DNA of 64,000 nt, taken from NCBI GenBank assembly GCA_017510785.1, contig JAFWMH010000037.1, forward strand, positions 1 to 64,000, given 5' to 3'. Origin of the DNA: Atopobiaceae bacterium. Lineage in GTDB: Bacteria > Actinomycetota > Coriobacteriia > Coriobacteriales > Atopobiaceae. The notes under the pieces were generated by a model, which had not been told where the DNA came from, made no database searches, and saw only the letters and a program-made list of their open reading frames with translations. The position numbers were made by a program, and so were the translations under genes. This document shows, in pieces, positions 1 to 64,000 of this stretch (positions within the stretch are counted from its first letter, which is position 1; each line of letters starts with the position of its first letter).

Positions 1-56
1 CCCCGCCCGCGCGACCCGCACCGCCCCACCCGCGCGACCCGCCCGCGCGACCCGCG
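1..56. repeat. GC-rich low-complexity tract at left edge
   Basis: Short degenerate tandem repeat built from the unit CCCGCGCGACCCGC, lying just after the stop of the minus-strand PAS/GGDEF/EAL gene. It has no coding content and continues off the left edge. Confidence 0.6.
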
Positions 57-3000
57 CTATCCCGCGGACGAGCGGATGAACAGCTCGTATACCACGTCGC
101 CCACGCCGCTCACCTTCACGCAGCGCCGCTTGGAGAACGCGTGCTGCACATTGCCCAGCTTAGTGGCGATGCGCAGCGCTGGCACCTCGTTCGGAGCGGG
201 TTCGACGATGTGCCTATACAGGCCGTCGTAGGTACCGCCTGCATACTGCAGCAAGTCGCTGGCATTGTCGCATTCGAAGAGCTCCACCAACTCGTCGCTC
301 ACGAACAGAATCTTTCGGTCTCCCGCCGCCTCGTAGGCCACAATCGACCCAGGAAGACTCTCTGCCACGTCACGCGGCGTAAAGCCCGTCTGCGAGCGGT
401 ACTGTACCTCCATGGCGGAATCGTACTGTCGAATCGCGGACTTGCCCGAGAGCTTCGCCGCATAAAGTGCAGCGTCCGCCATGGTATATGCCGCGCGCAA
501 GTCTTTTGCTTGCTGAGGAACCGAAACGTAACCAATGGAGAGGGAGAGCGGGCACGGCGCCTCTTTACCGGCACGCACGAGACCGACGCGCAGCAGCGCA
601 TCGAGGTACTCGCCCATGCGTCGGGACTCGTCGCCGGGCATGAGCGCCATGAATTCGTCGCCGCCGTTGCGGCCAACGATGGCGCATGCGGGAAACGCCT
701 CGCGCACGCTGTGCGCAATGAGGCGCAAGCCCTCGTCGCCTGCCTCATGACCATATACAGAGTTGATGTGCTTGAAGTCATCCACGTCCATGAGCGCCAA
801 AGTATAGGGCTCGTCTTCGCGTGCTCGCAGATAATCCCTCACGGCGAGGTCGATGCCGCGGCGATTGAGCATCCCGGTGAGTTCGTCGGTGGAGCCCATT
901 TGCTCGAGCGTGTCCATGAGCCGCTTGTTTACGATGCGTGCGCTCACGAACGAGGCGACAGTTTGCAGCAGCCGAACTGAGTCTATGTCCTCCTCGAGCA
1001 TGTAATTATCTGCTCCAAGGTATCCAAGCAAATGACTACCATGGTAGAACGGCACGGCCAAAAGGTGGGTGATGCCCTGTCGCGTGAGCTGCCAGTGCAT
1101 GCGCTCGTCGGTCGTTCGCAGTTCCTCCACGTCGGGGATGAGCACGACGGGTTCTTGCTTGAGCAGCATTTCCCAGGTGTCGAACTCGGAATTGTCCAGG
1201 TCCTGAAGCGTGTCGATTTGAGGCTCAATGCCCTCGGCACACCACTCGAAGGTGTTCGAGGACGTGTTTTCGCCGCGCTCGAATACGTACAGACGTTCTG
1301 GATGAATAACCTCGCTCACCGACTCGAGCAAACTGTTCATGGCCTTGTTGTAGTCGGTTTCCGCGTTGAGCTCGTTGGCCATGCGAATAATGAGGTCGGA
1401 GGTATCGAGGCCCATGCGCATTTCGTCGCTGGCGTGCCGCTCGTCGTCTGCCAAGGTGAAGGCAAACACGCAGCATCCGTCTACCAGCGAAGGAGCGATG
1501 TTGAAGCTCAGCCAGTGCCCGGTTTCGGGACTAAATGCGATGTCGTGCAGACTCTTGCCAAGAATGGCAGCCTCATAGCAGTAGGGGAACCACATCTTGT
1601 TAGCGTCGTGCATCACCTCGAGGAAGGTATGCCCGACGAGCTCGTCCAGCTGACAATTGCTCCATTCGCAGTACAAGGTGCTAGCATAAACGTACTGGGC
1701 GTCCACCACCTCGTTGCCGGCCTCGTTGAGCACCACGCGGAACACGGCGTAGGCAACGGGCACGTCGCCGTACGTGCCGAGGCCAGAGCCCAGCATGGTA
1801 GGCATTGCCGTTACCATAAATGCCTTGGCTTCCTTTGTGGTCGCAATATGGCGAATGTAGAACTGATACCCCGAGCCGTACTCGAGCCGTCCGAATATGC
1901 GCTCCCAGGTATGCGAGAAACGCGACCTATCGGCCGCCACATAAAACTCGAGGTCGAAGGCTCGAGGCGGGATGTCCGTGGTGAGCAAATTTGAGTATGG
2001 CTGCGTAAGGACGCCCACGTTGCGAAGAAACTCGATGTAGGGGTCGTTGGCGCGCAAGATACGCCACGAGCGATTGCGCTCTTCCAAAATGGCAGTGGGC
2101 AGCTCCGTTAGCGGTGCCCAATCCGACGAGCGATTTTCCTTTGCCCCAACGTTGGAGAAGCTCGTCAGGCTCACCTCGTTCCAGTAGCGTGCCTCCTCGA
2201 AGGACTCGCGTCGCATGTCGTCGCTTTTGCCCTTGTGGGAGATAATATCCTGAAGACTGTTGGGCCTCGCGTAAAAGTAACCCTGGAGCATGTCGCAGCC
2301 GATGCTCGACAGGAATTCCGCCTGCTCTGCGGTTTCCACGCCCTCGGTAAGTGTGCCCACACCCAGCTCGGCGGCGGCCTTCACGACTCCGGCGAGAATG
2401 ATGCGGGACTTCTCGACTTCGGCGCTTCGCAGGAAGCCCATGTCGAGCTTAATGAGGTCGAAGTCGAACTCCTGCAGCGTGTTGAGCGACGAGTAGCCAC
2501 TGCCGAAGTCGTCCATCCACACTTCAAAGCCGGCCTCGTGCAAGGCGTTTATCTGCCTGCGCAAGAAAACTGGGTCGGAGGACGCCACCGATTCGGTGAG
2601 CTCGACCCTCAGCAGGTTACGTGGCAGGCCCGCGGCATCGGCACGCTTCGTGAGCTCGCGCACAAGATTGAGCTGCATGAGGTCGCGCAGCGAGAAGTTT
2701 ATGGACACGGGAACGATGGCGATGCCATGCTCCTGCTTGGTGCGCATGTCTTCAATAACGCAATCCACGATGTGAAGATCGAGCTTATGTAGGAGGCCGG
2801 CCTCTTCGAGGTCGGGTATGAACTGGTCGGGGAAGAGCTGACCGTACTCGGGGTCGATCCAACGCGCGAGAGCTTCCTCGTTGCAAATGTCGCTCGTAGA
2901 CGAACGCACCACGGCCTGGTAGAAGGGCCGAATCCATCGTTCCGCAATGGCTTGGTCGAGGCTTCCGAGCACGTGTTCGCGCAAATACGCGGCGGTTCTC

Positions 3001-3866
3001 ATCTTGTCGGTGAACCACGTAAGATGCGACTGCCACGTTTTGCGGTCGAGGTCGCACGCGGCCTTTGCGCGATCGAACCCAACCGAAACGATGTCGTCTT
3101 TGGGGTCGCACACATATGCGCCCACGCGTACGGGCGGGATGCGCTCGAAGCCCGACGCCTCGAAGTCGGCAAACACCGCCTCTACGCGTTTTTCAATCTG
3201 GTCTTCTCGTGAGTATGCATAAAAGTGATCCTCGGCGAAGCGCGAGCACGCCTCGCTGCCAAAGTGTTTGCGCAGCACGTCGGAAAACGAGCGAAGCAGT
3301 TTGTCGCCCTCGTCGCGACCGTAACGCGCGTTGAAACTCTTCATGCCCATGATGTCGAGCGCCAGCAAAACGGGACGCTCGTTGCGCGCGAAAAGCATCT
3401 GCGCGCCGATTCGCGCGAGTTCGTGGAAGCGCGACATGCCCGGTAGGCCCGTGAGCCAATCCACTGTTGCTTCGGGCGTGACCTCCACGATGAGCGCGTG
3501 AAATACCGGTCGACCGTTTGCGTCGTTTTGCACGAGCTTGCCGTACTCCAGGAGGGTTTTTATGCGCCCGGTTTTTGTTTTGGCGCGATAATACACGCGG
3601 TCGAAGCCGTCGCGAGTTCTTACCTGCCCCCAAATGCTGTCTTCGACGGCGTCGAGGTCGTCCTCGTACACGAGCTTCTTGTACGTGCCTTGCGTGAGCT
3701 CCATGAACTCCTCGAGGGATTCGCATTCCAGCATGGTGAGCGCGTGCCTGTTGGCATGGATTATCTCCTCGTCGCCATCGGCAAAGTGGGCGATAACACC
3801 GCTAGGCGCATTGTTGGTATCGATGAGGAGCTTTTGTTCGAAGAGCGGATGTGACGAGCTTCGCAC
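57..3866 (-). CDS. PAS-GGDEF-EAL-GAF-GGDEF cyclic di-GMP protein
   Basis: A 1269-residue signalling protein expected to make and/or break down cyclic di-GMP in the cytoplasm; no membrane segment is evident. Order of domains: N-terminal PAS-like region (about 1-130), a degenerate GGDEF (about 135-295, signature replaced by FAEDHF), an EAL domain (about 315-555), a PAS-like middle region, a GAF-like region (about 830-985) and an intact GGDEF (about 990-1155, RNGGDEF). The EAL domain keeps EEALARW, the Asn of INFS, ELTES, DDFGSGYSSL, KLDMGF, TEGVET and MLQGY, so it looks catalytically competent. Both a cyclase and a phosphodiesterase site therefore seem intact. The start is GTG, chosen because AGGCGGAGG lies about 8 nt upstream. 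A further ~100-residue tail follows the last GGDEF. Single-gene unit; direction of net activity cannot be read from sequence. Confidence 0.9.
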   Translation of the reverse strand: MRSSSHPLFEQKLLIDTNNAPSGVIAHFADGDEEIIHANRHALTMLECESLEEFMELTQGTYKKLVYEDDLDAVEDSIWGQVRTRDGFDRVYYRAKTKTGRIKTLLEYGKLVQNDANGRPVFHALIVEVTPEATVDWLTGLPGMSRFHELARIGAQMLFARNERPVLLALDIMGMKSFNARYGRDEGDKLLRSFSDVLRKHFGSEACSRFAEDHFYAYSREDQIEKRVEAVFADFEASGFERIPPVRVGAYVCDPKDDIVSVGFDRAKAACDLDRKTWQSHLTWFTDKMRTAAYLREHVLGSLDQAIAERWIRPFYQAVVRSSTSDICNEEALARWIDPEYGQLFPDQFIPDLEEAGLLHKLDLHIVDCVIEDMRTKQEHGIAIVPVSINFSLRDLMQLNLVRELTKRADAAGLPRNLLRVELTESVASSDPVFLRRQINALHEAGFEVWMDDFGSGYSSLNTLQEFDFDLIKLDMGFLRSAEVEKSRIILAGVVKAAAELGVGTLTEGVETAEQAEFLSSIGCDMLQGYFYARPNSLQDIISHKGKSDDMRRESFEEARYWNEVSLTSFSNVGAKENRSSDWAPLTELPTAILEERNRSWRILRANDPYIEFLRNVGVLTQPYSNLLTTDIPPRAFDLEFYVAADRSRFSHTWERIFGRLEYGSGYQFYIRHIATTKEAKAFMVTAMPTMLGSGLGTYGDVPVAYAVFRVVLNEAGNEVVDAQYVYASTLYCEWSNCQLDELVGHTFLEVMHDANKMWFPYCYEAAILGKSLHDIAFSPETGHWLSFNIAPSLVDGCCVFAFTLADDERHASDEMRMGLDTSDLIIRMANELNAETDYNKAMNSLLESVSEVIHPERLYVFERGENTSSNTFEWCAEGIEPQIDTLQDLDNSEFDTWEMLLKQEPVVLIPDVEELRTTDERMHWQLTRQGITHLLAVPFYHGSHLLGYLGADNYMLEEDIDSVRLLQTVASFVSARIVNKRLMDTLEQMGSTDELTGMLNRRGIDLAVRDYLRAREDEPYTLALMDVDDFKHINSVYGHEAGDEGLRLIAHSVREAFPACAIVGRNGGDEFMALMPGDESRRMGEYLDALLRVGLVRAGKEAPCPLSLSIGYVSVPQQAKDLRAAYTMADAALYAAKLSGKSAIRQYDSAMEVQYRSQTGFTPRDVAESLPGSIVAYEAAGDRKILFVSDELVELFECDNASDLLQYAGGTYDGLYRHIVEPAPNEVPALRIATKLGNVQHAFSKRRCVKVSGVGDVVYELFIRSSAG

Positions 3867-3905
3867 GGTGGATCCTCCGCCTTTCTGTATGCCGGGAGTA
3901 TAGAT

Positions 3906-4538
3906 TTATTTTAGCAATGTGGGCAAGGAGGGCGGCGAGACAAAGGGGACAGGTACGTTTGTCTTACTGGATGGGACGTTCCATAACCACGAACGGCACG
4001 CGCGGGTTTGCTGGATGGGACGTTCCATAACTACGAACGGCACGCGCGGGTTTTCCTCGAGCCCCACGTCCACGGATGCGGCACCCACTTGTAGGAAGCC
4101 TTCGCTTTGGTAGAGGGCTATGGCTGGCGCGTTGTTGGCCGTGGCATCGAGTCGGGCGCTTTGCATGCCGCGTCTGCGCGCCTCGTCGAGGCATGCGCGC
4201 AATAGTCTGCGGGCAATACCCGTGCCGCGCCGATCCTCGCGCACTGCGAGCAGGTGAATTGCGGTGACATGCTCGTCGGGTGCGTCTACGAGCCAGGGTA
4301 GATCGCCGTAGTCGTGGCCGATGTCGTGGTCCATGCCAACTGCGGCGACGATCGCGCCGTTCTCTTCGACAACGAACATGCCTTGGTTGTGGATAAAAGC
4401 TTTTATAAAGGCCGGCGTGGGATGGCCGCCTCGTCTCCAGTAGCAATCGTGCGGTGTGCCGACCATCGCATCGGCTGTTGCAAGATACAGGTTCATGATG
4501 CCGCCGAAGTCGCCTGCCGTGGCGAGCCGTGTGTGCAT
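3906..4538 (-). CDS. GNAT acetyltransferase with frameshifted, extended C-terminus
   Basis: A GCN5-related N-acetyltransferase of 210 residues. The acetyl-CoA binding region is clear (LLAVREDRRGTGIARRLL), followed by the usual NAPAIALYQSEGF motif. The natural end of the family is near residue 175, at VVMERPIQ. Here a 44-bp direct duplication of the 3' end (3967-4010 and 4011-4054) is not a multiple of three, so translation runs through the second copy in another frame and adds about 35 foreign residues. In the second copy the original frame would stop TAA right after PIQ. The start ATG has GGAAAGGA upstream. The substrate is unknown; the fold is probably still intact because the extension follows the last strand. 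Confidence 0.85.
   Translation of the reverse strand: MHTRLATAGDFGGIMNLYLATADAMVGTPHDCYWRRGGHPTPAFIKAFIHNQGMFVVEENGAIVAAVGMDHDIGHDYGDLPWLVDAPDEHVTAIHLLAVREDRRGTGIARRLLRACLDEARRRGMQSARLDATANNAPAIALYQSEGFLQVGAASVDVGLEENPRVPFVVMERPIQQTRACRSWLWNVPSSKTNVPVPFVSPPSLPTLLK
3967..4054. repeat. 44-bp tandem duplication at 3' end of GNAT gene
   Basis: Units 3967-4010 and 4011-4054 are identical except for two bases (one C/T change in the middle and the last base). The unit begins CTGGATGGGACGTTCCATAA. The length, 44 bp, breaks the reading frame of the acetyltransferase. Confidence 0.95.
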
Positions 4539-5012
4539 GCTGGGTCCTTTCCGTGGCGCTGTGGTCCTCGCGCAGGACGGCGGTGCACTCGAGTGCTGCG
4601 TGCGGTCCGTGTGCGCTGTGCGCCTCGCGTCCCGTTTGGCATACGCCCGCGTGCTCGTGCGCGCCTGGTAGCGTAATCATAGCTAGTTTTGCTTTGCGAG
4701 CATGTTGTAAGCTGTGTGCTGGCGGGGCCGTTTAGCGGACGGCGGCGGCCCTAAGTGGGACCCGCAGCACACGGGTTCGGGCTGTGTGCTGGCGGGGCCG
4801 TTTAGAACGGCGCTGCCTAGAGCGTCCACCCGCCACCCACCGGCCACCCGCCCGCCCGGTCAATGGCCGTTGTGCGTCTCCTCCAAAAACGGTCGCGCGG
4901 CGAGCGCCTGCGAATTGCGACGCTGCGCTGGGGTATTATCACAAATGCGTAAGGTTCGTATGCTATGATATAACTAGAGATAAACCAAATAAGCAAGGAA
5001 ATATCAGCAGTT
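4539..5012. other. Gene-free divergent region with palindromic repeat
   Basis: Lies between the divergent GNAT and hipB-like genes. It holds a full copy of the 59-bp palindrome (4714-4772) and a half copy of its left arm (4784-4805). The last 60 bp before the hipB-like gene are AT-richer and contain TATGAT/TATAAC, which could serve as a -10 element. I see no gene here. Confidence 0.6.
4714..4772. repeat. Subtype B intergenic palindrome (59 bp)
   Basis: Imperfect inverted repeat. Left arm GTGTGCTGGCGGGGCCGTTT, right arm ends CCCGCAGCACAC. The inner TTTAG and CTAA are shared with the copies at 18827 and 53602. A left-arm half copy follows at 4784. It lies between two divergently transcribed genes, so it is not simply a terminator. 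Confidence 0.8.
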
Positions 5013-5321
5013 ATGCCCACCCAACGTCGCGTCTCTCCCGTCATAGTGCGTGCCGCCCGTCAGGTGGGCGAGAACCTTTCCACATGGCGGCGCATTGAGC
5101 GCATAACCGCAGCCGAACTCGCGGCCCGCGCTGGCGTAAGCGTGGACACGGTCCGCCGCGCCGAGCATGGCGACCCTTCCGTGGGCATGGGCAAGATTCT
5201 CTCGATGGCGCGCGTATTAGATATTCTGCCGCTGGTAGTCGATGCTTTCGATCCCGCTACAACAGAGATGGGCCGCATGAGGCTTGCGCAAGAAGTGCCG
5301 AAGCGGGTGAGGAGGCAATGA
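5013..5321 (+). CDS. HipB-like XRE-family DNA-binding antitoxin
   Basis: A 102-residue protein with a central helix-turn-helix (about 25-60, RIERITAAELAARAGVSVDT then VRRAEHG), the pattern of XRE-type HipB antitoxins. HipB proteins bind HipA kinases and repress their own operon. The next reading frame starts inside its stop codon (ATGA overlap), the usual coupling of hipB and hipA, but hipA is broken here. The antitoxin therefore appears to be an orphan, perhaps kept as an autorepressor. Start ATG follows an AAGGAAATA-type weak ribosome site. Confidence 0.75.
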   Translation: MPTQRRVSPVIVRAARQVGENLSTWRRIERITAAELAARAGVSVDTVRRAEHGDPSVGMGKILSMARVLDILPLVVDAFDPATTEMGRMRLAQEVPKRVRRQ

Positions 5322-5788
5322 GCGGGCGCGTTGCGTCGGTTTTTGTCGACGGCGGCGATGGCTCGCTAAGGCTCGTGGGAACTGCCTACTTCCATGGTTA
5401 TGGGAAGGGGCTGCGCACCGTGTTTTCATATGCGTCTGAGTGGATTCAGGCCAACGACGGGTTCGCGCTCTCCCCGCAGGCGCCACTTCAAATTCGTCAA
5501 TGCCGGGAACGCGAAAGCCCGTGCGGACGGTGCCCAGCGTGTTGTTGGCTTGGTTGGGCTTGAGCCCTATGGTTTTGCGGGCGCAGACTCTGCTCATTTT
5601 CGACTGCGACCGGCCTGCGAGACATTGCGATGGTCAGAATTGGTCGGTCGAGGTCCACAAACCTTGTTGACAGCCCCGGGTGCGGCAGGTTTTGCGTGCT
5701 TTTTGGAGCCGACCGCCCCTCGCGAGCGCCCATTCATGCCGCTGCGGAGCATGTTGTGGAGCTTGCCGAGGCTGCTCTCGTAAAATAG
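5318..5788 (+). pseudogene. Decayed HipA-like toxin kinase
   Basis: Overlaps the hipB-like stop by 4 nt. The first 55 codons match the N-terminal domain of HipA-type Ser/Thr kinases (GTAYFHGYGKGLRTVFSYA, then NDGFALSPQAPL). After that the frame is lost, with a stop near 5560. A plausible C-terminal tail (HAAAEHVVELAEAALVK) reappears at about 5735-5788. The whole remnant is about 470 bp, whereas hipA genes are about 1.2 kb, so the kinase core has been deleted. The N-terminal identification is moderately sure; the C-terminal tail is an inference. Confidence 0.6.
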
Positions 5789-5964
5789 TGGGCACGTAGT
5801 TTTGAACAGTTTATAAAACCCCAGTTGACGGGCCAGTGTTCATAAGTATCGAAACATCACGTGCCCACTGTCTATTTTACACAGTGGGCACGTGATGTTG
5901 AAGTATTGATACGTGGGGACTCGTGAACAGGGGTTTTGTACGAGCGTTCAAAACTACGTGCCCA
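5789..5964. repeat. 176-bp nested palindrome
   Basis: The outer arms are identical over 19 bp when inverted (5789-5807 and 5946-5964, TGGGCACGTAGTTTTGAAC). The centre has a perfect 17-bp inverted repeat (5854-5870 and 5882-5898, ACATCACGTGCCCACTG) with an 11-nt AT-rich loop. The motif TGGGCACGT thus occurs four times in alternating orientation. The arms between are partly complementary. It could fold as one long hairpin and looks like a small non-autonomous element abutting the hipA remnant. Confidence 0.85.
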
Positions 5965-6268
5965 TTATGATTTATGTAGCGGATGGGTGGAGGCCCGCGA
6001 CTCCGTCGGCTGCCACGGGATTCCTCATGTTTGTCGGCCCCCGTGTGCGAGAATGTCCGCAGCGGCCTTGGTTTTATGACTCGCATGTTATCCATGGCCG
6101 CGGGATTCGTCCCCGTGGCCTTTGCGGCGCAAACCGAACATGCTTGCGAGCCAGGTAATCGACCTCGTGGACCCACAGATTGCGGAGTTTATGCCCATTT
6201 TGTATTAGTTGTCCCAATCCGCAGGCGGTACAATAGATAAAGATAATAACGTGGCAAAGGAGGCTCCC
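5965..6268. other. Intergenic region upstream of the NRPS gene
   Basis: No intact gene. A short open stretch just upstream (about 6130-6206, ending DPQIAEFMPILY then stop) looks protein-like and may be the tail of a lost gene. TACAAT at 6229-6234 could be the -10 of the NRPS promoter, but no convincing -35 at 17 nt is seen. Confidence 0.4.
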
Positions 6269-9200
6269 GTGCAAAACGTTGTTGCCCAGCTTCAAGCGAA
6301 CGCTCGCAAGTATGCCAACAAGCCCGCTCTTGTGTTTCACGAACAAACGTTGACGTATGCCCAGCTCAACGACCACTCGGAGCGCATCGCAACGGCTCTT
6401 CTTGCTCGCGGCGCACGTGCGGAAAAGGTTTATCCAATCCTTATGGAACGAAGTCCCGCCTATGTTGCCGCGCTCATGGGCGTTATGCGCGCGGGCGCTG
6501 CGGCGGCTCCTCTGAGCACGACCTATCCGCGGGAGCGCGTAGACCTCATCACGCGTGACTGTGGGGCCGACTTCGTGGTGGACGAGGCCTTTGTGCGGGA
6601 AGCCTTTGCCGCGGCGCCCGCATCGTACGTTTCGTCGGCATCGCGTGGCGAGGATGCATCACAAGTCGACCTCACCCCGTGCGGTGGGGTCGCAGCGGTT
6701 GCGCCGCACGAGCACGTCGAGCCCGGCGATGGTCCCTCGCCCGGCGACGGCCTCGCGTGTCCGCCGAATTCCGCAGCGCTCGTTATCTACACCTCCGGAT
6801 CGACGGGCCAGCCCAAAGGTATTATCCACGAGCATGCAGAGCTCGCCGCCGCCATAGAGCGCACGATGGGTGGGGGAGGCACGTACCCGCGCGCGGAGTC
6901 CGACGTACACCTCTCCATCACGCCATTTTCGTTCGTGGCCATGGTCGTCGACCTGCTCACGCCGTTGTGCGCGGGCAATACCGTCCACATTTTGAGCGAG
7001 GAGGAACGCCGCGAACCGGCTCGTATTGTTGAGTACATCGGCGGCCATGGCATTACTACCATGTTCGCGAGTCCGCAGCTTCTGCGACAGCTTCCGAAGC
7101 TACCCGCGTGCCTGCGCATGGTGGACGTGGGCGGCGAGCGTCTGAGCAACGTTGCGCCGGGCGACGTCGCGATACGAAACGCGTATAGCATGAGCGAAAT
7201 CGCAGGCACCGTGTTCGCGCGCGTGCTTGACCGCGCGTACGAAAACACCCCGCTGGGAGAGCCCCTGCCGGGCATCACTGCCTACCTCTTGGACGAGGAC
7301 GGCAATTCCGTTCCCGAAGGCGAGGAGGGCGAGCTCTATCTTGCCGGTCCTATGGCGCGCGGGTATCTTAATATGCCTGAACTTACGGCGCGCACCTTCC
7401 TGTCGAACCCGTTTGTCGCCGAAGACGGCCAGCCAAGGCTGTTGCGCACGGGCGACATGTTTGTTCACGACGCCGAGCTCGGCTATGTGTACGTCAACCG
7501 CCGCGACTGGATGGTTAAAATTAATGGCCAGCGCGTCGAGCTTGGCGAGGTGGAGGCGCGAATCGCTAGCCACCCGCAGGTGGGCGCCGCCGCATGTCGT
7601 TCCTTCACAGACAAAAGCGGCCAGACGTACCTCGCCGCGTACTATTCTCCGCAGCCCACACCCTCCGCGACGCCCGCGCAGCTCGCAGGACCCGCACGGC
7701 CCGCGCCATCCGTAGACTCCGCGACGCCCGCGCAGCCTGCGGGGCCAGCGTCCGCCGCGCAGCCGACGGATCCTAAGCAGCCCGCGCCTCCCGCGTGCCC
7801 CGCCACGGACGTCGAAGCCGAACCGGTGGACGACGCGCAACTGCGGGACTACCTGGCGAGCTCATTGCCAAGCTACATGATTCCCCGCTTCTTTGTGCGG
7901 CTGGACGAGCTGCCGCTCAACGCCAACGGAAAAATCGACCGCATGGCGTTGCCCGAGCCCAACGCCGATGCCTGGCGCACGGTTTACGCCGCCGCGTCGA
8001 ACGATCGTGAGCGGCTGGTGTGCGCGGCGTTCGAGCAGGCGCTCGAGCTTGACCGCATTGGCATGGACGACGATTTCCTCGCTTTGGGCGGGGACTCCAT
8101 TCGCGTGATGCGGCTCGTGTCGCTTCTTGGCGAAAAGGGCTTGGAGGTGGAGGCGCGTCAGGTGCTCGCGAACCGCACACCGCGCGCCTTGTGCGCGGCG
8201 CTCGACGAGGCCGCGAACACCGTTGCCGGGGATCTACCGCGTCTTGAGGACTATCCCCTCAGCCAAACGCAGCTCGGCATCTACGTTGAGTGCGCGGCGC
8301 GGCCCGACGAGCTCCTCTACCACATCGCCGGCTCGTTGCGTCTCGACGCTGCCGTGGATCCGACGCGTCTCGCGGACGCCCTTCGCGCGGCCGTCGACGC
8401 GCATCCGCAGCTCAAAGGCAGGCTGTTTTTGTCTGATGAAGGCATTCCGCGCATGCGGCGCAACGATGACGAGCCGGCCGCGGTGGAACTTGTGGAGCTC
8501 GCAGACGATGCGGCGTTAAGCAAGTTCCGCGCCTCGTTCATCGTGCCCTTCGACCTCGACGGCGGCGCCCTGTATCGTCTCGCGGTGGCGCGCACGTCCG
8601 ACGCGACGCGCCTGCTCTACGACTTCCACCACATTGTATTCGACGGTACGTCGCTTGGCATCCTTTTGCGCGACGCATCGGCGGCCTATGCTGGCGACAA
8701 GCCCGAGCTTGAGCAGTGGTCCGGCTACGAGGTTGCCCAAGAAGAGGCGATGCGCAGACAAGGTCCTTCCTATGGCCAGGCGCGTGACTTTTATCAAAAG
8801 AACTTTGGCGGTCTTGAGGTGGAGAGTCTGCCAATCCCTGACGCGCTCGACGCGCCGGGCGAGGGCCAAAGCGAGGTTGTCGTCCCCTGCGGACTTGGCG
8901 CAGAGGAACTAGAGGTCTACGCCGGGCAATGCAATACGACGGCCAACGTTGTGGCGATGGCGGCTTTTGCGCTCGCGGTTGGTGCCTACGCCAATGCTGA
9001 CGAGGCGCTCTTTACTACCGTTTACAACGGGCGTGGTGATGGTCGCATGGCGCGTACCGTTTCTATGCTGGTGAAGACCCTGCCCGTCTACGTCGCGTGG
9101 ACAAAAGAAACCGCGCCGGAACAGCTCTTCGCCGCGCTTCAGGGACAGCTCTTGGCATCGATGGCGCACGACGTATATTCGTTTGCCGAGGTATCGGCCG

Positions 9201-12200
9201 AGACGGGTATCACGTCGGACCTTTTGTTTGCGTATCAGGGCAACACCGACCTCGGTGACGAGCTGTGCGGCTCGGCGCTCGTGAGCGAGCCTTTCGAGTT
9301 GGACGAGACGGGCGGCGCCTTTACGGCTCAGCTCTGGCCAGAGGACGGGGAGCTTGCGCTGCATGTGAGCTTCCAGGCCGCTCGCTACACGCCGGGTTTC
9401 GCCGAGACGTTCGGGCGCACGTACGCTACCATCCTGCGCGGGTTGGTTGGGGTTGCGGGCCGGGACGACACCGGGCTGGCCGACGCTGCCGCGAGCCAGG
9501 ACGACGCTGGCCAGGACGGCGCTGGACGGGACGGCGCTGGACGGGACGAAGGCGCGGCTCAGCCGAGTGCCGCAACCCAAGGCCCTGCTGCGCGCGTCGT
9601 GGATATCCCGCTCGTGGACGATGCGACCCTTGCCATTTTGGATTCCTTCAACCAAACCGACGTTCCCTACAACACCGAGGCCACGGTGCTCTCCCTCTTC
9701 GAGGAGGCCGCTGCGACGCATCCCGAGAACGCTGCAGTAGTCTACCAAGACGCGCAGCTCACCTATGCAGAGCTCGACGCGGCCTCCGACGAGCTGGCAG
9801 CGCGCATCGCTGCGACCGGCGCTGGGTTGGACGACGTCGTGTCCATCCTCATTCCGCGCGGGCTCTGGATGACCGTTGCCCCACTCGCTGCGATGAAGGC
9901 CGGCTGTGCCTATCAGCCGCTCGACCCGACGTATCCGCCAGAGCGCTTGAGCTTCATGGTGAAGGACGCCAGCACCGCCGTGCTCGTAACAACGCCCACC
10001 CTTCGCGAACGCGTGCAGGGCTACGACGGCTCTGTCGTGTTGCTTGACGGTGACCCGGCGACACTCTTGGCCGGTGGCTCGGTGCGCACGGGCGACGGTA
10101 CCGCCGCGTGCACGGCCGACGTTGCCGCCATGAGCGTGGCCGGCGGCCCCGCCGCAACGCGCGAGCTTGTATCTGCGCTGCCCAAGCCCACGGCCGACTC
10201 GTGCATGATTCTTCTCTACACCTCCGGCTCCACCGGCGTGCCCAAGGGCGTTCAACTTACGCACGGTAACCTCGTGTGCTTTATTGCATGGTATCATCGC
10301 CTCTTCCAGCTTGGCGCCGAGGATCGCGTGGGTGCCTACGCGTCCTTCGGCTTCGACGCGAACATGATGGACATGTACTCCGCGCTCACGGCGGGTGCTG
10401 CCGTCGTCATCGTTCCCGAGGAGCTGCGGCTCGAGATTTTGGGCATGGCCAACTACCTCGACGCCCGCGGGGTAACGCACCTCTTTCTTACCACGCAGGT
10501 GGGACGACAATTCGTTTTGTACACCCGTCCGACTCGCCTGCGCTATCTCCTCGTGGGTGGCGAAAAGCTCGTTACGGTGGATCCGCCCGAGGGTTACGGA
10601 CTCTACAACATATATGGACCCACCGAGGCGACTGTGTGCATTACGACGTATCATGTAACATCGCGCGAGGAGAACATCGCCGTTGGCCCCGCTCTCGATA
10701 ACGTGCGCCTCTACGTAATGGACGCCCATGGCCGGCGCGTGCCGCCCGGCGCCTGCGGCAACCTGCTTGCGGCGGGCCCGCATGTGGGCATTGGATACCT
10801 TAATCGAGCAGACAAAACCGCAGAGGTGTTTGTTCGCAACCCGTTCTTCGAAGAAGGCGGGGAGGACGATGGTGAGCTGCGCCTGGGAATGGGTGGTCGT
10901 GGTCTCAACGATCTCGTGGACTCTCGGGAAGGCACGCCCACGCCGCACTTGGAGCGGGCGTATTACACGGGCGACGTGGTGCGTTACCGCGCGGACGGCG
11001 CACTCGAGTTCGTGGGCCGCGCCGACGGCCAGGTGAAGATCCGCGGCTTCCGCATCGAGCTCGCCGAGGTGGAGGGCGTCGTGCGGGAGTTCGGCGGCAT
11101 AACCGACGCCACGGTGGCAGCCTTCGAAAAACCCTCCGGCGGCAAGTACGTCGCGGCCTACGTCGTCTCCGACGAGACCGTAGACCAGGCCGAGCTCGCC
11201 GCGTTTATCCGCGAGCGCAAGCCGCCCTACATGGTGCCCGAGGTCATCATGCAAATTGACGCCATCCCACTCAACCAAAACGGCAAGGTTAACCGCCGCG
11301 CACTGCCCGAGCCCGTGCATGCCGAGCGCGAGCACGTTGGGCCGGCAACCGAGGCACAGCGCCGCATCTTCGCGTGCGCAGCAGAGGCCCTCGGCCACGA
11401 GGACTTCGGCGCAAACACCGACCTTTACGAAGCCGGGCTCACCTCCATTAGTTCCATCCAACTCAACGCGCTTATCTCCCGCGAGTTCGGTGTGGACCTG
11501 CGCACGTCCGACCTGCGCGCCAATCCTACGGTGATTGCGCTCGAAAGCTTCCTGCAAAGCCACGCCGACGTTGCCGAGGAGGCCTATGAGTCCATCGTTA
11601 TGCGCAATCCCACGGCCGCCTGCCCGCTTACCGCCAGCCAGCAGGGCGTTTTTGTGGACTGCGTGGCGAATCCCGGCAGCACGATGTACAACATTCCCTA
11701 CTTGCTGCGCATCGGCTCCGGCGTCGACCTCAAGCGGCTTGCCCAGGCGGTTAGCGTGGCGGTCGCAGCGCATCCGTGCCTGGACGTGCGACTCGCGCTC
11801 GACGACGACGGCGAGGTGCGCCAACGCCTTGCGAACGATGCCGAGCCGTTTGTGCCGCCGATTGTTGAGGGGTTGAACACTCCGACGCTCGTTCGTCCGT
11901 TCGACCTTTTGGGCGCGCGCCTTTTCCGCGTGGAGATTCATCGCACCGCCGACGGAACGTACCTCTTCATCGATGCCCACCACATCGTGGCCGACGGCAC
12001 CTCGCTCGCCGTGCTCTTAGACGACATAAACCATGCCTATGCGGGCGAGGCCATCGAGCCGGAAGCCTATAGCATGCTGGACGTCGCCTTAGCAGAGAAT
12101 GACCTGCGAAAGAGCGAGGCTTACACGGAGGCCGAGGCGTTCTACCGCGAAACGTATGCCGACTGCCAGCCCACGTCCGACCTTGCGCACGATCACGAGT

Positions 12201-15200
12201 TGTCGCCCGCCCGCTGTGCCTCGTTGCTCCGCACGAGTGCGGACGTCTCGCCTGCTGCGCTCGAGGCTCGCTGCAAGGAGCTTGGCGTGACGCCCAACGC
12301 GTTCTTCGTGGGTGCGTTCGGCGCCGTGCTCGCGCGGTATCGTTTCCAGCGCGAGGCTACCTTCGTCACGATTTATCATGGTCGCAATGAGGCGAAGCTT
12401 GCGCGTTCGGTGGGCATGTTCGTAAAAACGCTGCCCGTGCGCGTGGATACGTCGCTTGCCGCGGCAGACTATTTTGCTGCTGTGCGCGACCTCTTGATGG
12501 GCAACATGGACCACGACATCTTCCCGTTTGCCGAAGTCAACCGCATGTGTGGCATCGATCCCACCACGCTTTTGGCGTATCAGGGGTCGAACTTTAACGT
12601 GCGGGAAATCTGCGGCGAGCCTGCCGAGCACATGCTGTTGGAACTCGATGTGGCCAAGGAGCCGCTGAGCATGTCTGTTGCGGTGGACGGCGATGCGCAC
12701 GTTTACGACCTGCAGTATCGTGCCGACCTCTACGACGAAACGACGGCCGGCTGGTTCCTCGATAACCTCGAACTCGCGCTCAACCAACTTATTGAGGGAC
12801 GCGATCCCGCCGACCTCCAGTTGCTCTTCGACGAGGCGCCGTGCATGGTGGACGTGCCTGCGCACGCAGATAAAACCTTCGTGGACCTCTTTGCCGAGTC
12901 GGTCGCGGCCTATCCGGCAAACGTTGCCGTGCGCGATAGCGAAAGCTCGCTCACCTACGCCGAGCTCGACGCGGCCTCCGCTGCAGTGGCGGCGCGTCTG
13001 CGCCAAACGGGCTTTGGGCCAGAGCAGTATGCCTGCGTGCTGGCCGGTCGCACGAAGGAGTTCGTGGTGGGCGTTATCGGCGTCATGCGTGCCGGCGGTG
13101 CGTACGTGCCCATGGACCCGGACTATCCCACCGACCGCTTGGAGTACATGCTGGAAAACAGCGGCGCGCGGCATCTTTTGCTCATGCCCGAGTATGCCGA
13201 CCTCGTGAGCAGCTTCGATGGCGTTCGCGTGGACCTTTCCAACGTCGCGGGTTTGTGCGCTGCGTCCTCCATTTCTTCGGGCGCGGGTGAGCGAGCGGGC
13301 TCGATCGGGCGAGCAGCCGCGGGGACGGGTTTGTCTGCTGCGCCTGCCACTTCTTCGGGCGCGGGCGCCGACGCCGACGCTGCCGGGCGAACGGACGTGA
13401 CCGCGGACGCGAACTTGTCTCCTGCGCCTACGGCGGCAGAGCTCGAGTCCTGGCGTCCGAGTCCGCGCAACGTGGCCTACATGATTTACACCTCCGGCTC
13501 CACCGGCAAGCCCAAGGGCGTGATGCTTGAGCATCGAAACCTCATGAACCTCATCGAGCACCTTCAGGGTTTCCAAAAGCCCACGCTGGGCGACCTGTAC
13601 GGCGAGTTCTCCAGCTTCTGCTTCGACGCCTCGGTGCACGACCTCTTCGTGCCCTTTACCGTGGGTGCTGGTCTCTACATCATTCCTGCTGAGGTACGTC
13701 AGGACGCCGTCGCGGTGTGTCAAACTTTCCGGCGCGAGCCCATCACGATTGCAACTATGCCGACTCAGATGGGCGAGCTCGTGGTGGACCAGCTTGAGGG
13801 CGATTGTGCCCTGCGCATGATCTTCCTCGGCGGAGAGAAGTTCAAGCGGTTCTACGATCGTCCCTACGTGGTCGTGAACGGCTATGGTCCCACCGAGAAC
13901 ACCGTGGAGTCTACCACCTTTGTGGTGGATAAGCCGCAGGAGAACATTCCCATTGGCCGTTCCATCCTCAACGTGCGTAGCTATGTGGTGGACGAGCAGA
14001 TGCGGCGCGTGCCCGTGGGGGTGCCCGGCGAACTCGTGCATGCGGGTAGGTCGGTTGCGCGCGGGTATCATAAACTGCCCGAGAAGACTGCGGCGGCTTT
14101 CGTAGAGAACCCCTTTGCCACGTGCGAGGACGAGCGCGTGATGTATCGTACGGGCGATCAGGTGCGCATGCGGGGCGACGGCAACATGCTCTATATTGGG
14201 CGCATCGACAACCAGGTGAAGATTCGCGGATACCGCGTGGAGCTTGGCGAGATTGAGGGCGCCATGCTTTCGTACGATGGTGTGGACGAGGTTGCCGTTA
14301 TTGCCTCGGACCTCAACGGCACCACTCACATCGTGGGCTATTGGACGGGCGTGGACGTTGGCGAGGACGTGTGGCACGAGTTCCTCGCACCGCTGATACC
14401 CGACTACATGATGCCGAGCTTCTTTGTGCACTTGGATGCCATGCCCGTTACTTCTGGTGGAAAGATCGACCGCCGTGCATTGCCGGCGCCTGGGCAAAGT
14501 GTTGTGGAAGCGGGTGGCTACGTCGCGCCGACCACCGACCTCGAGCGGCAGCTGTGCGAGATGTTCCAGAAGGCTTTGGGTCGTGAACGCGTGGGCTTGG
14601 ATGACGATTTCTTTGAGCTGGGTGGTACGTCGCTGAGCGCGAGCAAGGTGGCGGTGATGTGCTTCAATGCGCAGCTGCCCATCGTGTATGCCGACATCTT
14701 CGAGCATCGCTGCGTGCGCGGGCTGGCGACCATGGTGCAGGGTGATGCACCGGATGCAGATGCGGCCGGTGAGTCCGTCGCAGCGTTTGGGAATGCGGCT
14801 GAACGGGTGTCAACAAACGACCAACGTTCGGCTGCGGCGCAACCCGCGTCCACGGCGCAAAGCGCACCCGCAATGCAGCCCGGTTCTACGGCGCGGTCTG
14901 GTTCCGCAACGCAGGATGGTTCCACGGCACAGGCCGTGCCATCAGCGCAGTCCGCTTCCGCGGAACAGGCCACTGCTACAGCGCAAGACTCTCCCGCAAC
15001 ATGGGGCAGCGACCGAATGATTTTGTCTGCTACAACAACTGGTGCCGGGCACGACCTCACTGCGGCGCCAGACGCTTACGACTACTCAAGCATCAATCGG
15101 CTGCTCGCGGAAAACGTCTCGGAAAACGTGGACTACGTGGCGGACGAGGGCCTCGGCGACGTGCTCCTTACGGGCGCCACGGGCTTTTTGGGTATTCACG

Positions 15201-16258
15201 TGCTGCGCGATTTTTTGGAGACTCACGAGGGTCGCATTTGGTGCGTCGTGCGCAAGGGGAGGTTCCAAAGCGCGGAAAGCCGACTCGCGCACCTGCTTAT
15301 GTATTACTTCGCGAAGCCGTATACCGAGCTCTTTGGCGAGCGTATTCTGTGCGTTGAGGCAGATATCGCCAATCCCGCAGATGTTGCGTCGCTCGACCGA
15401 ATCCCCTTCCGCACGCTGGTGAACTGCGCCGCTTGCGTAAAACACTTTGCCGCTGGCGATGAACTCGATCGCGCCAACGTTGCGGGCGTGAGTAACTTGG
15501 TGGACCTCTGCGCGCGTGGTCGCAGACGCTTGGTGCACATATCGACCATATCTACGGCGGGGGAGAGCTTCAAGGGTAAACCCGATCCCTCCCATCGTTT
15601 GACCGAGGCCGAGCTGTACTTTGGACAGCGCATCAGCAACGCGTACGTGCGCAGCAAGTTCCTCTCGGAGCGTTGCGTGTTGCAGGCCGTGGCGGATGGG
15701 CGCATCGAGGGCAAGATTATTCGCGTGGGCAACCTCATGAGTCGTGCGTCGGACGGGGAGTTCCAAATCAACAGTATTACCAACGGCTTCTTGCGTTTGC
15801 TGCGCGGTTACGTCATTGTGGGCGGTTATCCCGTGAGTCAGATGGATGTGGAGAATGAGTATTCTCCTATAGACTCCGTGGCGTCTGCCGTGTTGAGGCT
15901 GGGTAGGGCTTCGTCACGTTTTTCGGTTTTCCATGCGTGCAACAATCACAAGGTGCAGATGGGCGACGGAATATTCGCGCTGCGCGAACTCGGCTTCGGC
16001 ATTCGCGTTGTGGGCGATGACTACTTTGCCAAGATGCTTGCGGACTATAGCGCCAAGCACGAGGGCTCGGATGCGGTAAGCGGGCTCATCGCATACGCCA
16101 CGCATAATGGACAGAACGCCTCCTACCTAGGCTACGACAACACCTTTACCACTAAGGCCCTGTATCGTTTGGGCTGGAAGTGGCCCATTACGGATGATGC
16201 CTACCTCAAAGGCACCATAGAGAAGTTGGACGAGCTCGGCTTCTTTGAGGACGACTAG
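6269..16258 (+). CDS. Three-module nonribosomal peptide synthetase with terminal reductase (A-T-C-A-T-C-A-T-R)
   Basis: A 3329-residue assembly line. GTG start chosen for AAAGGAGG five bases upstream; an in-frame TTG at 6209 is less likely. Domains: A1 (1-570, YTSGSTGQPKG at 174, closing NGKIDRMAL), T1 (LGGDS, Ser610), C1 (HHIVFDG at 787), A2 (about 1120-1690, YTSGSTGVPKG at 1317, YGPTEATV), T2 (AGLTS, Ser1726), C2 (HHIVADG at 1904), A3 (about 2195-2740, YTSGSTGKPKG at 2407, YGPTENTV), T3 (LGGTS, Ser2788) and a thioester-reductase domain (GATGFLG at 2969, catalytic-type YVRSK). The R domain should release the chain by NAD(P)H reduction as an aldehyde or alcohol. A1 has no upstream C domain, so it loads the starter. 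Its core-4 motif reads FVAMVVD where amino-acid A domains have FDAxxxx, so the amine-binding Asp is Val; a non-amino-acid starter is likely. Hand-aligned codes are DAMFLGIVC(K) for A2 (Leu-like) and DAHTFGGVE(K) for A3 (partly Glu-like). Four low-complexity inserts sit between or inside domains. No MbtH, PPTase or exporter is adjacent. Confidence 0.93.
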   Translation: MQNVVAQLQANARKYANKPALVFHEQTLTYAQLNDHSERIATALLARGARAEKVYPILMERSPAYVAALMGVMRAGAAAAPLSTTYPRERVDLITRDCGADFVVDEAFVREAFAAAPASYVSSASRGEDASQVDLTPCGGVAAVAPHEHVEPGDGPSPGDGLACPPNSAALVIYTSGSTGQPKGIIHEHAELAAAIERTMGGGGTYPRAESDVHLSITPFSFVAMVVDLLTPLCAGNTVHILSEEERREPARIVEYIGGHGITTMFASPQLLRQLPKLPACLRMVDVGGERLSNVAPGDVAIRNAYSMSEIAGTVFARVLDRAYENTPLGEPLPGITAYLLDEDGNSVPEGEEGELYLAGPMARGYLNMPELTARTFLSNPFVAEDGQPRLLRTGDMFVHDAELGYVYVNRRDWMVKINGQRVELGEVEARIASHPQVGAAACRSFTDKSGQTYLAAYYSPQPTPSATPAQLAGPARPAPSVDSATPAQPAGPASAAQPTDPKQPAPPACPATDVEAEPVDDAQLRDYLASSLPSYMIPRFFVRLDELPLNANGKIDRMALPEPNADAWRTVYAAASNDRERLVCAAFEQALELDRIGMDDDFLALGGDSIRVMRLVSLLGEKGLEVEARQVLANRTPRALCAALDEAANTVAGDLPRLEDYPLSQTQLGIYVECAARPDELLYHIAGSLRLDAAVDPTRLADALRAAVDAHPQLKGRLFLSDEGIPRMRRNDDEPAAVELVELADDAALSKFRASFIVPFDLDGGALYRLAVARTSDATRLLYDFHHIVFDGTSLGILLRDASAAYAGDKPELEQWSGYEVAQEEAMRRQGPSYGQARDFYQKNFGGLEVESLPIPDALDAPGEGQSEVVVPCGLGAEELEVYAGQCNTTANVVAMAAFALAVGAYANADEALFTTVYNGRGDGRMARTVSMLVKTLPVYVAWTKETAPEQLFAALQGQLLASMAHDVYSFAEVSAETGITSDLLFAYQGNTDLGDELCGSALVSEPFELDETGGAFTAQLWPEDGELALHVSFQAARYTPGFAETFGRTYATILRGLVGVAGRDDTGLADAAASQDDAGQDGAGRDGAGRDEGAAQPSAATQGPAARVVDIPLVDDATLAILDSFNQTDVPYNTEATVLSLFEEAAATHPENAAVVYQDAQLTYAELDAASDELAARIAATGAGLDDVVSILIPRGLWMTVAPLAAMKAGCAYQPLDPTYPPERLSFMVKDASTAVLVTTPTLRERVQGYDGSVVLLDGDPATLLAGGSVRTGDGTAACTADVAAMSVAGGPAATRELVSALPKPTADSCMILLYTSGSTGVPKGVQLTHGNLVCFIAWYHRLFQLGAEDRVGAYASFGFDANMMDMYSALTAGAAVVIVPEELRLEILGMANYLDARGVTHLFLTTQVGRQFVLYTRPTRLRYLLVGGEKLVTVDPPEGYGLYNIYGPTEATVCITTYHVTSREENIAVGPALDNVRLYVMDAHGRRVPPGACGNLLAAGPHVGIGYLNRADKTAEVFVRNPFFEEGGEDDGELRLGMGGRGLNDLVDSREGTPTPHLERAYYTGDVVRYRADGALEFVGRADGQVKIRGFRIELAEVEGVVREFGGITDATVAAFEKPSGGKYVAAYVVSDETVDQAELAAFIRERKPPYMVPEVIMQIDAIPLNQNGKVNRRALPEPVHAEREHVGPATEAQRRIFACAAEALGHEDFGANTDLYEAGLTSISSIQLNALISREFGVDLRTSDLRANPTVIALESFLQSHADVAEEAYESIVMRNPTAACPLTASQQGVFVDCVANPGSTMYNIPYLLRIGSGVDLKRLAQAVSVAVAAHPCLDVRLALDDDGEVRQRLANDAEPFVPPIVEGLNTPTLVRPFDLLGARLFRVEIHRTADGTYLFIDAHHIVADGTSLAVLLDDINHAYAGEAIEPEAYSMLDVALAENDLRKSEAYTEAEAFYRETYADCQPTSDLAHDHELSPARCASLLRTSADVSPAALEARCKELGVTPNAFFVGAFGAVLARYRFQREATFVTIYHGRNEAKLARSVGMFVKTLPVRVDTSLAAADYFAAVRDLLMGNMDHDIFPFAEVNRMCGIDPTTLLAYQGSNFNVREICGEPAEHMLLELDVAKEPLSMSVAVDGDAHVYDLQYRADLYDETTAGWFLDNLELALNQLIEGRDPADLQLLFDEAPCMVDVPAHADKTFVDLFAESVAAYPANVAVRDSESSLTYAELDAASAAVAARLRQTGFGPEQYACVLAGRTKEFVVGVIGVMRAGGAYVPMDPDYPTDRLEYMLENSGARHLLLMPEYADLVSSFDGVRVDLSNVAGLCAASSISSGAGERAGSIGRAAAGTGLSAAPATSSGAGADADAAGRTDVTADANLSPAPTAAELESWRPSPRNVAYMIYTSGSTGKPKGVMLEHRNLMNLIEHLQGFQKPTLGDLYGEFSSFCFDASVHDLFVPFTVGAGLYIIPAEVRQDAVAVCQTFRREPITIATMPTQMGELVVDQLEGDCALRMIFLGGEKFKRFYDRPYVVVNGYGPTENTVESTTFVVDKPQENIPIGRSILNVRSYVVDEQMRRVPVGVPGELVHAGRSVARGYHKLPEKTAAAFVENPFATCEDERVMYRTGDQVRMRGDGNMLYIGRIDNQVKIRGYRVELGEIEGAMLSYDGVDEVAVIASDLNGTTHIVGYWTGVDVGEDVWHEFLAPLIPDYMMPSFFVHLDAMPVTSGGKIDRRALPAPGQSVVEAGGYVAPTTDLERQLCEMFQKALGRERVGLDDDFFELGGTSLSASKVAVMCFNAQLPIVYADIFEHRCVRGLATMVQGDAPDADAAGESVAAFGNAAERVSTNDQRSAAAQPASTAQSAPAMQPGSTARSGSATQDGSTAQAVPSAQSASAEQATATAQDSPATWGSDRMILSATTTGAGHDLTAAPDAYDYSSINRLLAENVSENVDYVADEGLGDVLLTGATGFLGIHVLRDFLETHEGRIWCVVRKGRFQSAESRLAHLLMYYFAKPYTELFGERILCVEADIANPADVASLDRIPFRTLVNCAACVKHFAAGDELDRANVAGVSNLVDLCARGRRRLVHISTISTAGESFKGKPDPSHRLTEAELYFGQRISNAYVRSKFLSERCVLQAVADGRIEGKIIRVGNLMSRASDGEFQINSITNGFLRLLRGYVIVGGYPVSQMDVENEYSPIDSVASAVLRLGRASSRFSVFHACNNHKVQMGDGIFALRELGFGIRVVGDDYFAKMLADYSAKHEGSDAVSGLIAYATHNGQNASYLGYDNTFTTKALYRLGWKWPITDDAYLKGTIEKLDELGFFEDD

Positions 16259-16328
16259 CTCGGGTGACGCGCCCAGCGCGCGGGTGCCGTGCGGCCTGTA
16301 CGTGCGGCTGGCTGCGTGCGGGGCTAGC

Positions 16329-16440
16329 GCGAGCCCCGGACCCACGCGCCGAAGGCATGGCTCCGCGCGCCGAAGGACACGGCGACGCGAGCCCCGGACC
16401 CGCGCGCCGAAGGACACGGCGACGCGAGCCCGGCCCTACG
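16329..16440. repeat. 37-bp GC-rich tandem repeat between convergent genes
   Basis: The unit starting GCGAGCCCCGGACC recurs at 16329, 16387 and 16424; 16387-16423 is a complete 37-bp unit, and the block GCGCGCCGAAGGACACGGCG is repeated at 16365 and 16402. It lies in the 177-bp gap between the NRPS stop and the convergent oxidoreductase stop. Confidence 0.8.
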
Positions 16441-17590
16441 CGCCAAAGAGTTCGGCGGTGCGCGTCATGCGCTGGATGACCTTCACGCCAAAGGGACAGC
16501 GCGACTCGCAGCCTCCGCAGGCAACGCATTCGTCCGCATGATGCTCAAGCGCAAGATAATGGTCGCGCACGAGGGCTGGTACGGGATTGCCTTTGTCTAC
16601 TTGGGCCTGCGCAAGGTCGCTGAACTTGTTGACCTGCGCCACACTTATGCCTACCGGACAAGGTGCGCAATGGCCGCAATACGTGCACAGCCCGCTCACA
16701 GGATTGCGTGGTGCCGAAGCCAGCACGCTCGCGTAGTCGCGCTCGTCCTCGGTGGCGTCTTCGTAGCCCACACAATCTTCCAGCTCGCTCACGCTTCCGT
16801 AACCCACCAGCACACTGGCGACTGCCGGACGCGTAAGCGCGTAATGGATACACTGCGTCGTGGTGAACGGCACGCCGAACGGGCTTCTCTCGGGATTGAG
16901 CAAATTGCCACCGGCGAAAGCCTTCATAACGGTGAGCCCGATGTCAGCACGCTCGCAGGCGCGATAGAGTTCCATTCGTCCCTCGTCGAAGCCGTCGAGA
17001 TTGGCGTCGGGTCCACTCGCGAGCGTTTCGATGTCGAAGGACGCGGGCTGCATGTCGTAGGCGGGGTTAATAGAGAAAAGCATCATCTCGACGGCGCCCT
17101 GCTCTACGGCATATGCGCCGCACACGGCGCTGTGGGTCGACATGCCGATGTGCTTGATAACACCTTGCGCTTTGAGCGACTCGATGTAATCGCGGTATGT
17201 GCCGTCCAAACAACGCTTGAGCTCGTCCAAATCGTCGATGTAGTGCATCATGCCCAGCTCAACGTGGTCGGTGTGGAGGCGATTCAGCAGGTCGTCGAAA
17301 GCGACCTTGCACTTTTCGACATTGCGTGTGCGCACGTACTGGCCGTTTTGCCATGTGGATCCAACGTGGCCCTGCACTATCCAGTGGTCAGGGGTCTCGG
17401 CGATTGCGTCGCCTAAGCGTGTGCGGACCTCGGGGTCGCTCATCCAGCAATCGACGATATTCACGCCTAGTTCAGCCGCTCGAACGACGAGCGCGTGGGC
17501 CTCTTCGGCGCTCATGCGGTCGAGCCATTCTCCGCCAAAGCCGACTTCAGAAACCTCTAGCTCCGTTTGTCCCAAACGCCGATAGTTCAT
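16436..17590 (-). CDS. Aldo/keto reductase-like protein with two C-terminal [4Fe-4S] motifs
   Basis: A 384-residue protein: an aldo/keto reductase TIM barrel (1-290) followed by a ferredoxin-like tail with CTYCGHCAPCPVG (about 328) and CVACGGCESRCPFG (about 365). This resembles COG1453 ferredoxin-AKR proteins. The start at MNYRRLGQ is preferred because GAGAGG precedes it; an upstream in-frame ATG would add 10 residues. Two of the four classic AKR catalytic residues look altered: the usual DTAxxYG reads VDCWMSDP (Tyr missing) and the ATK strand reads VQGHV (Lys missing), while Asp and His (MMHYID) remain. It may act through its clusters as an electron-transfer enzyme rather than as a classic reductase. 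It is convergent with the NRPS and need not be related to it. Confidence 0.85.
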   Translation of the reverse strand: MNYRRLGQTELEVSEVGFGGEWLDRMSAEEAHALVVRAAELGVNIVDCWMSDPEVRTRLGDAIAETPDHWIVQGHVGSTWQNGQYVRTRNVEKCKVAFDDLLNRLHTDHVELGMMHYIDDLDELKRCLDGTYRDYIESLKAQGVIKHIGMSTHSAVCGAYAVEQGAVEMMLFSINPAYDMQPASFDIETLASGPDANLDGFDEGRMELYRACERADIGLTVMKAFAGGNLLNPERSPFGVPFTTTQCIHYALTRPAVASVLVGYGSVSELEDCVGYEDATEDERDYASVLASAPRNPVSGLCTYCGHCAPCPVGISVAQVNKFSDLAQAQVDKGNPVPALVRDHYLALEHHADECVACGGCESRCPFGVKVIQRMTRTAELFGA

Positions 17591-18016
17591 GGCACCTCTC
17601 TTTCGTTGTGTATGATGCATGCATTATAGCAGCGCCTCGGGTTGGTTTTATACCCCGTGATCGCGGCGCGCGATTGTCATTTGGCTGATTCGCTGCAATC
17701 GTTCATTCGAAAAAACACGGGTAGGAGGCCCTATGACTAGACAGCATTGCGCGGAATGCATGCCTTCGAACGGGTGGTGACGTAAGCGGTCGGGATGGCC
17801 CGAGCCAGTTGCCGCTGCGTGAGTTCTGAAGCGCCTTGGGGAGCTTAACACCGAAAAAGGCCCCCGGCGAGGTTCGTTGGCTCCCCATTGGCTATGCCCG
17901 CCAGCTCGGAGCGCGGGCTGACGCTCCGCCACAGGTCCCGTGCCCGCCAGCTCGGAGCGCGGGCTGGTGCTCCGTCCGCCCACCAGGCTGGCAGCCCGCA
18001 TCCTCCGCTCGCAGTC
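17591..18016. other. Gene-free stretch with 33-bp direct repeat
   Basis: Between the starts/stops of two minus-strand genes. It contains two near-identical 33-bp copies, at about 17894 and 17940 (core CCCGCCAGCTCGGAGCGCGG), each able to form a CGGAGCG/CGCTCCG hairpin. I see no coding potential. Confidence 0.6.
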
Positions 18017-18367
18017 CTAAATGAACTGAACGTTAACCCCTGCTGGATCCTTTACGAAGAAAAAGCGCACTGACGGCATGGGGGATATGAACTCGGTCGG
18101 AAGGTAACCGTCGTTGGCCAAAGCGGCGTGTAGCGCGTCAAGATTGTTGGCGACAAAGCCAATCGAAAGATTCGCGTTCCCCGAATCCAAGGCGTCGGTC
18201 CTTTCGATAAGCTCGATTTCGGTGTCGCCTTCCGCGTTCGCGAGGAACACCATGTTGCGCCCCGCCGTCCGCATGTCTCTTTGAATCTTTAACTCCGCAT
18301 ACTTGGTATAGAACTTGAGCTCGTCCTCGAATGCTGCCGTTTGGATGGTTACATGACAAAATCTCAT
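18017..18367 (-). CDS. VOC family (glyoxalase/bleomycin-resistance fold) protein
   Basis: A small protein of 116 residues with one complete vicinal-oxygen-chelate module. It has the opening strand MRFCHVTIQT with a metal-type His, a middle GDTEIELIER, and the closing DPAGVNVQF. In many VOC enzymes the last metal ligand is Glu; here the position reads Gln, so metal binding is uncertain. The start was moved to MRFCHV because GGAGAAAATACC sits directly upstream; the longer frame would add 11 residues without a ribosome site. Substrate unknown; it could be a binding protein or a lyase/dioxygenase subunit. Confidence 0.8.
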   Translation of the reverse strand: MRFCHVTIQTAAFEDELKFYTKYAELKIQRDMRTAGRNMVFLANAEGDTEIELIERTDALDSGNANLSIGFVANNLDALHAALANDGYLPTEFISPMPSVRFFFVKDPAGVNVQFI

Positions 18368-18556
18368 GGTATTTTCTCCTTTCTCCTGCGACGTGTCCAT
18401 TATCCATGTGATTCGAGCGCTGTGCTACGCATGTTTTCGGGCTATGAGCCGCTTTTTCATCCACGAAATTGTACACGCTAAAAAATAGCTGAAAGCCAGG
18501 GACGCTCGAGCGAAGGCGGTGGCCTTTTCGGCGGCGTTTCCGGCCCCTAAAGAAGC

Positions 18557-18658
18557 GTCAAATCGCGAAGTGGCCCGGAGGAGCAGATGCGTGCAGTTAC
18601 GCAGGAACGAGGGCTGTTTGCGCACGGCTCCCTCCGGGCCACTGACGGAACATTTGAC
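18557..18658. repeat. 102-bp inverted repeat
   Basis: The ends pair GTCAAAT/ATTTGAC, then AGTGGCCCGGAG pairs perfectly with CTCCGGGCCACT. The centre (about 18586-18626) is unpaired. No run of T follows, so it is not a standard terminator. It sits upstream of the VOC gene and downstream of the LysR gene (both minus strand). Confidence 0.8.
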
Positions 18659-18700
18659 TAATCTTTAAGGACGGGGCGGCAGCTCACAACGCCTCTCGGC

Positions 18701-18815
18701 CGAAATCTGTCGGAAAACCGACCTCTGCAAATCGCCCGTGCCGAATCTGACGGAAAATACACCTTTGCAACGCACCTGAGACGAAATCTGACGGAAAATG
18801 AATCTTCGCAACCGT
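18701..18815. repeat. Three degenerate ~40-bp tandem repeats
   Basis: The core CGAAATCTGACGGAAAAT occurs, with small changes, at 18701, 18742 and 18782, each followed about 6 nt later by a CTTTGCAA-like block. The spacing is 40-41 bp. There are no unique spacers as in CRISPR; the regular spacing would suit protein binding sites or a decaying satellite. Confidence 0.75.
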
Positions 18816-18826
18816 TAGGCAAGGTT

Positions 18827-18885
18827 GTGTACCACGGGGGCCGTTTAGCCGACAAAAGCCATGCTAAGTGGCCCTCCCGGTACAC
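18827..18885. repeat. Subtype B intergenic palindrome (59 bp)
   Basis: Left arm GTGTACCACGGGGGCCGTTT, right arm CTAAGTGGCCCTCCCGGTAC then AC. It is preceded by CGTTAGGCAAGGTTGTGT, which is repeated (one change) right after the element, where a second left arm starts (18896-18921). So this is a full copy followed by a half copy, as at 4714 and 40357. Confidence 0.85.
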
Positions 18886-18955
18886 GTTAGGCAAGGTCGT
18901 GTGCCGGCGGGGCCGTTTAGCACACATCGCCGCGCCCCCTTCGGGCATCCGCCCC

Positions 18956-19837
18956 TCACTCGCACAAAACCACGAGCTCGTCAATAAGCGCTTGCATGGG
19001 TTTCGTGGGCATGATCTTGCGCCAAAGAATCTTGTGGACAGCCTCAACGCGCGGCGCGAGGGGAAGGAAGCGCAAGTTTCCGGCATCGCCTTCCCCGTCT
19101 ATCAGTCCCCCATACGTAAACTCGACCCCTACGCCCGCGTGTACAAGATACCTTGAGTTGAGGGGCAAACCATGGGTCGCTACGACTTGTCGTTCGAGCT
19201 GTACGCGTGCTTGCCCCGCCCATTGTCGCAACGTGTGGCTTAAAGCATGTGGCGGCACTATCAGCGAACGTTCCAGCAAGGCCTCTGCACGCACCGCATC
19301 GAGCGCCGCAAGAGGGTCGTCGGAACGCACCACGATGCCCCACTCGTCGCGTATGGGTAGTTCGAGCTGATTGAACTCGGCGTTCTCGCCCGAGTTGCAG
19401 TCCAGCAAAAAGTCGTAAAAGCCGCGTGCGAAGTGCTCCTTGAGGTCCGCCGACGTGCCGTCGTGCACATCAAACGTCACGCCAGGATACCGTTTGCGCA
19501 CGCGCGCGCAAGCAGTTGCGACGATTGCGAACGCTCGCGTTTCTCCCGCGCCGATGTGTATGGTGCCGACTACGCTACTTTCGGGCATGGCCACCTCGTC
19601 TTCGGCCTTCTCTGCTAGGGCGAGGATGTCGAGGGCGTAGCGGTAGAGCACTGCGCCGCGATCGGTCGGCTCGATGCCGGCCCTGCCTCGCGTAAAAAGC
19701 GGGACTCCCATTTCCGTTTCCAGTTGTGCGAGTTGGCGCGAGAGCGTGGGTTGCGTAACGTGCAAAACCTTCGCGGCGTTCGAGATGGATCCTTCGTCTA
19801 CAACAGCGACGAAATACTTTAGAACTCGCAGCTCCAT
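18956..19837 (-). CDS. LysR-family transcriptional regulator
   Basis: A 293-residue regulator with the N-terminal LysR winged helix-turn-helix (1-60, DEGSISNAAKVLHVTQPTLS) and a two-lobe effector domain (about 90-290). It is divergent from the MFS transporter gene, with about 127 bp between starts. That gap carries a perfect T-N11-A LysR box (19887-19909). By the usual logic of this family it represses itself and activates the transporter when its ligand, probably the transported acid, is present. The ligand cannot be named from sequence. Confidence 0.93.
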   Translation of the reverse strand: MELRVLKYFVAVVDEGSISNAAKVLHVTQPTLSRQLAQLETEMGVPLFTRGRAGIEPTDRGAVLYRYALDILALAEKAEDEVAMPESSVVGTIHIGAGETRAFAIVATACARVRKRYPGVTFDVHDGTSADLKEHFARGFYDFLLDCNSGENAEFNQLELPIRDEWGIVVRSDDPLAALDAVRAEALLERSLIVPPHALSHTLRQWAGQARVQLERQVVATHGLPLNSRYLVHAGVGVEFTYGGLIDGEGDAGNLRFLPLAPRVEAVHKILWRKIMPTKPMQALIDELVVLCE

Positions 19838-19886
19838 GGTGCCTCCCCATGCCTATGTATATGCCTATGGAGCATGGATAATTGCT

Positions 19887-19909
19887 CAATATAGCCATTG
19901 GAAATATTG
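19887..19909. promoter_or_regulatory. LysR-type operator (T-N11-A)
   Basis: CAATAT and ATATTG form a perfect inverted repeat separated by 11 nt, fitting T-N11-A. It is midway between the divergent lysR and MFS starts. Two copies of ATGCCTATG 12 bp apart (19849 and 19861) lie beside it, closer to lysR, and may be a second binding region. Confidence 0.7.
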
Positions 19910-19964
19910 ACCCCACCATACCAAAATAGAGATGGAGATAAAAGCCTCGAGAAGGAAGTTGACC

Positions 19965-21230
19965 GTGGAAAAGAAACATTTGGACATTCGGTACGTGGTG
20001 GTGGCGGTTGCCGTCTGCCTCATGGCTTGTGGAACCATGGGACTTCCCAACGCGTATGGAGTTTTCTATACGCCTATGTCGGACGCGCTTGGGGCCGGAC
20101 GTGGCGCCGTTACTATGCACATGTCCATTTCCAACCTCGTCATCGGGCTGTTCACGCCCATCGTGGCGCGCTCGCTTGCGCACGGACACAAGATGCGCAA
20201 CGTGCTGATGGTGGCAACTGCGCTTGTTCTTGTCTCCGGCGTGGTCATTGCGTTCGCGCCGAACACGTTGATTATGGACGTGGCGGCGGTTGTGCGTGGC
20301 GTTGGCTTTGCGGCGGTGGCCATGTTCATCATTACCCTCTATATTGGTAACTGGTTCCAAAAGGGCCGCGGCACCATTACGGGCATCGCGCTTTCGGGCT
20401 CGGGCATCGGATCGGCCATCGCGAGTCCCATCGTTACCGCCTGCATTCAGAACTTTGGGTATCAGGTGGCCTACCTTGGCTTCGTCGCCTTCACGGTGAT
20501 AACAATTCTGCCGGTTATGCTCTTTTGTCCGCTCACGCCCGAAGAGGTTGGGCTCAAGCCGTACGGTGCGGACGAAGTTGACGAGAATCCCGAGGATAAC
20601 AAGGCCACCGCGCCGGCCAGCGAGGACCTGGGCCTCAAGCTCGTACTTCTCTCGCCGACCTTCATTGTGCTGGTGGTGTTCGTAATCGCCATCGTGCTCA
20701 TCACCACGCTCTCGGGCCACATGGCCTCGCTCGCCCAGGATTATGGCTACAGCGCGCAGGTGGGAGCGCTGCTCCTCTCGGCGTCTATGGTGGGCAACGT
20801 CGTGAGCAAGTTTGCCCTTGGTGCCATCGCCGACCGCATTGGCGCCTTCCGCGCGTGCGTAATCTCGCTCGTCACGACGCTCGTCGGCTTGCTGCTCATC
20901 CTGTTCAACTTTGGTGGCCAAGCGGCGCTTTTGGCCTCGGGCTTCCTTTACGGCACGTGCTTCTCCATTGGGTCGCTGGGCATATCGTTGCTCACTCGCT
21001 ACATCTTTGGCGACGACCAGTACGCGGACGCCTATTCCACCATTTCGCTTGTGACCAGCGTCGCCTCTGCCTTGGGCGTTGTCGCAGCAGGACTTGCCTA
21101 CGATGTGACAGGCTCGTACGTGGCGCCCATCATTGCGGGCATCGTGCTCGTTGGCGTTGCCGGCGGATGCTTGGCCTACCTGCGCTGGCGCGTTACCACA
21201 CGTCCCTGGGAAAAGCGCGTGCGTGCGTAG
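19965..21230 (+). CDS. MFS transporter, OFA/monocarboxylate-like
   Basis: A 421-residue membrane protein with about twelve hydrophobic helices and a central cytoplasmic loop rich in acidic residues (around GADEVDENPEDNK). The N-terminal half has the MFS loop features and the GxxxG-rich helices of the oxalate/formate antiporter family. It probably moves a small carboxylic acid across the inner membrane. The GTG start at 19965 has AAGGAAG 7 nt upstream; an ATG at 19932 would give 432 residues but has only a weak ribosome site. It shares an upstream region with the LysR gene and is followed after 77 bp by an aldo/keto reductase, suggesting uptake plus reduction. Confidence 0.85.
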   Translation: MEKKHLDIRYVVVAVAVCLMACGTMGLPNAYGVFYTPMSDALGAGRGAVTMHMSISNLVIGLFTPIVARSLAHGHKMRNVLMVATALVLVSGVVIAFAPNTLIMDVAAVVRGVGFAAVAMFIITLYIGNWFQKGRGTITGIALSGSGIGSAIASPIVTACIQNFGYQVAYLGFVAFTVITILPVMLFCPLTPEEVGLKPYGADEVDENPEDNKATAPASEDLGLKLVLLSPTFIVLVVFVIAIVLITTLSGHMASLAQDYGYSAQVGALLLSASMVGNVVSKFALGAIADRIGAFRACVISLVTTLVGLLLILFNFGGQAALLASGFLYGTCFSIGSLGISLLTRYIFGDDQYADAYSTISLVTSVASALGVVAAGLAYDVTGSYVAPIIAGIVLVGVAGGCLAYLRWRVTTRPWEKRVRA

Positions 21231-21247
21231 GCGCTTGCGCGAAAGGT

Positions 21248-21290
21248 TTTGTCTCATCCGAACAGATAAGATCCGAACAGATAAGATTCG
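21248..21290 (+). repeat. 15-bp tandem duplication next to a TTTGTCTCAT motif
   Basis: ATCCGAACAGATAAG is present twice head to tail (21256-21270, 21271-21285), followed by a third partial copy. It overlaps TTTGTCTCAT (21248-21257), a motif found before several genes of the window. It lies directly upstream of the ribosome site of the aldo/keto reductase gene. Confidence 0.7.
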
Positions 21291-21307
21291 TAAGGAAAGG
21301 AGTTGCA

Positions 21308-22306
21308 ATGCAGTACACGACGCTTGGCAGGACGAACATCGAGGTAAGCCGTTTTTGCTTGGGATGTATGGGCTTCGGCGAGGTGCGGGAAGGCGCTCTG
21401 CACACGTGGACGCTCGGGCCCGACGACACACGAGCGATAATCGCGCAGGCGATTGACGCTGGCATCACGTTTTTCGACACGGCCATGGCCTATTCGTTTG
21501 GCACGTCGGAGGAGTACGTGGGGGAGGCCCTGCGCTCGCTGGCCCCGCGCGACCAGTGGGTGATCGCCACCAAGTACTCGCCGCGCATGCCCGCCCAAAT
21601 TGCCGAGCAGCCCGAGCTCAGCGGTGGCGACTACATTGCTCAGTGCATCGACAACAGCCTTCGCCGGCTGGGCGTAGATACAATCGATTTGTATTACATG
21701 CACAGCTGGGACTATAACACGCCACTTGAGGAGAGTCTTGAGGCGCTTAACGCGGCCGTGGAGGCGGGCAAGGTTCGCGCGCTTGGCGTGTCGAATTGTC
21801 ATCCGTATCAGCTGGCGCGTGCGAACGATATTGCGCAGGCCCACGGCTGGGCGCGATTCGAGGCCGTGCAAAGCCACATGAACCTCATTTTCCGCGAGGA
21901 CGAGCGCGAGCTGTTGCAGCTTTGCGCCGAGGACGAGGTGGCCACGGTGCCCTATAGCGCGCTTGCGGCGGGACGTCTTGCGCGCAAGCCCGGCGAGACG
22001 AGCAAGCGTTTGGAGCAGGACGCCTTCGCTAAGGGCAAGTATGATGCGACGGCTGAGCAGGATGGGGTAATTATCGCCCGAGTTGCCGAGGTCGCAGAGA
22101 AATACAACACGACCATGACTGCCGTTTCGCTCGCATGGCTGCTCACCAAGGTGACAAGCCCTGTGGTGGGTGCTACCAAGCCGCATCATTTGGAGGGTCC
22201 GGCTGCGGCGGCGGATCTCGTGCTCGCGCCGGAGGACCTCGCGTATTTGGAGGAGCCGTACGTGCCGCACGCGCTCGTGGGCGTGATGGCGCAGAATCGG
22301 CGATAA
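21308..22306 (+). CDS. Aldo/keto reductase
   Basis: A 332-residue NADPH-dependent AKR of the YajO/IolS type. The catalytic tetrad is complete: Asp and Tyr in FFDTAMAYSFG, Lys in IATKYS and His in YYMHSWD. The closing phosphate-binding segment reads VVGATKPHHLEG. The start at MQYTTLGRTN is set by GGAAAGGAG 7 nt upstream; the open frame extends over 400 nt further back but is out of frame with the MFS gene and lacks a ribosome site. It follows the MFS transporter and is likely co-transcribed with it under LysR control. Substrate not predictable. Confidence 0.92.
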   Translation: MQYTTLGRTNIEVSRFCLGCMGFGEVREGALHTWTLGPDDTRAIIAQAIDAGITFFDTAMAYSFGTSEEYVGEALRSLAPRDQWVIATKYSPRMPAQIAEQPELSGGDYIAQCIDNSLRRLGVDTIDLYYMHSWDYNTPLEESLEALNAAVEAGKVRALGVSNCHPYQLARANDIAQAHGWARFEAVQSHMNLIFREDERELLQLCAEDEVATVPYSALAAGRLARKPGETSKRLEQDAFAKGKYDATAEQDGVIIARVAEVAEKYNTTMTAVSLAWLLTKVTSPVVGATKPHHLEGPAAAADLVLAPEDLAYLEEPYVPHALVGVMAQNRR

Positions 22307-22472
22307 CATGGGCTGTGGCCAGTCTGCGCTGATGCGTGCCGGCCTCGCTCGGCCGTGTGACTGGCGCCCGCCGGCGCTTTCGTCGACGGAGCTGTTGGCC
22401 ATGCGGCTAGCGCTGCGAGCGTGCCGTTGGGTTCGTCGGAGTTGGTTTAACAATACATGAGGAGTGCAAAAA

Positions 22473-22955
22473 ATGAGTAATAAACTAGTAGCGTATTTCA
22501 GTGCAAGTGGTACTACGGCGGCCGTGGCGCGGAACTTGGCGCAGGCCGTAGACGCCGACCTGTTCGAGATTGCGCCTGCGACTCCGTATACGAGTGCGGA
22601 CCTTAACTGGCGAGACAAGGGCAGCCGGACTTCGTTGGAGATGAACGACGAGTCGTGCAGGCCGGCCATCGTGGGTTCTGTGAGTGGCATGGATTCGTAC
22701 GACGTAGTGTTCGTGGGATTCCCCGTTTGGTGGTACGTCGAGCCGCGCATCATCGATACCTTCCTCGAGGCTTACGACTTTGCCGGGAAAACCGTGGTCC
22801 CCTTCGCCACGAGCGGTGGCAGTGGCCTCGGCAAGGCTCCGGCACGCATGCAAAAGCTTGCTTCGGGCGCGCGTGTGCTTGCCGGCGGCACACTCAACGG
22901 ACGTCCGTCGCAGGCCAGGCTTGCGCAGTGGGCCAACGGAGCGATTGACGCGTAG
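22473..22955 (+). CDS. Flavodoxin-like protein
   Basis: 160 residues with the flavodoxin fold: the FMN phosphate loop near the N-terminus (YFSASGTTAAVARNLA), the middle GFPVWWYVEPRIIDTFLE, and PFATSGGSGLGKA. It matches the flavodoxin_4 group often found with aldo/keto reductases in anaerobes, where it would carry electrons or act as a small quinone/flavin reductase. Start ATG with GAGGAG nine bases upstream; an in-frame GTG at 22464 overlaps the ribosome site. It follows the AKR gene by 166 bp. Confidence 0.85.
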   Translation: MSNKLVAYFSASGTTAAVARNLAQAVDADLFEIAPATPYTSADLNWRDKGSRTSLEMNDESCRPAIVGSVSGMDSYDVVFVGFPVWWYVEPRIIDTFLEAYDFAGKTVVPFATSGGSGLGKAPARMQKLASGARVLAGGTLNGRPSQARLAQWANGAIDA

Positions 22956-23053
22956 GCCGGGTGCGCCGTACAGGTTGGTTCGTCGTCCGATTCCACCCCA
23001 GTTGGTCATGTCATACGGTTTACCGCATCTGCACAAGGTCCGCTGCAAGCCGC

Positions 23054-23923
23054 TTACGTAAGGTCTCCGCTGCCCACGGCGCACTGTTCCTTGACCAACG
23101 CAAACAACGCCCGTATGCGTTCCGGTGCGTCGGAGCGCATACAGAGCCAAAACGTTACGTGTGCTTCGGGGTCGGTTATGGGAATCGCACGGCGCGACTT
23201 ATGCCGATTGGTGTTTTCCGGGGCGTTCGTGGTGAAGGTAAGCAAGGTAGACGTGCGCATCTGCTGAAGGAAGATGGTACGGTCTGGCTGGGTTACGAAC
23301 TGCGCATGGGGCATCATGCGCGTGTGGACGTCGTGCCAAAAGCCGATGCCCCCATATACCAAAAATGCCTCCCCATCGAGCTCGGCAAAGCTTACCGACT
23401 CGCGTTCGTGCAACGCGTGATTGGTCGGTACGTTGGCGTAGAGGTCCTCGTGCATGAGGAAGCACGATTGGATGGTGGGCAATGCAGGGCGGTGGGCCAC
23501 GATGGCAAGGTCGCAGGCGCCGTTGAGCAGCTGCGACATTGTCTCTTGCTCCGTAGCTATGTCGGGCTCCACGATTGCGGTAGGACACTGTTCCAGAGTG
23601 ATGGCACTCAAGCGCCAGGTGGGTGCGGGTGCCACGCTCGTTACGCGAATCGTGCGCTCGCGCTTTGCCAGGGATGCAAACTCATCGCGTAGACGACGCT
23701 CCTCAGCGAGTATGAGTTGGGCGTGGCTTAGCGCGATTCGGCCAGCGGCGTTTATCTCCATGGAGTTCCGAGTGCGTTTGAAGAGCGGCTGTCCCAAGTC
23801 GTCTTCAAGGCGGCGCATCGAGCGCGAGAGGGCCGACTGCGAAATGTGGAGCCTCTCGGAGGCTCCCGCAAGCGTTCCCGTTTGCGAAATCATGTCAAGC
23901 TGTCGTAGTTGCTCAAGTTCCAT
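23054..23923 (-). CDS. LysR-family transcriptional regulator
   Basis: 289 residues with a LysR helix-turn-helix (SQTGTLAGASERLHISQSAL) and an effector-binding domain. The start was set at MELEQLRQ because GGAGG lies 7 nt upstream; the reading frame is open for a further 35 codons without a ribosome site. It is divergent from the short-chain dehydrogenase gene, with a perfect palindromic box between them (24036-24052), so that gene is its probable target. Confidence 0.9.
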   Translation of the reverse strand: MELEQLRQLDMISQTGTLAGASERLHISQSALSRSMRRLEDDLGQPLFKRTRNSMEINAAGRIALSHAQLILAEERRLRDEFASLAKRERTIRVTSVAPAPTWRLSAITLEQCPTAIVEPDIATEQETMSQLLNGACDLAIVAHRPALPTIQSCFLMHEDLYANVPTNHALHERESVSFAELDGEAFLVYGGIGFWHDVHTRMMPHAQFVTQPDRTIFLQQMRTSTLLTFTTNAPENTNRHKSRRAIPITDPEAHVTFWLCMRSDAPERIRALFALVKEQCAVGSGDLT

Positions 23924-24035
23924 GATCATCCTCCATTCGAACATCGGCGAGACGCATTCGTTTGCGAGCGCGTCTCGTGGGGCGTGCCCCGCGCGAGGCA
24001 AGCTCTGGGAGGCATGCCTGGTGAGCAATTATCAC

Positions 24036-24052
24036 ATTGCGTCAAACGCAAT
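24036..24052. promoter_or_regulatory. LysR-type operator
   Basis: ATTGCGTCAAACGCAAT is a perfect palindrome (7-bp arms, 3-nt centre) and contains T-N11-A. It lies between the divergent lysR and SDR starts, about 100 bp from each. Confidence 0.7.
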
Positions 24053-24148
24053 CTAGACGTCCCCGATTGCAGTGTACAACATGCGCGGAGGCGTGCATAA
24101 TGGAGTTCAAGGAAAAGCGCAACGACGCACGCGAGAAAGGAACTTATT

Positions 24149-24985
24149 ATGGCAAAGACATGGATCATCACTGGTTGCTCGGCAGGCGGTATTGGCGAGG
24201 GCATCGCGCGCGCGGTTCTCGAGCACGGCGACAACGCGGTTGTGACGGCGCGCACGCCTGAGAAGGTGCAAGGCATCGTGGACGACTATCCCGAGCAGGC
24301 ACTGGCGGTGGCGCTCGACCTTGGCGAGCAAGCTTCCATCGACGCATGCTATGAGGCGGCCGTCGAACGATTCGGCCAGGTAGACGTGCTTGTGAACAAC
24401 GCCGGTTACTGTTATCGAAGCTCCGTGGAGGAGGCCGATCCGGCGGGAGTCCAGGCGATGTTCGACGCCAACTTCTTTGGCATGGTCGCCATGATAAAGA
24501 AGGTGCTGCCCGCCATGCGCGAGCGTAAAGACGGCGCCATCGTAAACGTGAGCTCCATCGGTGCGGTGCGCACGGGTGCCGCTTCCGGATACTACGCTGC
24601 AACTAAGGCCGCGGTCGAGCTCATGACCGAGGGCCTTCGCGCCGAGGTGGCGCCGCTTGGCATTAAGGCAATGATCGTGGAGCCTGGCGCGTTTCGCACG
24701 CACTTCTACGACACCTCGCTCAAGGGGTCCGAGAACACCGTTGGCGACTACGCCGAAACCGCTCACAAGCGTTCGGTGGCGCAAAACGTCAACATGCGCC
24801 AGCAGCCGGGCGATCCCCTCAAGGCCGGATACCCCATCATCAAGGCCATTGAGGCCGACGATACTCCGCTGCGGCTCTACCTTGGTTCCGATGCGCTGGC
24901 TGCCGTGCGCGGCGCGTTGAATGCGCGTCTCGAAGAGCTCGAGAAGTGGGCAGAGGTTTCCAAGACCACCGACTTCGACGCGTAG
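24149..24985 (+). CDS. Short-chain dehydrogenase/reductase
   Basis: 278 residues, classical SDR. The cofactor motif is TGCSAGGIG near the N-terminus, NNAG follows at about 88, then the catalytic Ser in NVSSIG and YYAATK (Tyr and Lys). After the PG motif (VEPGAFRTHF) comes a longer variable C-terminus, of the type seen in SDRs acting on carbonyls of medium size. Start ATG with GAAAGGA upstream. It is divergent from the LysR gene and presumably controlled by it. Substrate unknown; NAD or NADP preference is not clear. Confidence 0.93.
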   Translation: MAKTWIITGCSAGGIGEGIARAVLEHGDNAVVTARTPEKVQGIVDDYPEQALAVALDLGEQASIDACYEAAVERFGQVDVLVNNAGYCYRSSVEEADPAGVQAMFDANFFGMVAMIKKVLPAMRERKDGAIVNVSSIGAVRTGAASGYYAATKAAVELMTEGLRAEVAPLGIKAMIVEPGAFRTHFYDTSLKGSENTVGDYAETAHKRSVAQNVNMRQQPGDPLKAGYPIIKAIEADDTPLRLYLGSDALAAVRGALNARLEELEKWAEVSKTTDFDA

Positions 24986-24996
24986 CCGCGACTCCG

Positions 24997-25031
24997 GCGG
25001 GTGGCCACTACCTCGAAGTATGGCCACCCGC
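24997..25031. terminator. Bidirectional hairpin between convergent genes
   Basis: GCGGGTGGCC and GGCCACCCGC form a perfect 10-bp stem with a 15-nt loop, right between the stops of the SDR (+) and the solute-binding lipoprotein (-). No long T run follows in either direction. Confidence 0.65.
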
Positions 25032-25094
25032 TGAAGTACTCTTGGTCACCTCAAGAGCAGGGGCGGGCACCCGGGCATCCAAGCTCTCGGGCAC

Positions 25095-26426
25095 CTACAG
25101 CTCGTACGAACCGTACCCTTCAATGGCCTTGTCGATCGTCGCCTTACCGTTCGCGACGTCGTAGGCCGCGACGCGGTACTGGATGGTGGCTTCGTCGGCG
25201 AGCCCCACTTCGTGAGTGGCAATAATCCGGCTTGGGTCGATTGCGCTGAAGGGAGCGTACGCGCCGTCGTAGGAAAGGTCGGGCGTTACCGTGAGCAGGT
25301 GTTTCGCACGCGCGATGTCGTTGAGCTCCTGCGGATTCATCAAAAAGCGCATGAACTCGTTCGCCATCTCGAGATTCTCGCTATCCTTGTTGACCGCGAA
25401 CTGTACCGAAGGCTTGTCGAGCAGGCAAGGACCATCGTCGGTGAGCGTGAACGGATGGAGGGCGTACGAGAACGGATGGGCAACAAACGCTTCAGACTGG
25501 CTCTCACGCTTGGCCGTGCCCGACGCCGTATCGCCCGAGCACAGCACCATGGGAATGTCGCCTTCGAAGAACCGCAGGATGAGTGCGTTGTAGCCATCTT
25601 CAAGTTCGTTGCAAACGTCGAGGTTAATGCACCCCCTCTTCATAAGGCCGTCTACCTTCTCGAGAACGGGTCGCATGTATTCACCTGCCGCGGGGTCGAG
25701 CGAGTTGAGCTTTTCGACCATCTCGGGGTTCTTGGAAGCGTTGGTGTACATGAGCTCGCCCACGAGGTTGCCGTAGGAAGACGCCACGTTGTGACACAAC
25801 ATGGGGGTGGGATACCCGGCCTTGTTGAACGTGTCGCACGCGGTCAGTAGCTCCTCGTAGGTCGTCGGTATGCTCAGCCCCTCCTTTTTAAAGAGGTCTT
25901 CGTTCACGAGGATGCCGGAAGTGCTGGAGAAGACGGGGGCCATGGGGCACGCTCCCGTCTCGTCTTTGCACAGCAGGCTCGGGCGCACACACGAAAGGTC
26001 GATGTTCAGCGCCGGATCGGAGAGGTCCTCGGCATGCTCGAACAGCTCACCATAATTGCTGGATTCCAGCATGAAGTCGTGTGCGAAAAAGATGTCGGGT
26101 GCATCCTTCGACTTAATAACGGTAGAAATAAGGTTGTTGTAATCATCGATCTTGGTGTAGCTCAGCTCGACGTCGGGGTAATACTCATTGAACTTGTCGA
26201 ATTCGGCCTCGAGCGCCTCGAAATTATCGTAGCTGCCGCCAACGGTAAGGGTGCATTTCGTGGCGGTGTCGAGCGAGGGGGTAAAGCTCTTCTGCTCGGC
26301 TGCTTGCTCCGACGACGCTCCCGACGCCGATCCCGAAGATTCCGGCGACGCGCCGCAGGCCACCAACGCGACCGAGACGATCGCAACCAACGCAACGAGC
26401 AAACAACGTACCTTGGACTTTTTCAT
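25095..26426 (-). CDS. Extracellular solute-binding lipoprotein (family 1 type)
   Basis: 443 residues. A lipoprotein signal peptide is clear (VALVAIVSVALVACG, lipobox Cys at about 24) followed by a Ser/Ala-rich tether. The remainder looks like the carbohydrate-binding type of ABC solute-binding protein (LNSLDPAAGEYMRPV, EFMRFLMNPQELNDIA). No permease or ATPase is adjacent. Instead its start overlaps the stop of a hybrid histidine kinase by 4 nt (ATGA), so both are translated together. A role as a ligand-delivering co-sensor for that kinase is more likely than transport; this is inference. Confidence 0.88.
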   Translation of the reverse strand: MKKSKVRCLLVALVAIVSVALVACGASPESSGSASGASSEQAAEQKSFTPSLDTATKCTLTVGGSYDNFEALEAEFDKFNEYYPDVELSYTKIDDYNNLISTVIKSKDAPDIFFAHDFMLESSNYGELFEHAEDLSDPALNIDLSCVRPSLLCKDETGACPMAPVFSSTSGILVNEDLFKKEGLSIPTTYEELLTACDTFNKAGYPTPMLCHNVASSYGNLVGELMYTNASKNPEMVEKLNSLDPAAGEYMRPVLEKVDGLMKRGCINLDVCNELEDGYNALILRFFEGDIPMVLCSGDTASGTAKRESQSEAFVAHPFSYALHPFTLTDDGPCLLDKPSVQFAVNKDSENLEMANEFMRFLMNPQELNDIARAKHLLTVTPDLSYDGAYAPFSAIDPSRIIATHEVGLADEATIQYRVAAYDVANGKATIDKAIEGYGSYEL

Positions 26427-29092
26427 AACCTGCCCTCCTTAACCTTACTTATCTCCTTTAGAACGAGCTGAATATCCAATGGCTTGGCGAGGTGTCCGTT
26501 CATGCCGGCATCCAAGCACAGCGCCACGTCTTCCGAAAACGCGTCGGCTGTCGTCGCGATAATCGGGATTCCCGAAACCCGCTTGTCCGGCAGCGCGCGA
26601 ATGGCCTTCGAGGCCTCGATGCCGTTCATGACGGGCATCTGAACATCCATGAACACGAGGTCGTAGGCCCCCGGCTGCGACGCGACTAAGTCTACCGCGA
26701 TTTGGCCGTTTTCGGCACGTGTAGCCTCAACGCCGTGCATGCCGAGCAACATGTTGATGATTTCCCAGTTTATGTCGTTGTCCTCGGCGACGAGCACGCG
26801 CATGCCCGCGATGTTGGAGTGGTCGTCGTCGCGTGCAACTGGCTCCGCAGACAAATGCATTCGCTCGTCAATCGCGTGGTACAGCGTGGACCTAAACAGC
26901 GGCTTCGAAACGAACCCGTCGACGCCGGCGTCCTTCGCGCTTTCCTCGATGTCGGGCCAATCGTAAGCCGAGATGAGGACTATCGGTGCTCGGCCTCCAT
27001 CTAGGGCACGCATGCGGCGAACGAATTCGACGCCGTCCATCTCGGACATTTTCCAATCGACAATGACGACGTCGTAGCCATCGGGTGCACCATGCCGGCT
27101 CTCGGCCGACGCCCCGCCCTGCTCGGCAGCCAGCGTCCCTGGCTGGCCATCGGCCGGCGCTTCGGGCCGCTCCGCTACCTGCACCTCGTCGCGTGGCGTC
27201 ATCATCGTGAGCGCCCGCGTGCCCGAAGTGGCCACATCGACGCGCGCGCCGAGCGAGTCGAGTGCGTGGCGGGCGGGTTCGAGCGTGGCTGCATCGTCGT
27301 CGACGAGCAGCACGGCGACGGATTCAAGCGTCAGGTCTTCGTTCCCGCCCTCTTCCTCGGTTTCGGCCTCTTGCGGCGCAACGGGCACGTCGAGGGTGAC
27401 GGTGAACGTCGTTCCCTTGCCCAGCTCGCTCCAGCACTCGATTTTGCCTCCCATGAGGTCGACCATCTGCTTGGTAATGGCCAATCCGAGGCCCGTGCCC
27501 TGTACCTTGTTAACGCGACTATCGGTTTGGCGCGAGAACGACTCGTACATGTGCTCCATAAACTCTTTGCTCATGCCCATGCCCGTGTCGGCAACGCGGT
27601 AAACCAAACGTACGGCGCCGTCCACCTCGCTTGCCAGCTCCCGCAAGTCAACGGCGACGCTTCCGCCTGCCTCCGTATACTTGAGCGCGTTCGACAAAAT
27701 ATTGATAAATACCTGATTGATGCGCAGCTGGTCGGCATAAAGGTGCTCGTGCTCCATGTAGTTAATGCGAAAGTGGAAGTCGATGCTTTTGTCTTTTACC
27801 ATGGGTTGCGAAATGTTAACGAGGTTCTCGGTTACCTCAACAATCGAGAAGACGACCGGCGTGAGGGAGAGCTTGCCGCTTTCCACCTTGGAAATGTCCA
27901 GAATGTCGTTGATGAGCGTGAGCAGGTGATTACTCGCGAGCTCGATTTTATGCAAGCTGTTCTTTACGGTGGCCGGGTCGTCGACGCTTCGTTGTGCTAT
28001 GGTCGTCAGTCCCAAAATCGCGTTCATGGGCGTGCGGATGTCGTGGGACATGGTTGAGAGAAAATCGCTCTTTGCGCGATTTGCCGCCTCGGCGTCCTTC
28101 GCGGCCTCGTCCAGGCGCACGTTGAACCAGTTCATAAAGGCCATGTCGCAGATGAGCAGGAACAACAGGGCGCAGGCAACCCCGCCAACCAAAAACCAAT
28201 CGACGGTGCTTCGATGCAAACCACTCGCTTGAATGTAGTTCAGGATGGTCCAACCTTGGTTCGCGCTGATGGGCGCATAGGCTATGAGGCATTCCTCCCC
28301 GCGCGAGTTTGTCATAAAAAACGAACCGCTCTGCGTCGACAAACGCTTTTGCAGCTCTTTGACCCCGGCCACATCGATTTGGTTGTACGATTTGAAAAAC
28401 TCGATGAAGTTGCTGTTCTTGTACTCGTGGCCCTTAATTATGTAGTTGCTATCGCTGTCGATAAGCGAGACTTCGGCGTCGCTGTACCGGTCGATGGGAA
28501 ACACCCATTTTTCCTGAAGCTTTTCCGTGGGGATGACGCGCAGGAGGACTGCTTCGCGCTGCCCCGACTCATCGTGGGGGTCCACAACCGAAATCTTGCT
28601 GCAAAACGCCAGCGACTGTATGCCATTCATAGGGTTGGTGTACGATCGCGAAACGTTGATGGCGCCTTCCTGCTCGGCAAGCTTGTCGGGCCGTATGGGG
28701 AGACCGATTGCCTTGTACGAAACGGCGTAGTCGTCTTTTGTGCCCGTCTTTGGGCGCGTCGAGAGCCCTTCGAGCGAGTCGTCTGCAAAAACGATGTGCG
28801 CGGAGTTGTCGGACGAGGCGTGTGAGGCCCTTATGAACGAAGCCGCCTCGTCTATTGTCATGGGCGTGTTGTTGATGTAGCGCGCCCATACGTCGCAGAT
28901 GTTTTGCTCTCCTTCGAGGTAGTTGGCCGTCACCTGTTCCATGGTGCTGGTCGCCGTCTCGAATTGGCCCACCTCGGCGGCAATCGACTCGTTGGCCACC
29001 CGTTGTGCGTGCAGCAAAACAAAGCCCATAATGCCGAGCATCACGGCAACGTTTAGTAACACTATGAGATATCGCTTGTTCGCTATTTTCAT
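26423..29092 (-). CDS. Membrane hybrid histidine kinase with two receiver domains
   Basis: About 889 residues. An N-terminal helix (YLIVLLNVAVMLGIMGFVLL), a ~280-residue extracytoplasmic sensor of Cache-like size, a second helix (about 310-332), then HisKA with the phospho-accepting His in MSHDIRTPMNAI (about 350), an HATPase with GTGLGL, and two receiver domains with Asp in VIVDWKMSEMDG (about 677) and VFMDVQMPVMNG (about 815). There is no output domain, so the phosphate must go to a separate partner. Start at MKIANKRY (AAAAGG upstream); an ATG six codons earlier is possible. The next gene is a binding lipoprotein with a 4-nt overlap, and a REC-GGDEF-EAL protein is divergent, together suggesting a circuit from ligand to kinase to c-di-GMP. 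Confidence 0.93.
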   Translation of the reverse strand: MKIANKRYLIVLLNVAVMLGIMGFVLLHAQRVANESIAAEVGQFETATSTMEQVTANYLEGEQNICDVWARYINNTPMTIDEAASFIRASHASSDNSAHIVFADDSLEGLSTRPKTGTKDDYAVSYKAIGLPIRPDKLAEQEGAINVSRSYTNPMNGIQSLAFCSKISVVDPHDESGQREAVLLRVIPTEKLQEKWVFPIDRYSDAEVSLIDSDSNYIIKGHEYKNSNFIEFFKSYNQIDVAGVKELQKRLSTQSGSFFMTNSRGEECLIAYAPISANQGWTILNYIQASGLHRSTVDWFLVGGVACALLFLLICDMAFMNWFNVRLDEAAKDAEAANRAKSDFLSTMSHDIRTPMNAILGLTTIAQRSVDDPATVKNSLHKIELASNHLLTLINDILDISKVESGKLSLTPVVFSIVEVTENLVNISQPMVKDKSIDFHFRINYMEHEHLYADQLRINQVFINILSNALKYTEAGGSVAVDLRELASEVDGAVRLVYRVADTGMGMSKEFMEHMYESFSRQTDSRVNKVQGTGLGLAITKQMVDLMGGKIECWSELGKGTTFTVTLDVPVAPQEAETEEEGGNEDLTLESVAVLLVDDDAATLEPARHALDSLGARVDVATSGTRALTMMTPRDEVQVAERPEAPADGQPGTLAAEQGGASAESRHGAPDGYDVVIVDWKMSEMDGVEFVRRMRALDGGRAPIVLISAYDWPDIEESAKDAGVDGFVSKPLFRSTLYHAIDERMHLSAEPVARDDDHSNIAGMRVLVAEDNDINWEIINMLLGMHGVEATRAENGQIAVDLVASQPGAYDLVFMDVQMPVMNGIEASKAIRALPDKRVSGIPIIATTADAFSEDVALCLDAGMNGHLAKPLDIQLVLKEISKVKEGRL

Positions 29093-29300
29093 CTCGGGCC
29101 TTTTCTGCATCGTGCAGGGGTATTATCTCATGCTTCACGCTGAGTTGTGGCGAGATAGTTTGTTCGTATGGGATTCGGGTACCGAAGCGAACGTTACATT
29201 TGCCTTTTCGGTGGCAAAATGCCCCCCGGACGGCTTAATATTAAAAACTATTCGCTAGGACTTATCGCATCGAACGCCCAGAACCAGCGGGGGAGCCGCC

Positions 29301-32300
29301 ATGTTCGAAGATGGTGAAAACTTGAATTCTGTTATTGGAAAACGTCGCATCCTCATTGTGGGCGACGAGGCCATCAACCGCGAGATGCTTGGGGTTTTCC
29401 TGCGAGACCGGTACGAAGTACTCATGGCCGGCGACGGGGAGGAGGCCATGCGGCGCATATGGGAGTATCGCGAGACGCTCTCGGTAGTGCTGCTCGACCT
29501 CATGATGCCCGTTATGAGCGGCCAGGAGGTGCTGTGCCGCATGAAGGAGTTGCCCGACGTGCGCCACATTCCCGTTATTGTGGTCTCGGCGGACCTCACA
29601 CAGGAAATCGAGTGCCTGAACTTGGGGGCGAGCGACTTCATTCAAAAGCCCTACCCCGAGGCTGGCGTTATTGCGGCACGTGTGCGCCGCACCATCGAGC
29701 TCTCGGAAGACCGCCAGATCATCCAGTCGACCGAGCGCGACCCGAAGACCGGCCTCTACAACCCGGAGTATTTCCTTAGCTACGCGGAGCAGTACGACCA
29801 GCATCACAAAGATGTGAGCACCGACGTCATCGTGTTTGACATCGATCACTTTTCCGTGCTGAACGAGCGCTTTGGCCGTACGTACGCCGATGAGGTGCTC
29901 AAGCGCATGGCAGATAAAATCCGCGAGTTTACTCACGATTCGGGCGGCATCGTCACGCGCAACGGGGCAGACGTCTTCGAGGCTTATTGCCCGCACCGCG
30001 ATGACTACAAGAGCATGCTCGATCAACTGAGCCTGCATATTTCGGACGACCGAAGCAAGAGCCAGCCAATAGGCATTCGCATGGGCGTGTATGCGAATGT
30101 CGACAAGTCGCTCAACATCGAACGCCGCCTCAAACGTGCCCGCATGGCAGCCGATACCGTTCGTGGAAGCAAGACGCGCAACATCGGCGTTTACGATGAC
30201 GGGCTGCTCAAGTCGGAGCTCCTCTCGCGGCGCCTCGTCGAGGACTTCGAAGGGGCCGTTGAGCGCGGCGAGTTCGTGGTGCGTTACCAGCCCAAGTTTG
30301 AGATTCAACATGATGTGCCCTCGCTCGCTGGTGCCGAGGCGCTTGTTCGCTGGCAGCATCCCGAACTGGGACTGCTGAGTCCCGGCGTGTTCGTGCCACT
30401 CTTTGAGGAGAACGGCCTCATTCAACGGCTCGACCGCCTCGTGTGGGAGGAGGCGGCCCGGCAGACGCAGGTGTGGAAGCAAACCTTTGGATGCTGCGTG
30501 CCCATCTCGGTAAACGTATCGCGCGTCGACATGTACGCAGCCGACATCGTGGAGGTGCTGCAGGGCATTATTGACCGCTACGAGCTCGATGCGAGCGAGT
30601 TTCATCTTGAGATAACTGAGTCGGGCTATGCGGAGGATTCGGCGCAGCTTGTGGAGACGGTCGGACGACTGCGTTCGATGGGGCTCGTTATTGAGATGGA
30701 TGACTTCGGTACGGGCTATTCCTCGCTCAACATGTTGGCAACGCTTCCCGTCGACGTGCTCAAACTCGACATGCGCTTTGTGCAAACGGCGTTTTCCGAG
30801 GAGGCAGATAACGGTGCTCACATGCTCGGCGCCGTGGTCGATATTGCGCGGCACTTGGCCGTGCCCCTCATTGCCGAGGGAGTGGAGACCCAAGAGCAGC
30901 TCGACGAGCTCAAGGCCATGGGCTGCGACATGGTGCAGGGGTTCCTGCTCTGCGAACCTCTCCCGCCGGAGGGGCTGGCGACGCACATGGAACGATTGGC
31001 AGCGGGCAGTGCCGGGAGTGGGGCCAAGGGGCAAGGAGGCATGCGCGGCGACGAATCGACCGAGCCTTCCGCTCTCTCTTCTGAGCGCAAGGGCTGGTGG
31101 GAGCGCCTTCCGGCAATCTCGCTTCGGCATGCGGAGCTGGTGGCCGTGATCGTTGCGGTAATCGTTGCGATTGCAATTGTTTTTGTCTCCTTAAACGTCA
31201 GACAAGGGATTACCAATGTTGAGGCTGCCAACGAGCGCTTCATCCTTGCCCAACGGGCGGCCACCGACCTCGAGATGGGGTCCGATTATCTTACCGAGAA
31301 CGTGCGCAGCTTTGTGATGACGGGCGACATGCAATACCTTGAGAATTACTTCGAGGAGCTTGACGTTACCAAGCGCCGAGATGGAGCCGTGCAGAGCTTG
31401 GAAGAGCTTCTTGGCGACCACGATGCTCTTGACGATTTGCGGAAGGCGCTGGACTATTCCAACGAGCTTGTCGTCTTCGAGGATCAGGCGATGAAGCTTA
31501 CGCTCCTCGCAAAGGGGTACGACGAGGCGAGCATGCCCGAGGGGCTGCGCGGTGTGCAGCTGAGTTCCGAGCAGATGCTTCTCGCGCCGGAAGGAAAGCG
31601 TGGACTTGCCCAAGACCTCGTGTTTGGCGACTCCTATGCGGAGTACAAGACGCACATCAAATATTATGCTGCCAGATGTACCGATGCGCTCATCGAGAGC
31701 TCCGGGCAGCTGAGGAGCGAGACCTCGAACGAGATGGACACCTTGCTCACAATCCAGTCGCTCTGCACGCTGGCCATGCTCATCATTGTTCTTTGCATCG
31801 TGGTGTTCATCTTTGGCTGGATTCAGCAACCGCTGGCGCGTATGGTAGAGAACATGCGTCGAAAAGAGTTCGTGAACCCTGCCGGGGCCAAGGAGCTGCG
31901 CTTCGTTGCCGATACGTACAATTCCATCTTTGAGGACAACCGCAAGCAGTTCGACCGACTTAACTATCTGTCCATGCACGATGCCCTTACCGGTCTCTAC
32001 AACCGTAAGGCCTACAACATCATGAAGCGCGAGCTGGATCTTTCGAGGGTTGCGCTACTCATGGTGGACGTAGACAAGTTCAAAACGGTGAACGACACCT
32101 ACGGGCACGACGTGGGTGACCTGGTGCTCGTGCGCGTTGCCGAGGTCTTGCAGTACAGCTTCCGTGCGGACGACCTTGTGTTCAGGTTGGGCGGTGACGA
32201 GTTCGTGGTGATTATGCTAAACGTCGATAGCTCCATGCGCGAGGAGGTGCATCGCAAGATTGAGCAGGCCAACCTCATGTTGCAAAAGCCAACAGGCGAC

Positions 32301-32435
32301 CTGCCGCCAACCTCGCTCAGCGTAGGCGCGGCTTTCGCCGATCGCCAGAATCCCGAGGGCGACATCTTTAAGGATGCGGATACTGCGCTGTACCGCATGA
32401 AGGAGTCGGGTCGCTGCGGCTGCGTCATATATTAG
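29301..32435 (+). CDS. REC-GGDEF*-EAL-TM-sensor-TM-GGDEF cyclic di-GMP protein
   Basis: 1044 residues. A receiver domain (13-130, phospho-Asp in LLDLMMPVMSG; the acidic pair reads GDE instead of DDE), a degenerate GGDEF (about 150-295, RNGADVF), and an EAL domain (about 315-560) with EALVRW, EITES, DDFGTGYSSL, KLDMRF, AEGVET and MVQGF all present. Then follow a membrane helix (about 610-632), a ~185-residue extracytoplasmic region, a second helix (about 818-840) and an intact GGDEF (RLGGDEF at about 963). So one chain joins a cytoplasmic phosphodiesterase module, switched by phosphorylation, to a membrane cyclase with its own sensor. It is divergent from the hybrid kinase, the likely phosphodonor. 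ATG start with GGGGAG upstream. Confidence 0.92.
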   Translation: MFEDGENLNSVIGKRRILIVGDEAINREMLGVFLRDRYEVLMAGDGEEAMRRIWEYRETLSVVLLDLMMPVMSGQEVLCRMKELPDVRHIPVIVVSADLTQEIECLNLGASDFIQKPYPEAGVIAARVRRTIELSEDRQIIQSTERDPKTGLYNPEYFLSYAEQYDQHHKDVSTDVIVFDIDHFSVLNERFGRTYADEVLKRMADKIREFTHDSGGIVTRNGADVFEAYCPHRDDYKSMLDQLSLHISDDRSKSQPIGIRMGVYANVDKSLNIERRLKRARMAADTVRGSKTRNIGVYDDGLLKSELLSRRLVEDFEGAVERGEFVVRYQPKFEIQHDVPSLAGAEALVRWQHPELGLLSPGVFVPLFEENGLIQRLDRLVWEEAARQTQVWKQTFGCCVPISVNVSRVDMYAADIVEVLQGIIDRYELDASEFHLEITESGYAEDSAQLVETVGRLRSMGLVIEMDDFGTGYSSLNMLATLPVDVLKLDMRFVQTAFSEEADNGAHMLGAVVDIARHLAVPLIAEGVETQEQLDELKAMGCDMVQGFLLCEPLPPEGLATHMERLAAGSAGSGAKGQGGMRGDESTEPSALSSERKGWWERLPAISLRHAELVAVIVAVIVAIAIVFVSLNVRQGITNVEAANERFILAQRAATDLEMGSDYLTENVRSFVMTGDMQYLENYFEELDVTKRRDGAVQSLEELLGDHDALDDLRKALDYSNELVVFEDQAMKLTLLAKGYDEASMPEGLRGVQLSSEQMLLAPEGKRGLAQDLVFGDSYAEYKTHIKYYAARCTDALIESSGQLRSETSNEMDTLLTIQSLCTLAMLIIVLCIVVFIFGWIQQPLARMVENMRRKEFVNPAGAKELRFVADTYNSIFEDNRKQFDRLNYLSMHDALTGLYNRKAYNIMKRELDLSRVALLMVDVDKFKTVNDTYGHDVGDLVLVRVAEVLQYSFRADDLVFRLGGDEFVVIMLNVDSSMREEVHRKIEQANLMLQKPTGDLPPTSLSVGAAFADRQNPEGDIFKDADTALYRMKESGRCGCVIY

Positions 32436-32457
32436 TGAAGCATGTTGGTGGTCATGC

Positions 32458-32499
32458 TGCGAGCACGTCGTGGCGAATGCGCTTCCCGACGTGCTCGCA
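32458..32499. terminator. Strong hairpin after the REC-GGDEF-EAL gene
   Basis: TGCGAGCACGTCG and CGACGTGCTCGCA form a perfect 13-bp stem with a 16-nt loop, 23 nt past the stop. No T run follows, so termination may need Rho or the hairpin may protect the mRNA 3' end. Confidence 0.55.
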
Positions 32500-32550
32500 A
32501 CATCGGAGACTGCGCAGCACTCTGTGAGGGGGACGGTACGCTTTGCGCGG

Positions 32551-32578
32551 TTTTCTTGTCTACTGACCTCAGTATAAT
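32551..32578 (+). promoter_or_regulatory. Candidate promoter of the AAA-ATPase remnant
   Basis: TATAAT (32573-32578) is a consensus -10. TTTTCT (32551-32556), 16 nt upstream, is a weak -35 candidate. The remnant's ATG is about 39 nt downstream. Confidence 0.45.
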
Positions 32579-32616
32579 AGAATCCGAGATTGCTCGTGGA
32601 GCGAAGGGGGGTAGGC

Positions 32617-32990
32617 ATGGAGCGGAAGAAGATCGGCATTGGGTACGAAGACTATAAGCGGATGATCGACGACGACTGTTATTACGTGGATAAGACGCTT
32701 CTTGTTCGAGATATTCTTAAACAAGGCGGGATGGCCACCCTTCTCACTCGCCCAAGACGCTTCGGCAAAACCCTGGCCTTGTCCATGCTGAGGACGTTCT
32801 TCGAGGCGGAGATCGACTCGGACGGGAGCCTGTGGACAACAGCAGGTACTTTGTGGGAATGAAGGTCATGGGCTGTGGCGAAGAGGTGCTTTCCAAGATG
32901 GGAAAGCACCCGGTCATTAAACTGTCTCTGAAGTCCGCAAAGCAGCCGGATTTTCGAACCGCGATGCTGCGCATCCGGGATCAGATTGTA
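32617..32990 (+). pseudogene. Truncated, frameshifted AAA-ATPase-like protein
   Basis: The first ~75 codons match the N-terminus of the PF09820 AAA-ATPase-like family (YEDYKRMIDDDCYYVDKTLL, then RPRRFGKTLALSML, a variant Walker A). The frame is lost near 32830; the family sequence continues in another frame (SRYFVGMKVMGCGEEVLSKM, then GKHPVIKLSLKSAKQPDF) to about 32990 and then disappears. Intact members are about 500-550 residues and often end in a PD-(D/E)XK nuclease domain. So this is a remnant with a frameshift and loss of about three quarters of the gene. Confidence 0.85.
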
Positions 32991-33144
32991 TCTATCGCTT
33001 GCTTCGGATGTGTCGCGGGTGCGCCTTTCCCCGCGGACGACTCTGCGCGCCACGCTACGAGTCTCGCGCCACGGGTGCACCGTGTGCTTTGGATACAATG
33101 TAACTGCTTGCAACCAGCGCGTTTGGCGTCCCAATAATGCTAAT

Positions 33145-33204
33145 GGGTGCCAAACGTGCCATTTAGCAGACAAAACCACGGCCAAGGTGGCCCAAACGGC
33201 ACCC
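33145..33204. repeat. Subtype A intergenic palindrome (60 bp), first of a dimer
   Basis: Left end GGGTGCCAAACGTGCCATTT, right end GGTGGCCCAAACGGCACCC. The core GCCATTTAGCAGACAAAA closely matches the subtype B copy at 18827. It is followed after exactly 12 nt by the second copy. Confidence 0.9.
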
Positions 33205-33216
33205 ATCGTTGAAGTT

Positions 33217-33276
33217 GGGTGCCAAACGGCCCATTTGCGACCCGAATCGGCGGGCGAAATGTCCCAAACGACACCC
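33217..33276. repeat. Subtype A intergenic palindrome (60 bp), second of a dimer
   Basis: Left end GGGTGCCAAACGGCCCATTT, right end GTCCCAAACGACACCC. Its middle (CCCGAATCGGCGGGC) is found, inverted, in the copy at 36505. Confidence 0.9.
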
Positions 33277-33326
33277 AACCCTGGCAACGGCCAAAACGCC
33301 GCGGGCGAATCGCGCCGCGGGCACGC

Positions 33327-34019
33327 TTACTCTTCCGGCCTTGCGCGCCGGCGGAGCAGCGTAATAAACACAATGGCCAATGCGAGGCAAACGATGGGCG
33401 GCACCACGGCGCTTTTGTTTAAAACGTCGCAAAAGCGCGTGCCCAAGAAGGCGCCAAAAAAGAAGACGAGAATAACGCTGAGGAACTTCGCGGCGTGCGC
33501 GAGCTTTTCGGGGTCGTGTTGCAGGGTCCCGGCGTAGAGTGCGTCAACGAACTTGCGCAGGTTGCCCGTAGACATCGTGGTTGCGATGGCATCACCGCGG
33601 AAAGTGGAAAAGGCCTCGTACTGCATGGCAGCAACGAAACTCACGATGCAGTTGGCGAGTGCGTTGTTCTGTGGCTCCAACGGAATGAGGCCTACGATTG
33701 CGAGGGCAACGATTTCGGTGGCGAGCACGGCTCGGCGCTTGAGGCGCATGCCATGTTCCTCGAGTTTCTCTTGTATGGTGAGGGCGGCAAACAGCCCCAG
33801 CGCGAAGGTGAGGATGGGCAGCAGGAATTGCAGGTACGTCGCGCTTTCGCCGTGCGCGAGTGCGATGGCAAGCTTTACGATGTTTCCCGTCTGGGCGTTC
33901 GCGAAAACCCCTCCTCGCTCGAAGTACGTGTACGCGTCGAGGTACCCGCCCACCAAGGTGAGCGTGTAAGCTACGCGCATGCGCTGAGAAGGCAGGAGTG
34001 CGCTCTCGTTTGCCGCCAC
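33327..34019 (-). CDS. DUF1275 (YoaK-like) membrane protein
   Basis: 230 residues with about six hydrophobic helices. The family signature is near the N-terminus (GGYLDAYTYFERGGVFANAQ followed by TGNIVKLAIAL). The family is widespread and of unknown function; members are inner-membrane proteins. ATG start; convergent with the broken AAA-ATPase and divergent from the M13 peptidase gene. No regulator is adjacent. Confidence 0.88.
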   Translation of the reverse strand: MAANESALLPSQRMRVAYTLTLVGGYLDAYTYFERGGVFANAQTGNIVKLAIALAHGESATYLQFLLPILTFALGLFAALTIQEKLEEHGMRLKRRAVLATEIVALAIVGLIPLEPQNNALANCIVSFVAAMQYEAFSTFRGDAIATTMSTGNLRKFVDALYAGTLQHDPEKLAHAAKFLSVILVFFFGAFLGTRFCDVLNKSAVVPPIVCLALAIVFITLLRRRARPEE

Positions 34020-34148
34020 GTTTGTCCTTTCGTCCGGCCCGTCTCGTGTCGCTCCATTCTACCCGAGTGCGGCGCGACGGGCCCTCAAGGAGCTTGTCTC
34101 ATGTATAGTAATGATATTTCACGCATTGCAAATCGGATTGGAGCCGAC

Positions 34149-36428
34149 ATGAAGAGTGGGTTACGTCGCTTGCTGGCGATTGTTGTGAGCGTTGCGTTCG
34201 TGGCGGGATGCGCCATGCCGGGAGAATCTGGGCGGACAGGGTCGAGCGAGCCGGAAGGGCCGGGCGCAACTTGGCCGGTCGCCTCAGTTGCCACGAAAGA
34301 ACCCGGCGGGACGCCGTGGAAGGCATGGAACATCCGTGGTGCGATGACAAGCGACACGCAGGTGCGGCTCGAAGACGACTTTTACACGGCCGCAACGCGT
34401 GACTCCATTCTGCAAAGAAACGAGCATCCCAACGGCTCGATGTCGGTGGACTTCGACCGCGAGTACGAAATCGCCGACGAGATGTTCGATTTTCTCACAA
34501 GCGACAATCGAGGTTCCGACGAGACGCAGCACGACTTGGATTGCTTACGTTCGCTTTACGACCTATACCAAAACTGGGAAGAGCGCGATGCCGACGGGGT
34601 CGAGCCGGTTCGTCCCGTCGTGGAACGGCTGCGTTCCATCAAGACGATTGACGAGTTCACCGAGTGGTTGTGCTCCGACGACTTTAGGCTTACGGGCCAA
34701 TGGATTGTGAACAGCCAGGAAAACACGACGGAGACGAACATCTCTCTGTTTGCGTTGGAGCTCTACAACGATGTGGATGGCGAGATCGTTGACCCCGGCG
34801 ATTACGTAGTGGTGGCCAACCGTCCCGTGTTTTCTCTTGCTCCGTTCGACTGGGACGACGAGGACGTGCTAAACGGCGGAAAGGTGGACGAGGAGTGTTT
34901 GCAACAGCTGCGCGAAGCTTCGAATACGGTCGACATTGCTTACAGGATGCTGCAACACATGGGTTTCAGCGAGGACGAGGCTGCCGACATCGTGGCGGGC
35001 GCTGCCGCCCTGGAGGCCGTTATTGATGAAAGTGTTGATTCCGAAGGTGACACGTACGCTATGTATTCTCATGACGAGTTTGCCGCAGCATGCGAGGGCG
35101 GTTTTCCGCTCAACCGCATCGTGGACGCCTATGGGTACACGGATGCTAGCGCGTACGTAATGAACGATCCAACGTATTTCGAGGAGATGGGCGACTTCTA
35201 TACGCAGGACAACCTCGAATTCTTGGTGTCGCACGCTCTTACGAGTTTGGCCTTCCAGTGCAGTACTCTGCTCGATTCCGAGGCGATGGGGATTGCCTAT
35301 GACGCCCACGGTGACGACTACATTAGCGACGAGCTGCTGGAGGCGGCGGCGGAACAGGCGGAAGAGGAGGGTCAGTCTGAGTCTGCCGGGGTCGACTCAA
35401 CAGCCGACGCCGTGCCAGACATGACCGAGGAGGAATACGCGGCGTTTGTCCGCCACGATGGGATGGCGTATCTGCGCAGTGCGTTGCCCACGAGCTTCGC
35501 CAAGGTGTATGTGGAGAACTTCTACGATCCGCACACAACGGAGGAAGTCGACAGCATGGTAAAGCGCTACATTGCCGCCTACGAAAAGATGCTTATGGCC
35601 GAGGACTGGCTCTCGCTCGAAACGCGCCAGCAAGCAGTAGAGAAACTCCGCGCCATGAGGGTGTACCTCGCGCATCCTAGCAAGTGGGCGCCAACGAACA
35701 CGCTACGTATTGCCTCGCACGACGAGGGCGGGTCCCTGTTTACGCAAACCCGGTCCCTCGCAGCATACGACTTGGAGCAGGAGCTCTACATGCTTCGCCA
35801 TCCTGAAGAAGGTGAGTACTGGCGCAACTGCATGGATGTGAATGCGTACTATTCGGTTGGCACTAACTCAATAACGATTGGCGCGGGGATTCTGGGTGGT
35901 ATCTACTGGCCCGAAGGCGGTTCGTTTGAAGAGAAGCTCGCGGGGATGGGCGTCACCATTGGCCATGAGATAAGCCATGCCTTCGACAACACCGGTGCAT
36001 ATTTCGATAAAAACGGTGCGTACGAGTCATGGTGGACCGAAGACGATCTCGCCGCGTTTGAGCAGCGCGTCCAGCGCGTCGTGGAGTGTTTCGACGCCAT
36101 CGATCCCGATGGAAACGGGCCGTACGACGGTGCGAATGTTTGCGACGAGGCGATTGCCGACATGGGCGGAATGAAGGTATCGATGGCGGTGGCGTCCGAG
36201 GAAAAGGCGTTTGACTACGATGCGTTCTTCCGTGCCTATGCTAACGGCTGGTCGTCGGTACCGACGCCGGAGTACATTGCCTTGCTGCTCGAAGTCGACA
36301 CCCATCCCGTCGATAGTCACCGCGTGAACGTGCCCGTGCGCGAGACTGACGAGTTTTACAAAACATACGCCATTGAAAAAAGCGATGGCATGTGGCTCGA
36401 TCCCGCCCAGCGCGTTTCGGTGTGGTAG
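34149..36428 (+). CDS. M13-family zinc metallopeptidase, lipoprotein
   Basis: 759 residues. The start at MKSGLRRLL follows TGGAG and gives a lipoprotein signal (LLAIVVSVAFVAGC), so the enzyme sits on the outer face of the membrane. The long N-terminal region (to about 550) is the helical M13_N domain. The catalytic part has IGHEISHAFDNTGAYFD (HExxH zinc site) and EAIADMGG (third ligand Glu, matching the ENxADxGG motif of neprilysin/PepO). A short acidic/Ser insert lies near residue 400. M13 enzymes cut small peptides. TTGTCTCAT (34093) occurs upstream. An in-frame ATG at 34101 would add 16 residues before the signal and has a poor ribosome site. Confidence 0.92.
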   Translation: MKSGLRRLLAIVVSVAFVAGCAMPGESGRTGSSEPEGPGATWPVASVATKEPGGTPWKAWNIRGAMTSDTQVRLEDDFYTAATRDSILQRNEHPNGSMSVDFDREYEIADEMFDFLTSDNRGSDETQHDLDCLRSLYDLYQNWEERDADGVEPVRPVVERLRSIKTIDEFTEWLCSDDFRLTGQWIVNSQENTTETNISLFALELYNDVDGEIVDPGDYVVVANRPVFSLAPFDWDDEDVLNGGKVDEECLQQLREASNTVDIAYRMLQHMGFSEDEAADIVAGAAALEAVIDESVDSEGDTYAMYSHDEFAAACEGGFPLNRIVDAYGYTDASAYVMNDPTYFEEMGDFYTQDNLEFLVSHALTSLAFQCSTLLDSEAMGIAYDAHGDDYISDELLEAAAEQAEEEGQSESAGVDSTADAVPDMTEEEYAAFVRHDGMAYLRSALPTSFAKVYVENFYDPHTTEEVDSMVKRYIAAYEKMLMAEDWLSLETRQQAVEKLRAMRVYLAHPSKWAPTNTLRIASHDEGGSLFTQTRSLAAYDLEQELYMLRHPEEGEYWRNCMDVNAYYSVGTNSITIGAGILGGIYWPEGGSFEEKLAGMGVTIGHEISHAFDNTGAYFDKNGAYESWWTEDDLAAFEQRVQRVVECFDAIDPDGNGPYDGANVCDEAIADMGGMKVSMAVASEEKAFDYDAFFRAYANGWSSVPTPEYIALLLEVDTHPVDSHRVNVPVRETDEFYKTYAIEKSDGMWLDPAQRVSVW

Positions 36429-36606
36429 GTCGCTGCGGGGCGTTTGACACCTGCAGCCCAAACGGCGCCCGACCTAACCCCAAACGGCGCCCGACCTTCG
36501 TAATGGGTGCCGTTTGGGCCATCTGGCCCGCCGATTCGGGCTGCAAATGGGCCGTTTGGCACCCATCCTCAAAGAGCCGCCGTACGTTGCCCAGTCGCCT
36601 TTTCGG
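36429..36606. repeat. Subtype A palindrome (36505-36564) and two half copies
   Basis: The full 60-bp copy at 36505-36564 is the reverse complement of the form at 33217 (both carry CGAATCGGCGGGC in opposite sense). Before it, CCCAAACGGCGCCCGACC is repeated twice (36457 and 36480). The copy lies between the convergent stops of the M13 gene and the ABC remnant. Confidence 0.88.
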
Positions 36607-37583
36607 CTACGGCTCCACGACGCCCCGCTGCGTAAACTCGAGTACGCGGTCGCATGCCGCGAGCGCTGCGGGACGATGTGCCGCCACAATCACCGTACGA
36701 CCAGACAAGTCTCGTAAGTTGGCAAGCAGCTGCGCCTCGGTCGTTGCGTCGAGCGCGCTAGTGGCTTCGTCTAGCAGCAGGATGGGAGCGCCCGAAAACA
36801 CTGCGCGGGCAACAGATACGCGCTGCATCTGCCCTTCCGAAAGCCCCGCGCCACGCTCGCCAAGACGGGTGTCGAGTCCTTTGGGGAGCTTACGGACGAA
36901 TTTGTCTGCGCACGCCGTGTGAAGGGCTGCCCAAACCCGAGCATCATCCGAGGCCGATTCGGGCTTGCCGAGAGCCACGACCTCGCGAAGCGACCCTTCA
37001 AGAAGTTGGTTGCCCTGAGGCACGTAGGCAAACAGTCGCCGCCAAGTAGCATCAACTGTCAATCGGAGCCATCCTCCAGGTGCAAATACACCTCGCCCGC
37101 ATCGGGTCGGTGTGCTCCCATGAGCAGTCGCAGGGCCGTGGACTTTCCGCAACCGCCGTGTCCAGCCAACGCCACGAACTCGTGTTTGTGCACCTCGATT
37201 GAAATTCCTGCAACCGCCGCCAGCATGCCCTCCTTGGAAAGTGCTGCCACGTCCTCGGTGGCGGGCCAATAGGTGTACGAAACGTTCACGGCCACGCACG
37301 ACCCATGCACGAGCACTACGCCGTGTGCAGGCATCGCCTCCGCGATTTTGCGGTACACGGCGAGCGTTTCCAGGTAGGCGTCCGTGTAATCGTTGGGCGT
37401 ACGCTCGGCGGTAGCGTCGGCGGCATCCGAACGCTTGCGCTCGAAGTCTATGTCGCCCTGCGTGGTGTGCACCGCAAAGTTGGGCTCGCCGCTGCTGCGA
37501 TACTCATGGCATAGATCGTGCACGTCTGCATACAGCGATTCCACACGTACTGTCATCCCGGCAAACCTATACGTGCCCATCAT
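36607..37583 (-). pseudogene. Chimeric remnant: HprK-like N-terminus joined to frameshifted ABC exporter ATPase
   Basis: Reading from 37583, the first ~105 codons resemble the N-terminal part of HPr-kinase-like proteins (TDAYLETLAVYRKIAEAMPA, then HGVVLVHGSCVAV). They break off where that family would have its P-loop and continue as an ABC exporter nucleotide-binding domain (FVALAGHGGCGKSTALRLL, Walker A). A frameshift near 37065 (one C apparently lost from a TCCCGA-type run) ends this frame. The rest of the domain lies in the next frame: YVPQGNQLLEG, the signature LSEGQMQRVSVARA, Walker B ILLLDEATSALD and the switch His (AAHRPAA). There is no membrane domain. HprK-like proteins and ABC exporters are neighbours in some RiPP/lasso peptide loci, so a deletion may have fused two such genes. 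Confidence 0.65.
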
Positions 37584-37856
37584 GTGCTGCCTACGCCTCC
37601 CTTCGCACCTCGCTGGCGAACGAGATTATCTCGTTTTTTGCGAACAGGGCAAACGAGGCGATGGACATCATCATGATTCGACACGTAGCTATGCTTGGAA
37701 CGAGCCCAAGCGGGGACAGACCAAGAAAGGGGAGCCAAGCGACGGGTTTCTTCCAAACGTCCATGTCGTTGGTATGTGGGTAATTCTTGTCGCGCGTGGT
37801 GGGTATCATAGTAGCTATGGCGAGGCCAGTCTCTGTTCTGAAAGGAGGTTCAAACA
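37584..37856. other. Upstream region of the methyltransferase gene
   Basis: Contains a small inverted repeat followed by T6 in the plus direction (around 37620-37637, CGAGATTATCTCG), possibly a terminator. A 90-codon minus-strand frame (37863-37591) has some hydrophobic, protein-like stretches (LPFLGLSPLGLVPSIATC) and ends 8 nt before the chimera's start with GGGAGG between; it may be another remnant of that locus, but I do not call it. Confidence 0.35.
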
Positions 37857-39521
37857 TTGACAACCCCAGGCGTGGTCTTTACAAAAGATTGGGTCGTGGA
37901 CTTTATTTTGGATATTGCGGGATATGTTCCGGAGAGGAGCCTTACTTCGGGGTGCGTTATTGAGCCATCGTGTGGCGATGGTGCATTCTTGCGACGAATA
38001 GCGATGCGACTCTGCGAGAGCGCACGTCGCGAGGGCGTGCTCAGTGTAGAGGGCCTTAGGCATTGCGTGCGCGCGTATGATTTAAGCCAAGCTTCCGTAA
38101 ACAAAAGTCGACGTGCGGTGTGTGGCATCCTTGAGCACTGGAATCTTACTCCGAAGCAGTCAAAACAGATTGCAAATGCCTGGATTCGGGAGGGAGACTT
38201 TCTCCTTGCTAATGTGCCAAAAGCGCGCTGGGTGGTTGGCAACCCGCCCTATGTTCGTGCGGCTCTTGTACCAAGAGAGCGCCGAGAGCTGTATGCGCAA
38301 AGGCTCACGTGCTGCACGATGGGGTCCGACCTCTATGTTGGCTTCTTCGAACAGGGCCTCAACGCGTTGGTGGATGGCGGTTCCCTTTGCTTTATCTGCT
38401 CCGATCGCTGGCTCCAAAATCGATACGGGAGTCGTCTCCGCTCGTTCGTCTCCGATGGATATAGCCTTGACGTTCATGTGCGGATGCATGGAGTGGATGC
38501 CTTCGAGGATGATGTTGCGGCATATCCTGCGATTTCGCTTATCCGAAGAGGGACGGGAAGGCCGACGCGATACATAGATTGCAGTCCCCAGTTCTCTTGG
38601 CGTGACGTTGGGGTCGCGAAGGAGTGGCTGCTGACTAAGGGTGCGGCATTGGGGGATGCGTCTTCGGAGGACGCGGCTCTGGCTGTGGAAGGTGCGGCTT
38701 TAGAGGGTGTGCCTTCGGCGCTAACAAATGCCTCCGCAGCTATATTACCGTCTCTCGCGGGGTCGAAACCTGTCCCTCTCGCGTCGCCCGAACTACTTCG
38801 GCTTCTAAGCGACTTAGATAGCAAATACCCGTCTTTGGAGGAGGCGGGCGTGAAGTTGGGCATAGGTGTGGCTTCGGGGTGCGACGAGGTGTACATTACG
38901 GAAAACCCCGAGTTGGTAGAAAAGGATCGCATGCTTCCCCTGTTTTTTATGAGAGACTGGCGGGCGGGAAACCATAGGGGAACGAAGTGCCTTGTGAATC
39001 CGTGGAACGACGATGGGACTCTTGTGGACCTCGACGATTACCCGAGGCTAAAGGACTACCTTCATAGGAATGAGGAGAAGATAAAGGCTCGTAGGGTGGC
39101 GAAGGACCATCCCGGCTCATGGTATCGGACGCTAGATAAGCCCGACCATTCGCTCATGGGTAGGGAGATGCTCCTCTTTCCGGATATGGCGGCGCGATCG
39201 GATCCTGTATACAGCGATGGTACGCGCTATCCTCACCACAACTGCTATTGGATGATTTCGAGCGAGTGGGATGTGAGGGCCCTTGGTGGACTGATGATGA
39301 GCGATCTTGTCGAAGGCTACGTCGATGCGTTCGGGGTGAAGATGCGCGGGTCGACGTTGCGCTTTCAGGCTCAGTATTTACGGCGAGTGCACATACCGTT
39401 GGCCGAAGAGGTTGACGACGAGACGCGAGCCGAGCTTGGGGAGGCGTTTGTTTGCGGAGATCGTGCCCGCGCGAACAGGGCAAGCAGGAGAGCGTACGGT
39501 TTGGAGGGTGTGGATGCGTGA
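37857..39521 (+). CDS. N6-adenine DNA methyltransferase of a PaeR7I/XhoI-like system
   Basis: 554 residues. Motif I (AdoMet binding) reads IEPSCGDGAFLRR near residue 40 and the catalytic motif IV is VVGNPPYVRA near residue 120, the order of gamma-class N6-adenine methyltransferases. The C-terminal half (about 300-530) resembles the TaqI-type target-recognition domain (MGREMLLFPDMAARSDPVY, FQAQYLRRVHIPL). It should methylate the adenine of the same site cut by the adjacent nuclease. The start is TTG at 37857, set by AAAGGAGG eight bases upstream. The downstream endonuclease gene overlaps by 8 nt. Confidence 0.92.
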   Translation: MTTPGVVFTKDWVVDFILDIAGYVPERSLTSGCVIEPSCGDGAFLRRIAMRLCESARREGVLSVEGLRHCVRAYDLSQASVNKSRRAVCGILEHWNLTPKQSKQIANAWIREGDFLLANVPKARWVVGNPPYVRAALVPRERRELYAQRLTCCTMGSDLYVGFFEQGLNALVDGGSLCFICSDRWLQNRYGSRLRSFVSDGYSLDVHVRMHGVDAFEDDVAAYPAISLIRRGTGRPTRYIDCSPQFSWRDVGVAKEWLLTKGAALGDASSEDAALAVEGAALEGVPSALTNASAAILPSLAGSKPVPLASPELLRLLSDLDSKYPSLEEAGVKLGIGVASGCDEVYITENPELVEKDRMLPLFFMRDWRAGNHRGTKCLVNPWNDDGTLVDLDDYPRLKDYLHRNEEKIKARRVAKDHPGSWYRTLDKPDHSLMGREMLLFPDMAARSDPVYSDGTRYPHHNCYWMISSEWDVRALGGLMMSDLVEGYVDAFGVKMRGSTLRFQAQYLRRVHIPLAEEVDDETRAELGEAFVCGDRARANRASRRAYGLEGVDA

Positions 39522-40170
39522 TGACGTAAAGGACGCAGTCCTGAACTGCGTGAAGTTTGCGGTAACAAAGGGGACTCAAAGCGGGCGTCACATTGCGCCG
39601 CTGACAGCAAAGATTGCGCAAGATATGAAACTTGTAGGCTACGATGAGGACTCGATATTCCTCGACGATGTTAACGTAACCCTTCCCGGCTGGTTTAGGC
39701 CTTCGAAGAGGTGGGACATCACCGCCTTTGAGGGTGGCGTGCTGGTTGCTGCCATTGAACTGAAGAGTATTAACGGCAGCTTTGGCAAAAACGCAAACAA
39801 CCGGGTGGAAGAGGCACTGGGCAGTGCGTCGGATGTTGAATACGCGACGCATAACCACCTGCTTGAGCCGAATGACTTGCCGCCAAACTTTGGTTATGCG
39901 CTCTTGATTCGCAAGACTCCAGAGAGCACGAGGCCTTCGAGAATCGGTGCCAAATCGCGTTATGCATTCGATAAGGAGTTTGAAAACACATCGTATGTCG
40001 ACCGCTTTACTATTTTGGGCAAGCGGCTGCTCCGCGAAAGAATTTACCAGGCGGTATGGGTTGCCGTCGTTGACCTCGAAAACGAAGTAGTAGAAGAGCC
40101 AGATCCGCTGATGACGTACGATAAATTTATAGCGCATCTTAAGGGGTGGATTGACGTCGTGAGGGCGTAG
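39514..40170 (+). CDS. PaeR7I/XhoI-like type II restriction endonuclease
   Basis: 218 residues. The family pattern is strong: KRWDITAF, then LVAAIELKS and GSFGKNANNRVEEALGSA, giving the PD-(D/E)XK site (Asp of WDI, Glu and Lys of ELK). PaeR7I and XhoI cut CTCGAG, so this enzyme may do so too; CTCGAG occurs freely in the window, in line with protection by methylation rather than avoidance. The ATG overlaps the end of the methyltransferase gene by 8 nt, with GGAGG upstream, so the nuclease is translated after the methylase. The name of the recognition site is an inference from the family. Confidence 0.9.
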   Translation: MRDDVKDAVLNCVKFAVTKGTQSGRHIAPLTAKIAQDMKLVGYDEDSIFLDDVNVTLPGWFRPSKRWDITAFEGGVLVAAIELKSINGSFGKNANNRVEEALGSASDVEYATHNHLLEPNDLPPNFGYALLIRKTPESTRPSRIGAKSRYAFDKEFENTSYVDRFTILGKRLLRERIYQAVWVAVVDLENEVVEEPDPLMTYDKFIAHLKGWIDVVRA

Positions 40171-40606
40171 CGGCTGTATACCGAGGTTGTGCATCAATAC
40201 TTTGCGTTGCTAGATGCTGCGCTTAGCACGTTCGCATGGACGCGATTGTTGTTACCTCAGGAAGGCCGATGTCGAGCCGTGCGGTATGATTTCTCTGTCC
40301 CGGCAACTCCACCCCCAACTCGCACTATGGCATCCCTGGCATAGAGGATGCGGATTGTGTTTGGTAGGGCCGTTTGGGATGAAAAACCCGCGCTAATTGG
40401 CGCCCTTGGCACACAGGATGCGGATTGTGTGCTGTGGGGGCAGCTGTCCCCAAAGATGCCAAAGCCGCGAGAATCCGAACGAATATACAATCCACCAGAA
40501 GTCGCACGACGCTGGGCAGTAATACGATTCGCGCGGCCCGGGGGCCGCGCGAATGCAAAATCCGTCAAAGCTTGAGTGTGTGTAACGGAAAGCCCGCCCG
40601 TTTTGG
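40171..40606. other. 436-bp gene-free convergent region with a palindrome
   Basis: Holds the subtype B palindrome (40357-40414), its flanking duplication (AGGATGCGGATTGTGT at 40345 and 40415) and a half copy of the left arm after it. A CGCGGCCCGGGGGCCGCG palindrome lies at about 40532-40552. No gene is seen. Confidence 0.6.
40357..40414. repeat. Subtype B intergenic palindrome, divergent copy (58 bp)
   Basis: Left arm GTGTTTGGTAGGGCCGTTTG, right arm GGCGCCCTTGGCACAC. The inner sequence has drifted from the other copies. A second left arm (GTGTGCTGTGGGGGCAGCTG) starts at 40427. Confidence 0.65.
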
Positions 40607-41536
40607 CTAGGGCAACGCGTTGCCAGCGGCGAGATAAATCTCGTACCATTCCTCGCGAGTCATCTCCCAGTCGCACGCTGCGGCGGACTTGGTGACGCGC
40701 TGGGCCTTGGTGGTGCCCACGATGGCCTGCATCTTGCCTGGTACTCGCAGCACCCAATTAATGGCTACGGCCGCGGCGGTTACGCCATGCTCTGTGGCGA
40801 TGGTGTCCAGTGCAGCGTTGAGGTCTGCGTAGTCGGGATTCCCTAGGAACACGCCGCCAAAGTAGCCGTGCTGCATAACGCTCCACGCCTGTATTGCCAT
40901 GCCTTTATCGTATGCGTACTCAAGAATGCCGCCGTCGCGCATTACACTGGCGTCGTTTTCCATGTTCACGTTGAGCGAGGCGTCCAGCATGGGCGTGAAG
41001 GCGCACGAGAGTTGCACTTGATTTGCGCAGATGGGGAAGGCCAGATAGCTCTCGAGCCTCCTTATTTGTGCGGGGTTCTGGTTGGACACGCCGAAGTCGA
41101 TAACCTTGCCCGCATCGTGCAGCTCCTGGAAGGCCTGCGCAATCTCCTCGGGCACCATAAGTGCGTCCGGGCGGTGCAGCAGCAACGAGTCAATGTGGTC
41201 GGTTTTGAGCACGCGGAGACTATTCTCTAGGCTCTCGATGATGTGATCGTATGAGAAATCGAAGTAGTTGGCCTTTGCGCGCGGATGAGGACGGATGCCG
41301 AGCTTCGTTTGCAACCAAACGCGGTCGCGAAGGCCCGGGCGTGCGGCGAACGCTTCGCCAATAATGTGCTCGGAAGGTCCATATATTGGCGCGGTGTCTA
41401 CGGCGTTGACGCCCGCGTCGAGCGCTGTCTCGATGAGCGTGGCCACCTCCTTCGGCTGCATTTGCGCAATGCGCATGGTGCCGAGCACCAGTTCCGAAAC
41501 CTTGGCCTTGCCCGGCCCGAACTCAATGTAACGCAT
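40607..41536 (-). CDS. Aldo/keto reductase, YdhF-like
   Basis: 309 residues with a full AKR catalytic set: VDTAPIYG (Asp, Tyr), LQTKLG (Lys) and LLLHRPD (His). The C-terminal NADPH-binding stretch reads AIVGTTKAQRV. It resembles the YdhF group of general carbonyl reductases. The start at MRYIEFGPG is favoured because TTTGGGGGC precedes it; an ATG eight codons earlier has no ribosome site. It stands alone between the restriction system and the TRIC-like gene. Substrate not predictable. Confidence 0.9.
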   Translation of the reverse strand: MRYIEFGPGKAKVSELVLGTMRIAQMQPKEVATLIETALDAGVNAVDTAPIYGPSEHIIGEAFAARPGLRDRVWLQTKLGIRPHPRAKANYFDFSYDHIIESLENSLRVLKTDHIDSLLLHRPDALMVPEEIAQAFQELHDAGKVIDFGVSNQNPAQIRRLESYLAFPICANQVQLSCAFTPMLDASLNVNMENDASVMRDGGILEYAYDKGMAIQAWSVMQHGYFGGVFLGNPDYADLNAALDTIATEHGVTAAAVAINWVLRVPGKMQAIVGTTKAQRVTKSAAACDWEMTREEWYEIYLAAGNALP

Positions 41537-41725
41537 ACTGTGCCCCCAAACGTTGTTCATTATATAAACGCTTTCTCAACTGTAGGAGTTGCGTTTATCG
41601 TATGCCATAGTTCTTCGGAGCGGTCTCGGATTCCATGGCGTGAGCGTGGTTAGCCCTGGCATGCCATCTAGACCACACGTTTTGGCAAGGCACGGCGAGC
41701 CGAGGCGCGGCGACCCGAGGTTACG

Positions 41726-42391
41726 CTATTTCCGGCGAATCTTGCGCACAGCCTTCTTACCGGTATCGATAACCTTGGGCTCTAAGTTTACGTCGGCGGG
41801 AGAAACGAGGTCGAGGCGGAGCGAGAGCTGCCTGAGCGCAAGGACGCTAACCACCGTGAGAATGGACGAAATGCGTTGGTCCCCAATGGTTACGTACATG
41901 CTCGCACAATAAATAATTGATCCCGCGACGGCGCAAAGCGCATAATAGTTCGATTGCCGGAAGACGTGTGGAACCTCTCCCAAAAACACATCGCGCAGCA
42001 TGCCGCCACCGACGCCCGTAATGGTTCCCATGAGTACGACCGCCGAAAAGTGCAGGCCGTATGCAAGGGCTTTGTCTGTGCCGGCAATAACGTAGAGGGC
42101 AACCGACGCCATGTCGACCCACTCGTAAAGGTTGGGGAAGCGCCGCATGACGGTGGGGAAGCAAAAGCCGATGATTGCCGTCGTTACGCACAGGGGAATC
42201 GCAAGCTTGGAATCGAGGGCGTAGACGCTACCCGTTTGCATAATGGCATCGCGAAGCAGTCCGCCACCGAGTGCGCAGATAATACACATCGCGATGAAGC
42301 CTACGAGGTCGAGGCCGTACTTCTTGCCGACGAGCACCCCGGCAAATGCCCCAACGACGACAGCGGAAAGATCAAGCCAATCGGGTATCAC
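41726..42391 (-). CDS. UPF0126/TRIC-like cation channel membrane protein
   Basis: 221 residues, about seven hydrophobic helices with the internal repeat typical of UPF0126 (GGGLLRDAI in the first half, GGGMLRDVF in the second). Prokaryotic homologues form trimeric intracellular cation (TRIC) channels, passing K+ and other monovalent cations, although some are annotated as glycine transporters. The start is GTG at 42391 because AAGGAGG lies 5 nt upstream; the open frame upstream of it is rich in Trp/Pro/Ser and has no ribosome site. C-terminal tail is basic. Divergent from the PASTA-protein gene. Confidence 0.9.
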   Translation of the reverse strand: MIPDWLDLSAVVVGAFAGVLVGKKYGLDLVGFIAMCIICALGGGLLRDAIMQTGSVYALDSKLAIPLCVTTAIIGFCFPTVMRRFPNLYEWVDMASVALYVIAGTDKALAYGLHFSAVVLMGTITGVGGGMLRDVFLGEVPHVFRQSNYYALCAVAGSIIYCASMYVTIGDQRISSILTVVSVLALRQLSLRLDLVSPADVNLEPKVIDTGKKAVRKIRRK

Positions 42392-42674
42392 GGCGCCTCC
42401 TTGGGCTGTTTTGTGGATTGCAAGCTGGCCCACTCGGTTCGTTCGCAGCTTAAACATAGTATAGCGCGCCGATGGCAAAGCGCACCAAGCCAAGAGAACG
42501 GGTGAACATGCTCTAGAGGCGGGCTGCCATGGCGGCGTGGCAGGCTTGCTGCGCGAGGCGTTTGTTTGCGACCAAAAAGCGTTGCGAGGGGCGAAATTGA
42601 ATATTTGCATTCGCTATGCTGTGGGATATGCTATGTACGTTAGTGGTCGTATCGGTGGAAGTCAGGAGGAGCGA

Positions 42675-44054
42675 ATGGAGAAAAAGAAGCCAGTTGTACC
42701 CATAGTCGTAACAGTTGTGGTGGCAATCGCCATTGGTATTGGCGCTTTCATCGCGCTGAGGCCAAAAAAGCAGGTCGCAGTGCCGAGCGTGACGTATTAC
42801 TACGAGGAGCAGGCAGAGCAGATGCTTGCCGAGGCTGGCCTAAAACTCGGCGAGGTCACGGTGGAGCAAAACGAGGGAACGAACGAAGATCCCTTTGACG
42901 GACTTATAATTGGCCAGAGTCCTGCCGCGAAGGAGACTGTGGACGAGGGGTCGACGGTCAACATTACCGTTGCAAAAGGACGTCCGATTCCAACGAGTGT
43001 TATAGTGCCAGACCTCAAGGGCATGTCGCCAGAAGAGGCGGAGATGGCCCTCGTTAGCGCGTTCATCTTCTCGCTGCCGGGTGATCCTGTGTACTCCGAC
43101 GACGTGGAGCCTGGTAAGGTTTGCGACCAGTCAGCAGTACCTGGCTCGTCCCTCCAGATTACCGCCGAGCAATTCAAGAATGGAGAGTGGCCCGTCGTCT
43201 CGTACTCCACGAGCTTGGGCAAAGAGCAAGTAAAGGTGCCCGACGTGGTGGGCAAAACCTCACAGGAGGCACGCGACGCACTTACAAACGCGGGTTTGGC
43301 CATCGACACAACCTCTTCCTTCAGCGAAAAAGTTGAGGCGGACCGCATCATTAGTCAGTCGATTCCCAAAGACTCTACGGTGGCGAAGGGCACGATAGTT
43401 AGCATCGAAATCTCGCAGGGCAAGAAGCCCGTCGATCGCGTTGCCGTGCCGGACATTCGCACGTATACCTTGGAAGAGGCAAAGCGTACGCTGGAGAGCG
43501 CGGGGCTCAACTACACGTATACCGGAAACGAGGCCGGTAGGGTTATTACGGTTAAGCCGCAGCCGTACACCGAAGTAGACAAAGGCTCCACGGTGACCTT
43601 TACCATCGAGCTCACTGCGGAGCAGCGGCGCCAAGAGGAGCAGGAGCGCAAGCGCCAGGAAGAAGAACAGAAGCGTCAGGAAGAAGAACAGAAGCGTCAG
43701 GAAGAAGAACAGAAGCGCCAGGATGAGGAGCAGCGGCGCCAAGAGGAGGAACGCCAGCGCCAAGAAGAGGAGCGTCAGCGTCAGGAGCAAGAGCAACAGC
43801 AGCAGGAGCAGCAAGTGCAGGAGGAGACGCAGTCGCAGCCGCAATACATCTCCGAGGATGACGCCATCATATCCGCAGCAATCGCGGCCACTCCCGCCAT
43901 CGGCGATGCCGATATTCAAAACACGACCGTGGAGCTTGTACTCGGCGGCGACGCGCCCCACTACGTCGTGTACCTTACCACCGAGCCGGCGGGATACCGG
44001 ATTGAGGTGGACGCCTACACGGGTGACATCATGAGCATGGTGATTTTGCAATAG
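42675..44054 (+). CDS. PASTA-domain membrane protein with coiled coil and PepSY-like tail
   Basis: 459 residues. A membrane anchor near the N-terminus (VVPIVVTVVVAIAIGIGAFI) is followed by four PASTA-like repeats (each about 65-70 residues, with VPDLKGMSPEEAEM and VPDVVGKTSQEARDAL as the clearest), then a charged Gln/Glu/Arg coiled coil (about 316-390, RQEEEQK repeated), and a C-terminal PepSY-like module (YRIEVDAYTGDIMSMVI). PASTA repeats bind muropeptides or lipid II and are normally on Ser/Thr kinases or penicillin-binding proteins; here there is no kinase or transpeptidase. It probably senses or organises the cell wall from outside the membrane. ATG with AGGAGGAG upstream. A good terminator follows. 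Confidence 0.88.
   Translation: MEKKKPVVPIVVTVVVAIAIGIGAFIALRPKKQVAVPSVTYYYEEQAEQMLAEAGLKLGEVTVEQNEGTNEDPFDGLIIGQSPAAKETVDEGSTVNITVAKGRPIPTSVIVPDLKGMSPEEAEMALVSAFIFSLPGDPVYSDDVEPGKVCDQSAVPGSSLQITAEQFKNGEWPVVSYSTSLGKEQVKVPDVVGKTSQEARDALTNAGLAIDTTSSFSEKVEADRIISQSIPKDSTVAKGTIVSIEISQGKKPVDRVAVPDIRTYTLEEAKRTLESAGLNYTYTGNEAGRVITVKPQPYTEVDKGSTVTFTIELTAEQRRQEEQERKRQEEEQKRQEEEQKRQEEEQKRQDEEQRRQEEERQRQEEERQRQEQEQQQQEQQVQEETQSQPQYISEDDAIISAAIAATPAIGDADIQNTTVELVLGGDAPHYVVYLTTEPAGYRIEVDAYTGDIMSMVILQ
43650..43725 (+). repeat. 21-bp tandem repeat coding RQEEEQK
   Basis: The coiled coil is encoded by about three to four nearly identical 21-bp units (core CAGGAAGAAGAACAGAAGCG). Such in-frame arrays change copy number easily, so the length of the rod may vary between strains. 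Confidence 0.85.
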
Positions 44055-44083
44055 CGGCTTGACTTGACTGGCTGTATTGTGAC

Positions 44084-44117
44084 GGACCGCCCCTCATCAA
44101 GAAGGGCGGTCCTTTTG
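44084..44117 (+). terminator. Intrinsic terminator after the PASTA gene
   Basis: GGACCGCCC and GGGCGGTCC form a 9-bp stem with an 11-nt loop followed by TTTT, 30 nt past the stop. Confidence 0.85.
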
Positions 44118-44225
44118 CGTGAGGGGCGGGCGCCCGTGCGAGGCAGGCGCCCGTCAGGGGCAAGCCCCCCCGCGCGAGGCAAGTGCCCATGCGCGAGAAA
44201 AGACCTTTGCGTCAGCCGAAGCCCC

Positions 44226-45653
44226 TTACGCCAGGCGCTGCTGGCAACGGGCGAGGACGCCAGCGAGGATGCACTCGTCGTAGTTGTCCACATGTACGAG
44301 GAGCGGCTGCGCGTCGCGAGGTACGTACTTGGCGAGCTCGTCCGCCACCTCCTCCATGTTGGGCAACAGGTCGCAGCGTAGCGCAACCACCTCGGGGTCG
44401 AAGGTCGCGCAGTCCATGGCGAGGACCTGACCAACCGTTTCGAGCACGTCGGCGGGGTCGAAGGGGTTGTAGTGCAGCGGACGCGAGAAGGAGAACCGAT
44501 TGACCACGAGCCGGATTTCCCCAGCGTTGCCGTGCGCACCCTCCAGGAGTTTGCCGTTCACGACGTGTCCTTGTCCGCCCATCGCCCAGCCGGTCGCTTG
44601 CGAATAAAACGTTACGTTTTCGTACTCGGGATGGGCCTCGCGCCAACCCAATGCCGCTGCGTTCGTGTTGTTGCAAAGGATGACGGGGATGGGGTAGCGC
44701 GCGGAGAGGTAGTCTCCAATTATGAAGCCCTCCGATCCATTGGTGAGGTCCACATCTCGGTTTGTCTTGATGAGCAAGTAGCCGTCGCGCAGCGCTCCCG
44801 GCAGCGCGACGCCAACGGCGTCGACCCGCCCACCTGCCTTGCAGGTGCACAGCTGGGTATCGATGACGTCGGTGATGTCGTCGAGGGTCAGGCGTCGCTT
44901 TATTACGCTGCCCTCTGCCGCGATGGTTCCATGGTGATACGTTCTATAATGAATCGTTGCCTCGCTAGAGGCCGCATGGGCGGCTACCACCAGAATGCGG
45001 CCGAAGCCCTGCGCGCACGCGGGCGGCTTTTCGTCTGCCTGTCCGTTCGACTTGTTCGCTCGTGCGGCGAGCTCCTCCCTAACCCATTCCAAACAGCCTG
45101 CGGCATCGTAGGCGGCAAAGGTGGCCGTGGGAATCTCGAGCACCGGCACGTCGCCCATCACCTGCCGGACTCTCTCGGCTTGGTAGGCAATTTGCGGAGC
45201 TATGAGGATGGCCGCCTTGTTGCGTCCGTTTTCGTACGCCTCGGTGACGCTTACTGCCGAAAAGCCCCAGTCGAGTCCTAAGGCTTCTGCCGCCTGGTTG
45301 AGTTTCTCTGCAAAAAACGACGTGGTCATGCCGGCCGTACAGCACAGCAGGACCTCGGTTCGTTGTCGATCGCCCATGGCGAGAAGTGCCTGGATCATCT
45401 CGCGAAAGAGCTGGATGGAGTGCTCCCTGTTGACCGGGTGGAAGTGCAGGAAAAACCGAGTCTCGCCCGTGGCCTTCTCTTCTATGCGGAGCTCGACGAT
45501 TTCGGGGTCGGGATCCATGTTGTAAAAGCTGACCTCCGCCGTAGCGAAGTTGGTTTCGAACACGAAGTGGTCGTCGTTCTCAAGGTTGGCCGCGTATCCC
45601 TTGTGCGCCTGCTCGCGAATCCATCCGCGAAGGTCGAAGGTGCCCTCTGCCAT
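44226..45653 (-). CDS. Fusion of PTS EIIB-like domain and ROK-family domain
   Basis: 475 residues in three parts. Residues 1-95 are a domain I do not recognise. Residues about 98-200 look like a lactose/cellobiose-type EIIB: VLLCCTAGMTTSFFAEKL carries the phospho-Cys loop, followed by ILIAPQIAYQAERV. Residues about 215-475 are ROK-like (GRILVVAAHAA start, ATGWAMGGQGHVVNGKLLEG, AHGNAGEI), the fold of sugar kinases and sugar-responsive repressors. There is no helix-turn-helix. The combination suggests a sugar sensor or kinase linked to the phosphotransferase system. The start is set by GAGGAG before MAEGTFDLRG; the open frame upstream lacks a ribosome site. Divergent from the DUF805 gene. Confidence 0.75.
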   Translation of the reverse strand: MAEGTFDLRGWIREQAHKGYAANLENDDHFVFETNFATAEVSFYNMDPDPEIVELRIEEKATGETRFFLHFHPVNREHSIQLFREMIQALLAMGDRQRTEVLLCCTAGMTTSFFAEKLNQAAEALGLDWGFSAVSVTEAYENGRNKAAILIAPQIAYQAERVRQVMGDVPVLEIPTATFAAYDAAGCLEWVREELAARANKSNGQADEKPPACAQGFGRILVVAAHAASSEATIHYRTYHHGTIAAEGSVIKRRLTLDDITDVIDTQLCTCKAGGRVDAVGVALPGALRDGYLLIKTNRDVDLTNGSEGFIIGDYLSARYPIPVILCNNTNAAALGWREAHPEYENVTFYSQATGWAMGGQGHVVNGKLLEGAHGNAGEIRLVVNRFSFSRPLHYNPFDPADVLETVGQVLAMDCATFDPEVVALRCDLLPNMEEVADELAKYVPRDAQPLLVHVDNYDECILAGVLARCQQRLA

Positions 45654-45736
45654 AGTTTGCTCCTCTCGCTCGGCATGCAACTTTCGGCTCCATTGTAATA
45701 TGAGGCAAACTGTTCGGGAACGTGTCTCGAAATGCA

Positions 45737-45765
45737 GGTTTAAGATGCTCCGACTTGGGTATAAT
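45737..45765 (+). promoter_or_regulatory. Candidate promoter of the DUF805 gene
   Basis: A consensus -10 (TATAAT, 45760-45765) lies 38 nt before the start codon; the -35 region (around GGTTTAAG, 45737) is weak. Confidence 0.5.
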
Positions 45766-45803
45766 ACGCGCAATTGTTTCGGCCTCTTCGAAAGGAGTAT
45801 AAC

Positions 45804-46172
45804 ATGTCGATAATGGAGGCTGTCCAAAGCGTATTTGGCAATTACGCAACGTTTACAGGTCGCGCACGGAGGAGCGAGTACTGGTACTTCGTCCTCTTTA
45901 ATTTCCTGGTGTCGTTCGTACTCAACTTGCTGGCGGGCGCGATAAGCCACGGCGAGGGTCCCATCATGTTCTTGCCCGCGATTTGGGGACTCGCGGTTGC
46001 GATTCCGAGCCTTGCTGTGTCGATTCGCCGTCTTCACGACACGGGGAAGGTTGGCTGGTGGGTTTTGATCGGCCTCATTCCAATCGTGGGCGAAATCGTT
46101 CTTATCGTGTTCCTCGCAACGGATTCTCAACCCGGAACGAACCAGTTCGGCCCGAACCCCAAGGGCATGTAG
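45804..46172 (+). CDS. DUF805 family membrane protein
   Basis: 122 residues with about four hydrophobic helices. It shows the family marks: FTGRARRSEYWYFVLFN near the N-terminus, SIRRLHDTGKVGWW in the middle, and a C-terminal GTNQFGPNP tail. DUF805 proteins are small inner-membrane proteins of unknown function. ATG with AAAGGAG upstream, a consensus -10 before it and a terminator after it, so it is a single-gene unit. Confidence 0.92.
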   Translation: MSIMEAVQSVFGNYATFTGRARRSEYWYFVLFNFLVSFVLNLLAGAISHGEGPIMFLPAIWGLAVAIPSLAVSIRRLHDTGKVGWWVLIGLIPIVGEIVLIVFLATDSQPGTNQFGPNPKGM

Positions 46173-46215
46173 CGTAACCGATGCTACAAACTGGCGCTTC
46201 ACAAGAGCGTTACTT

Positions 46216-46252
46216 ATCCCTGGTGGCGCAACATGCCTCCGGGGATTTTTTG
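46216..46252 (+). terminator. Intrinsic terminator after the DUF805 gene
   Basis: ATCCCTGG pairs with CCGGGGAT (one bulge pair), followed by TTTTT. A separate CCCATGG/CCATGGG hairpin lies a few bases further on (about 46256-46276). Confidence 0.7.
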
Positions 46253-46323
46253 TGCCCATGGCTGCTTTCCATGGGCGCTTGCCGGAGACATGTTTTTTGG
46301 AAACCCGTGTCACTACAGGAAGT

Positions 46324-46354
46324 TTGTCTTACGCTGGGCATAAACGGGTAGAAT
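46324..46354 (+). promoter_or_regulatory. Candidate promoter of the UbiB-like gene
   Basis: TTGTCT (46324-46329) and TAGAAT (46349-46354) with a 19-nt spacer, about 50 nt before the start. Confidence 0.4.
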
Positions 46355-46405
46355 AGCTTGGCTATGCAAAAAACGAGCTATGTCAGCATCGAAAGGGGTT
46401 TTAGC

Positions 46406-48025
46406 ATGGCAGGCTTTATTCAGGCGCTCAGGAATGCGCGTAAAAAAACGAAGGATAAAACCGACTACAGCGCGCGCGGCAAGGAAATCGTCGCCATCCT
46501 CAAGAAGTATGACTATAGCGATGGCCTTACTCCGAAGATGACGGTGGACATCCTGCAGGATCTTGGCCCCACGTTCGTCAAGCTCGGCCAAATTGCCTCC
46601 ACCCACACCGACATGCTGCCGCAGGAGTACTGCGACGCGCTCGCATCCCTGCGCTCGAGTGTGGCGCCGATGGACGCCGAGACGGTCCACTCCCAAATTG
46701 AGAAGTACCTTGGCAGGCCCACCGACGACATCTTCTCGTCCTTCGACGACGAGCCTTTAGGTGCTGCCTCCATCGGACAAGTTCACAAGGCAGTGCTCGA
46801 AGACGGCTCCGTGGTGGCTGTAAAGGTGCGTCGCCCGGGCGTTGTGGACACCGTGGCGCAGGACTTCGCCCTCATCGAGAAGGTTCTCGAGACGGCCGAT
46901 AGGTTCCACGGCAACAAAGAGGACGGCATCGACCTCATGACGATGGTAAAGGAGCTCGAAGAGACGTCCAAGATCGAGCTCGACTTTACCAACGAGGAGC
47001 GCAACCTCGTTCGCTTTTACAAAAACAACGAGGAACGCGAGAACGTTACGTCGCCGAAGTGCTACGAGGACTACACGAACGAGGCCATCCTTACCGAGGA
47101 CTTCGTGAGTGGCCCCGAAGTGGGCGATGCCGACTACGTCGAGTCGCTTCCCGACGACGAGCGCGATCGCTTGGGCAACCTCTTGGCCGATAACTACGTT
47201 GAGCAAATCCTCGTAGACGGCTTTTATCATGCCGACCCGCATGCCGGCAACGTCCTGCTCGTAGACGACGGCATCGAGTGGATTGACTTCGGCATGATGG
47301 GCTACGTGAGCTCCAAGCAGCGGCAGATCCTGCTCGACCTCGTAACCGCCCTCGTGAAGCGCGACAACTATGGCCTCAAGCGCTGCGTGCTGCAAATCGC
47401 GCATCCGCGTGGCCCCATCGACCACGGTGCGCTTCTCGACATGTGCGAGCAAATGACGAGTCAGTTCGCCGACTCCGACCTCGAGAGCTTCGATACGGGC
47501 GACCTGCTTTCCACGCTTCAAAGCAACCTTGAGGACGAAGGCTACGACATCGACCCGTTCCTCACCAATCTTGCGCGCGGTTTGCTTACCATTGAAGGCA
47601 CCGTTAAGGCGCTGAGTCCGCGTGTGAACATTATGGACTGCATGACGCGCCACATCGACCTGGGCTTCGACCCCGAAGACATCGAGCATATGGTGCAGGC
47701 GTTCGTGATGAAGGGCGCCCAAGGCGTGGACGACTTGGCCGGGCTTCCCACCAAGGCGGTGGAGACGCTCGACATGTTCCAAAAGAGCCAGCTCAAGCTG
47801 GGCGGCGACTTCGGCGTGGACCCGAAGACTTCCAGAATGGTTACCTTCCTGGTCCGCAGTGCCATTATGGCGGTGCTCGCGACGGCGCTCTTCCTGGGTG
47901 CGTGCATGCTGTGCTCTGCTGGTGCCACGTCGGGCATGCTGGCGCTTCGAAACGCGGGTTACTTCTTCGGCGTTCTGGGCTTCGGGCTCATCATTTACGT
48001 GTTCATGACGGTGAGGAAGGACTAG
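46406..48025 (+). CDS. UbiB/ABC1/AarF-type atypical kinase
   Basis: 539 residues. It has the family marks in order: the KxGQ motif (FVKLGQIAST), the Ala-rich loop (LGAASIGQVH), the Lys motif (VVAVKVRRPG), the catalytic-type FYHADPHAGNVLLVDD and WIDFGMMG. Two C-terminal membrane helices (about 480-535) anchor it. UbiB proteins are ATPases linked to quinone or prenyl-lipid biosynthesis and to lipid transport in the membrane; no quinone genes are adjacent, so the role here is open. Start at MAGFIQAL with GAAAGGGG upstream; the longer frame adds 16 codons. A small frameshifted gene follows after 4 nt. Confidence 0.93.
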   Translation: MAGFIQALRNARKKTKDKTDYSARGKEIVAILKKYDYSDGLTPKMTVDILQDLGPTFVKLGQIASTHTDMLPQEYCDALASLRSSVAPMDAETVHSQIEKYLGRPTDDIFSSFDDEPLGAASIGQVHKAVLEDGSVVAVKVRRPGVVDTVAQDFALIEKVLETADRFHGNKEDGIDLMTMVKELEETSKIELDFTNEERNLVRFYKNNEERENVTSPKCYEDYTNEAILTEDFVSGPEVGDADYVESLPDDERDRLGNLLADNYVEQILVDGFYHADPHAGNVLLVDDGIEWIDFGMMGYVSSKQRQILLDLVTALVKRDNYGLKRCVLQIAHPRGPIDHGALLDMCEQMTSQFADSDLESFDTGDLLSTLQSNLEDEGYDIDPFLTNLARGLLTIEGTVKALSPRVNIMDCMTRHIDLGFDPEDIEHMVQAFVMKGAQGVDDLAGLPTKAVETLDMFQKSQLKLGGDFGVDPKTSRMVTFLVRSAIMAVLATALFLGACMLCSAGATSGMLALRNAGYFFGVLGFGLIIYVFMTVRKD

Positions 48026-48029
48026 CGAT

Positions 48030-48283
48030 ATGGCGAGCAAGGAGAGAGCGGAGGCCCTCAGGGATGCAATCGCGCGTGGTTCGACGCGGCGTATGCGTAC
48101 TTACGCGGCGTTGCGTTCGAGGAGGACGACGATCCGCTGGGGTTTGGCGTAACGCGGATTTCGGATCCCGCCCTCGCCAAGATTTTGAGGAACCACCTCG
48201 CGGCGACCTACATGTCGTTTATTGTGTCAGAACTCGATGACGAGCAAATGCAGCTCGGCGCCGACGAGCCTGTTGGCGAGTAG
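48030..48283 (+). pseudogene. Small frameshifted gene after the UbiB-like gene
   Basis: ATG at 48030, four bases after the kinase stop, with AGGAAGG before it. The first 16 codons (MASKERAEALRDAIAR) run into a wrong frame. If one T were restored at about 48080 (GGTTCGAC to GGTTTCGAC), a continuous acidic protein of about 84 residues would follow (DAAYAYLRGVAFEEDDDPLG, later AKILRNHLAATYMSFIVSEL) ending at TAG 48281. I do not recognise the family. It is either a recent pseudogene, a programmed shift or a sequencing error. Confidence 0.7.
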
Positions 48284-48468
48284 GGGAGTGAGGTATACTC
48301 GCTGGAGGTTTTGTCTCATGCGAATCGTGCTTTATGCGAGACGTCGGGGCTAGGGCGAGTTCCGTGAGGGTTTGTCTCGAACGATATAGCACGTTATGCT
48401 GGCCCGCAGGGAATTGGTGACAAAATCGTTCGCCGGTTCGCTGCGGGTCACAACTTTTGGAGGGGAAC
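48284..48468 (+). promoter_or_regulatory. Upstream region of the amino acid ABC operon
   Basis: Contains TTTGTCTCAT (48310) and TTTGTCTCG (48372). From the second, TTGTCT (48373-48378) and TATGCT (48396-48401) are exactly 17 nt apart, a good promoter fit, with transcription starting about 60 nt before the GTG start. Confidence 0.5.
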
Positions 48469-50148
48469 GTGCACATACATCGGGTATACAAAAGGGTGAT
48501 AGTTTGCGCGATTGTTGCGCTGGCTACGGCGCTCGCCCTCGCATGGGGGCCTGTGTCCAAGGCGGTTGGGGAATCCGCGAGCGAGGCGCCGGTTGCGGAG
48601 GCCGGGGCCACGAGCGAAGCGACGGGCACCGACGGAGCGCCGGCCACTGGCGAGGGTTCGGCCGCGCCCTCCAGCGATGCCGCGGCCAGCTCAACATCCT
48701 CGACCTGCGAGTTTACGACCGTCAAAGAGATTATCGGAAAAAAGCTCGGCATAATTAACGGGTCGGTCGCCGATCAAATACTTATGGATATGTACGACGG
48801 CATCGACCAGGACGACATCCTGTACTTCAATTCGTATGCCGAGATCATTCAGGCGCTCAAAACTCACAAGATTGATGTCATGGTCTGCGACCTGCCGGTG
48901 GGACAACTTGCGGTGAGCAGGAACACAGGCATTTGTGTTATGCCAGAGAAGCTCGTGAAGGACCAATACGGCATGGTGCTGGAAAAGAACAGTCCGTACA
49001 CCGCAATGATCAACGAGCGCCTCGCCGCGTATCGCGAGGACGGGACCATTGAGGCGCTTTATAAAAAGTGGACGGGAGCAGACGAGTCCGTAAAAACGCT
49101 GCCCGAGCAAAACTGGGATACGCCCAACGGTACCCTTACGGTGGCTGTGGGTGCCGATGCCGAACCTATGTCGTATCAAAGGGGCAACGAGCCGGCTGGC
49201 ATGAGTGTGGACCTGATGTACCATGCGGCTCGCGACTTGGGCTACGGTCTTGAATGCAGGCCGCTCGCGCTGGGTTCCCTCATTGCCGAGGTCCAGTCGG
49301 GCAAGGCCGACATTGCGACGAGTTGCTTTTCCATCACCGACGAACGCAAGCAAATGGTCGATATGACTGATCCGTTCTACCAGGGAGGCATGGTGGCAGT
49401 TGTGCGCGATACTGCGGCTGGTGCGGGCGAGGAGCTTGGCTTCTTCGAGGCCGTCGCGGCCAGTTTCGAGCGCACGTTTATTACTGAAGGGCGCTGGCAG
49501 CTTATCCTTTCCGGCCTCGGCGTAACGATGCTCATTTCCATTGTGTCGGGCGTGGCGGGACTTGCGCTGGGCTTCTTGTTCGTGCTGCTACGGCGCAAGC
49601 GCGAGGGTGGCCTTGCCGATAAACTCATACACGCGCTCGAGAGCCTGCTCGGTGGTCTCCCAGTGGTCGTCGTGCTCATGGTGTTTTACTACGTGGTGTT
49701 TGGTGAGCTAACCATACCCGGGGTGGTTGTTGCCATATTGGTGTTCACGCTGCTCTTTGGCGCGTCGTCGGGCTCCATTATGTGGAACGCCATACGCGCT
49801 ATCGACGTGGGACAGGTTGAGGCCGGACGTGCCCTGGGCTTCGGCGATCGCGACACGTTTGCCATGGTAGTGCTTCCGCGGGCTGCGCGACAGTTCGTGC
49901 CGCTCCTGATTGCGCAGTTCGTGAGTCTTGTAAAGGACACGTCCGTCGTAGGATACATCGCGGTGCAGGACCTCACCCGCGTGGGCGACCTCATTCGCGC
50001 GCGCACTATGGAGGCGTTCTTCCCGCTCATAGCAATTGCAATTATCTACTTTGTGCTTTGTCGTGTTATGGCGCGGCTTTTGGGCCGCTGGGCCAAGAGA
50101 CTCGAACCCAAGGACGAGCCGCGAACCATTAAGGGGGTCGAGCTGTAA
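48469..50148 (+). CDS. Polar amino acid ABC transporter: binding domain (unusual lobe order) fused to permease
   Basis: 559 residues. A signal/anchor helix ([17 protein letters not shown]) and an Ala/Ser/Gly tether (30-85) lead to family-3 binding-protein sequence. The first part (about 88-205) matches the second lobe and C-terminal helix of such proteins ([33 protein letters not shown]). The second part (about 217-315) matches the first lobe ([37 protein letters not shown]). So the lobes are in reversed order. The permease (about 325-559) is the HisM type with the EAA loop at [15 protein letters not shown]. It should form the channel for a polar amino acid together with the ATPase encoded next, whose ATG overlaps its stop. 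GTG start with GGAGGGG upstream. Confidence 0.88.
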
Positions 50149-51257
50149 TGAGCCTCATCGAAGTCAAACACCTGCGCAAGGAGTATCCCAACGTCGTGCC
50201 GCTCAAAGACGTAAACGCGTACGTGGATCGAGGCGAGGTCATTTCCATTATTGGTCCTTCAGGCACGGGCAAGTCTACGTTTTTGCGTTGTCTCAATCGG
50301 CTGGAGACGCCCACGAGCGGACAAATTCTTGTTGACGGACAAGACATGTGCGCGCCGGACGTCGACCTGGACCTCATGCGGCGTAAGATGGGCATGGTGT
50401 TCCAAAGCTTTAACCTGTTCGACCACCTGCTTGTGGCCGAGAACATCATGCTTGGTCCCACTCGGCTTTTGGGCATGGGTAAGCAGGAGGCCTACGAGCG
50501 CTCGCTTGAGCTTTTGGCCCAGGTTGGGCTTAAAGACAAAGCGCTTTATTATCCGCGTGAGCTTTCTGGCGGACAAAAGCAACGCGTGGCCATTGCGCGT
50601 GGGCTTGCCATGAATCCCGACATTTTGCTTTTTGACGAGCCGACGTCGGCGCTCGATCCTACCATGGTTTCGGAAGTGCTTGCGGTTATGAAGGACCTCG
50701 CGTCGCGCGGCTTAACCATGATTGTAGTGACGCACGAGATGCGCTTTGCTCGTGACGCGAGTTCGCGTGTGTTTTACATGGATCGCGGCGAGTTGTGGGA
50801 GTCGGGTCCGCCCGAGCAGATTTTTGAGCATCCGCAGCGGAAGGAAACATACGATTTTGTTTTCCGCGTGCGCAACTGGCAATGGAAAATCAAAACGCTC
50901 GATTACGACTTTGTTGCTATGGAGGCGTCCCTTCGCACGTTTTGCGCGCGACAGTTTTTGGGTCTGCGCATTGCCAACGACCTGCAGCTGGCGGTCGAGG
51001 AGCTTACGTCGCAGTATTTGGTGCCCATGGTGCGCAAGTATGGCATTGCGAACCCGAACATCGACTTTACCATTGGTGTTGGCGAGGGCGGCGAGCAGGC
51101 GCAACTCGAGGTGAACTGCAGCACGCTCTTTGAGGCGGGCGTTACGTTTGAAATGATGCGAGATAACGCAGACGAGATTTCTGTGGCAGTGCTGACTCGC
51201 ATCCTCTCGGAGCAAACCATGGTCGCGCCGGGCGTTATGCGCTGCACGATTGGGTGA
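50148..51257 (+). CDS. Polar amino acid ABC transporter ATPase with extra C-terminal domain
   Basis: 369 residues. Residues 1-240 are a complete GlnQ/HisP-type ATPase: Walker [11 protein letters not shown]-loop VFQSFNLF, signature [14 protein letters not shown], Walker [13 protein letters not shown] and switch His (VVTHEM). It starts inside the stop of the permease gene (TAATG), so the two form one transporter. Residues about 250-369 are an addition not usual for this family; [20 protein letters not shown] recalls the N box of RsbW-type GHKL ATPases (anti-sigma kinases), although the later G motifs are not obvious. It may be a regulatory domain. Confidence 0.93.
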
Positions 51258-51315
51258 GGCGAGCCGGGCGAAGGTGCCGCAGCGGGCGTAATGGGCCGTG
51301 CGATTGGATAAAGTC

Positions 51316-52377
51316 ATGAATGATGTGATGGGCGAAGCACGAATGCAACAACATCTCCAGGATCGTAGGCTGCGGTTTGAGCTGTACGAGGAAGAAAAGT
51401 GGTGCGAGCTCAGTCGGTTCGATGCGGAAACTATCCTGCAGATTCGAGCCCGGGCCAAGCTTTTTCGCAATGCGCTCGTTCGCGCCTATCGCTGTGCCCC
51501 AGTTGCCGATTTGCTTGCCGACGCGCCTGGGGTCCCCGACGTGCCCGCCGCACCCGGAACGTTCAAAGTGCCTAAGGCGACCGGAATCTCGCAAGTGCCC
51601 GGGATCCCCGACGCACTTGAGGTTGTCGAAACACCCGGGGTCCCCGACGTGTCCGAGGTACCCGGAACCTTTGAGGCGACCGGGACTTCCGATGTGCCCG
51701 ACGCGCCAGGAACCTTCGAGGTGCCCGGGACCCCCGAGATGTGTGGCGCTCCCGACTCGCCCGGGGTCCCCGAGACTTTCGATGTCCCCGGTGGTTTTGC
51801 GGGAGAACGAGAGGAACTGGCAGAAGCGTCATCGCGTAAAAGCCTCTTCAGCGAGATTCCCCGCATCGAAGGCGAACGCATCGTGCTCGACCGGGTTGTT
51901 GCCACGGATGCCGATGCCTTGCGTGATCTTATCTGCAACGCGCGCGTGCAGCGCTACGAACCGACGTATCTATTCGAGAAACAGTTTGACGACGCGGTTG
52001 ACGCCATTGCGAACATGTATGGCGACCTGTTCACAAACAAGGAGTCGCTTATTTTGGCCATCCGCGTGAAGGAAACGGGCGAGCTTGCCGGCTTGGCAGA
52101 GTTTTACGGTTTGCGCGATTTGCTCCATAAGATTAGTGTGGGCTATCGGCTGCGCGAGTGCTGGTGGGGCCATGGCCTTGCCACCGAGGCTGCGCGTTTG
52201 ATGGTGGCGTATCTGTACGGCAAGACCGATATCGAGGTGATTACGGCGAGCACCATGATTGAGAACAAGGCCTCAGCGCACGTGCTCGAGAAGGCCCAGT
52301 TCATCCACACGGCGCATGCGGTTGGGGAGGATTGGGGCTTCCCCGAGCCCGTGATTGTGGACAAGTGGTTTTGCTAG
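51316..52377 (+). CDS. GNAT acetyltransferase with VPGT-type repeat insert
   Basis: About 353 residues. The N-terminal part (1-65) is helical and unassigned. Residues about 70-165 are a low-complexity array of Val-Pro-x-x-Pro-Gly-Thr type (VPGTFEATGTSDVPDAPGTF is one stretch). Residues about 175-353 are a RimJ/RimL-like acetyltransferase (IPRIEGERIVLDRV, then WWGHGLATEAARLMVAYLYG for acetyl-CoA and ENKASAHVLEKAQF). The start is uncertain: ATG 51316 is used, GTG 51298 is in frame, and neither has a good ribosome site, so coupling to the ABC operon is possible. The repeat is probably a flexible linker. Confidence 0.8.
   Translation: MNDVMGEARMQQHLQDRRLRFELYEEEKWCELSRFDAETILQIRARAKLFRNALVRAYRCAPVADLLADAPGVPDVPAAPGTFKVPKATGISQVPGIPDALEVVETPGVPDVSEVPGTFEATGTSDVPDAPGTFEVPGTPEMCGAPDSPGVPETFDVPGGFAGEREELAEASSRKSLFSEIPRIEGERIVLDRVVATDADALRDLICNARVQRYEPTYLFEKQFDDAVDAIANMYGDLFTNKESLILAIRVKETGELAGLAEFYGLRDLLHKISVGYRLRECWWGHGLATEAARLMVAYLYGKTDIEVITASTMIENKASAHVLEKAQFIHTAHAVGEDWGFPEPVIVDKWFC
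51516..51790 (+). repeat. Degenerate minisatellite coding the VPGT linker
   Basis: Imperfect in-frame repeats built on GTCCCCGACGTG and CCCGGAACCTTC-like blocks. Period is irregular (about 15-27 bp). Composition is unlike the flanking acetyltransferase. Confidence 0.75.
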
Positions 52378-52785
52378 CTGGAAACACGTTTGCCGGGAAG
52401 GTTTTCATTGTGAGCATGCTTCCCGGGAAAGTGTCTCGTGCGGCTCACCTGTGGTCTGGTTTTGCCGTGTGTTCGGCAGACGTTCGTATCGCTACGGCTC
52501 GCTCCTTCGGTCCCGTTCCGCCGCGCGTGTTTGGCAGGGGATGTCTCGTGCGTGGCTTATCCCTGGTCGGGTGTCGCCGTGCACATCCGGAAGGCATTTG
52601 CCTAGCCACGGTTCACCCCTGGACAGGTTCCGCCGTGCGTGTTTGGCAGGCGTTTGTCTCGGATAAAAATAATCGATGAATGGGCGAACATCGCGCGTGC
52701 TGGCTATGGATTTTATTGCGTGGCAGTTGAATAATAAGCTATTGGTTGCATCGACTCATAATGAGTTGTCGAGAAAGGATTTGTA
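52378..52785. repeat. Gene-free region with three ~110-bp degenerate repeats
   Basis: GTCTCG-containing unit starts recur at 52433, 52543 and 52656 (110 and 113 bp apart). Shared blocks within units include GTGTTTGGCAG and CCGCCGTGCGTG. The end of the region is AT-rich and leads to the next gene, with GAGAAAGGA as its ribosome site. No coding frame is convincing. Confidence 0.65.
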
Positions 52786-53514
52786 ATGGATAATGTCGTA
52801 ACCGTCATTTTTGATGTCGAGAGCGAAGCGTATCAGGCGTTTACCAACCTGCGCAACATGCCGTATGGCGATGGCTACGTTGTGGCCGAGGCTGCGCTGG
52901 TTAAGCGCGTGGGCGATGCTATTGGCGTTGCCGACTCGTTCGATGCCGCTGCCGTTACTGCCGACGATACTGCGACCGGTATGCTGGTGGGTTCCGTAGT
53001 GGGCATCCTTGGTGGCCCTCTTGGCGTTTTGCTTGGTGCAAGCGTTGGTGCTCTTACGGGCAGCATGCTCGACACTAGCGACGCGATCGACAGCGTTTCG
53101 ATGCTCGAGGCAACCGCCCTCAAGCTTTACGACAACGAGGCTGCGATTATCGCATTGGTTCAGGAAGATGAGCCTGCGTTCGACGCTGCCGTTGCTGGTT
53201 ACAACACCACCATTATCCGTCACTTCGCCGCTGACGTGTTCGATGAGGTCGAGGCTGCTCGCGAGCTCGAGGCCGAGCTTGCCAATGAGGCCAAGCAGCA
53301 GATGCGCGCCGAGAAGAAGCAGGCCCGCAAAGATAAGCGCGAAGAGCGCAAGGCTAGCATCTCTGCTCGCTTTGATGCCGCCAAGGAGAAGCGTGCCGCG
53401 AAGAAGGCTGAGATGAAGGCTAACCGCGAGGCTCGTAAGGAAGAGCTGGACGAGGCTGCCGAGATTGCGAACGCTCAGTTCACTTCCAGCACCAAGGAGA
53501 TGATGGGCGAGTAG
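52786..53514 (+). CDS. DUF1269-like glycine-zipper protein with basic coiled-coil tail
   Basis: 242 residues. The N-terminal 150 residues resemble DUF1269 proteins, with a small-residue hydrophobic hairpin in the middle (GMLVGSVVGILGGPLGVLLG) that probably enters the membrane. The C-terminal part (about 160-230) is a Lys/Arg/Glu/Ala coiled coil (EKKQARKDKREERKASISAR). The family has no known function; some members respond to stress. ATG with GAGAAAGGA upstream; strong terminator downstream. Codon use looks different from neighbours (more CTT, GCT), suggesting high expression. Confidence 0.8.
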   Translation: MDNVVTVIFDVESEAYQAFTNLRNMPYGDGYVVAEAALVKRVGDAIGVADSFDAAAVTADDTATGMLVGSVVGILGGPLGVLLGASVGALTGSMLDTSDAIDSVSMLEATALKLYDNEAAIIALVQEDEPAFDAAVAGYNTTIIRHFAADVFDEVEAARELEAELANEAKQQMRAEKKQARKDKREERKASISARFDAAKEKRAAKKAEMKANREARKEELDEAAEIANAQFTSSTKEMMGE

Positions 53515-53543
53515 CAGAGCATTTGTATGCCTTAGTTTGTTGT

Positions 53544-53579
53544 GGCGGGGCGCATGTTAGTGGGCGCCCCGCCTTGTTT
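53544..53579 (+). terminator. Intrinsic terminator after the DUF1269-like gene
   Basis: GGCGGGGCGC and GCGCCCCGCC form a perfect 10-bp stem with a 10-nt loop, followed by TTGTTT. Confidence 0.85.
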
Positions 53580-53601
53580 GCGTTTGTCATGCGACCTGTA
53601 C

Positions 53602-53660
53602 GTGTACCGGTGGGGCCACTTAGCCAGGGTTTTGTCCGCTAAACGGCTCCCTGGGTACAC
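53602..53660. repeat. Subtype B intergenic palindrome (59 bp)
   Basis: Left arm GTGTACCGGTGGGGCCACTT, right arm CTAAACGGCTCCCTGGGTAC then AC. Nearly the reverse complement of the copy at 18827. It lies between convergent genes, just past a terminator. Confidence 0.88.
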
Positions 53661-53693
53661 AACCTGACGACATGTGTTGGCGGTCTTATCGCA

Positions 53694-54341
53694 TTACCAA
53701 ATAAAGTTGGACTTGAGCATCTCGCCGTTGTCGACGAGAATGTCTTCGCCGGTGATGGAGCGGTTCGTAACAGCGAGGAAGTACGCAAGCTCGGCGATTT
53801 CGATTGGTTCGGCCCACTTGTGAAAGAGCGTTTCGTTGAGGACCTGGGCGTACAGCGTTTCGCTTTCCAAAATGTGGGCATTGGCGGGCGTAATAACGCC
53901 TCCCGGCGAAATGCTGTTGCAGGTCACTCCTCGCGATGCGAGTTGGAGCGCGAGATTCTTCATGTATGCAACAATGCCTGCTTTACTTGCCACGTAACGT
54001 GGGAATTCTGCACCGTTTCGCGCCGATGCCGAGGCGATGAAGAGCACCGAACGTAGCGCCGAGCTTTTAACGAAGTGGTCTGTGAAGTCCATCGTCGCCG
54101 TGAGGTTTACCTCGATGGCGTCGCGCTCCTCCAGCGTGCCCGCACTGCTTATAACGATGTGCGCGGGAGGAAGCGCGGGATAATCGGCGTTTCGAATGTC
54201 GTGTATGAAGTGCGTGTAGCGGGGATGTATGATGCTGGGCGGCATTACGTCCAAGCCAAAAACGTTGTGGCCGCGCCGCACAAACGTCCGTGCAATTGCC
54301 TCGCCAATGCCGCTTGACGTCCCGCTCACCACAACGTTCAT
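53694..54341 (-). CDS. Short-chain dehydrogenase/reductase
   Basis: 215 residues, short even for an SDR. Cofactor loop SGTSSGIGEAIA, then SSAGT in place of NNAG, catalytic Ser in ASASARNG and YVASK with Tyr and Lys, and a PGGVITPAN motif. The tail (GEDILVDNGE) is like that of fabG-type reductases. Start ATG at 54341. It is followed on the chromosome by the preQ1-controlled transporter upstream, about 80 bp away and in the same direction, so both could be co-transcribed. Substrate unknown. Confidence 0.88.
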   Translation of the reverse strand: MNVVVSGTSSGIGEAIARTFVRRGHNVFGLDVMPPSIIHPRYTHFIHDIRNADYPALPPAHIVISSAGTLEERDAIEVNLTATMDFTDHFVKSSALRSVLFIASASARNGAEFPRYVASKAGIVAYMKNLALQLASRGVTCNSISPGGVITPANAHILESETLYAQVLNETLFHKWAEPIEIAELAYFLAVTNRSITGEDILVDNGEMLKSNFIW

Positions 54342-54420
54342 GTTGGCTGTCCTCTCGTCCCACTTGGCTCGCCACGCGCTGCGTTATTATCGACGTCGCG
54401 TTCGCAATCCCGTCGTTTCG

Positions 54421-55137
54421 CTAAACGCCCTGAGCCGCCGACACAGCTCTGCTTGGTGCGAGCCGCCTCGAAATGCGATACCCCACCGGAGAGAAAAACA
54501 CCTCGAAAAGCAGCTCGAGTATGGCGCCCGTCAGAGCGCACGTTGTGCACTGCACGAGCGTCCAGCCAAAAAAGGTATGGCTAACGAGTAAAGCAAACAC
54601 GAGGTTATCGGTGAACTGGGCAATCATCGTGGAAATGTAGCTGCGCAGAGCGAAGGCGCGAAACCCACGCTTGTTTTCAAGATGCTCTCCGATGCCCCAG
54701 TTCAGGAAGTTGTTTACCAAAGCCGACACGACAAACGCAGTCGAGCTGCCAAGAATAACAAACCACGTGCCGCCCACGGTGTGATCAAGTGCGGTATTAA
54801 TGATGGCCTCGCTACCGGCCACGAAGCTTTCGCCCCATACTCCCGGCACGTTGCTCGCTACAAAAAAGACCAAGGCCATAAACAAATTGATGGCGAGCGC
54901 CAGCAAGCTCATAGCCGTTGCCGTTCGAGGGCCAAAGCAATGCGTGAGCACGTCCATGCATAAAAACGTGAGCCACGAAAGCAAGATGCCGCAGTCGAGG
55001 GCAAGCCACTCCACACCGGTGTTGATGCTCTTGTTCGCGAGGAGGTTCATGCCTACGACGGAAAGAACCAAAAGCGTGAGGATAATAGCAGGAACTTCGT
55101 CCAACATGCGAGCAAGCTCGCCAAGTGCCTTCTTCAT
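54421..55137 (-). CDS. Queuosine precursor transporter (VUT/YhhQ family)
   Basis: 238 residues with about six hydrophobic helices. Family marks include the early GMNLLANKSI and LDCGILLSWLTFLCMDVLTH and the late SYISTMIAQFTDN. Members of PF02592 (YhhQ, QPTR) take up preQ0, preQ1 or queuine for tRNA modification. A preQ1-I riboswitch overlaps the ribosome site (55144-55182), which supports this role independently. No queuosine synthesis gene is seen nearby, as expected for a salvaging bacterium. Confidence 0.92.
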   Translation of the reverse strand: MKKALGELARMLDEVPAIILTLLVLSVVGMNLLANKSINTGVEWLALDCGILLSWLTFLCMDVLTHCFGPRTATAMSLLALAINLFMALVFFVASNVPGVWGESFVAGSEAIINTALDHTVGGTWFVILGSSTAFVVSALVNNFLNWGIGEHLENKRGFRAFALRSYISTMIAQFTDNLVFALLVSHTFFGWTLVQCTTCALTGAILELLFEVFFSPVGYRISRRLAPSRAVSAAQGV

Positions 55138-55143
55138 GGCATT

Positions 55144-55182
55144 CTCCTTGTTTTTTAGAGGTGGTTATCAGGTAACACCTTT
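55144..55182 (-). promoter_or_regulatory. preQ1-I riboswitch
   Basis: On the minus strand, AGGTG and CACCT form the P1 stem around a 12-nt loop (TTACCTGATAAC); the A-rich tail CTAAAAAACAAGGAG follows, whose end can pair back into the loop and is also the ribosome site of the transporter gene (6 nt before ATG). This is the compact H-type pseudoknot of the preQ1-I class, and the tail closely resembles that of known examples. Ligand binding should hide AAGGAG and shut off translation. Confidence 0.8.
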
Positions 55183-55310
55183 GGACAATGCGCATGACTA
55201 TAGCACATGTTTTGGCTTGGCGAGGGTTTATCTTCCTAGGTCTTTGGTCCATCGCTGCGGCGTGGCAGAATCCGAGACTGCCCACGAAGAGGTTTCGGGT
55301 ACAGGATGCT

Positions 55311-55916
55311 TTACATTTGAACGGTGGCAGTATGCGTTTCGGCGTTCAGCTCGCTGTGAATGCTGCTGAGTTGCGGTTCTACGCCCTCGAAGAAGCCAAG
55401 CACGTCTTCCAAGCGAACGGGCTCGTATCCGTTTGCGTCAACACCGACGTCGTAGCGCAGAATGCCGCATGCCCGGTTGCGCTCGTTGTAGCTTGCGCTC
55501 GCGTGGATGTGCCCATGTAGGTGGATTGAGCCGTGCGCCGCGCCGTTCCAATCCATGATGGGATAATGACATAGCACGAGGCGGCGCCGATTCGGCCTGG
55601 GTGAGTGAAGGTTGTCGACGTAGTTGTGCTCTTCTTGGAAAGGAGATGCTCCTTCCGCGAAGTGCGAGTCGTGGTTGCCCCGTACAAGGAAGATGTGCCG
55701 GCAATTGATGCGCTTCCGATATGCAAGGACGTCCTCGCGTCGCACACGGAAAGCGAAGTCGCCGAGTATCCAGAGGGTATCTGTGGTGCACACGCGGTCG
55801 TTGATGGCGTCGATGAGCCAATCGTTCATTTCGCCGACGGTTTCGAACGGACGGTTGGCGATGCGAAGCATGTTGGCGTGACCAAGATGAAGGTCGGCTG
55901 TAAACCAAGTGGACAT
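55311..55916 (-). CDS. Calcineurin-like metallophosphoesterase
   Basis: 201 residues. Metal-binding motifs in order: FTADLHLGHANM (DxH), WILGDFAF (GD), LVRGNHDSH (GNHD), LCHYPIMDWN and HLHGHIHAS (GHxH). This is the short type of phosphoesterase often annotated as metallophosphatase; its natural substrate is unknown. The start at MSTWFTADLH is set by GGAGG six bases upstream; the open frame extends 33 codons further without a ribosome site. Confidence 0.92.
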   Translation of the reverse strand: MSTWFTADLHLGHANMLRIANRPFETVGEMNDWLIDAINDRVCTTDTLWILGDFAFRVRREDVLAYRKRINCRHIFLVRGNHDSHFAEGASPFQEEHNYVDNLHSPRPNRRRLVLCHYPIMDWNGAAHGSIHLHGHIHASASYNERNRACGILRYDVGVDANGYEPVRLEDVLGFFEGVEPQLSSIHSELNAETHTATVQM

Positions 55917-56192
55917 TATTGGCCTCCAATGGTTGGGATTTGATGATTTCGAAGCGATGGCCACGGATGTTGGGCGACGTGCTGCGTCCGTTGGGCCTTG
56001 CGCTGGCTCTTGCATTCGGGGCAGAGCGCTTAGGGCATAAGCGTCTCCAGCTTAACACGCATTCTTGTTTACAGCTGATTGTAGACGATGCGGATGATGG
56101 CCGAGTTGCCGACCTTACAAAGCTTGCGGAAACGCGAAAAGCGGGTCCCATTCCGGCCGTCGGATTGGGGTCCCGGATCCGGCAGTCGGAAT

Positions 56193-56252
56193 GGGTGCCA
56201 AAAGTGCCACCTGTCGCCTTGCGCCCTTGTCAAAAAGGCGCAAACGACACCC
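56193..56252. repeat. Subtype A palindrome (60 bp), first of a dimer
   Basis: Begins GGGTGCCAAAAGTGCCACCT and ends CGCAAACGACACCC. Followed by a 12-nt spacer (ATCGCCAAAATT) and the second copy, the same arrangement as at 33145. Confidence 0.85.
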
Positions 56253-56264
56253 ATCGCCAAAATT

Positions 56265-56324
56265 GGGTGCCAAACGGGCCATTTGGCGGGCAAAAACGCA
56301 CGCAAAGTGTCCCGAGCGACACCC
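56265..56324. repeat. Subtype A palindrome (60 bp), second of a dimer
   Basis: Begins GGGTGCCAAACGGGCCATTT and ends AGTGTCCCGAGCGACACCC. A further half copy in the opposite sense begins at 56434. Confidence 0.88.
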
Positions 56325-56537
56325 ATTTGCAACATTGGAATCGCGGAAAACGCCCAAAACGGCCCCTTGGCGAGGTTTGTAGGGCCAGGGCCGGTTGTGC
56401 GGGGTTGGCCAAGGGCCGCCCAGGCCGCGACAATGGGTGTTGTTTGTGCCATTTCTCCCGCCGAATCGAGCAGAAGATACTTGGTCTCCAGTCCCCCATA
56501 CGGATTATGGCGCATGTTTGAAAAGCTTCACGATGCG

Positions 56538-56622
56538 GCCAGATGTGCTGCTATGCCAGAAGTGCTGCTATGCTACAAGAATTGCTATGCCAGATGTGCT
56601 GCTATGCCAGAGGTATTGCTAT
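56538..56622. repeat. Five tandem 17-bp repeats
   Basis: Five contiguous 17-mers on the theme GCCAGATGTGCTGCTAT; units 1 and 4 are identical, the others differ at 1-7 positions. No spacers. Confidence 0.92.
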
Positions 56623-57048
56623 ACTAGTCGCTTTGCATTAGGAAAAGGGTGCGGTGGGCTGCGGGGCTGCGGCTTGCCTTTGCTCTGTACAGCGGCTTAT
56701 AACGGCTTCGCTTCGAGCATGTAACTAGCGTTTTGCAAGGTACAAACGCGTGGTAACGTACGCATGAGTTGGTTGGTTTTGGATGGGACGTGCGGAAGGT
56801 TGCCACGCGCGAAATGCTGTTATCTTGGCCAAGGAATTGCGCGTGCGTGCTGGCGCATGTCGGGTTAGGGCATGCATGCACGCGTTCGGGGGGTGCGGGT
56901 TTGAAGGTGCAGTGGGCTACCGGTACGGAACGGGCTGAGGGTGTACTCTGGCCGGCACGCGACGGCGACCGGTTCGCGTCTGACGGATGTGCCGCGTCGG
57001 CGGGACCGGGCGGGCCGTGCCGACGACTGAATGTGGAGGTGGACGGAA

Positions 57049-58659
57049 ATGGGCGTGCGAAGCTTCACCGCGACGTCTGCGGGACGTGTGGCGCGCTGGG
57101 CACTGCACGACGTACTGCATCGCAGCGGCTCGCAGCTGCCGGGACGTATTGCGCTTAGCATTGATCCTCAAGCAATTGCGCATCTAAGAGGCAAGGTTAC
57201 ATGCGGCTCCATCGTAGTGTGCGGTACCAACGGAAAAACGACCACGACTAATCTTATAGCGGCCGCGCTCGAAGAAGCCGGGCACGTCGTTTTGTGCAAT
57301 CGCGACGGAGCAAACATGGAAGCGGGCGTTGCGGCGGCATTGCTTCCGCGCCGCAAAGCCGACTGGGCCGTGGTCGAGGCCGACGAACTCTCCTGCATTC
57401 ACATACTTCCAAAACTGCGTCCAACTTATCTGGTGCTGCTCAATTTGTTCCGCGATCAGCTCGATCGTGCGGGGGAGATTGACCATGTCCAAAACACGCT
57501 CGTGGCGTCGCTTGCGAACTCACCCGAAACGACGCTCGTGGTATGTGGCGACGACCCGCTCTCTGTTGGTGTTGCCGAGCGCGTGCTCGAACTCGGCACG
57601 CGTGTTCTAACATTCGGCGTTGGTGAGGACCTTGGCCTGCCACCCGACCGTGTGCCCGAGGCACGCTTTTGTTTGCGATGCGGACAAGAGCTGCAATATG
57701 CATATAGGACGTACGCCCAGCTCGGGAGTTTTCGATGTCCCTCGTGCGATTTTGCGCGGCCGCCGCTTGACTTTGCCGCGCGGAACGTGCGCACGAATCG
57801 GGAAGGCGTGTCGTTCGAGCTCGTTTGTAGACTTGGCAGCGGCTTTGTTGACGATGCCGGCACGGAAGCATCCCGTGAGGTCCCGCCAGCAAACAAAAGC
57901 GCCGTTGTGGCCGCGCGCGTCGACATCCCGTCCGCAAGCCGAAATGTCGACGCGAACTCCTTCCACGAAGGGGGCGATGCGAACGGAATGCATGTCGATT
58001 CCGAAGGCCGAAGCGATTCTGTCGAGCGTATCGCGAGGGACGTGCCCGCCGAACCTTGCGCTATTGTCAACGGCCACGTGCATGCCAGCTTCGGAGGTGC
58101 GTACATGGCGTACAACCTCTTGGCAGCCTCGGCGGCAATGTTGCTGGCGAATGTCGAACTGAGTTGTTTGCAACGGGCGCTTGATGGATACGACCCTCAT
58201 AATGGAAGGCTTCAGCACTTCAACGTGATGGACCGCGAGGTTGTGCTTAATCTTGCGAAGAATCCCACGGGCCTTAACCAGAATATCGCCATGCTCATGG
58301 AAGACGAGCGTCCAAAGGCTGTCTACGTGATTATCAACGACGATTACAACGATGGTAGGGATATCTCGTGGCTGTGGGACGTGGATTTCGAACGATTGGC
58401 GCTGACGGGCGCCGTGCGCCGGGTGATGGCGGGAGGCCATCGTGCAAACGACTTGCAGGTGCGTTTGAAGTACGCCGGTATCGCAGCGTCGATTGAGCAA
58501 GACGTGGCAGATGCGATCGCGTGCGTTGTCGATTTGCCAAAGGAGCATCCGCTGTACGTGCTCACGAACTATTCTGCGCTCGCTCCGGCCAAGAGCGAGC
58601 TGGAACGGCTGGAGCGGGAACGAAGCCTGTCCGTAAAGAATGCTCCAATCGAGGAGTAG
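57049..58659 (+). CDS. murT: Lipid II isoglutaminyl synthase, Mur-ligase subunit MurT
   Basis: 536 residues. The Mur-ligase ATP site reads VVCGTNGKTTTTNLI, followed by NRDGANMEAGVAAALL. The four-Cys zinc ribbon diagnostic of MurT is present (CLRCGQELQYAY and FRCPSCDFARP). With GatD it amidates the D-Glu of lipid II, using ATP and ammonia from glutamine, in the cytoplasm. An acidic, low-complexity insert of about 80 residues (about 275-350) separates the zinc ribbon region from the conserved YMAYNLLAASAAMLLANVEL and is longer than usual. The C-terminal domain follows normally (LNLAKNPTGLNQNIAML). ATG start; GGAGGTGGACGGAA upstream. gatD follows after 252 bp. Confidence 0.93.
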   Translation: MGVRSFTATSAGRVARWALHDVLHRSGSQLPGRIALSIDPQAIAHLRGKVTCGSIVVCGTNGKTTTTNLIAAALEEAGHVVLCNRDGANMEAGVAAALLPRRKADWAVVEADELSCIHILPKLRPTYLVLLNLFRDQLDRAGEIDHVQNTLVASLANSPETTLVVCGDDPLSVGVAERVLELGTRVLTFGVGEDLGLPPDRVPEARFCLRCGQELQYAYRTYAQLGSFRCPSCDFARPPLDFAARNVRTNREGVSFELVCRLGSGFVDDAGTEASREVPPANKSAVVAARVDIPSASRNVDANSFHEGGDANGMHVDSEGRSDSVERIARDVPAEPCAIVNGHVHASFGGAYMAYNLLAASAAMLLANVELSCLQRALDGYDPHNGRLQHFNVMDREVVLNLAKNPTGLNQNIAMLMEDERPKAVYVIINDDYNDGRDISWLWDVDFERLALTGAVRRVMAGGHRANDLQVRLKYAGIAASIEQDVADAIACVVDLPKEHPLYVLTNYSALAPAKSELERLERERSLSVKNAPIEE

Positions 58660-58911
58660 TCCGGAGGAGCATCTGCGGCGTTCCGAAGGCACGTTTGCGG
58701 TTTGAGCTTTGCCCTCCAGGCTACGGACGGGGTGCCTGACTATTCTTTGGGAGCGGGGAACGAAGGAGAGACGCCGTGGACAACCGCACCCCGCATGCCG
58801 CGGAACCCGAACGAGAAGGCCTGGGCGCACGCTGGACAAGGGCGCACGCTGGACAACCGAACGCCGCACATGCTCGCCCGCATCGCGAGCCGGGATTGAA
58901 GGAGGAACCTC
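58660..58911. other. 252-bp spacer between murT and gatD
   Basis: In most Gram-positive bacteria these two genes nearly touch. Here the gap holds a GGGCGCACGCTGGACAA direct repeat (58826 and 58844) and no convincing gene. It ends with the GGAGG ribosome site of gatD. Confidence 0.5.
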
Positions 58912-59640
58912 ATGAATAATCGCGCGCTTCGCATCGCTCACCTGTATCCTGAGTTGCTCAACCTTTACGGCGACTCGGGCAACATCCTCGTGCTGCGGCG
59001 CCGCACGGAGTGGCGCAACATGGAGTGCGACGTACGCGAGGTGCATGTGGGCGACCGACCGTCATTTGCCGATGTCGACATCGCATTTATTGGCGGCGGA
59101 TCCGATCGCGAACAGCGAATCGTGTGCGACTACTTGCTCGAGACACAACAAGAGCTTGCGGCTTTCGTGGAAGATGGTGGCGTGCTCTTGGCGGTGTGCG
59201 GTGGATACCAGCTGCTTGGACATAGCTACCTAATGGGTGACGAGGAAGTTCGTGGCCTTTCGCTCATAGATCTCTACACCGATCGTGGTAGTCCCCGCCT
59301 GATTGGCAACATTGTTGTTGAGAGCCACATAGCGCAGCAGCCTATCGTGGGATACGAAAACCACGGCGGGCGAACGCATCTTGGCTCTGGCGTGGAGCCG
59401 CTTGGTCGCGTACTGAGCGGCTATGGAAACGATGGCTTTAGCGGCCGTGAGGGTTGCTTGTACCACAACGTTGTTGGCACGTACATTCACGGCCCGTTGC
59501 TTCCGAAGAATCCCGGTGTGGCCGACTGGCTCATCGCACGCGCGCTCGAACGCCGCTATGGCTCCAGTGAACTCGCGCCCCTCGACGATGCGGAGGAGCT
59601 CGCCGCAAACCGCACGATGGTGAACCGCATGCTTGGATGA
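58912..59640 (+). CDS. gatD: Lipid II isoglutaminyl synthase, glutamine amidotransferase subunit GatD
   Basis: 242 residues, class I glutamine amidotransferase of the CobB/CobQ type. N-terminal LYPELLNLYGDSGNILVL is the GatD signature; the nucleophile is Cys in LAVCGGYQLLG (about 102) and the catalytic His is in VGTYIHGPLLPKNP (about 197). It releases ammonia from glutamine for MurT. ATG with GAAGGAGG upstream. The pair should give D-isoglutamine in peptidoglycan stems, which affects cross-linking and lysozyme resistance. Confidence 0.93.
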   Translation: MNNRALRIAHLYPELLNLYGDSGNILVLRRRTEWRNMECDVREVHVGDRPSFADVDIAFIGGGSDREQRIVCDYLLETQQELAAFVEDGGVLLAVCGGYQLLGHSYLMGDEEVRGLSLIDLYTDRGSPRLIGNIVVESHIAQQPIVGYENHGGRTHLGSGVEPLGRVLSGYGNDGFSGREGCLYHNVVGTYIHGPLLPKNPGVADWLIARALERRYGSSELAPLDDAEELAANRTMVNRMLG

Positions 59641-59917
59641 GACAAGCCTTCCGACGAGGTGCCTTCCGACGAGGTAAACCTCCGCGCGGGGCGGGTCCGC
59701 CGTTTCGAACGAAGCCCACGGACCTCGCGCTGGTGAAACCCTCCGCGCGGGGCAAGCCCGCCGCGCGGGAGGATTCCCGGCGGAGCAAGTCGAGACATCC
59801 CAACCGGTCCTCATGGGCGGTTCCATGAAACGCTTTCCCCATGAGTTTGTCTCATGAAGTCGCTTGCGTCGGCGATATACTAGTTCGGCACGTCAACGCA
59901 GGGGAGTGGGTGAGAAG
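59641..59917. other. Intergenic region upstream of azlC
   Basis: Carries a 14-bp tandem duplication (CCTTCCGACGAGGT, 59648 and 59662) and two copies of CCTCCGCGCGGGGC (59679 and 59739). TTTGTCTCAT occurs at 59846 and TATACT at 59877, the latter a possible -10. Confidence 0.5.
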
Positions 59918-60685
59918 ATGGCCTCGAGAGGTAGTGGACTGCTGGCTCGGCACGGCAAGGCAATTCGAGAAGGCATGCGCGACGGCGTTCCCATCGGGGC
60001 GGGCTACTTCGTCGTTGCCTTCTCGCTGGGAATTGCCGCGCGCGATGCGGGCCTTACGCCGTGGGAGGGTTTTATTGCAAGCTTGCTCAACAATGCGTCC
60101 GCTGGCGAGTATGCTGCCTTCACCCTTATGGCTGCGAATGCCTCCTATGTGGAGCTTGCTGTAGTCACGCTCATCGCGAACGCTCGGTACCTACTCATGA
60201 GTACGGCGCTCAGTCAGCGTTTCGCGCCCGAAACCGGTACCTTGCATCGCGTGCTTGTGGGCTTCGACGTAACCGATGAGCTGTTTGGCATCGCCATCGC
60301 ACGACCGGGTGCGGTTGATCCCTTTTATTCATATGGTGCCTTCGTTCCGGCGCTTTCCGGCTGGTCCGTTGGCACGGCCCTGGGCATCGTTATGGGAAAC
60401 GTTCTGCCGACGCGTGTGGTTAGCGCCCTTTCAGTCGCGCTCTACGGCATGTTCCTCGCGATCATTATTCCTCCGGCAAGACAAAACCGCGTCGTGCTGG
60501 GATGCGTTGTCGTGAGTTTTGTGGCAAGCCTCGTGTTTTCCGTTGCGCCCGCCTTGGCAGCGCTTTCGGCCGGTACGCGTACCATCATTCTTACGGTGGC
60601 CATATCTTCGGCGGCGGCATTGCTCTTCCCGGTAACCGACGAGGAGCTCCAACACGCTCAAGAGGAGGAAGCAGATGCAGCATAG
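59918..60685 (+). CDS. azlC: AzlC-type branched-chain amino acid exporter subunit
   Basis: 255 residues, membrane protein of the AzlC/YgaZ family. It shows the early GVPIGAGYFVVAFSLGIAA and the NARYLLMSTALSQRF motif typical of the family, with about seven hydrophobic helices. With its small partner AzlD it exports branched-chain amino acids (or their analogues). The start at MASRGSG follows GGGGAG; the frame is open 18 codons further up. azlD starts inside its last codons (11-nt overlap), so both are made together. Confidence 0.92.
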   Translation: MASRGSGLLARHGKAIREGMRDGVPIGAGYFVVAFSLGIAARDAGLTPWEGFIASLLNNASAGEYAAFTLMAANASYVELAVVTLIANARYLLMSTALSQRFAPETGTLHRVLVGFDVTDELFGIAIARPGAVDPFYSYGAFVPALSGWSVGTALGIVMGNVLPTRVVSALSVALYGMFLAIIIPPARQNRVVLGCVVVSFVASLVFSVAPALAALSAGTRTIILTVAISSAAALLFPVTDEELQHAQEEEADAA

Positions 60686-60983
60686 CTCGCTCGTGTACAT
60701 CGCCGTGATGTCGGCGGTTACGCTTTCGGTTAAAATCCTTCCTCTCACGCTCATCCGCCGGCCAATAAAGAGCCGCTTCATTCGCTCCTTCTTGTACTAC
60801 GTGCCGTATGTTACGCTGGCCGTGATGACGTTTCCGGCCATCGTGCAGGCAACGGACGTACCCATCGCAGGTGCTATTGCCCTCGTTGCCGGAATTGTAG
60901 CCGCCTGGTTCGGGGCGAGCCTCTTTCAGGTGGCCGCAACGTGCTGCGCTTTGGTTTTTGTAATCGAGCTGCTCCTGTTGTAG
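60675..60983 (+). CDS. azlD: AzlD-type branched-chain amino acid exporter subunit
   Basis: 102 residues with four hydrophobic helices, the usual size of AzlD/YgaH. Conserved family stretch: LPLTLIRRPIKSRFIRSFLY followed by YVPYVTLAVMTFPAI. It overlaps azlC by 11 nt and has the ribosome site GAGGAGG inside azlC. Confidence 0.92.
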   Translation: MQHSSLVYIAVMSAVTLSVKILPLTLIRRPIKSRFIRSFLYYVPYVTLAVMTFPAIVQATDVPIAGAIALVAGIVAAWFGASLFQVAATCCALVFVIELLLL

Positions 60984-61201
60984 ACAAAGCCGACCCACGA
61001 ACCTCGTCGTACGCTACAACAACCAAATGTCGCGCAATAAGCCTATTCGACAAATCCCTCGAACGGTTTTATCTGCAAGCTAAGCCCAAGCTCGAGGAGT
61101 ATTTCAGCCAGCTTGAGGCTTAATCCTTAGTGCACCGCCGCTACTGTTCCTCGCGCCAGTGGTCGAGCGATCGAGTTCGATGAGAGGGGTCCGTCCGTGA
61201 C
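60984..61201. other. Intergenic region with duplicated 3' end of the XRE gene
   Basis: 61141-61169 is an exact copy of the last 29 bp of the following gene (61202-61230), 61 bp apart. A plus-strand frame ends FDKSLERFYLQAKPKLEEYF and could be the tail of a lost gene, but there is no start or family match. Confidence 0.6.
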
Positions 61202-61657
61202 CTACTGTTCCTCGCGCCAGTGGTCGAGCGTGGGCAACAATGCTCCCATAAAGGAGACGGCCTCGTCCAGGCTCACGTTTGTGGCCTGTGCGAGGTATGG
61301 AGCCGACGTTTCGATGACGTCCTCCATGGTCGCATAGGTAAACCCGCCCTTGTCGTAGCACCATTTGCAAAAGTGATCGTTCTCGGAACCGTCCTCATTG
61401 GAGCCCCTCGGCATGTTTGGAACAGAGAAAGGCGTTCCGCAGCATTGGCATGCAGGTTCCTGTGGCAAGTCCAGCAAACGCATGACGGGCACATCGAGCA
61501 CGGAGGCGATGAGCTTCACCATGTCGATGTTGGGGGTTGTCTCACCATTCTCCCAGCGGCTCACGGCTTGACGGGTAACAAAGAGCTTGCGTGCCAGCTC
61601 TTCCTGGGTGAGCCCAGCGTCCTTACGCGCTTGCGCGAGTACAGCTTGCAGTGCCAT
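61202..61657 (-). CDS. XRE-family regulator with zinc-ribbon C-terminus
   Basis: 151 residues. Residues 1-65 are an XRE helix-turn-helix (ARKDAGLTQEELARKLFVTR, QAVSRWENGETTPN). Residues about 70-105 carry two CxxC pairs (CQCCG and CKWC) forming a zinc ribbon, followed by a helical tail. Proteins of this plan are common regulators in anaerobic Gram-positive bacteria; the ligand is not known. ATG start with AGGAGGAT upstream. It is divergent from the membrane GGDEF gene 240 bp away, a possible target. Confidence 0.9.
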   Translation of the reverse strand: MALQAVLAQARKDAGLTQEELARKLFVTRQAVSRWENGETTPNIDMVKLIASVLDVPVMRLLDLPQEPACQCCGTPFSVPNMPRGSNEDGSENDHFCKWCYDKGGFTYATMEDVIETSAPYLAQATNVSLDEAVSFMGALLPTLDHWREEQ

Positions 61658-61897
61658 AACAGATCCTCCTAAAACTTCGTAGCCCTATGTTTTGTTCAGT
61701 ATACGAGCCGTGGCCCCTCACATCACGCAACAGTTTGTTGCCGCGTGCAGCAACGTGGAGCTTCGCTGGTTTCGGGCCATCCTGCTTAGCCAACAACCGG
61801 CCGTGTGGAATATAATGACCGCTTTATATAAGCGCAACGGGCGTATTCATGCAAACCCGAAGCTTAAACGAACCAGGCGACCTGAGGAGGTGCAAGC
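61658..61897 (+). promoter_or_regulatory. Divergent promoter region, XRE gene / GGDEF gene
   Basis: TATAAT at 61811-61816 is a consensus -10 for the GGDEF gene, and GCTTTATATAAGC (61823-61835) just after it is a perfect palindrome suited to an operator. No clear -35. Confidence 0.45.
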
Positions 61898-63172
61898 ATG
61901 ACGTATTCGTTTGTCGCGCTGATCGCGGTGGCAATCCACCTTATCATTAACGTGGACGTTCTGCGCAAGGGCATCGACGACCACTTTCCGGCAGCGCAGG
62001 CCTACCGCAACTTCCTCTGCAGTGTTATTGTGTACCACCTCACCGACGCGTTTTGGGGCGTGCTGTACGAACAACACCTCGTTACGCTCGTGTTTGCCGA
62101 CACGATGGCCTACTTTGTGGCTATGGCGATTTCGATGTGGCTTTGGACGGCGTTTATCGTACGGCATCTCGATTGCGACGACCGGTTTCGCAAGGGGCTG
62201 GTTCATGCCGGTCGAACGATTTTTGCCTTGCAGATAATGGCGGTGGTGGCGAACCTCTTTACTCCCATACTGTTCCACTTTGACGCGGGAGGCGCGTACC
62301 ACGCGGACGTCGCTCGCAACGCGATGATGGTGCTTCAGTCATTCATGCTGTTCTTAACGGTTGCAAGTACGCTTACGGTGGCGGCGCGCACGGATGGCAT
62401 CAAGAGGCGCCATCACTTGGCGGTGGGCCTTGGTGGGGCCACGATGATGCTCTTTTTCGCAGCGCAGGTGTTTTTGCCGCTGCTGCCCATGTACTCCATT
62501 GGGTATTTGTTGGGCATATGCATGCTGCACACCTTTGTGGTTGAGGATGAGCGCGCAGAATACGTGCGTGCCTTGGAAGAGGCACTCAACCGAGCAGCGA
62601 CCCAACAGCGCGAGCTCGGCGCAACTCGCGAGATGGCGTACAGCGATCCGCTTACCCACGTAAAGAACAAGCGTGCCCACAAGGAGGCCGAGGAGCGCAT
62701 GGACCAGCGTATTGCTTCGGGTAGTGTGGCGCGGTTCGCGGTGGCGGTGTTTGACCTCAATAACCTGAAGGTTGTAAACGACACCTTGGGGCACGAAGCA
62801 GGAGATAATAGCATAGTGAGTGCGTGCAAAATCATATGCAGCTCATTTAAGCATAGCCCGGTCTTTCGCATCGGAGGCGACGAGTTCGTTGCGATTCTGG
62901 AGGGCGAGGACTACGCGGACCGTCACGAGCTCATCTCGGTATTCAACAATCGCATGGATGCGAACACCCGGCACAACGAGGACGTGGTTGTGTCGAGCGG
63001 CTTTGCGGATTTCGACGTGAACCGCGACCATGCCTATGGCGAGGTTTTCCAACGGGCAGACAACGCCATGTACCTGCGCAAACGCATGCTCAAGGCCATG
63101 GGTGGGCAAAGGGGTTCTCGCGATACGGGGATGTACCAAGGGACTCTTGGCGCCGTGGCGACCGCGACGTAG
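61898..63172 (+). CDS. Membrane diguanylate cyclase (GGDEF)
   Basis: 424 residues. About six or seven hydrophobic helices in the first 220 residues form an integral sensor, then a short helix (EEALNRAATQQRELGATRE) and a GGDEF domain (about 250-400). The domain has AYSDPLTHVKNKRA, FDLNNLKVVNDTLGHEAGDN and the intact RIGGDEF. No RxxD inhibition site is evident five residues upstream of the signature. It should make cyclic di-GMP in response to a membrane or small-molecule cue. ATG with GAGGAGG upstream. Third c-di-GMP protein of the window. Confidence 0.92.
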   Translation: MTYSFVALIAVAIHLIINVDVLRKGIDDHFPAAQAYRNFLCSVIVYHLTDAFWGVLYEQHLVTLVFADTMAYFVAMAISMWLWTAFIVRHLDCDDRFRKGLVHAGRTIFALQIMAVVANLFTPILFHFDAGGAYHADVARNAMMVLQSFMLFLTVASTLTVAARTDGIKRRHHLAVGLGGATMMLFFAAQVFLPLLPMYSIGYLLGICMLHTFVVEDERAEYVRALEEALNRAATQQRELGATREMAYSDPLTHVKNKRAHKEAEERMDQRIASGSVARFAVAVFDLNNLKVVNDTLGHEAGDNSIVSACKIICSSFKHSPVFRIGGDEFVAILEGEDYADRHELISVFNNRMDANTRHNEDVVVSSGFADFDVNRDHAYGEVFQRADNAMYLRKRMLKAMGGQRGSRDTGMYQGTLGAVATAT

Positions 63173-63226
63173 GGCCGTGGCGTGCCCGCGGGCCGGCGGT
63201 GTACGCGGCCGGCCCGTCCGGCGCGA

Positions 63227-64000
63227 CTAGGGCAGGCGATACGGCGGGCAGCTCAAAACGTCGCTTCCGGGGCATGCGTCGAGAACGGCCATGTTGCCCG
63301 CCGTAGCGAGAACGGGATACACGTTGTCGTTCACGATGGCGTTGTCGCCAACCTCCATATTGCCTTCGGTAATCGAAACCACGAGGTACTGCCAACGCCC
63401 TGCGGCAAGATCTGCTCCGGCGGTTGCGTCCCACAAGTCTTGGCTCGCGTTGTAACGCGCGGGCATGGGATAATAAAAGTCGTTGCCAAGTTCCCCATAC
63501 ACCCACGTGTGGTCGAATTGCCAAACCAACACGGAGGAGCTATCACCCACGGTTTTGTGGAGCGTTTCTTTCATGCGAGCTGATTTTTGCCACACGCCCG
63601 GGGTGCCGTTGCAGGTGTAGGCCGTTGCCGCTGCAATGGCCGCGATGCTCGCAAGCCAGGCGATTTGTTTTATCCCAATATGTGCGTCAATCCAGCGCAG
63701 CGGTGCGAGCCGACATGGTTGACCAGTGAGCTCGCAAGCGCCGAGCACGACGAGTGGCGCCAGCTGGAACCGATAATATCCCACGAACGTCGCGAAGCAG
63801 CACACTATATATATTGCGCCGCCAGCGATGACCAGCCAACGTCGCCGCGCCGCACGAGCGATCATAAAGATGGACCACAGCGCGAGAGGAAGTCCTACGA
63901 AAAATGATGACATGTGCGTGGTACTTGGATTGCCGCTCGAGATGTGCTTGACTATGGACATTCGCTCCGCATAGCCGTCGCTCGCCGCATGGAGGTAATG
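63227..64000 (-). CDS. Membrane protein, C-terminal part (5' end outside window)
   Basis: The frame stays open to the right edge, so this is the last ~257 residues of a larger protein. Several hydrophobic helices (FFVGLPLALWSIFMIA, RWLVIAGGAIYIVCCFATFV, IAWLASIAAIAAATAY) are followed by an external domain of about 120 residues (VLVWQFDHTWVYGELGND). The layout recalls polytopic GT39/dolichyl-mannosyltransferase-like glycosyltransferases with an extracytoplasmic C-terminal domain, but the catalytic part is not in view, so the family is a guess. Confidence 0.6.
   Translation of the reverse strand, partial: HYLHAASDGYAERMSIVKHISSGNPSTTHMSSFFVGLPLALWSIFMIARAARRRWLVIAGGAIYIVCCFATFVGYYRFQLAPLVVLGACELTGQPCRLAPLRWIDAHIGIKQIAWLASIAAIAAATAYTCNGTPGVWQKSARMKETLHKTVGDSSSVLVWQFDHTWVYGELGNDFYYPMPARYNASQDLWDATAGADLAAGRWQYLVVSITEGNMEVGDNAIVNDNVYPVLATAGNMAVLDACPGSDVLSCPPYRLP

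Follow-up and report, generated by a model that had tools for sequence, protein, structure and literature searches.

A single-protein three-module NRPS with a non-Asp loading domain and terminal reductase in ruminant Coriobacteriia, predicted to make a capped dipeptide aldehyde

Capped peptide aldehydes such as spumigin, aeruginosin and ruminopeptin are already known, and in NRPSs of the ruminopeptin type the cap is added by a starter condensation (C) domain. Spumigins are released reductively as peptide aldehydes and inhibit serine proteases (PMC3765200, PMC10143770). Peptide aldehydes of gut bacteria have been reported to inhibit host proteases, and N-acyl tails to stabilise them, such tails being thought one thing that prevents cyclisation (PMC8210680). 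Among adenylation (A) domains, hydrophobic residues at position 235 (GrsA numbering, used throughout) mark non-amino substrates (PMC11253843, PMC10949194), and a hydrophobic or small residue there has been described for domains activating alpha-keto and alpha-hydroxy acids (PMC11253843, PMC5238615, PMC10949194). In the open-licence papers that we searched, including a survey of rumen BGCs, we found no description of the NRPS family considered here, and none of a capped aldehyde product from Coriobacteriia.

The gene lies in a 64-kb stretch of Atopobiaceae DNA (64,000 nucleotides; the window) as an uninterrupted open frame at 6269-16258 (+), which encodes 3329 amino acids from GTG to stop. The start at 6269 is supported by AAAGGAGG upstream of the GTG and by an ATG at the homologous position in most orthologues. 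Pfam identified three AMP-binding, two Condensation and three PP-binding domains and one terminal NAD_binding_4 domain, giving the order A-T-C-A-T-C-A-T-R in a single protein that begins with A1 and has no C domain ahead of it; the domain order and coordinates of the original prediction were thus right. The loading domain A1 (6269..7993) is followed by the carrier T1 (8015..8203, LGGDSI, Ser codon 8096) and by C1 (8246..9463, HHIVFDG at 8627-8647), the second module consists of A2 (9686..11338), T2 (11366..11578, GLTSI, Ser codon 11444) and C2 (11621..12796, HHIVADG), and the third of A3 (12911..14503) and T3 (14546..14758, LGGTSL, Ser codon 14630), all on the forward strand. The terminal thioester reductase R (15161..16255, +) has the Gly loop TGATGFLG at its start, HISTIST at 15536 and the motif YVRSK, whose Tyr (15644) and Lys (15656) are the catalytic pair that had been singled out for checking. 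Catalytic motifs are present in every domain, and the intact A/T/C repeats ending in an NAD(P)-binding reductase with a Gly-rich loop and Tyr/Lys, without a thioesterase, are the features of reductive release. Pfam found no ketoreductase (KR), NRPS epimerisation, formyltransferase or thioesterase domain in the protein; matches to Epimerase, 3Beta_HSD and RmlD reflect the short-chain reductase fold of R and were not taken as separate domains. The best whole-protein NCBIfam match was the aureusimine synthetase AusA (NF047350), at 1242.5 bits and below the cut-off of 2500. The protein is about 260 amino acids longer than its orthologues owing to Ala/Ser/Thr/Pro/Gly-rich stretches absent from them, some within A domains (residues 121-165, 460-518, 1066-1104, 1269-1293, 1539-1554, 2329-2387 and 2836-2928 in the alignment with orthologues).

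The three A domains differ at the residue that binds the alpha-amino group. In A1, core 4 is TPFSFVAMVVD, and HMMER pairs its FSFVAMVVD with FSFDGSALD of the first A domain of LgrA, placing Val opposite Asp. An alignment of 74 A domains gave the same result, with Val at 235 (codon 6935-6937), Met at 325 (codon 7190-7192), where core 5 reads YSMSE (RNAYSMSEIA) with Met in place of the usual Pro, and the Lys517 equivalent at codon 7931-7933. The replacement of the Asp and the altered core 5 had been claimed from the letters alone and are thus confirmed; no Asp aligned with 235 when A1 was compared with solved domains, and every orthologue likewise has Val there. A2 (FDANMMD, code DAMFLVIVC) and A3 (FDASVHD, code DAHTILGVE) retain Asp235, as had also been proposed, and have the YGPTE core 5 and Lys517 of alpha-amino-acid A domains, the last extending their codes to DAMFLVIVCK and DAHTILGVEK. 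The Asp is therefore missing in A1 only, where core 5 is altered too. The A1 code is VAVFVVAGT at 235, 236, 239, 278, 299, 301, 322, 330 and 331, and the changes W239V, I330G and C331T relative to GrsA should open its pocket. None of the published A-domain codes checked matches that of A1, the published code of cereulide synthetase serving as yardstick. In A3, E331 offers a lead, and no more, towards a last residue that is polar or basic; in the same alignment D331 is found in EntF, whose annotation gives serine as its substrate.

To place A1 by fold, we used an AlphaFold model of the A1 of an orthologue (L055), without the low-complexity insert and built from 20 diverse alignment rows (pLDDT 87.5); a first model of the window A1 built with six close sequences reached pLDDT 39.6 and was set aside. 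In both the sequence and the orthologue model, A1 is closer to NRPS A domains (LgrA, GrsA) than to acyl-CoA ligases. Foldseek and VIA gave nearly equal scores for all NRPS A domains against the model, and the fold for this reason does not separate substrate classes; StsA and McyG were absent among the matches listed.

Within the window's genus, the gene was complete or largely so in 7 of 16 genomes (G000, G001, G004, G007, G008, G009 and G014), and the A1 codes matched in the six where A1 was on a usable contig. The orthologue records are ruminant MAGs (RUG440, RUG14419, RUG11733, RGIG9633 from yak jejunum and RGIG5870 from sheep jejunum) labelled Atopobiaceae, Coriobacteriaceae or actinobacterium. 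Five orthologous A1 domains were 71-80% identical to that of the window, with dN/dS of 0.10-0.18 (0.08-0.19 for A3), and all six copies had Val235, Met325 and a core 5 of YSMSE or YGMSE. Such invariance at this divergence and dN/dS argues that Val235 is not a chance change, and both changes in A1 are fixed under purifying selection. The A1 and A3 codes hardly vary among the orthologues (that of A3 being invariant), whereas A2 differs at 301, 322, 330 and 331; the cap and the C-terminal residue thus look fixed while the middle residue changes. Two NRPS copies, one in the genus (L039:5971-13144, G014) and one outside it (L088:8180-18765, G212), are split over two or three frames and are either assembly errors or decaying genes.

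We searched for relatives of A1 in the family, order, class and phylum, sampling the larger groups, and found them outside the genus in the same family (G060 and G024), in family f6 (G160) and in family f2 (G212 and G338). The full order A-T-C-A-T-C-A-T-R was seen in G060 and, over three frames, in G212; in G160 and G024 a contig end truncates the NRPS, and that of G338 reads A-T-C-A-T-C followed by a further frame. All these domains have Val235 except that of G338, which has Ala, and their core 5 carries Met or Leu. Matches at the phylum level (E ~1e-76) were no stronger than the matches of the profile to ordinary A2 domains and were not counted, and plasmid records gave only generic NRPS matches at 33% identity. 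In a maximum-likelihood tree, 15 A domains of the non-Asp starter type, drawn from three families of Coriobacteriales, formed one clade with support 100/97, within which, by a warning of the tree tool, some long branches meet. The clade takes in the window's genus, the relatives from other families and A domains of separate A-T-C proteins, and is separate both from acyl-CoA ligases and from the Asp-type A domains that occur in these same proteins. The starter code remains near constant at 37-38% identity (VAVFVVAGT against VA-FVTCGT), an argument for selection acting to keep a single substrate class. The non-amino-acid type proposed for A1 in the original prediction is supported by the lack of Asp235 and by this clade of conserved non-Asp domains. 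The view that the architecture is unfamiliar in the lineage should be given a broader scope, since the architecture is found again both within the genus and among other Coriobacteriales. As far as we found, a starter-domain family shared across related gut bacteria has apparently gone unrecognised.

The C1 domains of the window's genus group with those of G060, G160 and G212 (support 97/96), with that of G338 outside; since they group as the A1 domains do, A1-T1-C1 appears to be an old, conserved module. The A2 domains of the same genomes group as well, whereas the A3 of the window's genus belongs to a different lineage, and the loading unit together with the second module looks like an old shared part whose last module has been exchanged. 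The separate A-T-C proteins of the clade, about 980-1000 amino acids long, occur in several genomes of the genus (L091:6324-9272, -; also L090, L092 and L094); their A domain has Val235 and core-5 YAMSE, and the C domain at their end is highly divergent in type. Another A domain, near position 7203 of L077 (G019), has core-4 FVATEMV and core-5 YGSTE; it sits on a long branch and is not part of the loading clade.

Val235, the core-5 Met and the clade together lead us to assign A1 to the non-amino class. It most likely loads a hydrophobic carboxylic acid that lacks an alpha-amino group, the likeliest candidates being simple acids of the aliphatic or arylalkyl kinds abundant in the rumen. Among possible starters we favour such a simple acid over an alpha-keto acid, and that over an amino acid. 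Activation of an alpha-keto acid, which without a ketoreductase would give an alpha-ketoacyl dipeptide aldehyde, would fit the hydrophobic residue found at 235 in alpha-keto acid A domains, Val in PksJ, CesA and PyrG (PMC5238615), and the Met that StsA has at the otherwise conserved core-5 Pro and needs for activity (PMC11253843); both features occur in A1 and in all five orthologues. We nevertheless regard this as unlikely: the alpha-keto loading modules described in the papers that we consulted contain a KR, which is absent here, and the rest of the code differs (VAVFVVAGTK in A1 against VGMWNGASVK). The core-5 Met is moreover not specific to keto acids, as a YGMTE-type core 5 occurs also in acyl-CoA ligases. 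The bolder form of the idea, that A1 represents the first of a new substrate class among loading domains, one that takes an alpha-keto acid left unreduced, with the alpha-ketoacyl cap and C-terminal aldehyde of the product acting as two electrophiles and the family spread through the Coriobacteriia of animal guts, seems to us unlikelier still.

Val235 alone does not prove a non-amino substrate, since McyG has Val there and yet binds and activates L-Phe (PMC11253843), and the domains nearest to A1 in fold and sequence are amino-acid A domains. If A1 did activate an alpha-amino acid, the product would be an uncapped tripeptide aldehyde able to cyclise. This is made improbable by the altered core 5, by the restriction of the change to the protein's starter position, by the separation of the starter clade from all Asp-type A domains in these proteins, and by the presence in the genome of another three-module NRPS ending in R, the A1 of which is of the Asp type. 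The presence of Klebsiella NpsA, a binder of a 3-hydroxyanthranilate analogue, among the sequence and structural matches of A1 could point to an aryl acid of the anthranilate or benzoate type, with the aldehyde condensing with the aryl amine to a pyrrolobenzodiazepine-like product. NpsA scored far below the amino-acid A domains in the A1 search, however; A1 has RNAYSMSEIA in place of the aryl core-5 motif of DhbE, QQVxFMAEGL (PMC11253843), and a three-module chain puts the aldehyde two residues away from the cap, so that we consider this reading highly improbable. Gene context does not name the starter: among the neighbours of the NRPS, no gene for substrate supply or resistance is carried along from genome to genome.

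With a simple hydrophobic acid as the favoured starter, the gene probably encodes a self-contained assembly line for an N-capped dipeptide aldehyde. A1 would adenylate the acid and load it onto T1, C1 would form the amide cap by coupling it with the amino acid from A2-T2, C2 would pass the chain onto the residue loaded by A3-T3, and the R domain would reduce the thioester to a C-terminal aldehyde, possibly further to the alcohol. The originally predicted product, an acyl starter plus two amino acids released as aldehyde or alcohol, agrees with this scheme, in which the identity of the acid and the oxidation state are predicted from sequence. The cap removes the free amine behind cyclisation to imines and pyrazinones; the aldehyde should therefore persist and may act as a protease inhibitor. 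The genome contains two candidate phosphopantetheinyl transferases, one of Sfp size (a 241-aa frame), and no MbtH protein was found in it.

The second NRPS, outside the window (L005:8419-17565, contig C28 of G000), is likewise A-T-C-A-T-C-A-T-R, and each of its three A domains has the Asp. A MatE transporter gene lies immediately upstream of it; relatives occur in most genomes of the genus, including a four-module one in G005. This second NRPS should yield a free-amine tripeptide aldehyde able to cyclise, whereas the capped product predicted for the window NRPS should be unable to, and it is a natural uncapped comparison. Around the window NRPS we found no conserved gene cluster: its neighbours are unshared save for a LysR regulator and MFS transporter pair in three genomes. 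The pair is near the NRPS in the window (18956-21230) and in G014 (L039:1736-3981), on opposite sides, and in G002 (L043:5921-10001) it sits close to what is left of the A1 region, a short and broken piece, which suggests gene loss there. An aldo/keto reductase fused to a 4Fe-4S ferredoxin domain (16436-17620, -) is convergent with the NRPS and was not found beside its orthologues. The window also encodes two large EAL and GGDEF proteins of cyclic di-GMP turnover (57-3866, -, and 29301-32435, +); PAS and GAF domains accompany one of them, and a receiver domain the other.

One uncultured ruminant bacterial genome thus holds three-module reductase NRPSs of both the capped and the uncapped type, so that the part played by the cap can be tested directly. 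The combination of [VA] at 235 with Y[GSA][ML]SE in core 5 provides a genome-mining signature for capped aldehydes in Coriobacteriia. Among known systems, the spumigin synthetase and the aeruginosin synthetases of Microcystis/Planktothrix type, all cyanobacterial, resemble the window NRPS in a starter without an alpha-amino group loaded by an A domain and followed by amino-acid modules (PMC3765200, PMC10143770), but they have a ketoreductase in the loading module, several proteins and tailoring genes, whereas here there is one protein without a KR and without tailoring genes. Ruminopeptin and the dipeptide-aldehyde NRPSs of gut anaerobes share the gut origin, the reductase release, the dipeptide aldehyde and a possible N-acyl cap (PMC12327764, PMC8210680); the window NRPS differs in its A-T loading module and the lack of an N-terminal C domain. 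AusA and PznA are also single-protein NRPSs with a terminal R domain (PMC8210680), but have two modules, both of the amino-acid type, and a product that cyclises to a pyrazinone. The initiation module of LgrA, for linear gramicidin, has the A domain nearest to A1 in sequence and fold, at about 30% identity, with Asp in an FDG core 4 and a formylation domain where A1 has Val and no such domain. The alpha-keto acid A domains of StsA, CesA and PksJ share the hydrophobic residue at 235, and StsA also the core-5 Met (PMC5238615, PMC11253843); they differ from A1 in the remainder of the code and in the KR, which does not follow A1.

Follow-up and report, generated by a model that had tools for sequence, protein, structure and literature searches.

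The window analysed here, a 64,000-nucleotide stretch of contig JAFWMH010000037.1 from an Atopobiaceae bacterium, contains a pair of imperfect palindromes at 33144–33277, which we assign to a repeat family termed A (Table 1). When the outer T/A pair is counted, each palindrome is 62 bp long (TGGGTG...CACCCA) and the gap between them 10 bp; the original prediction of two 60-bp palindromes joined by 12 bp describes the same arrangement counted one base further in. The predicted recurrence of this plan at 56193–56324 is confirmed, the second site following the 62+10+62 layout of the first at 56192–56325. Two further sites had been listed as single copies or halves: that at 36504 is a whole unit, lying on the minus strand and flanked by the genes for an M13-type peptidase (ending at 36428) and an ABC transporter (ending at 36607), and that at 56434 is a half arm only. 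Across the window the arm pattern is matched 22 times as compared with 4.6 expected, a number that no shuffle attained, and the enrichment is not due to chance. Elsewhere in the window, a 17-bp tandem repeat (GCCAGATGTGCTGCTAT) occupies 56538–56626, just downstream of the second array, and a very long open reading frame (6209–16258; 3349 aa), whose DNA carries repeated adenylation-type motifs, probably encodes an NRPS.

Table 1. Palindromic units of families A and B, and their spacers and remnants, in the window
Feature	Coordinates	Strand	Description
A unit 1	33144..33205	+	62 bp, core type I (AGCAGACAAAACCACGGCCA)
Spacer between A units 1 and 2	33206..33215	+	10 bp, TCGTTGAAGT
A unit 2	33216..33277	+	62 bp, core type II (GCGACCCGAATCGGCGGGCG)
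Single complete A unit	36504..36565	-	Between two convergent genes
Truncated unit beside the 36504 unit	36479..36493	-	Opposite arm orientation (CGGGCGCCGTTTGGG), after 10-bp spacer
A unit	56192..56253	+	62 bp, core type III-like (...GCGCCCTTGTC...)
Spacer in the 56192 pair	56254..56263	+	10 bp, TCGCCAAAAT
A unit	56264..56325	+	62 bp, core type I
Decayed half arm only	56434..56454	+	TGGGTGTTGTTTGTGCCATTT
Family B unit	18826..18886	+	TGTGTACC...GGTACACG, homologous inner core; second partial B from 18898, step 72
Single B unit	53601..53661	-	Sister family B
B-like unit and start of a second	4713..4803	+	Step 70

The A unit, with its 72-bp frame, has imperfect terminal inverted repeats: two arms of 21 bp, the second inverted, enclose a variable core of 20 bp and are followed by the 10-bp spacer. 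The arms consist of TGGGTGCCAAANGKGMCATNT and its imperfect inverse, in which an AAAC block is direct in both arms and the remainder is inverted. Positions 1–11 and 50–62 are mostly 92–99% conserved, with a G/A mixture at position 56, and the mean identity between units is 83% in the arms as compared with 44% in the core (positions 22–41). The cores fall into three recurrent types, two of which are also found inverted. A CRISPR array was ruled out for these units, as the arms are imperfect and the cores belong to recurrent types.

The family is abundant in this genome. With the 134-bp pair as a BLAST query, 93 matches were obtained (best other match E=1e-36), a sequence-only profile built on 62 units gave about 150, and curation gave 61 arrays with at least 127 units. 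Of 66 inner spacers, 62 measure 10 bp, and the conservation of length and spacer that had been predicted therefore holds genome-wide, the copies being neither few nor randomly spaced. Units are 62 bp long in 120 of 127 instances, a regularity that may be somewhat inflated because it is partly a product of the unit-finding procedure, in which an exact-length pattern was applied first and a profile of 62 positions next, while full length was assigned by hand to a few partial ends. The arms alternate in orientation with two spacings, 20 and 10, and units stand head-to-tail in all arrays except one of the 61.

These arrays do not support the dimer as the unit that is mobilised or maintained. The repeat unit is a 72-bp head-to-tail repeat, because array sizes fall smoothly from 26 single units, 17 pairs and 10 triples to 8 larger arrays (four of 4, three of 5 and one of 6 units); arrays of the related subfamily A' reach about ten units, and array ends are often truncated. 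A truncated unit, with its spacer kept, is present at nearly half of the ends (right, 26/60; left, 28/60), compared with about 2/60 under the null. Some of these end units are reversed and their cut points are scattered; on this ground the idea that arrays stop at a fixed outer end was rejected. Units mostly find their closest match outside their own array (69 cases, as compared with 18 inside it). Furthermore, there is almost no linkage among left arm, core and right arm (Mantel r 0.07–0.16), and the units have therefore been reshuffled. Target-site duplications at A arrays are not above chance (10 observed versus 7.1 expected).

A sister family and a sister subfamily accompany A in this genome. 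Family B (TGTGTACC...GGTACACG) has 84 BLAST matches, with spacers of about 8–12 bp. Subfamily A' retains A's ends and 62+10 frame around a different interior; it also has 84 BLAST matches, some of which are cross-hits to A, and its arrays run at a 71–72-bp step. Other repeats were noted beside these families. Three copies of a 40–41-bp repeat (AATCTGACGGAAAA..GACCTCTGCAA) lie at 18687–18811 of the window and are related to a palindromic module found elsewhere in the genome inside the elements termed E below, and a further tandem palindromic repeat (GCGAGGTTTGTAGGG..CCCTACAAACCTCGC) adjoins an IS-like end at L202:900–1330.

The A arrays are intergenic in 60 of 61 cases, the single exception looking like a spurious gene call. 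Convergent gene pairs surround 15 of the 48 classifiable arrays, as compared with 17% of the window's intergenic bases; this placement, somewhat enriched, speaks for an ordinary intrinsic terminator or RNA hairpin, although the context counts are approximate, the gene finder being a home-made and crude one based on codon usage. Against such a function, terminator-like sites show no excess in the region tested (4 found versus 4.1 expected), the arrays are present in both orientations, fold z-scores are mostly modest, and the four 31-nt unit halves tested fold no better than shuffles. No covariation of pairing positions was detected in 62–86 units, the arm pairs standing at the level of independence, and conservation therefore acts on DNA and not on RNA hairpins. 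An Rfam search of the window returned no match. We consider a terminator or RNA-hairpin identity very improbable.

The layout of family A resembles that of enterobacterial BIME/REP clusters (as defined in PMC2817692 and PMC8266576). Like them, A is intergenic, high in copy number and species-specific, with IS insertions nearby, insertion of IS into REPs being known (PMC1525189), and its arms alternate in orientation with two spacing classes in tandem mosaic arrays. Unlike them, its whole units run head-to-tail in a 62+10 frame around a very variable core. The BIME analogy drawn in the original prediction thus stands for the layout (high-copy intergenic palindromes, 127 units, in regular alternating tandem mosaics) and fails elsewhere: no cognate RAYT flanked by the repeats was found in this draft genome, and A lacks a hairpin of 20–50 nt with an adjoining GTAG or CGTC foot.

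The question of a RAYT was addressed by comparing this genome with 15 congeners, every one of which has at least one Y1_Tnp match. The TnpA_REP that the original prediction had suggested looking for was found here neither with the Pfam Y1_Tnp model nor with an 11-sequence profile of congener Y1 proteins, which gave nothing convincing (best E 0.08); a tblastn match in L122 was rejected, as it contains stops and matches a non-RAYT N-terminal stretch. The absence of a RAYT is thus strongly supported, although not final, because the assembly is a draft (81 contigs, 96.4% complete) with several contigs breaking at or near arrays. By comparison, among the 12 congener Y1 loci inspected, from 10 genomes, a RAYT-like gene has clear REPIN-like palindromes on both sides in G072 (L163) and G074 (L164). 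Related but less regular repeats stand beside such a gene in G071, G064, G062, G063, G065 and G075; in G076 the repeats are clear on one side only, and in G073 the reading frame is broken. The other congener RAYT-like Y1 loci are L165–L174, several of which are flanked by related repeats. It is conceivable that the A arrays are genuine REP/BIME elements mobilised by a RAYT that is missing from the draft or was recently lost: the congeners provide the precedent, and a contig left out of the assembly could carry such a gene with arrays on its borders. However, the A unit lacks the foot and its halves lack the folding described above, and the REPINs beside congener RAYTs, inverted palindromic units of about 65 bp that are likewise intergenic, differ in design from A, A' and B, their sequence and layout being unrelated. 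On balance we regard this explanation as doubtful.

A vehicle was found for a part of the arrays. Element E, with inverted ends TATGCTCCCCAAGATGCTTCATA, gives 93 matches as compared with 3 in controls. Its ends match those that bound IS1595-type transposase genes in congeners G063 and G072; in G063 the IS1595-type element has an apparent 8-bp duplication (ACCGTGGA). Six of 16 inward-facing E end pairs examined are flanked by 7–12-bp repeats, compared with 1.4 expected by shuffling. E is accordingly a MITE by its terminal inverted repeats, which match an IS, and by its target-site duplication. A curated A array is enclosed in 5 of these 16 end pairs, and some A arrays travel as passengers in this orphan IS1595-type MITE. 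A search of this genome for the IS1595 domain found none, and the inspected candidate pairs of E ends lack a transposase, so that an autonomous partner here was rejected. The congener copies themselves are irregular: that at L223 (G072) looks broken, and in that at L224 (G063) the zinc-ribbon and DDE parts are split between two overlapping frames. Beyond the five enclosed arrays, other arrays have one E end nearby, and most A arrays, those of the window included, lie outside recognised E ends. E is the vehicle and the A unit, at whose arrays no target-site duplication is apparent, is not. The non-exhaustive search for an IS with ends matching the palindromes, likewise suggested by the original prediction, found none, and the MITE is the only mobile vehicle observed.

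Two further IS-like repeats, with ends CGTCCCGAAAAGTGGTG and CGTCCCGATATGTGGTG, are represented by 13 ends at the threshold used. They are candidate IS on the grounds that their ends are multi-copy and lie at contig ends; no transposase was seen for them. Seven of the 13 are no more than about 35 bp away from A arrays (C4:2990, C8:19630, C16:115, C33:114, C51:114, C52:3306 and C58:95 in G000), two more lie in A' arrays and one at the array junction of an E element. The A arrays with IS-like ends close by, most of them at contig ends, are apparent insertion hot spots.

The arrays enclosed by E also invite comparison with BOX of Streptococcus pneumoniae (boxA-boxB(n)-boxC), which is presumed to be non-autonomous and mobile (PMC3049150). 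Like BOX, they are composites in which two outer ends enclose tandem inner modules whose number varies; a further likeness is the enrichment of A arrays between convergent genes. This two-end layout is seen for the arrays within the five E end pairs and not for most arrays, which lie outside recognised E ends; moreover, the module here is a 62-bp imperfect palindrome, and the outer ends are of IS1595 type with target-site duplications.

Taken together, we favour, with a little more than even confidence, the reading that the pair is a small array of species-specific intergenic tandem imperfect palindromes, a non-coding, largely selfish, BIME/BOX-like repeat that is independent of a RAYT. The main routes of spread would be exchange between arrays, by recombination or gene conversion, which would keep the 72-bp register and shuffle arms and cores, and riding on the IS1595-type MITE, while 72-bp slippage would alter copy number. 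Recombination across 20–50 imperfect bases is plausible. What probably maintains the arms and frame is a putative protein, either a transposase or a nucleoid protein, that binds double-stranded DNA and recognises each arm on its own. Two observations weigh against this explanation. Under purely neutral decay the arms and frame would be much less well preserved than they are, which points to constraint, and A arrays lack target-site duplications above chance, so that transfer outside the MITE is hypothetical.

The constraint may instead reflect host use, with a species-specific DNA-binding protein bound at the arms and the arrays serving as nucleoid, topology or partition sites. Both arms share a degenerate logo (TGGGTGYC-NNNN-GKGMC...) whose degenerate positions are uncorrelated, as for two half-sites read independently; the frame is kept while the interior changes, also in the 62+10-bp units of A'; and two CCAAACGG motifs lie 42 bp apart, which would correspond to about 4 helical turns. 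However, many arrays are truncated, the number of copies varies irregularly from locus to locus, IS-like repeats insert near arrays without apparent penalty, and the sampled congeners share the anatomy without sharing the sequences. Such a host function is a minority possibility, to which we give perhaps one chance for every three against it.

Family A is species-specific among the genomes sampled. Models of A and B matched nothing in the 15 congeners, and among 140 genomes of the family only weak traces of A were seen, in 4. A pattern scan of named genomes, which may omit the records of the window's own genome, gave two unrelated single matches, and nothing useful on such repeats was found in the literature on Coriobacteria, Actinobacteria or Eggerthella. 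The congeners sampled nevertheless carry arrays of similar anatomy and unrelated sequence. Family Q of G074 consists of tandem palindromes (10 matched units) spaced at exactly 73 bp, with a single step of 146, and other palindrome arrays at 62–63, about 102, 63 and 74 bp occur in the sampled G074, G072 and G073. A contrasting case is L195:235–1634 in G072, a regular CRISPR array with a pitch of 66–68 and the repeat GTCGCCCCTCGCATGAGGGGCGTGGATTGAAAT. A, A' and family Q, unrelated in sequence and alike in anatomy, may hint at a second, RAYT-independent class of palindromic satellite in the genus, with imperfect palindromes of about 54–62 bp, a fixed pitch of about 72–73 bp and free inner sequence, framed by a putative protein or copying mechanism that would measure length and not sequence; we put this forward as a speculative and rather unlikely generalisation.

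The spread of REP and BIME elements is usually credited to RAYT transposases. In this genome a large BIME-like family is present with no RAYT found, whereas the congeners have RAYT-like genes together with their own REPINs. This makes the genome a natural test case for two questions: whether arrays of this kind can form and hold a strict frame without a RAYT, and what their arms serve.
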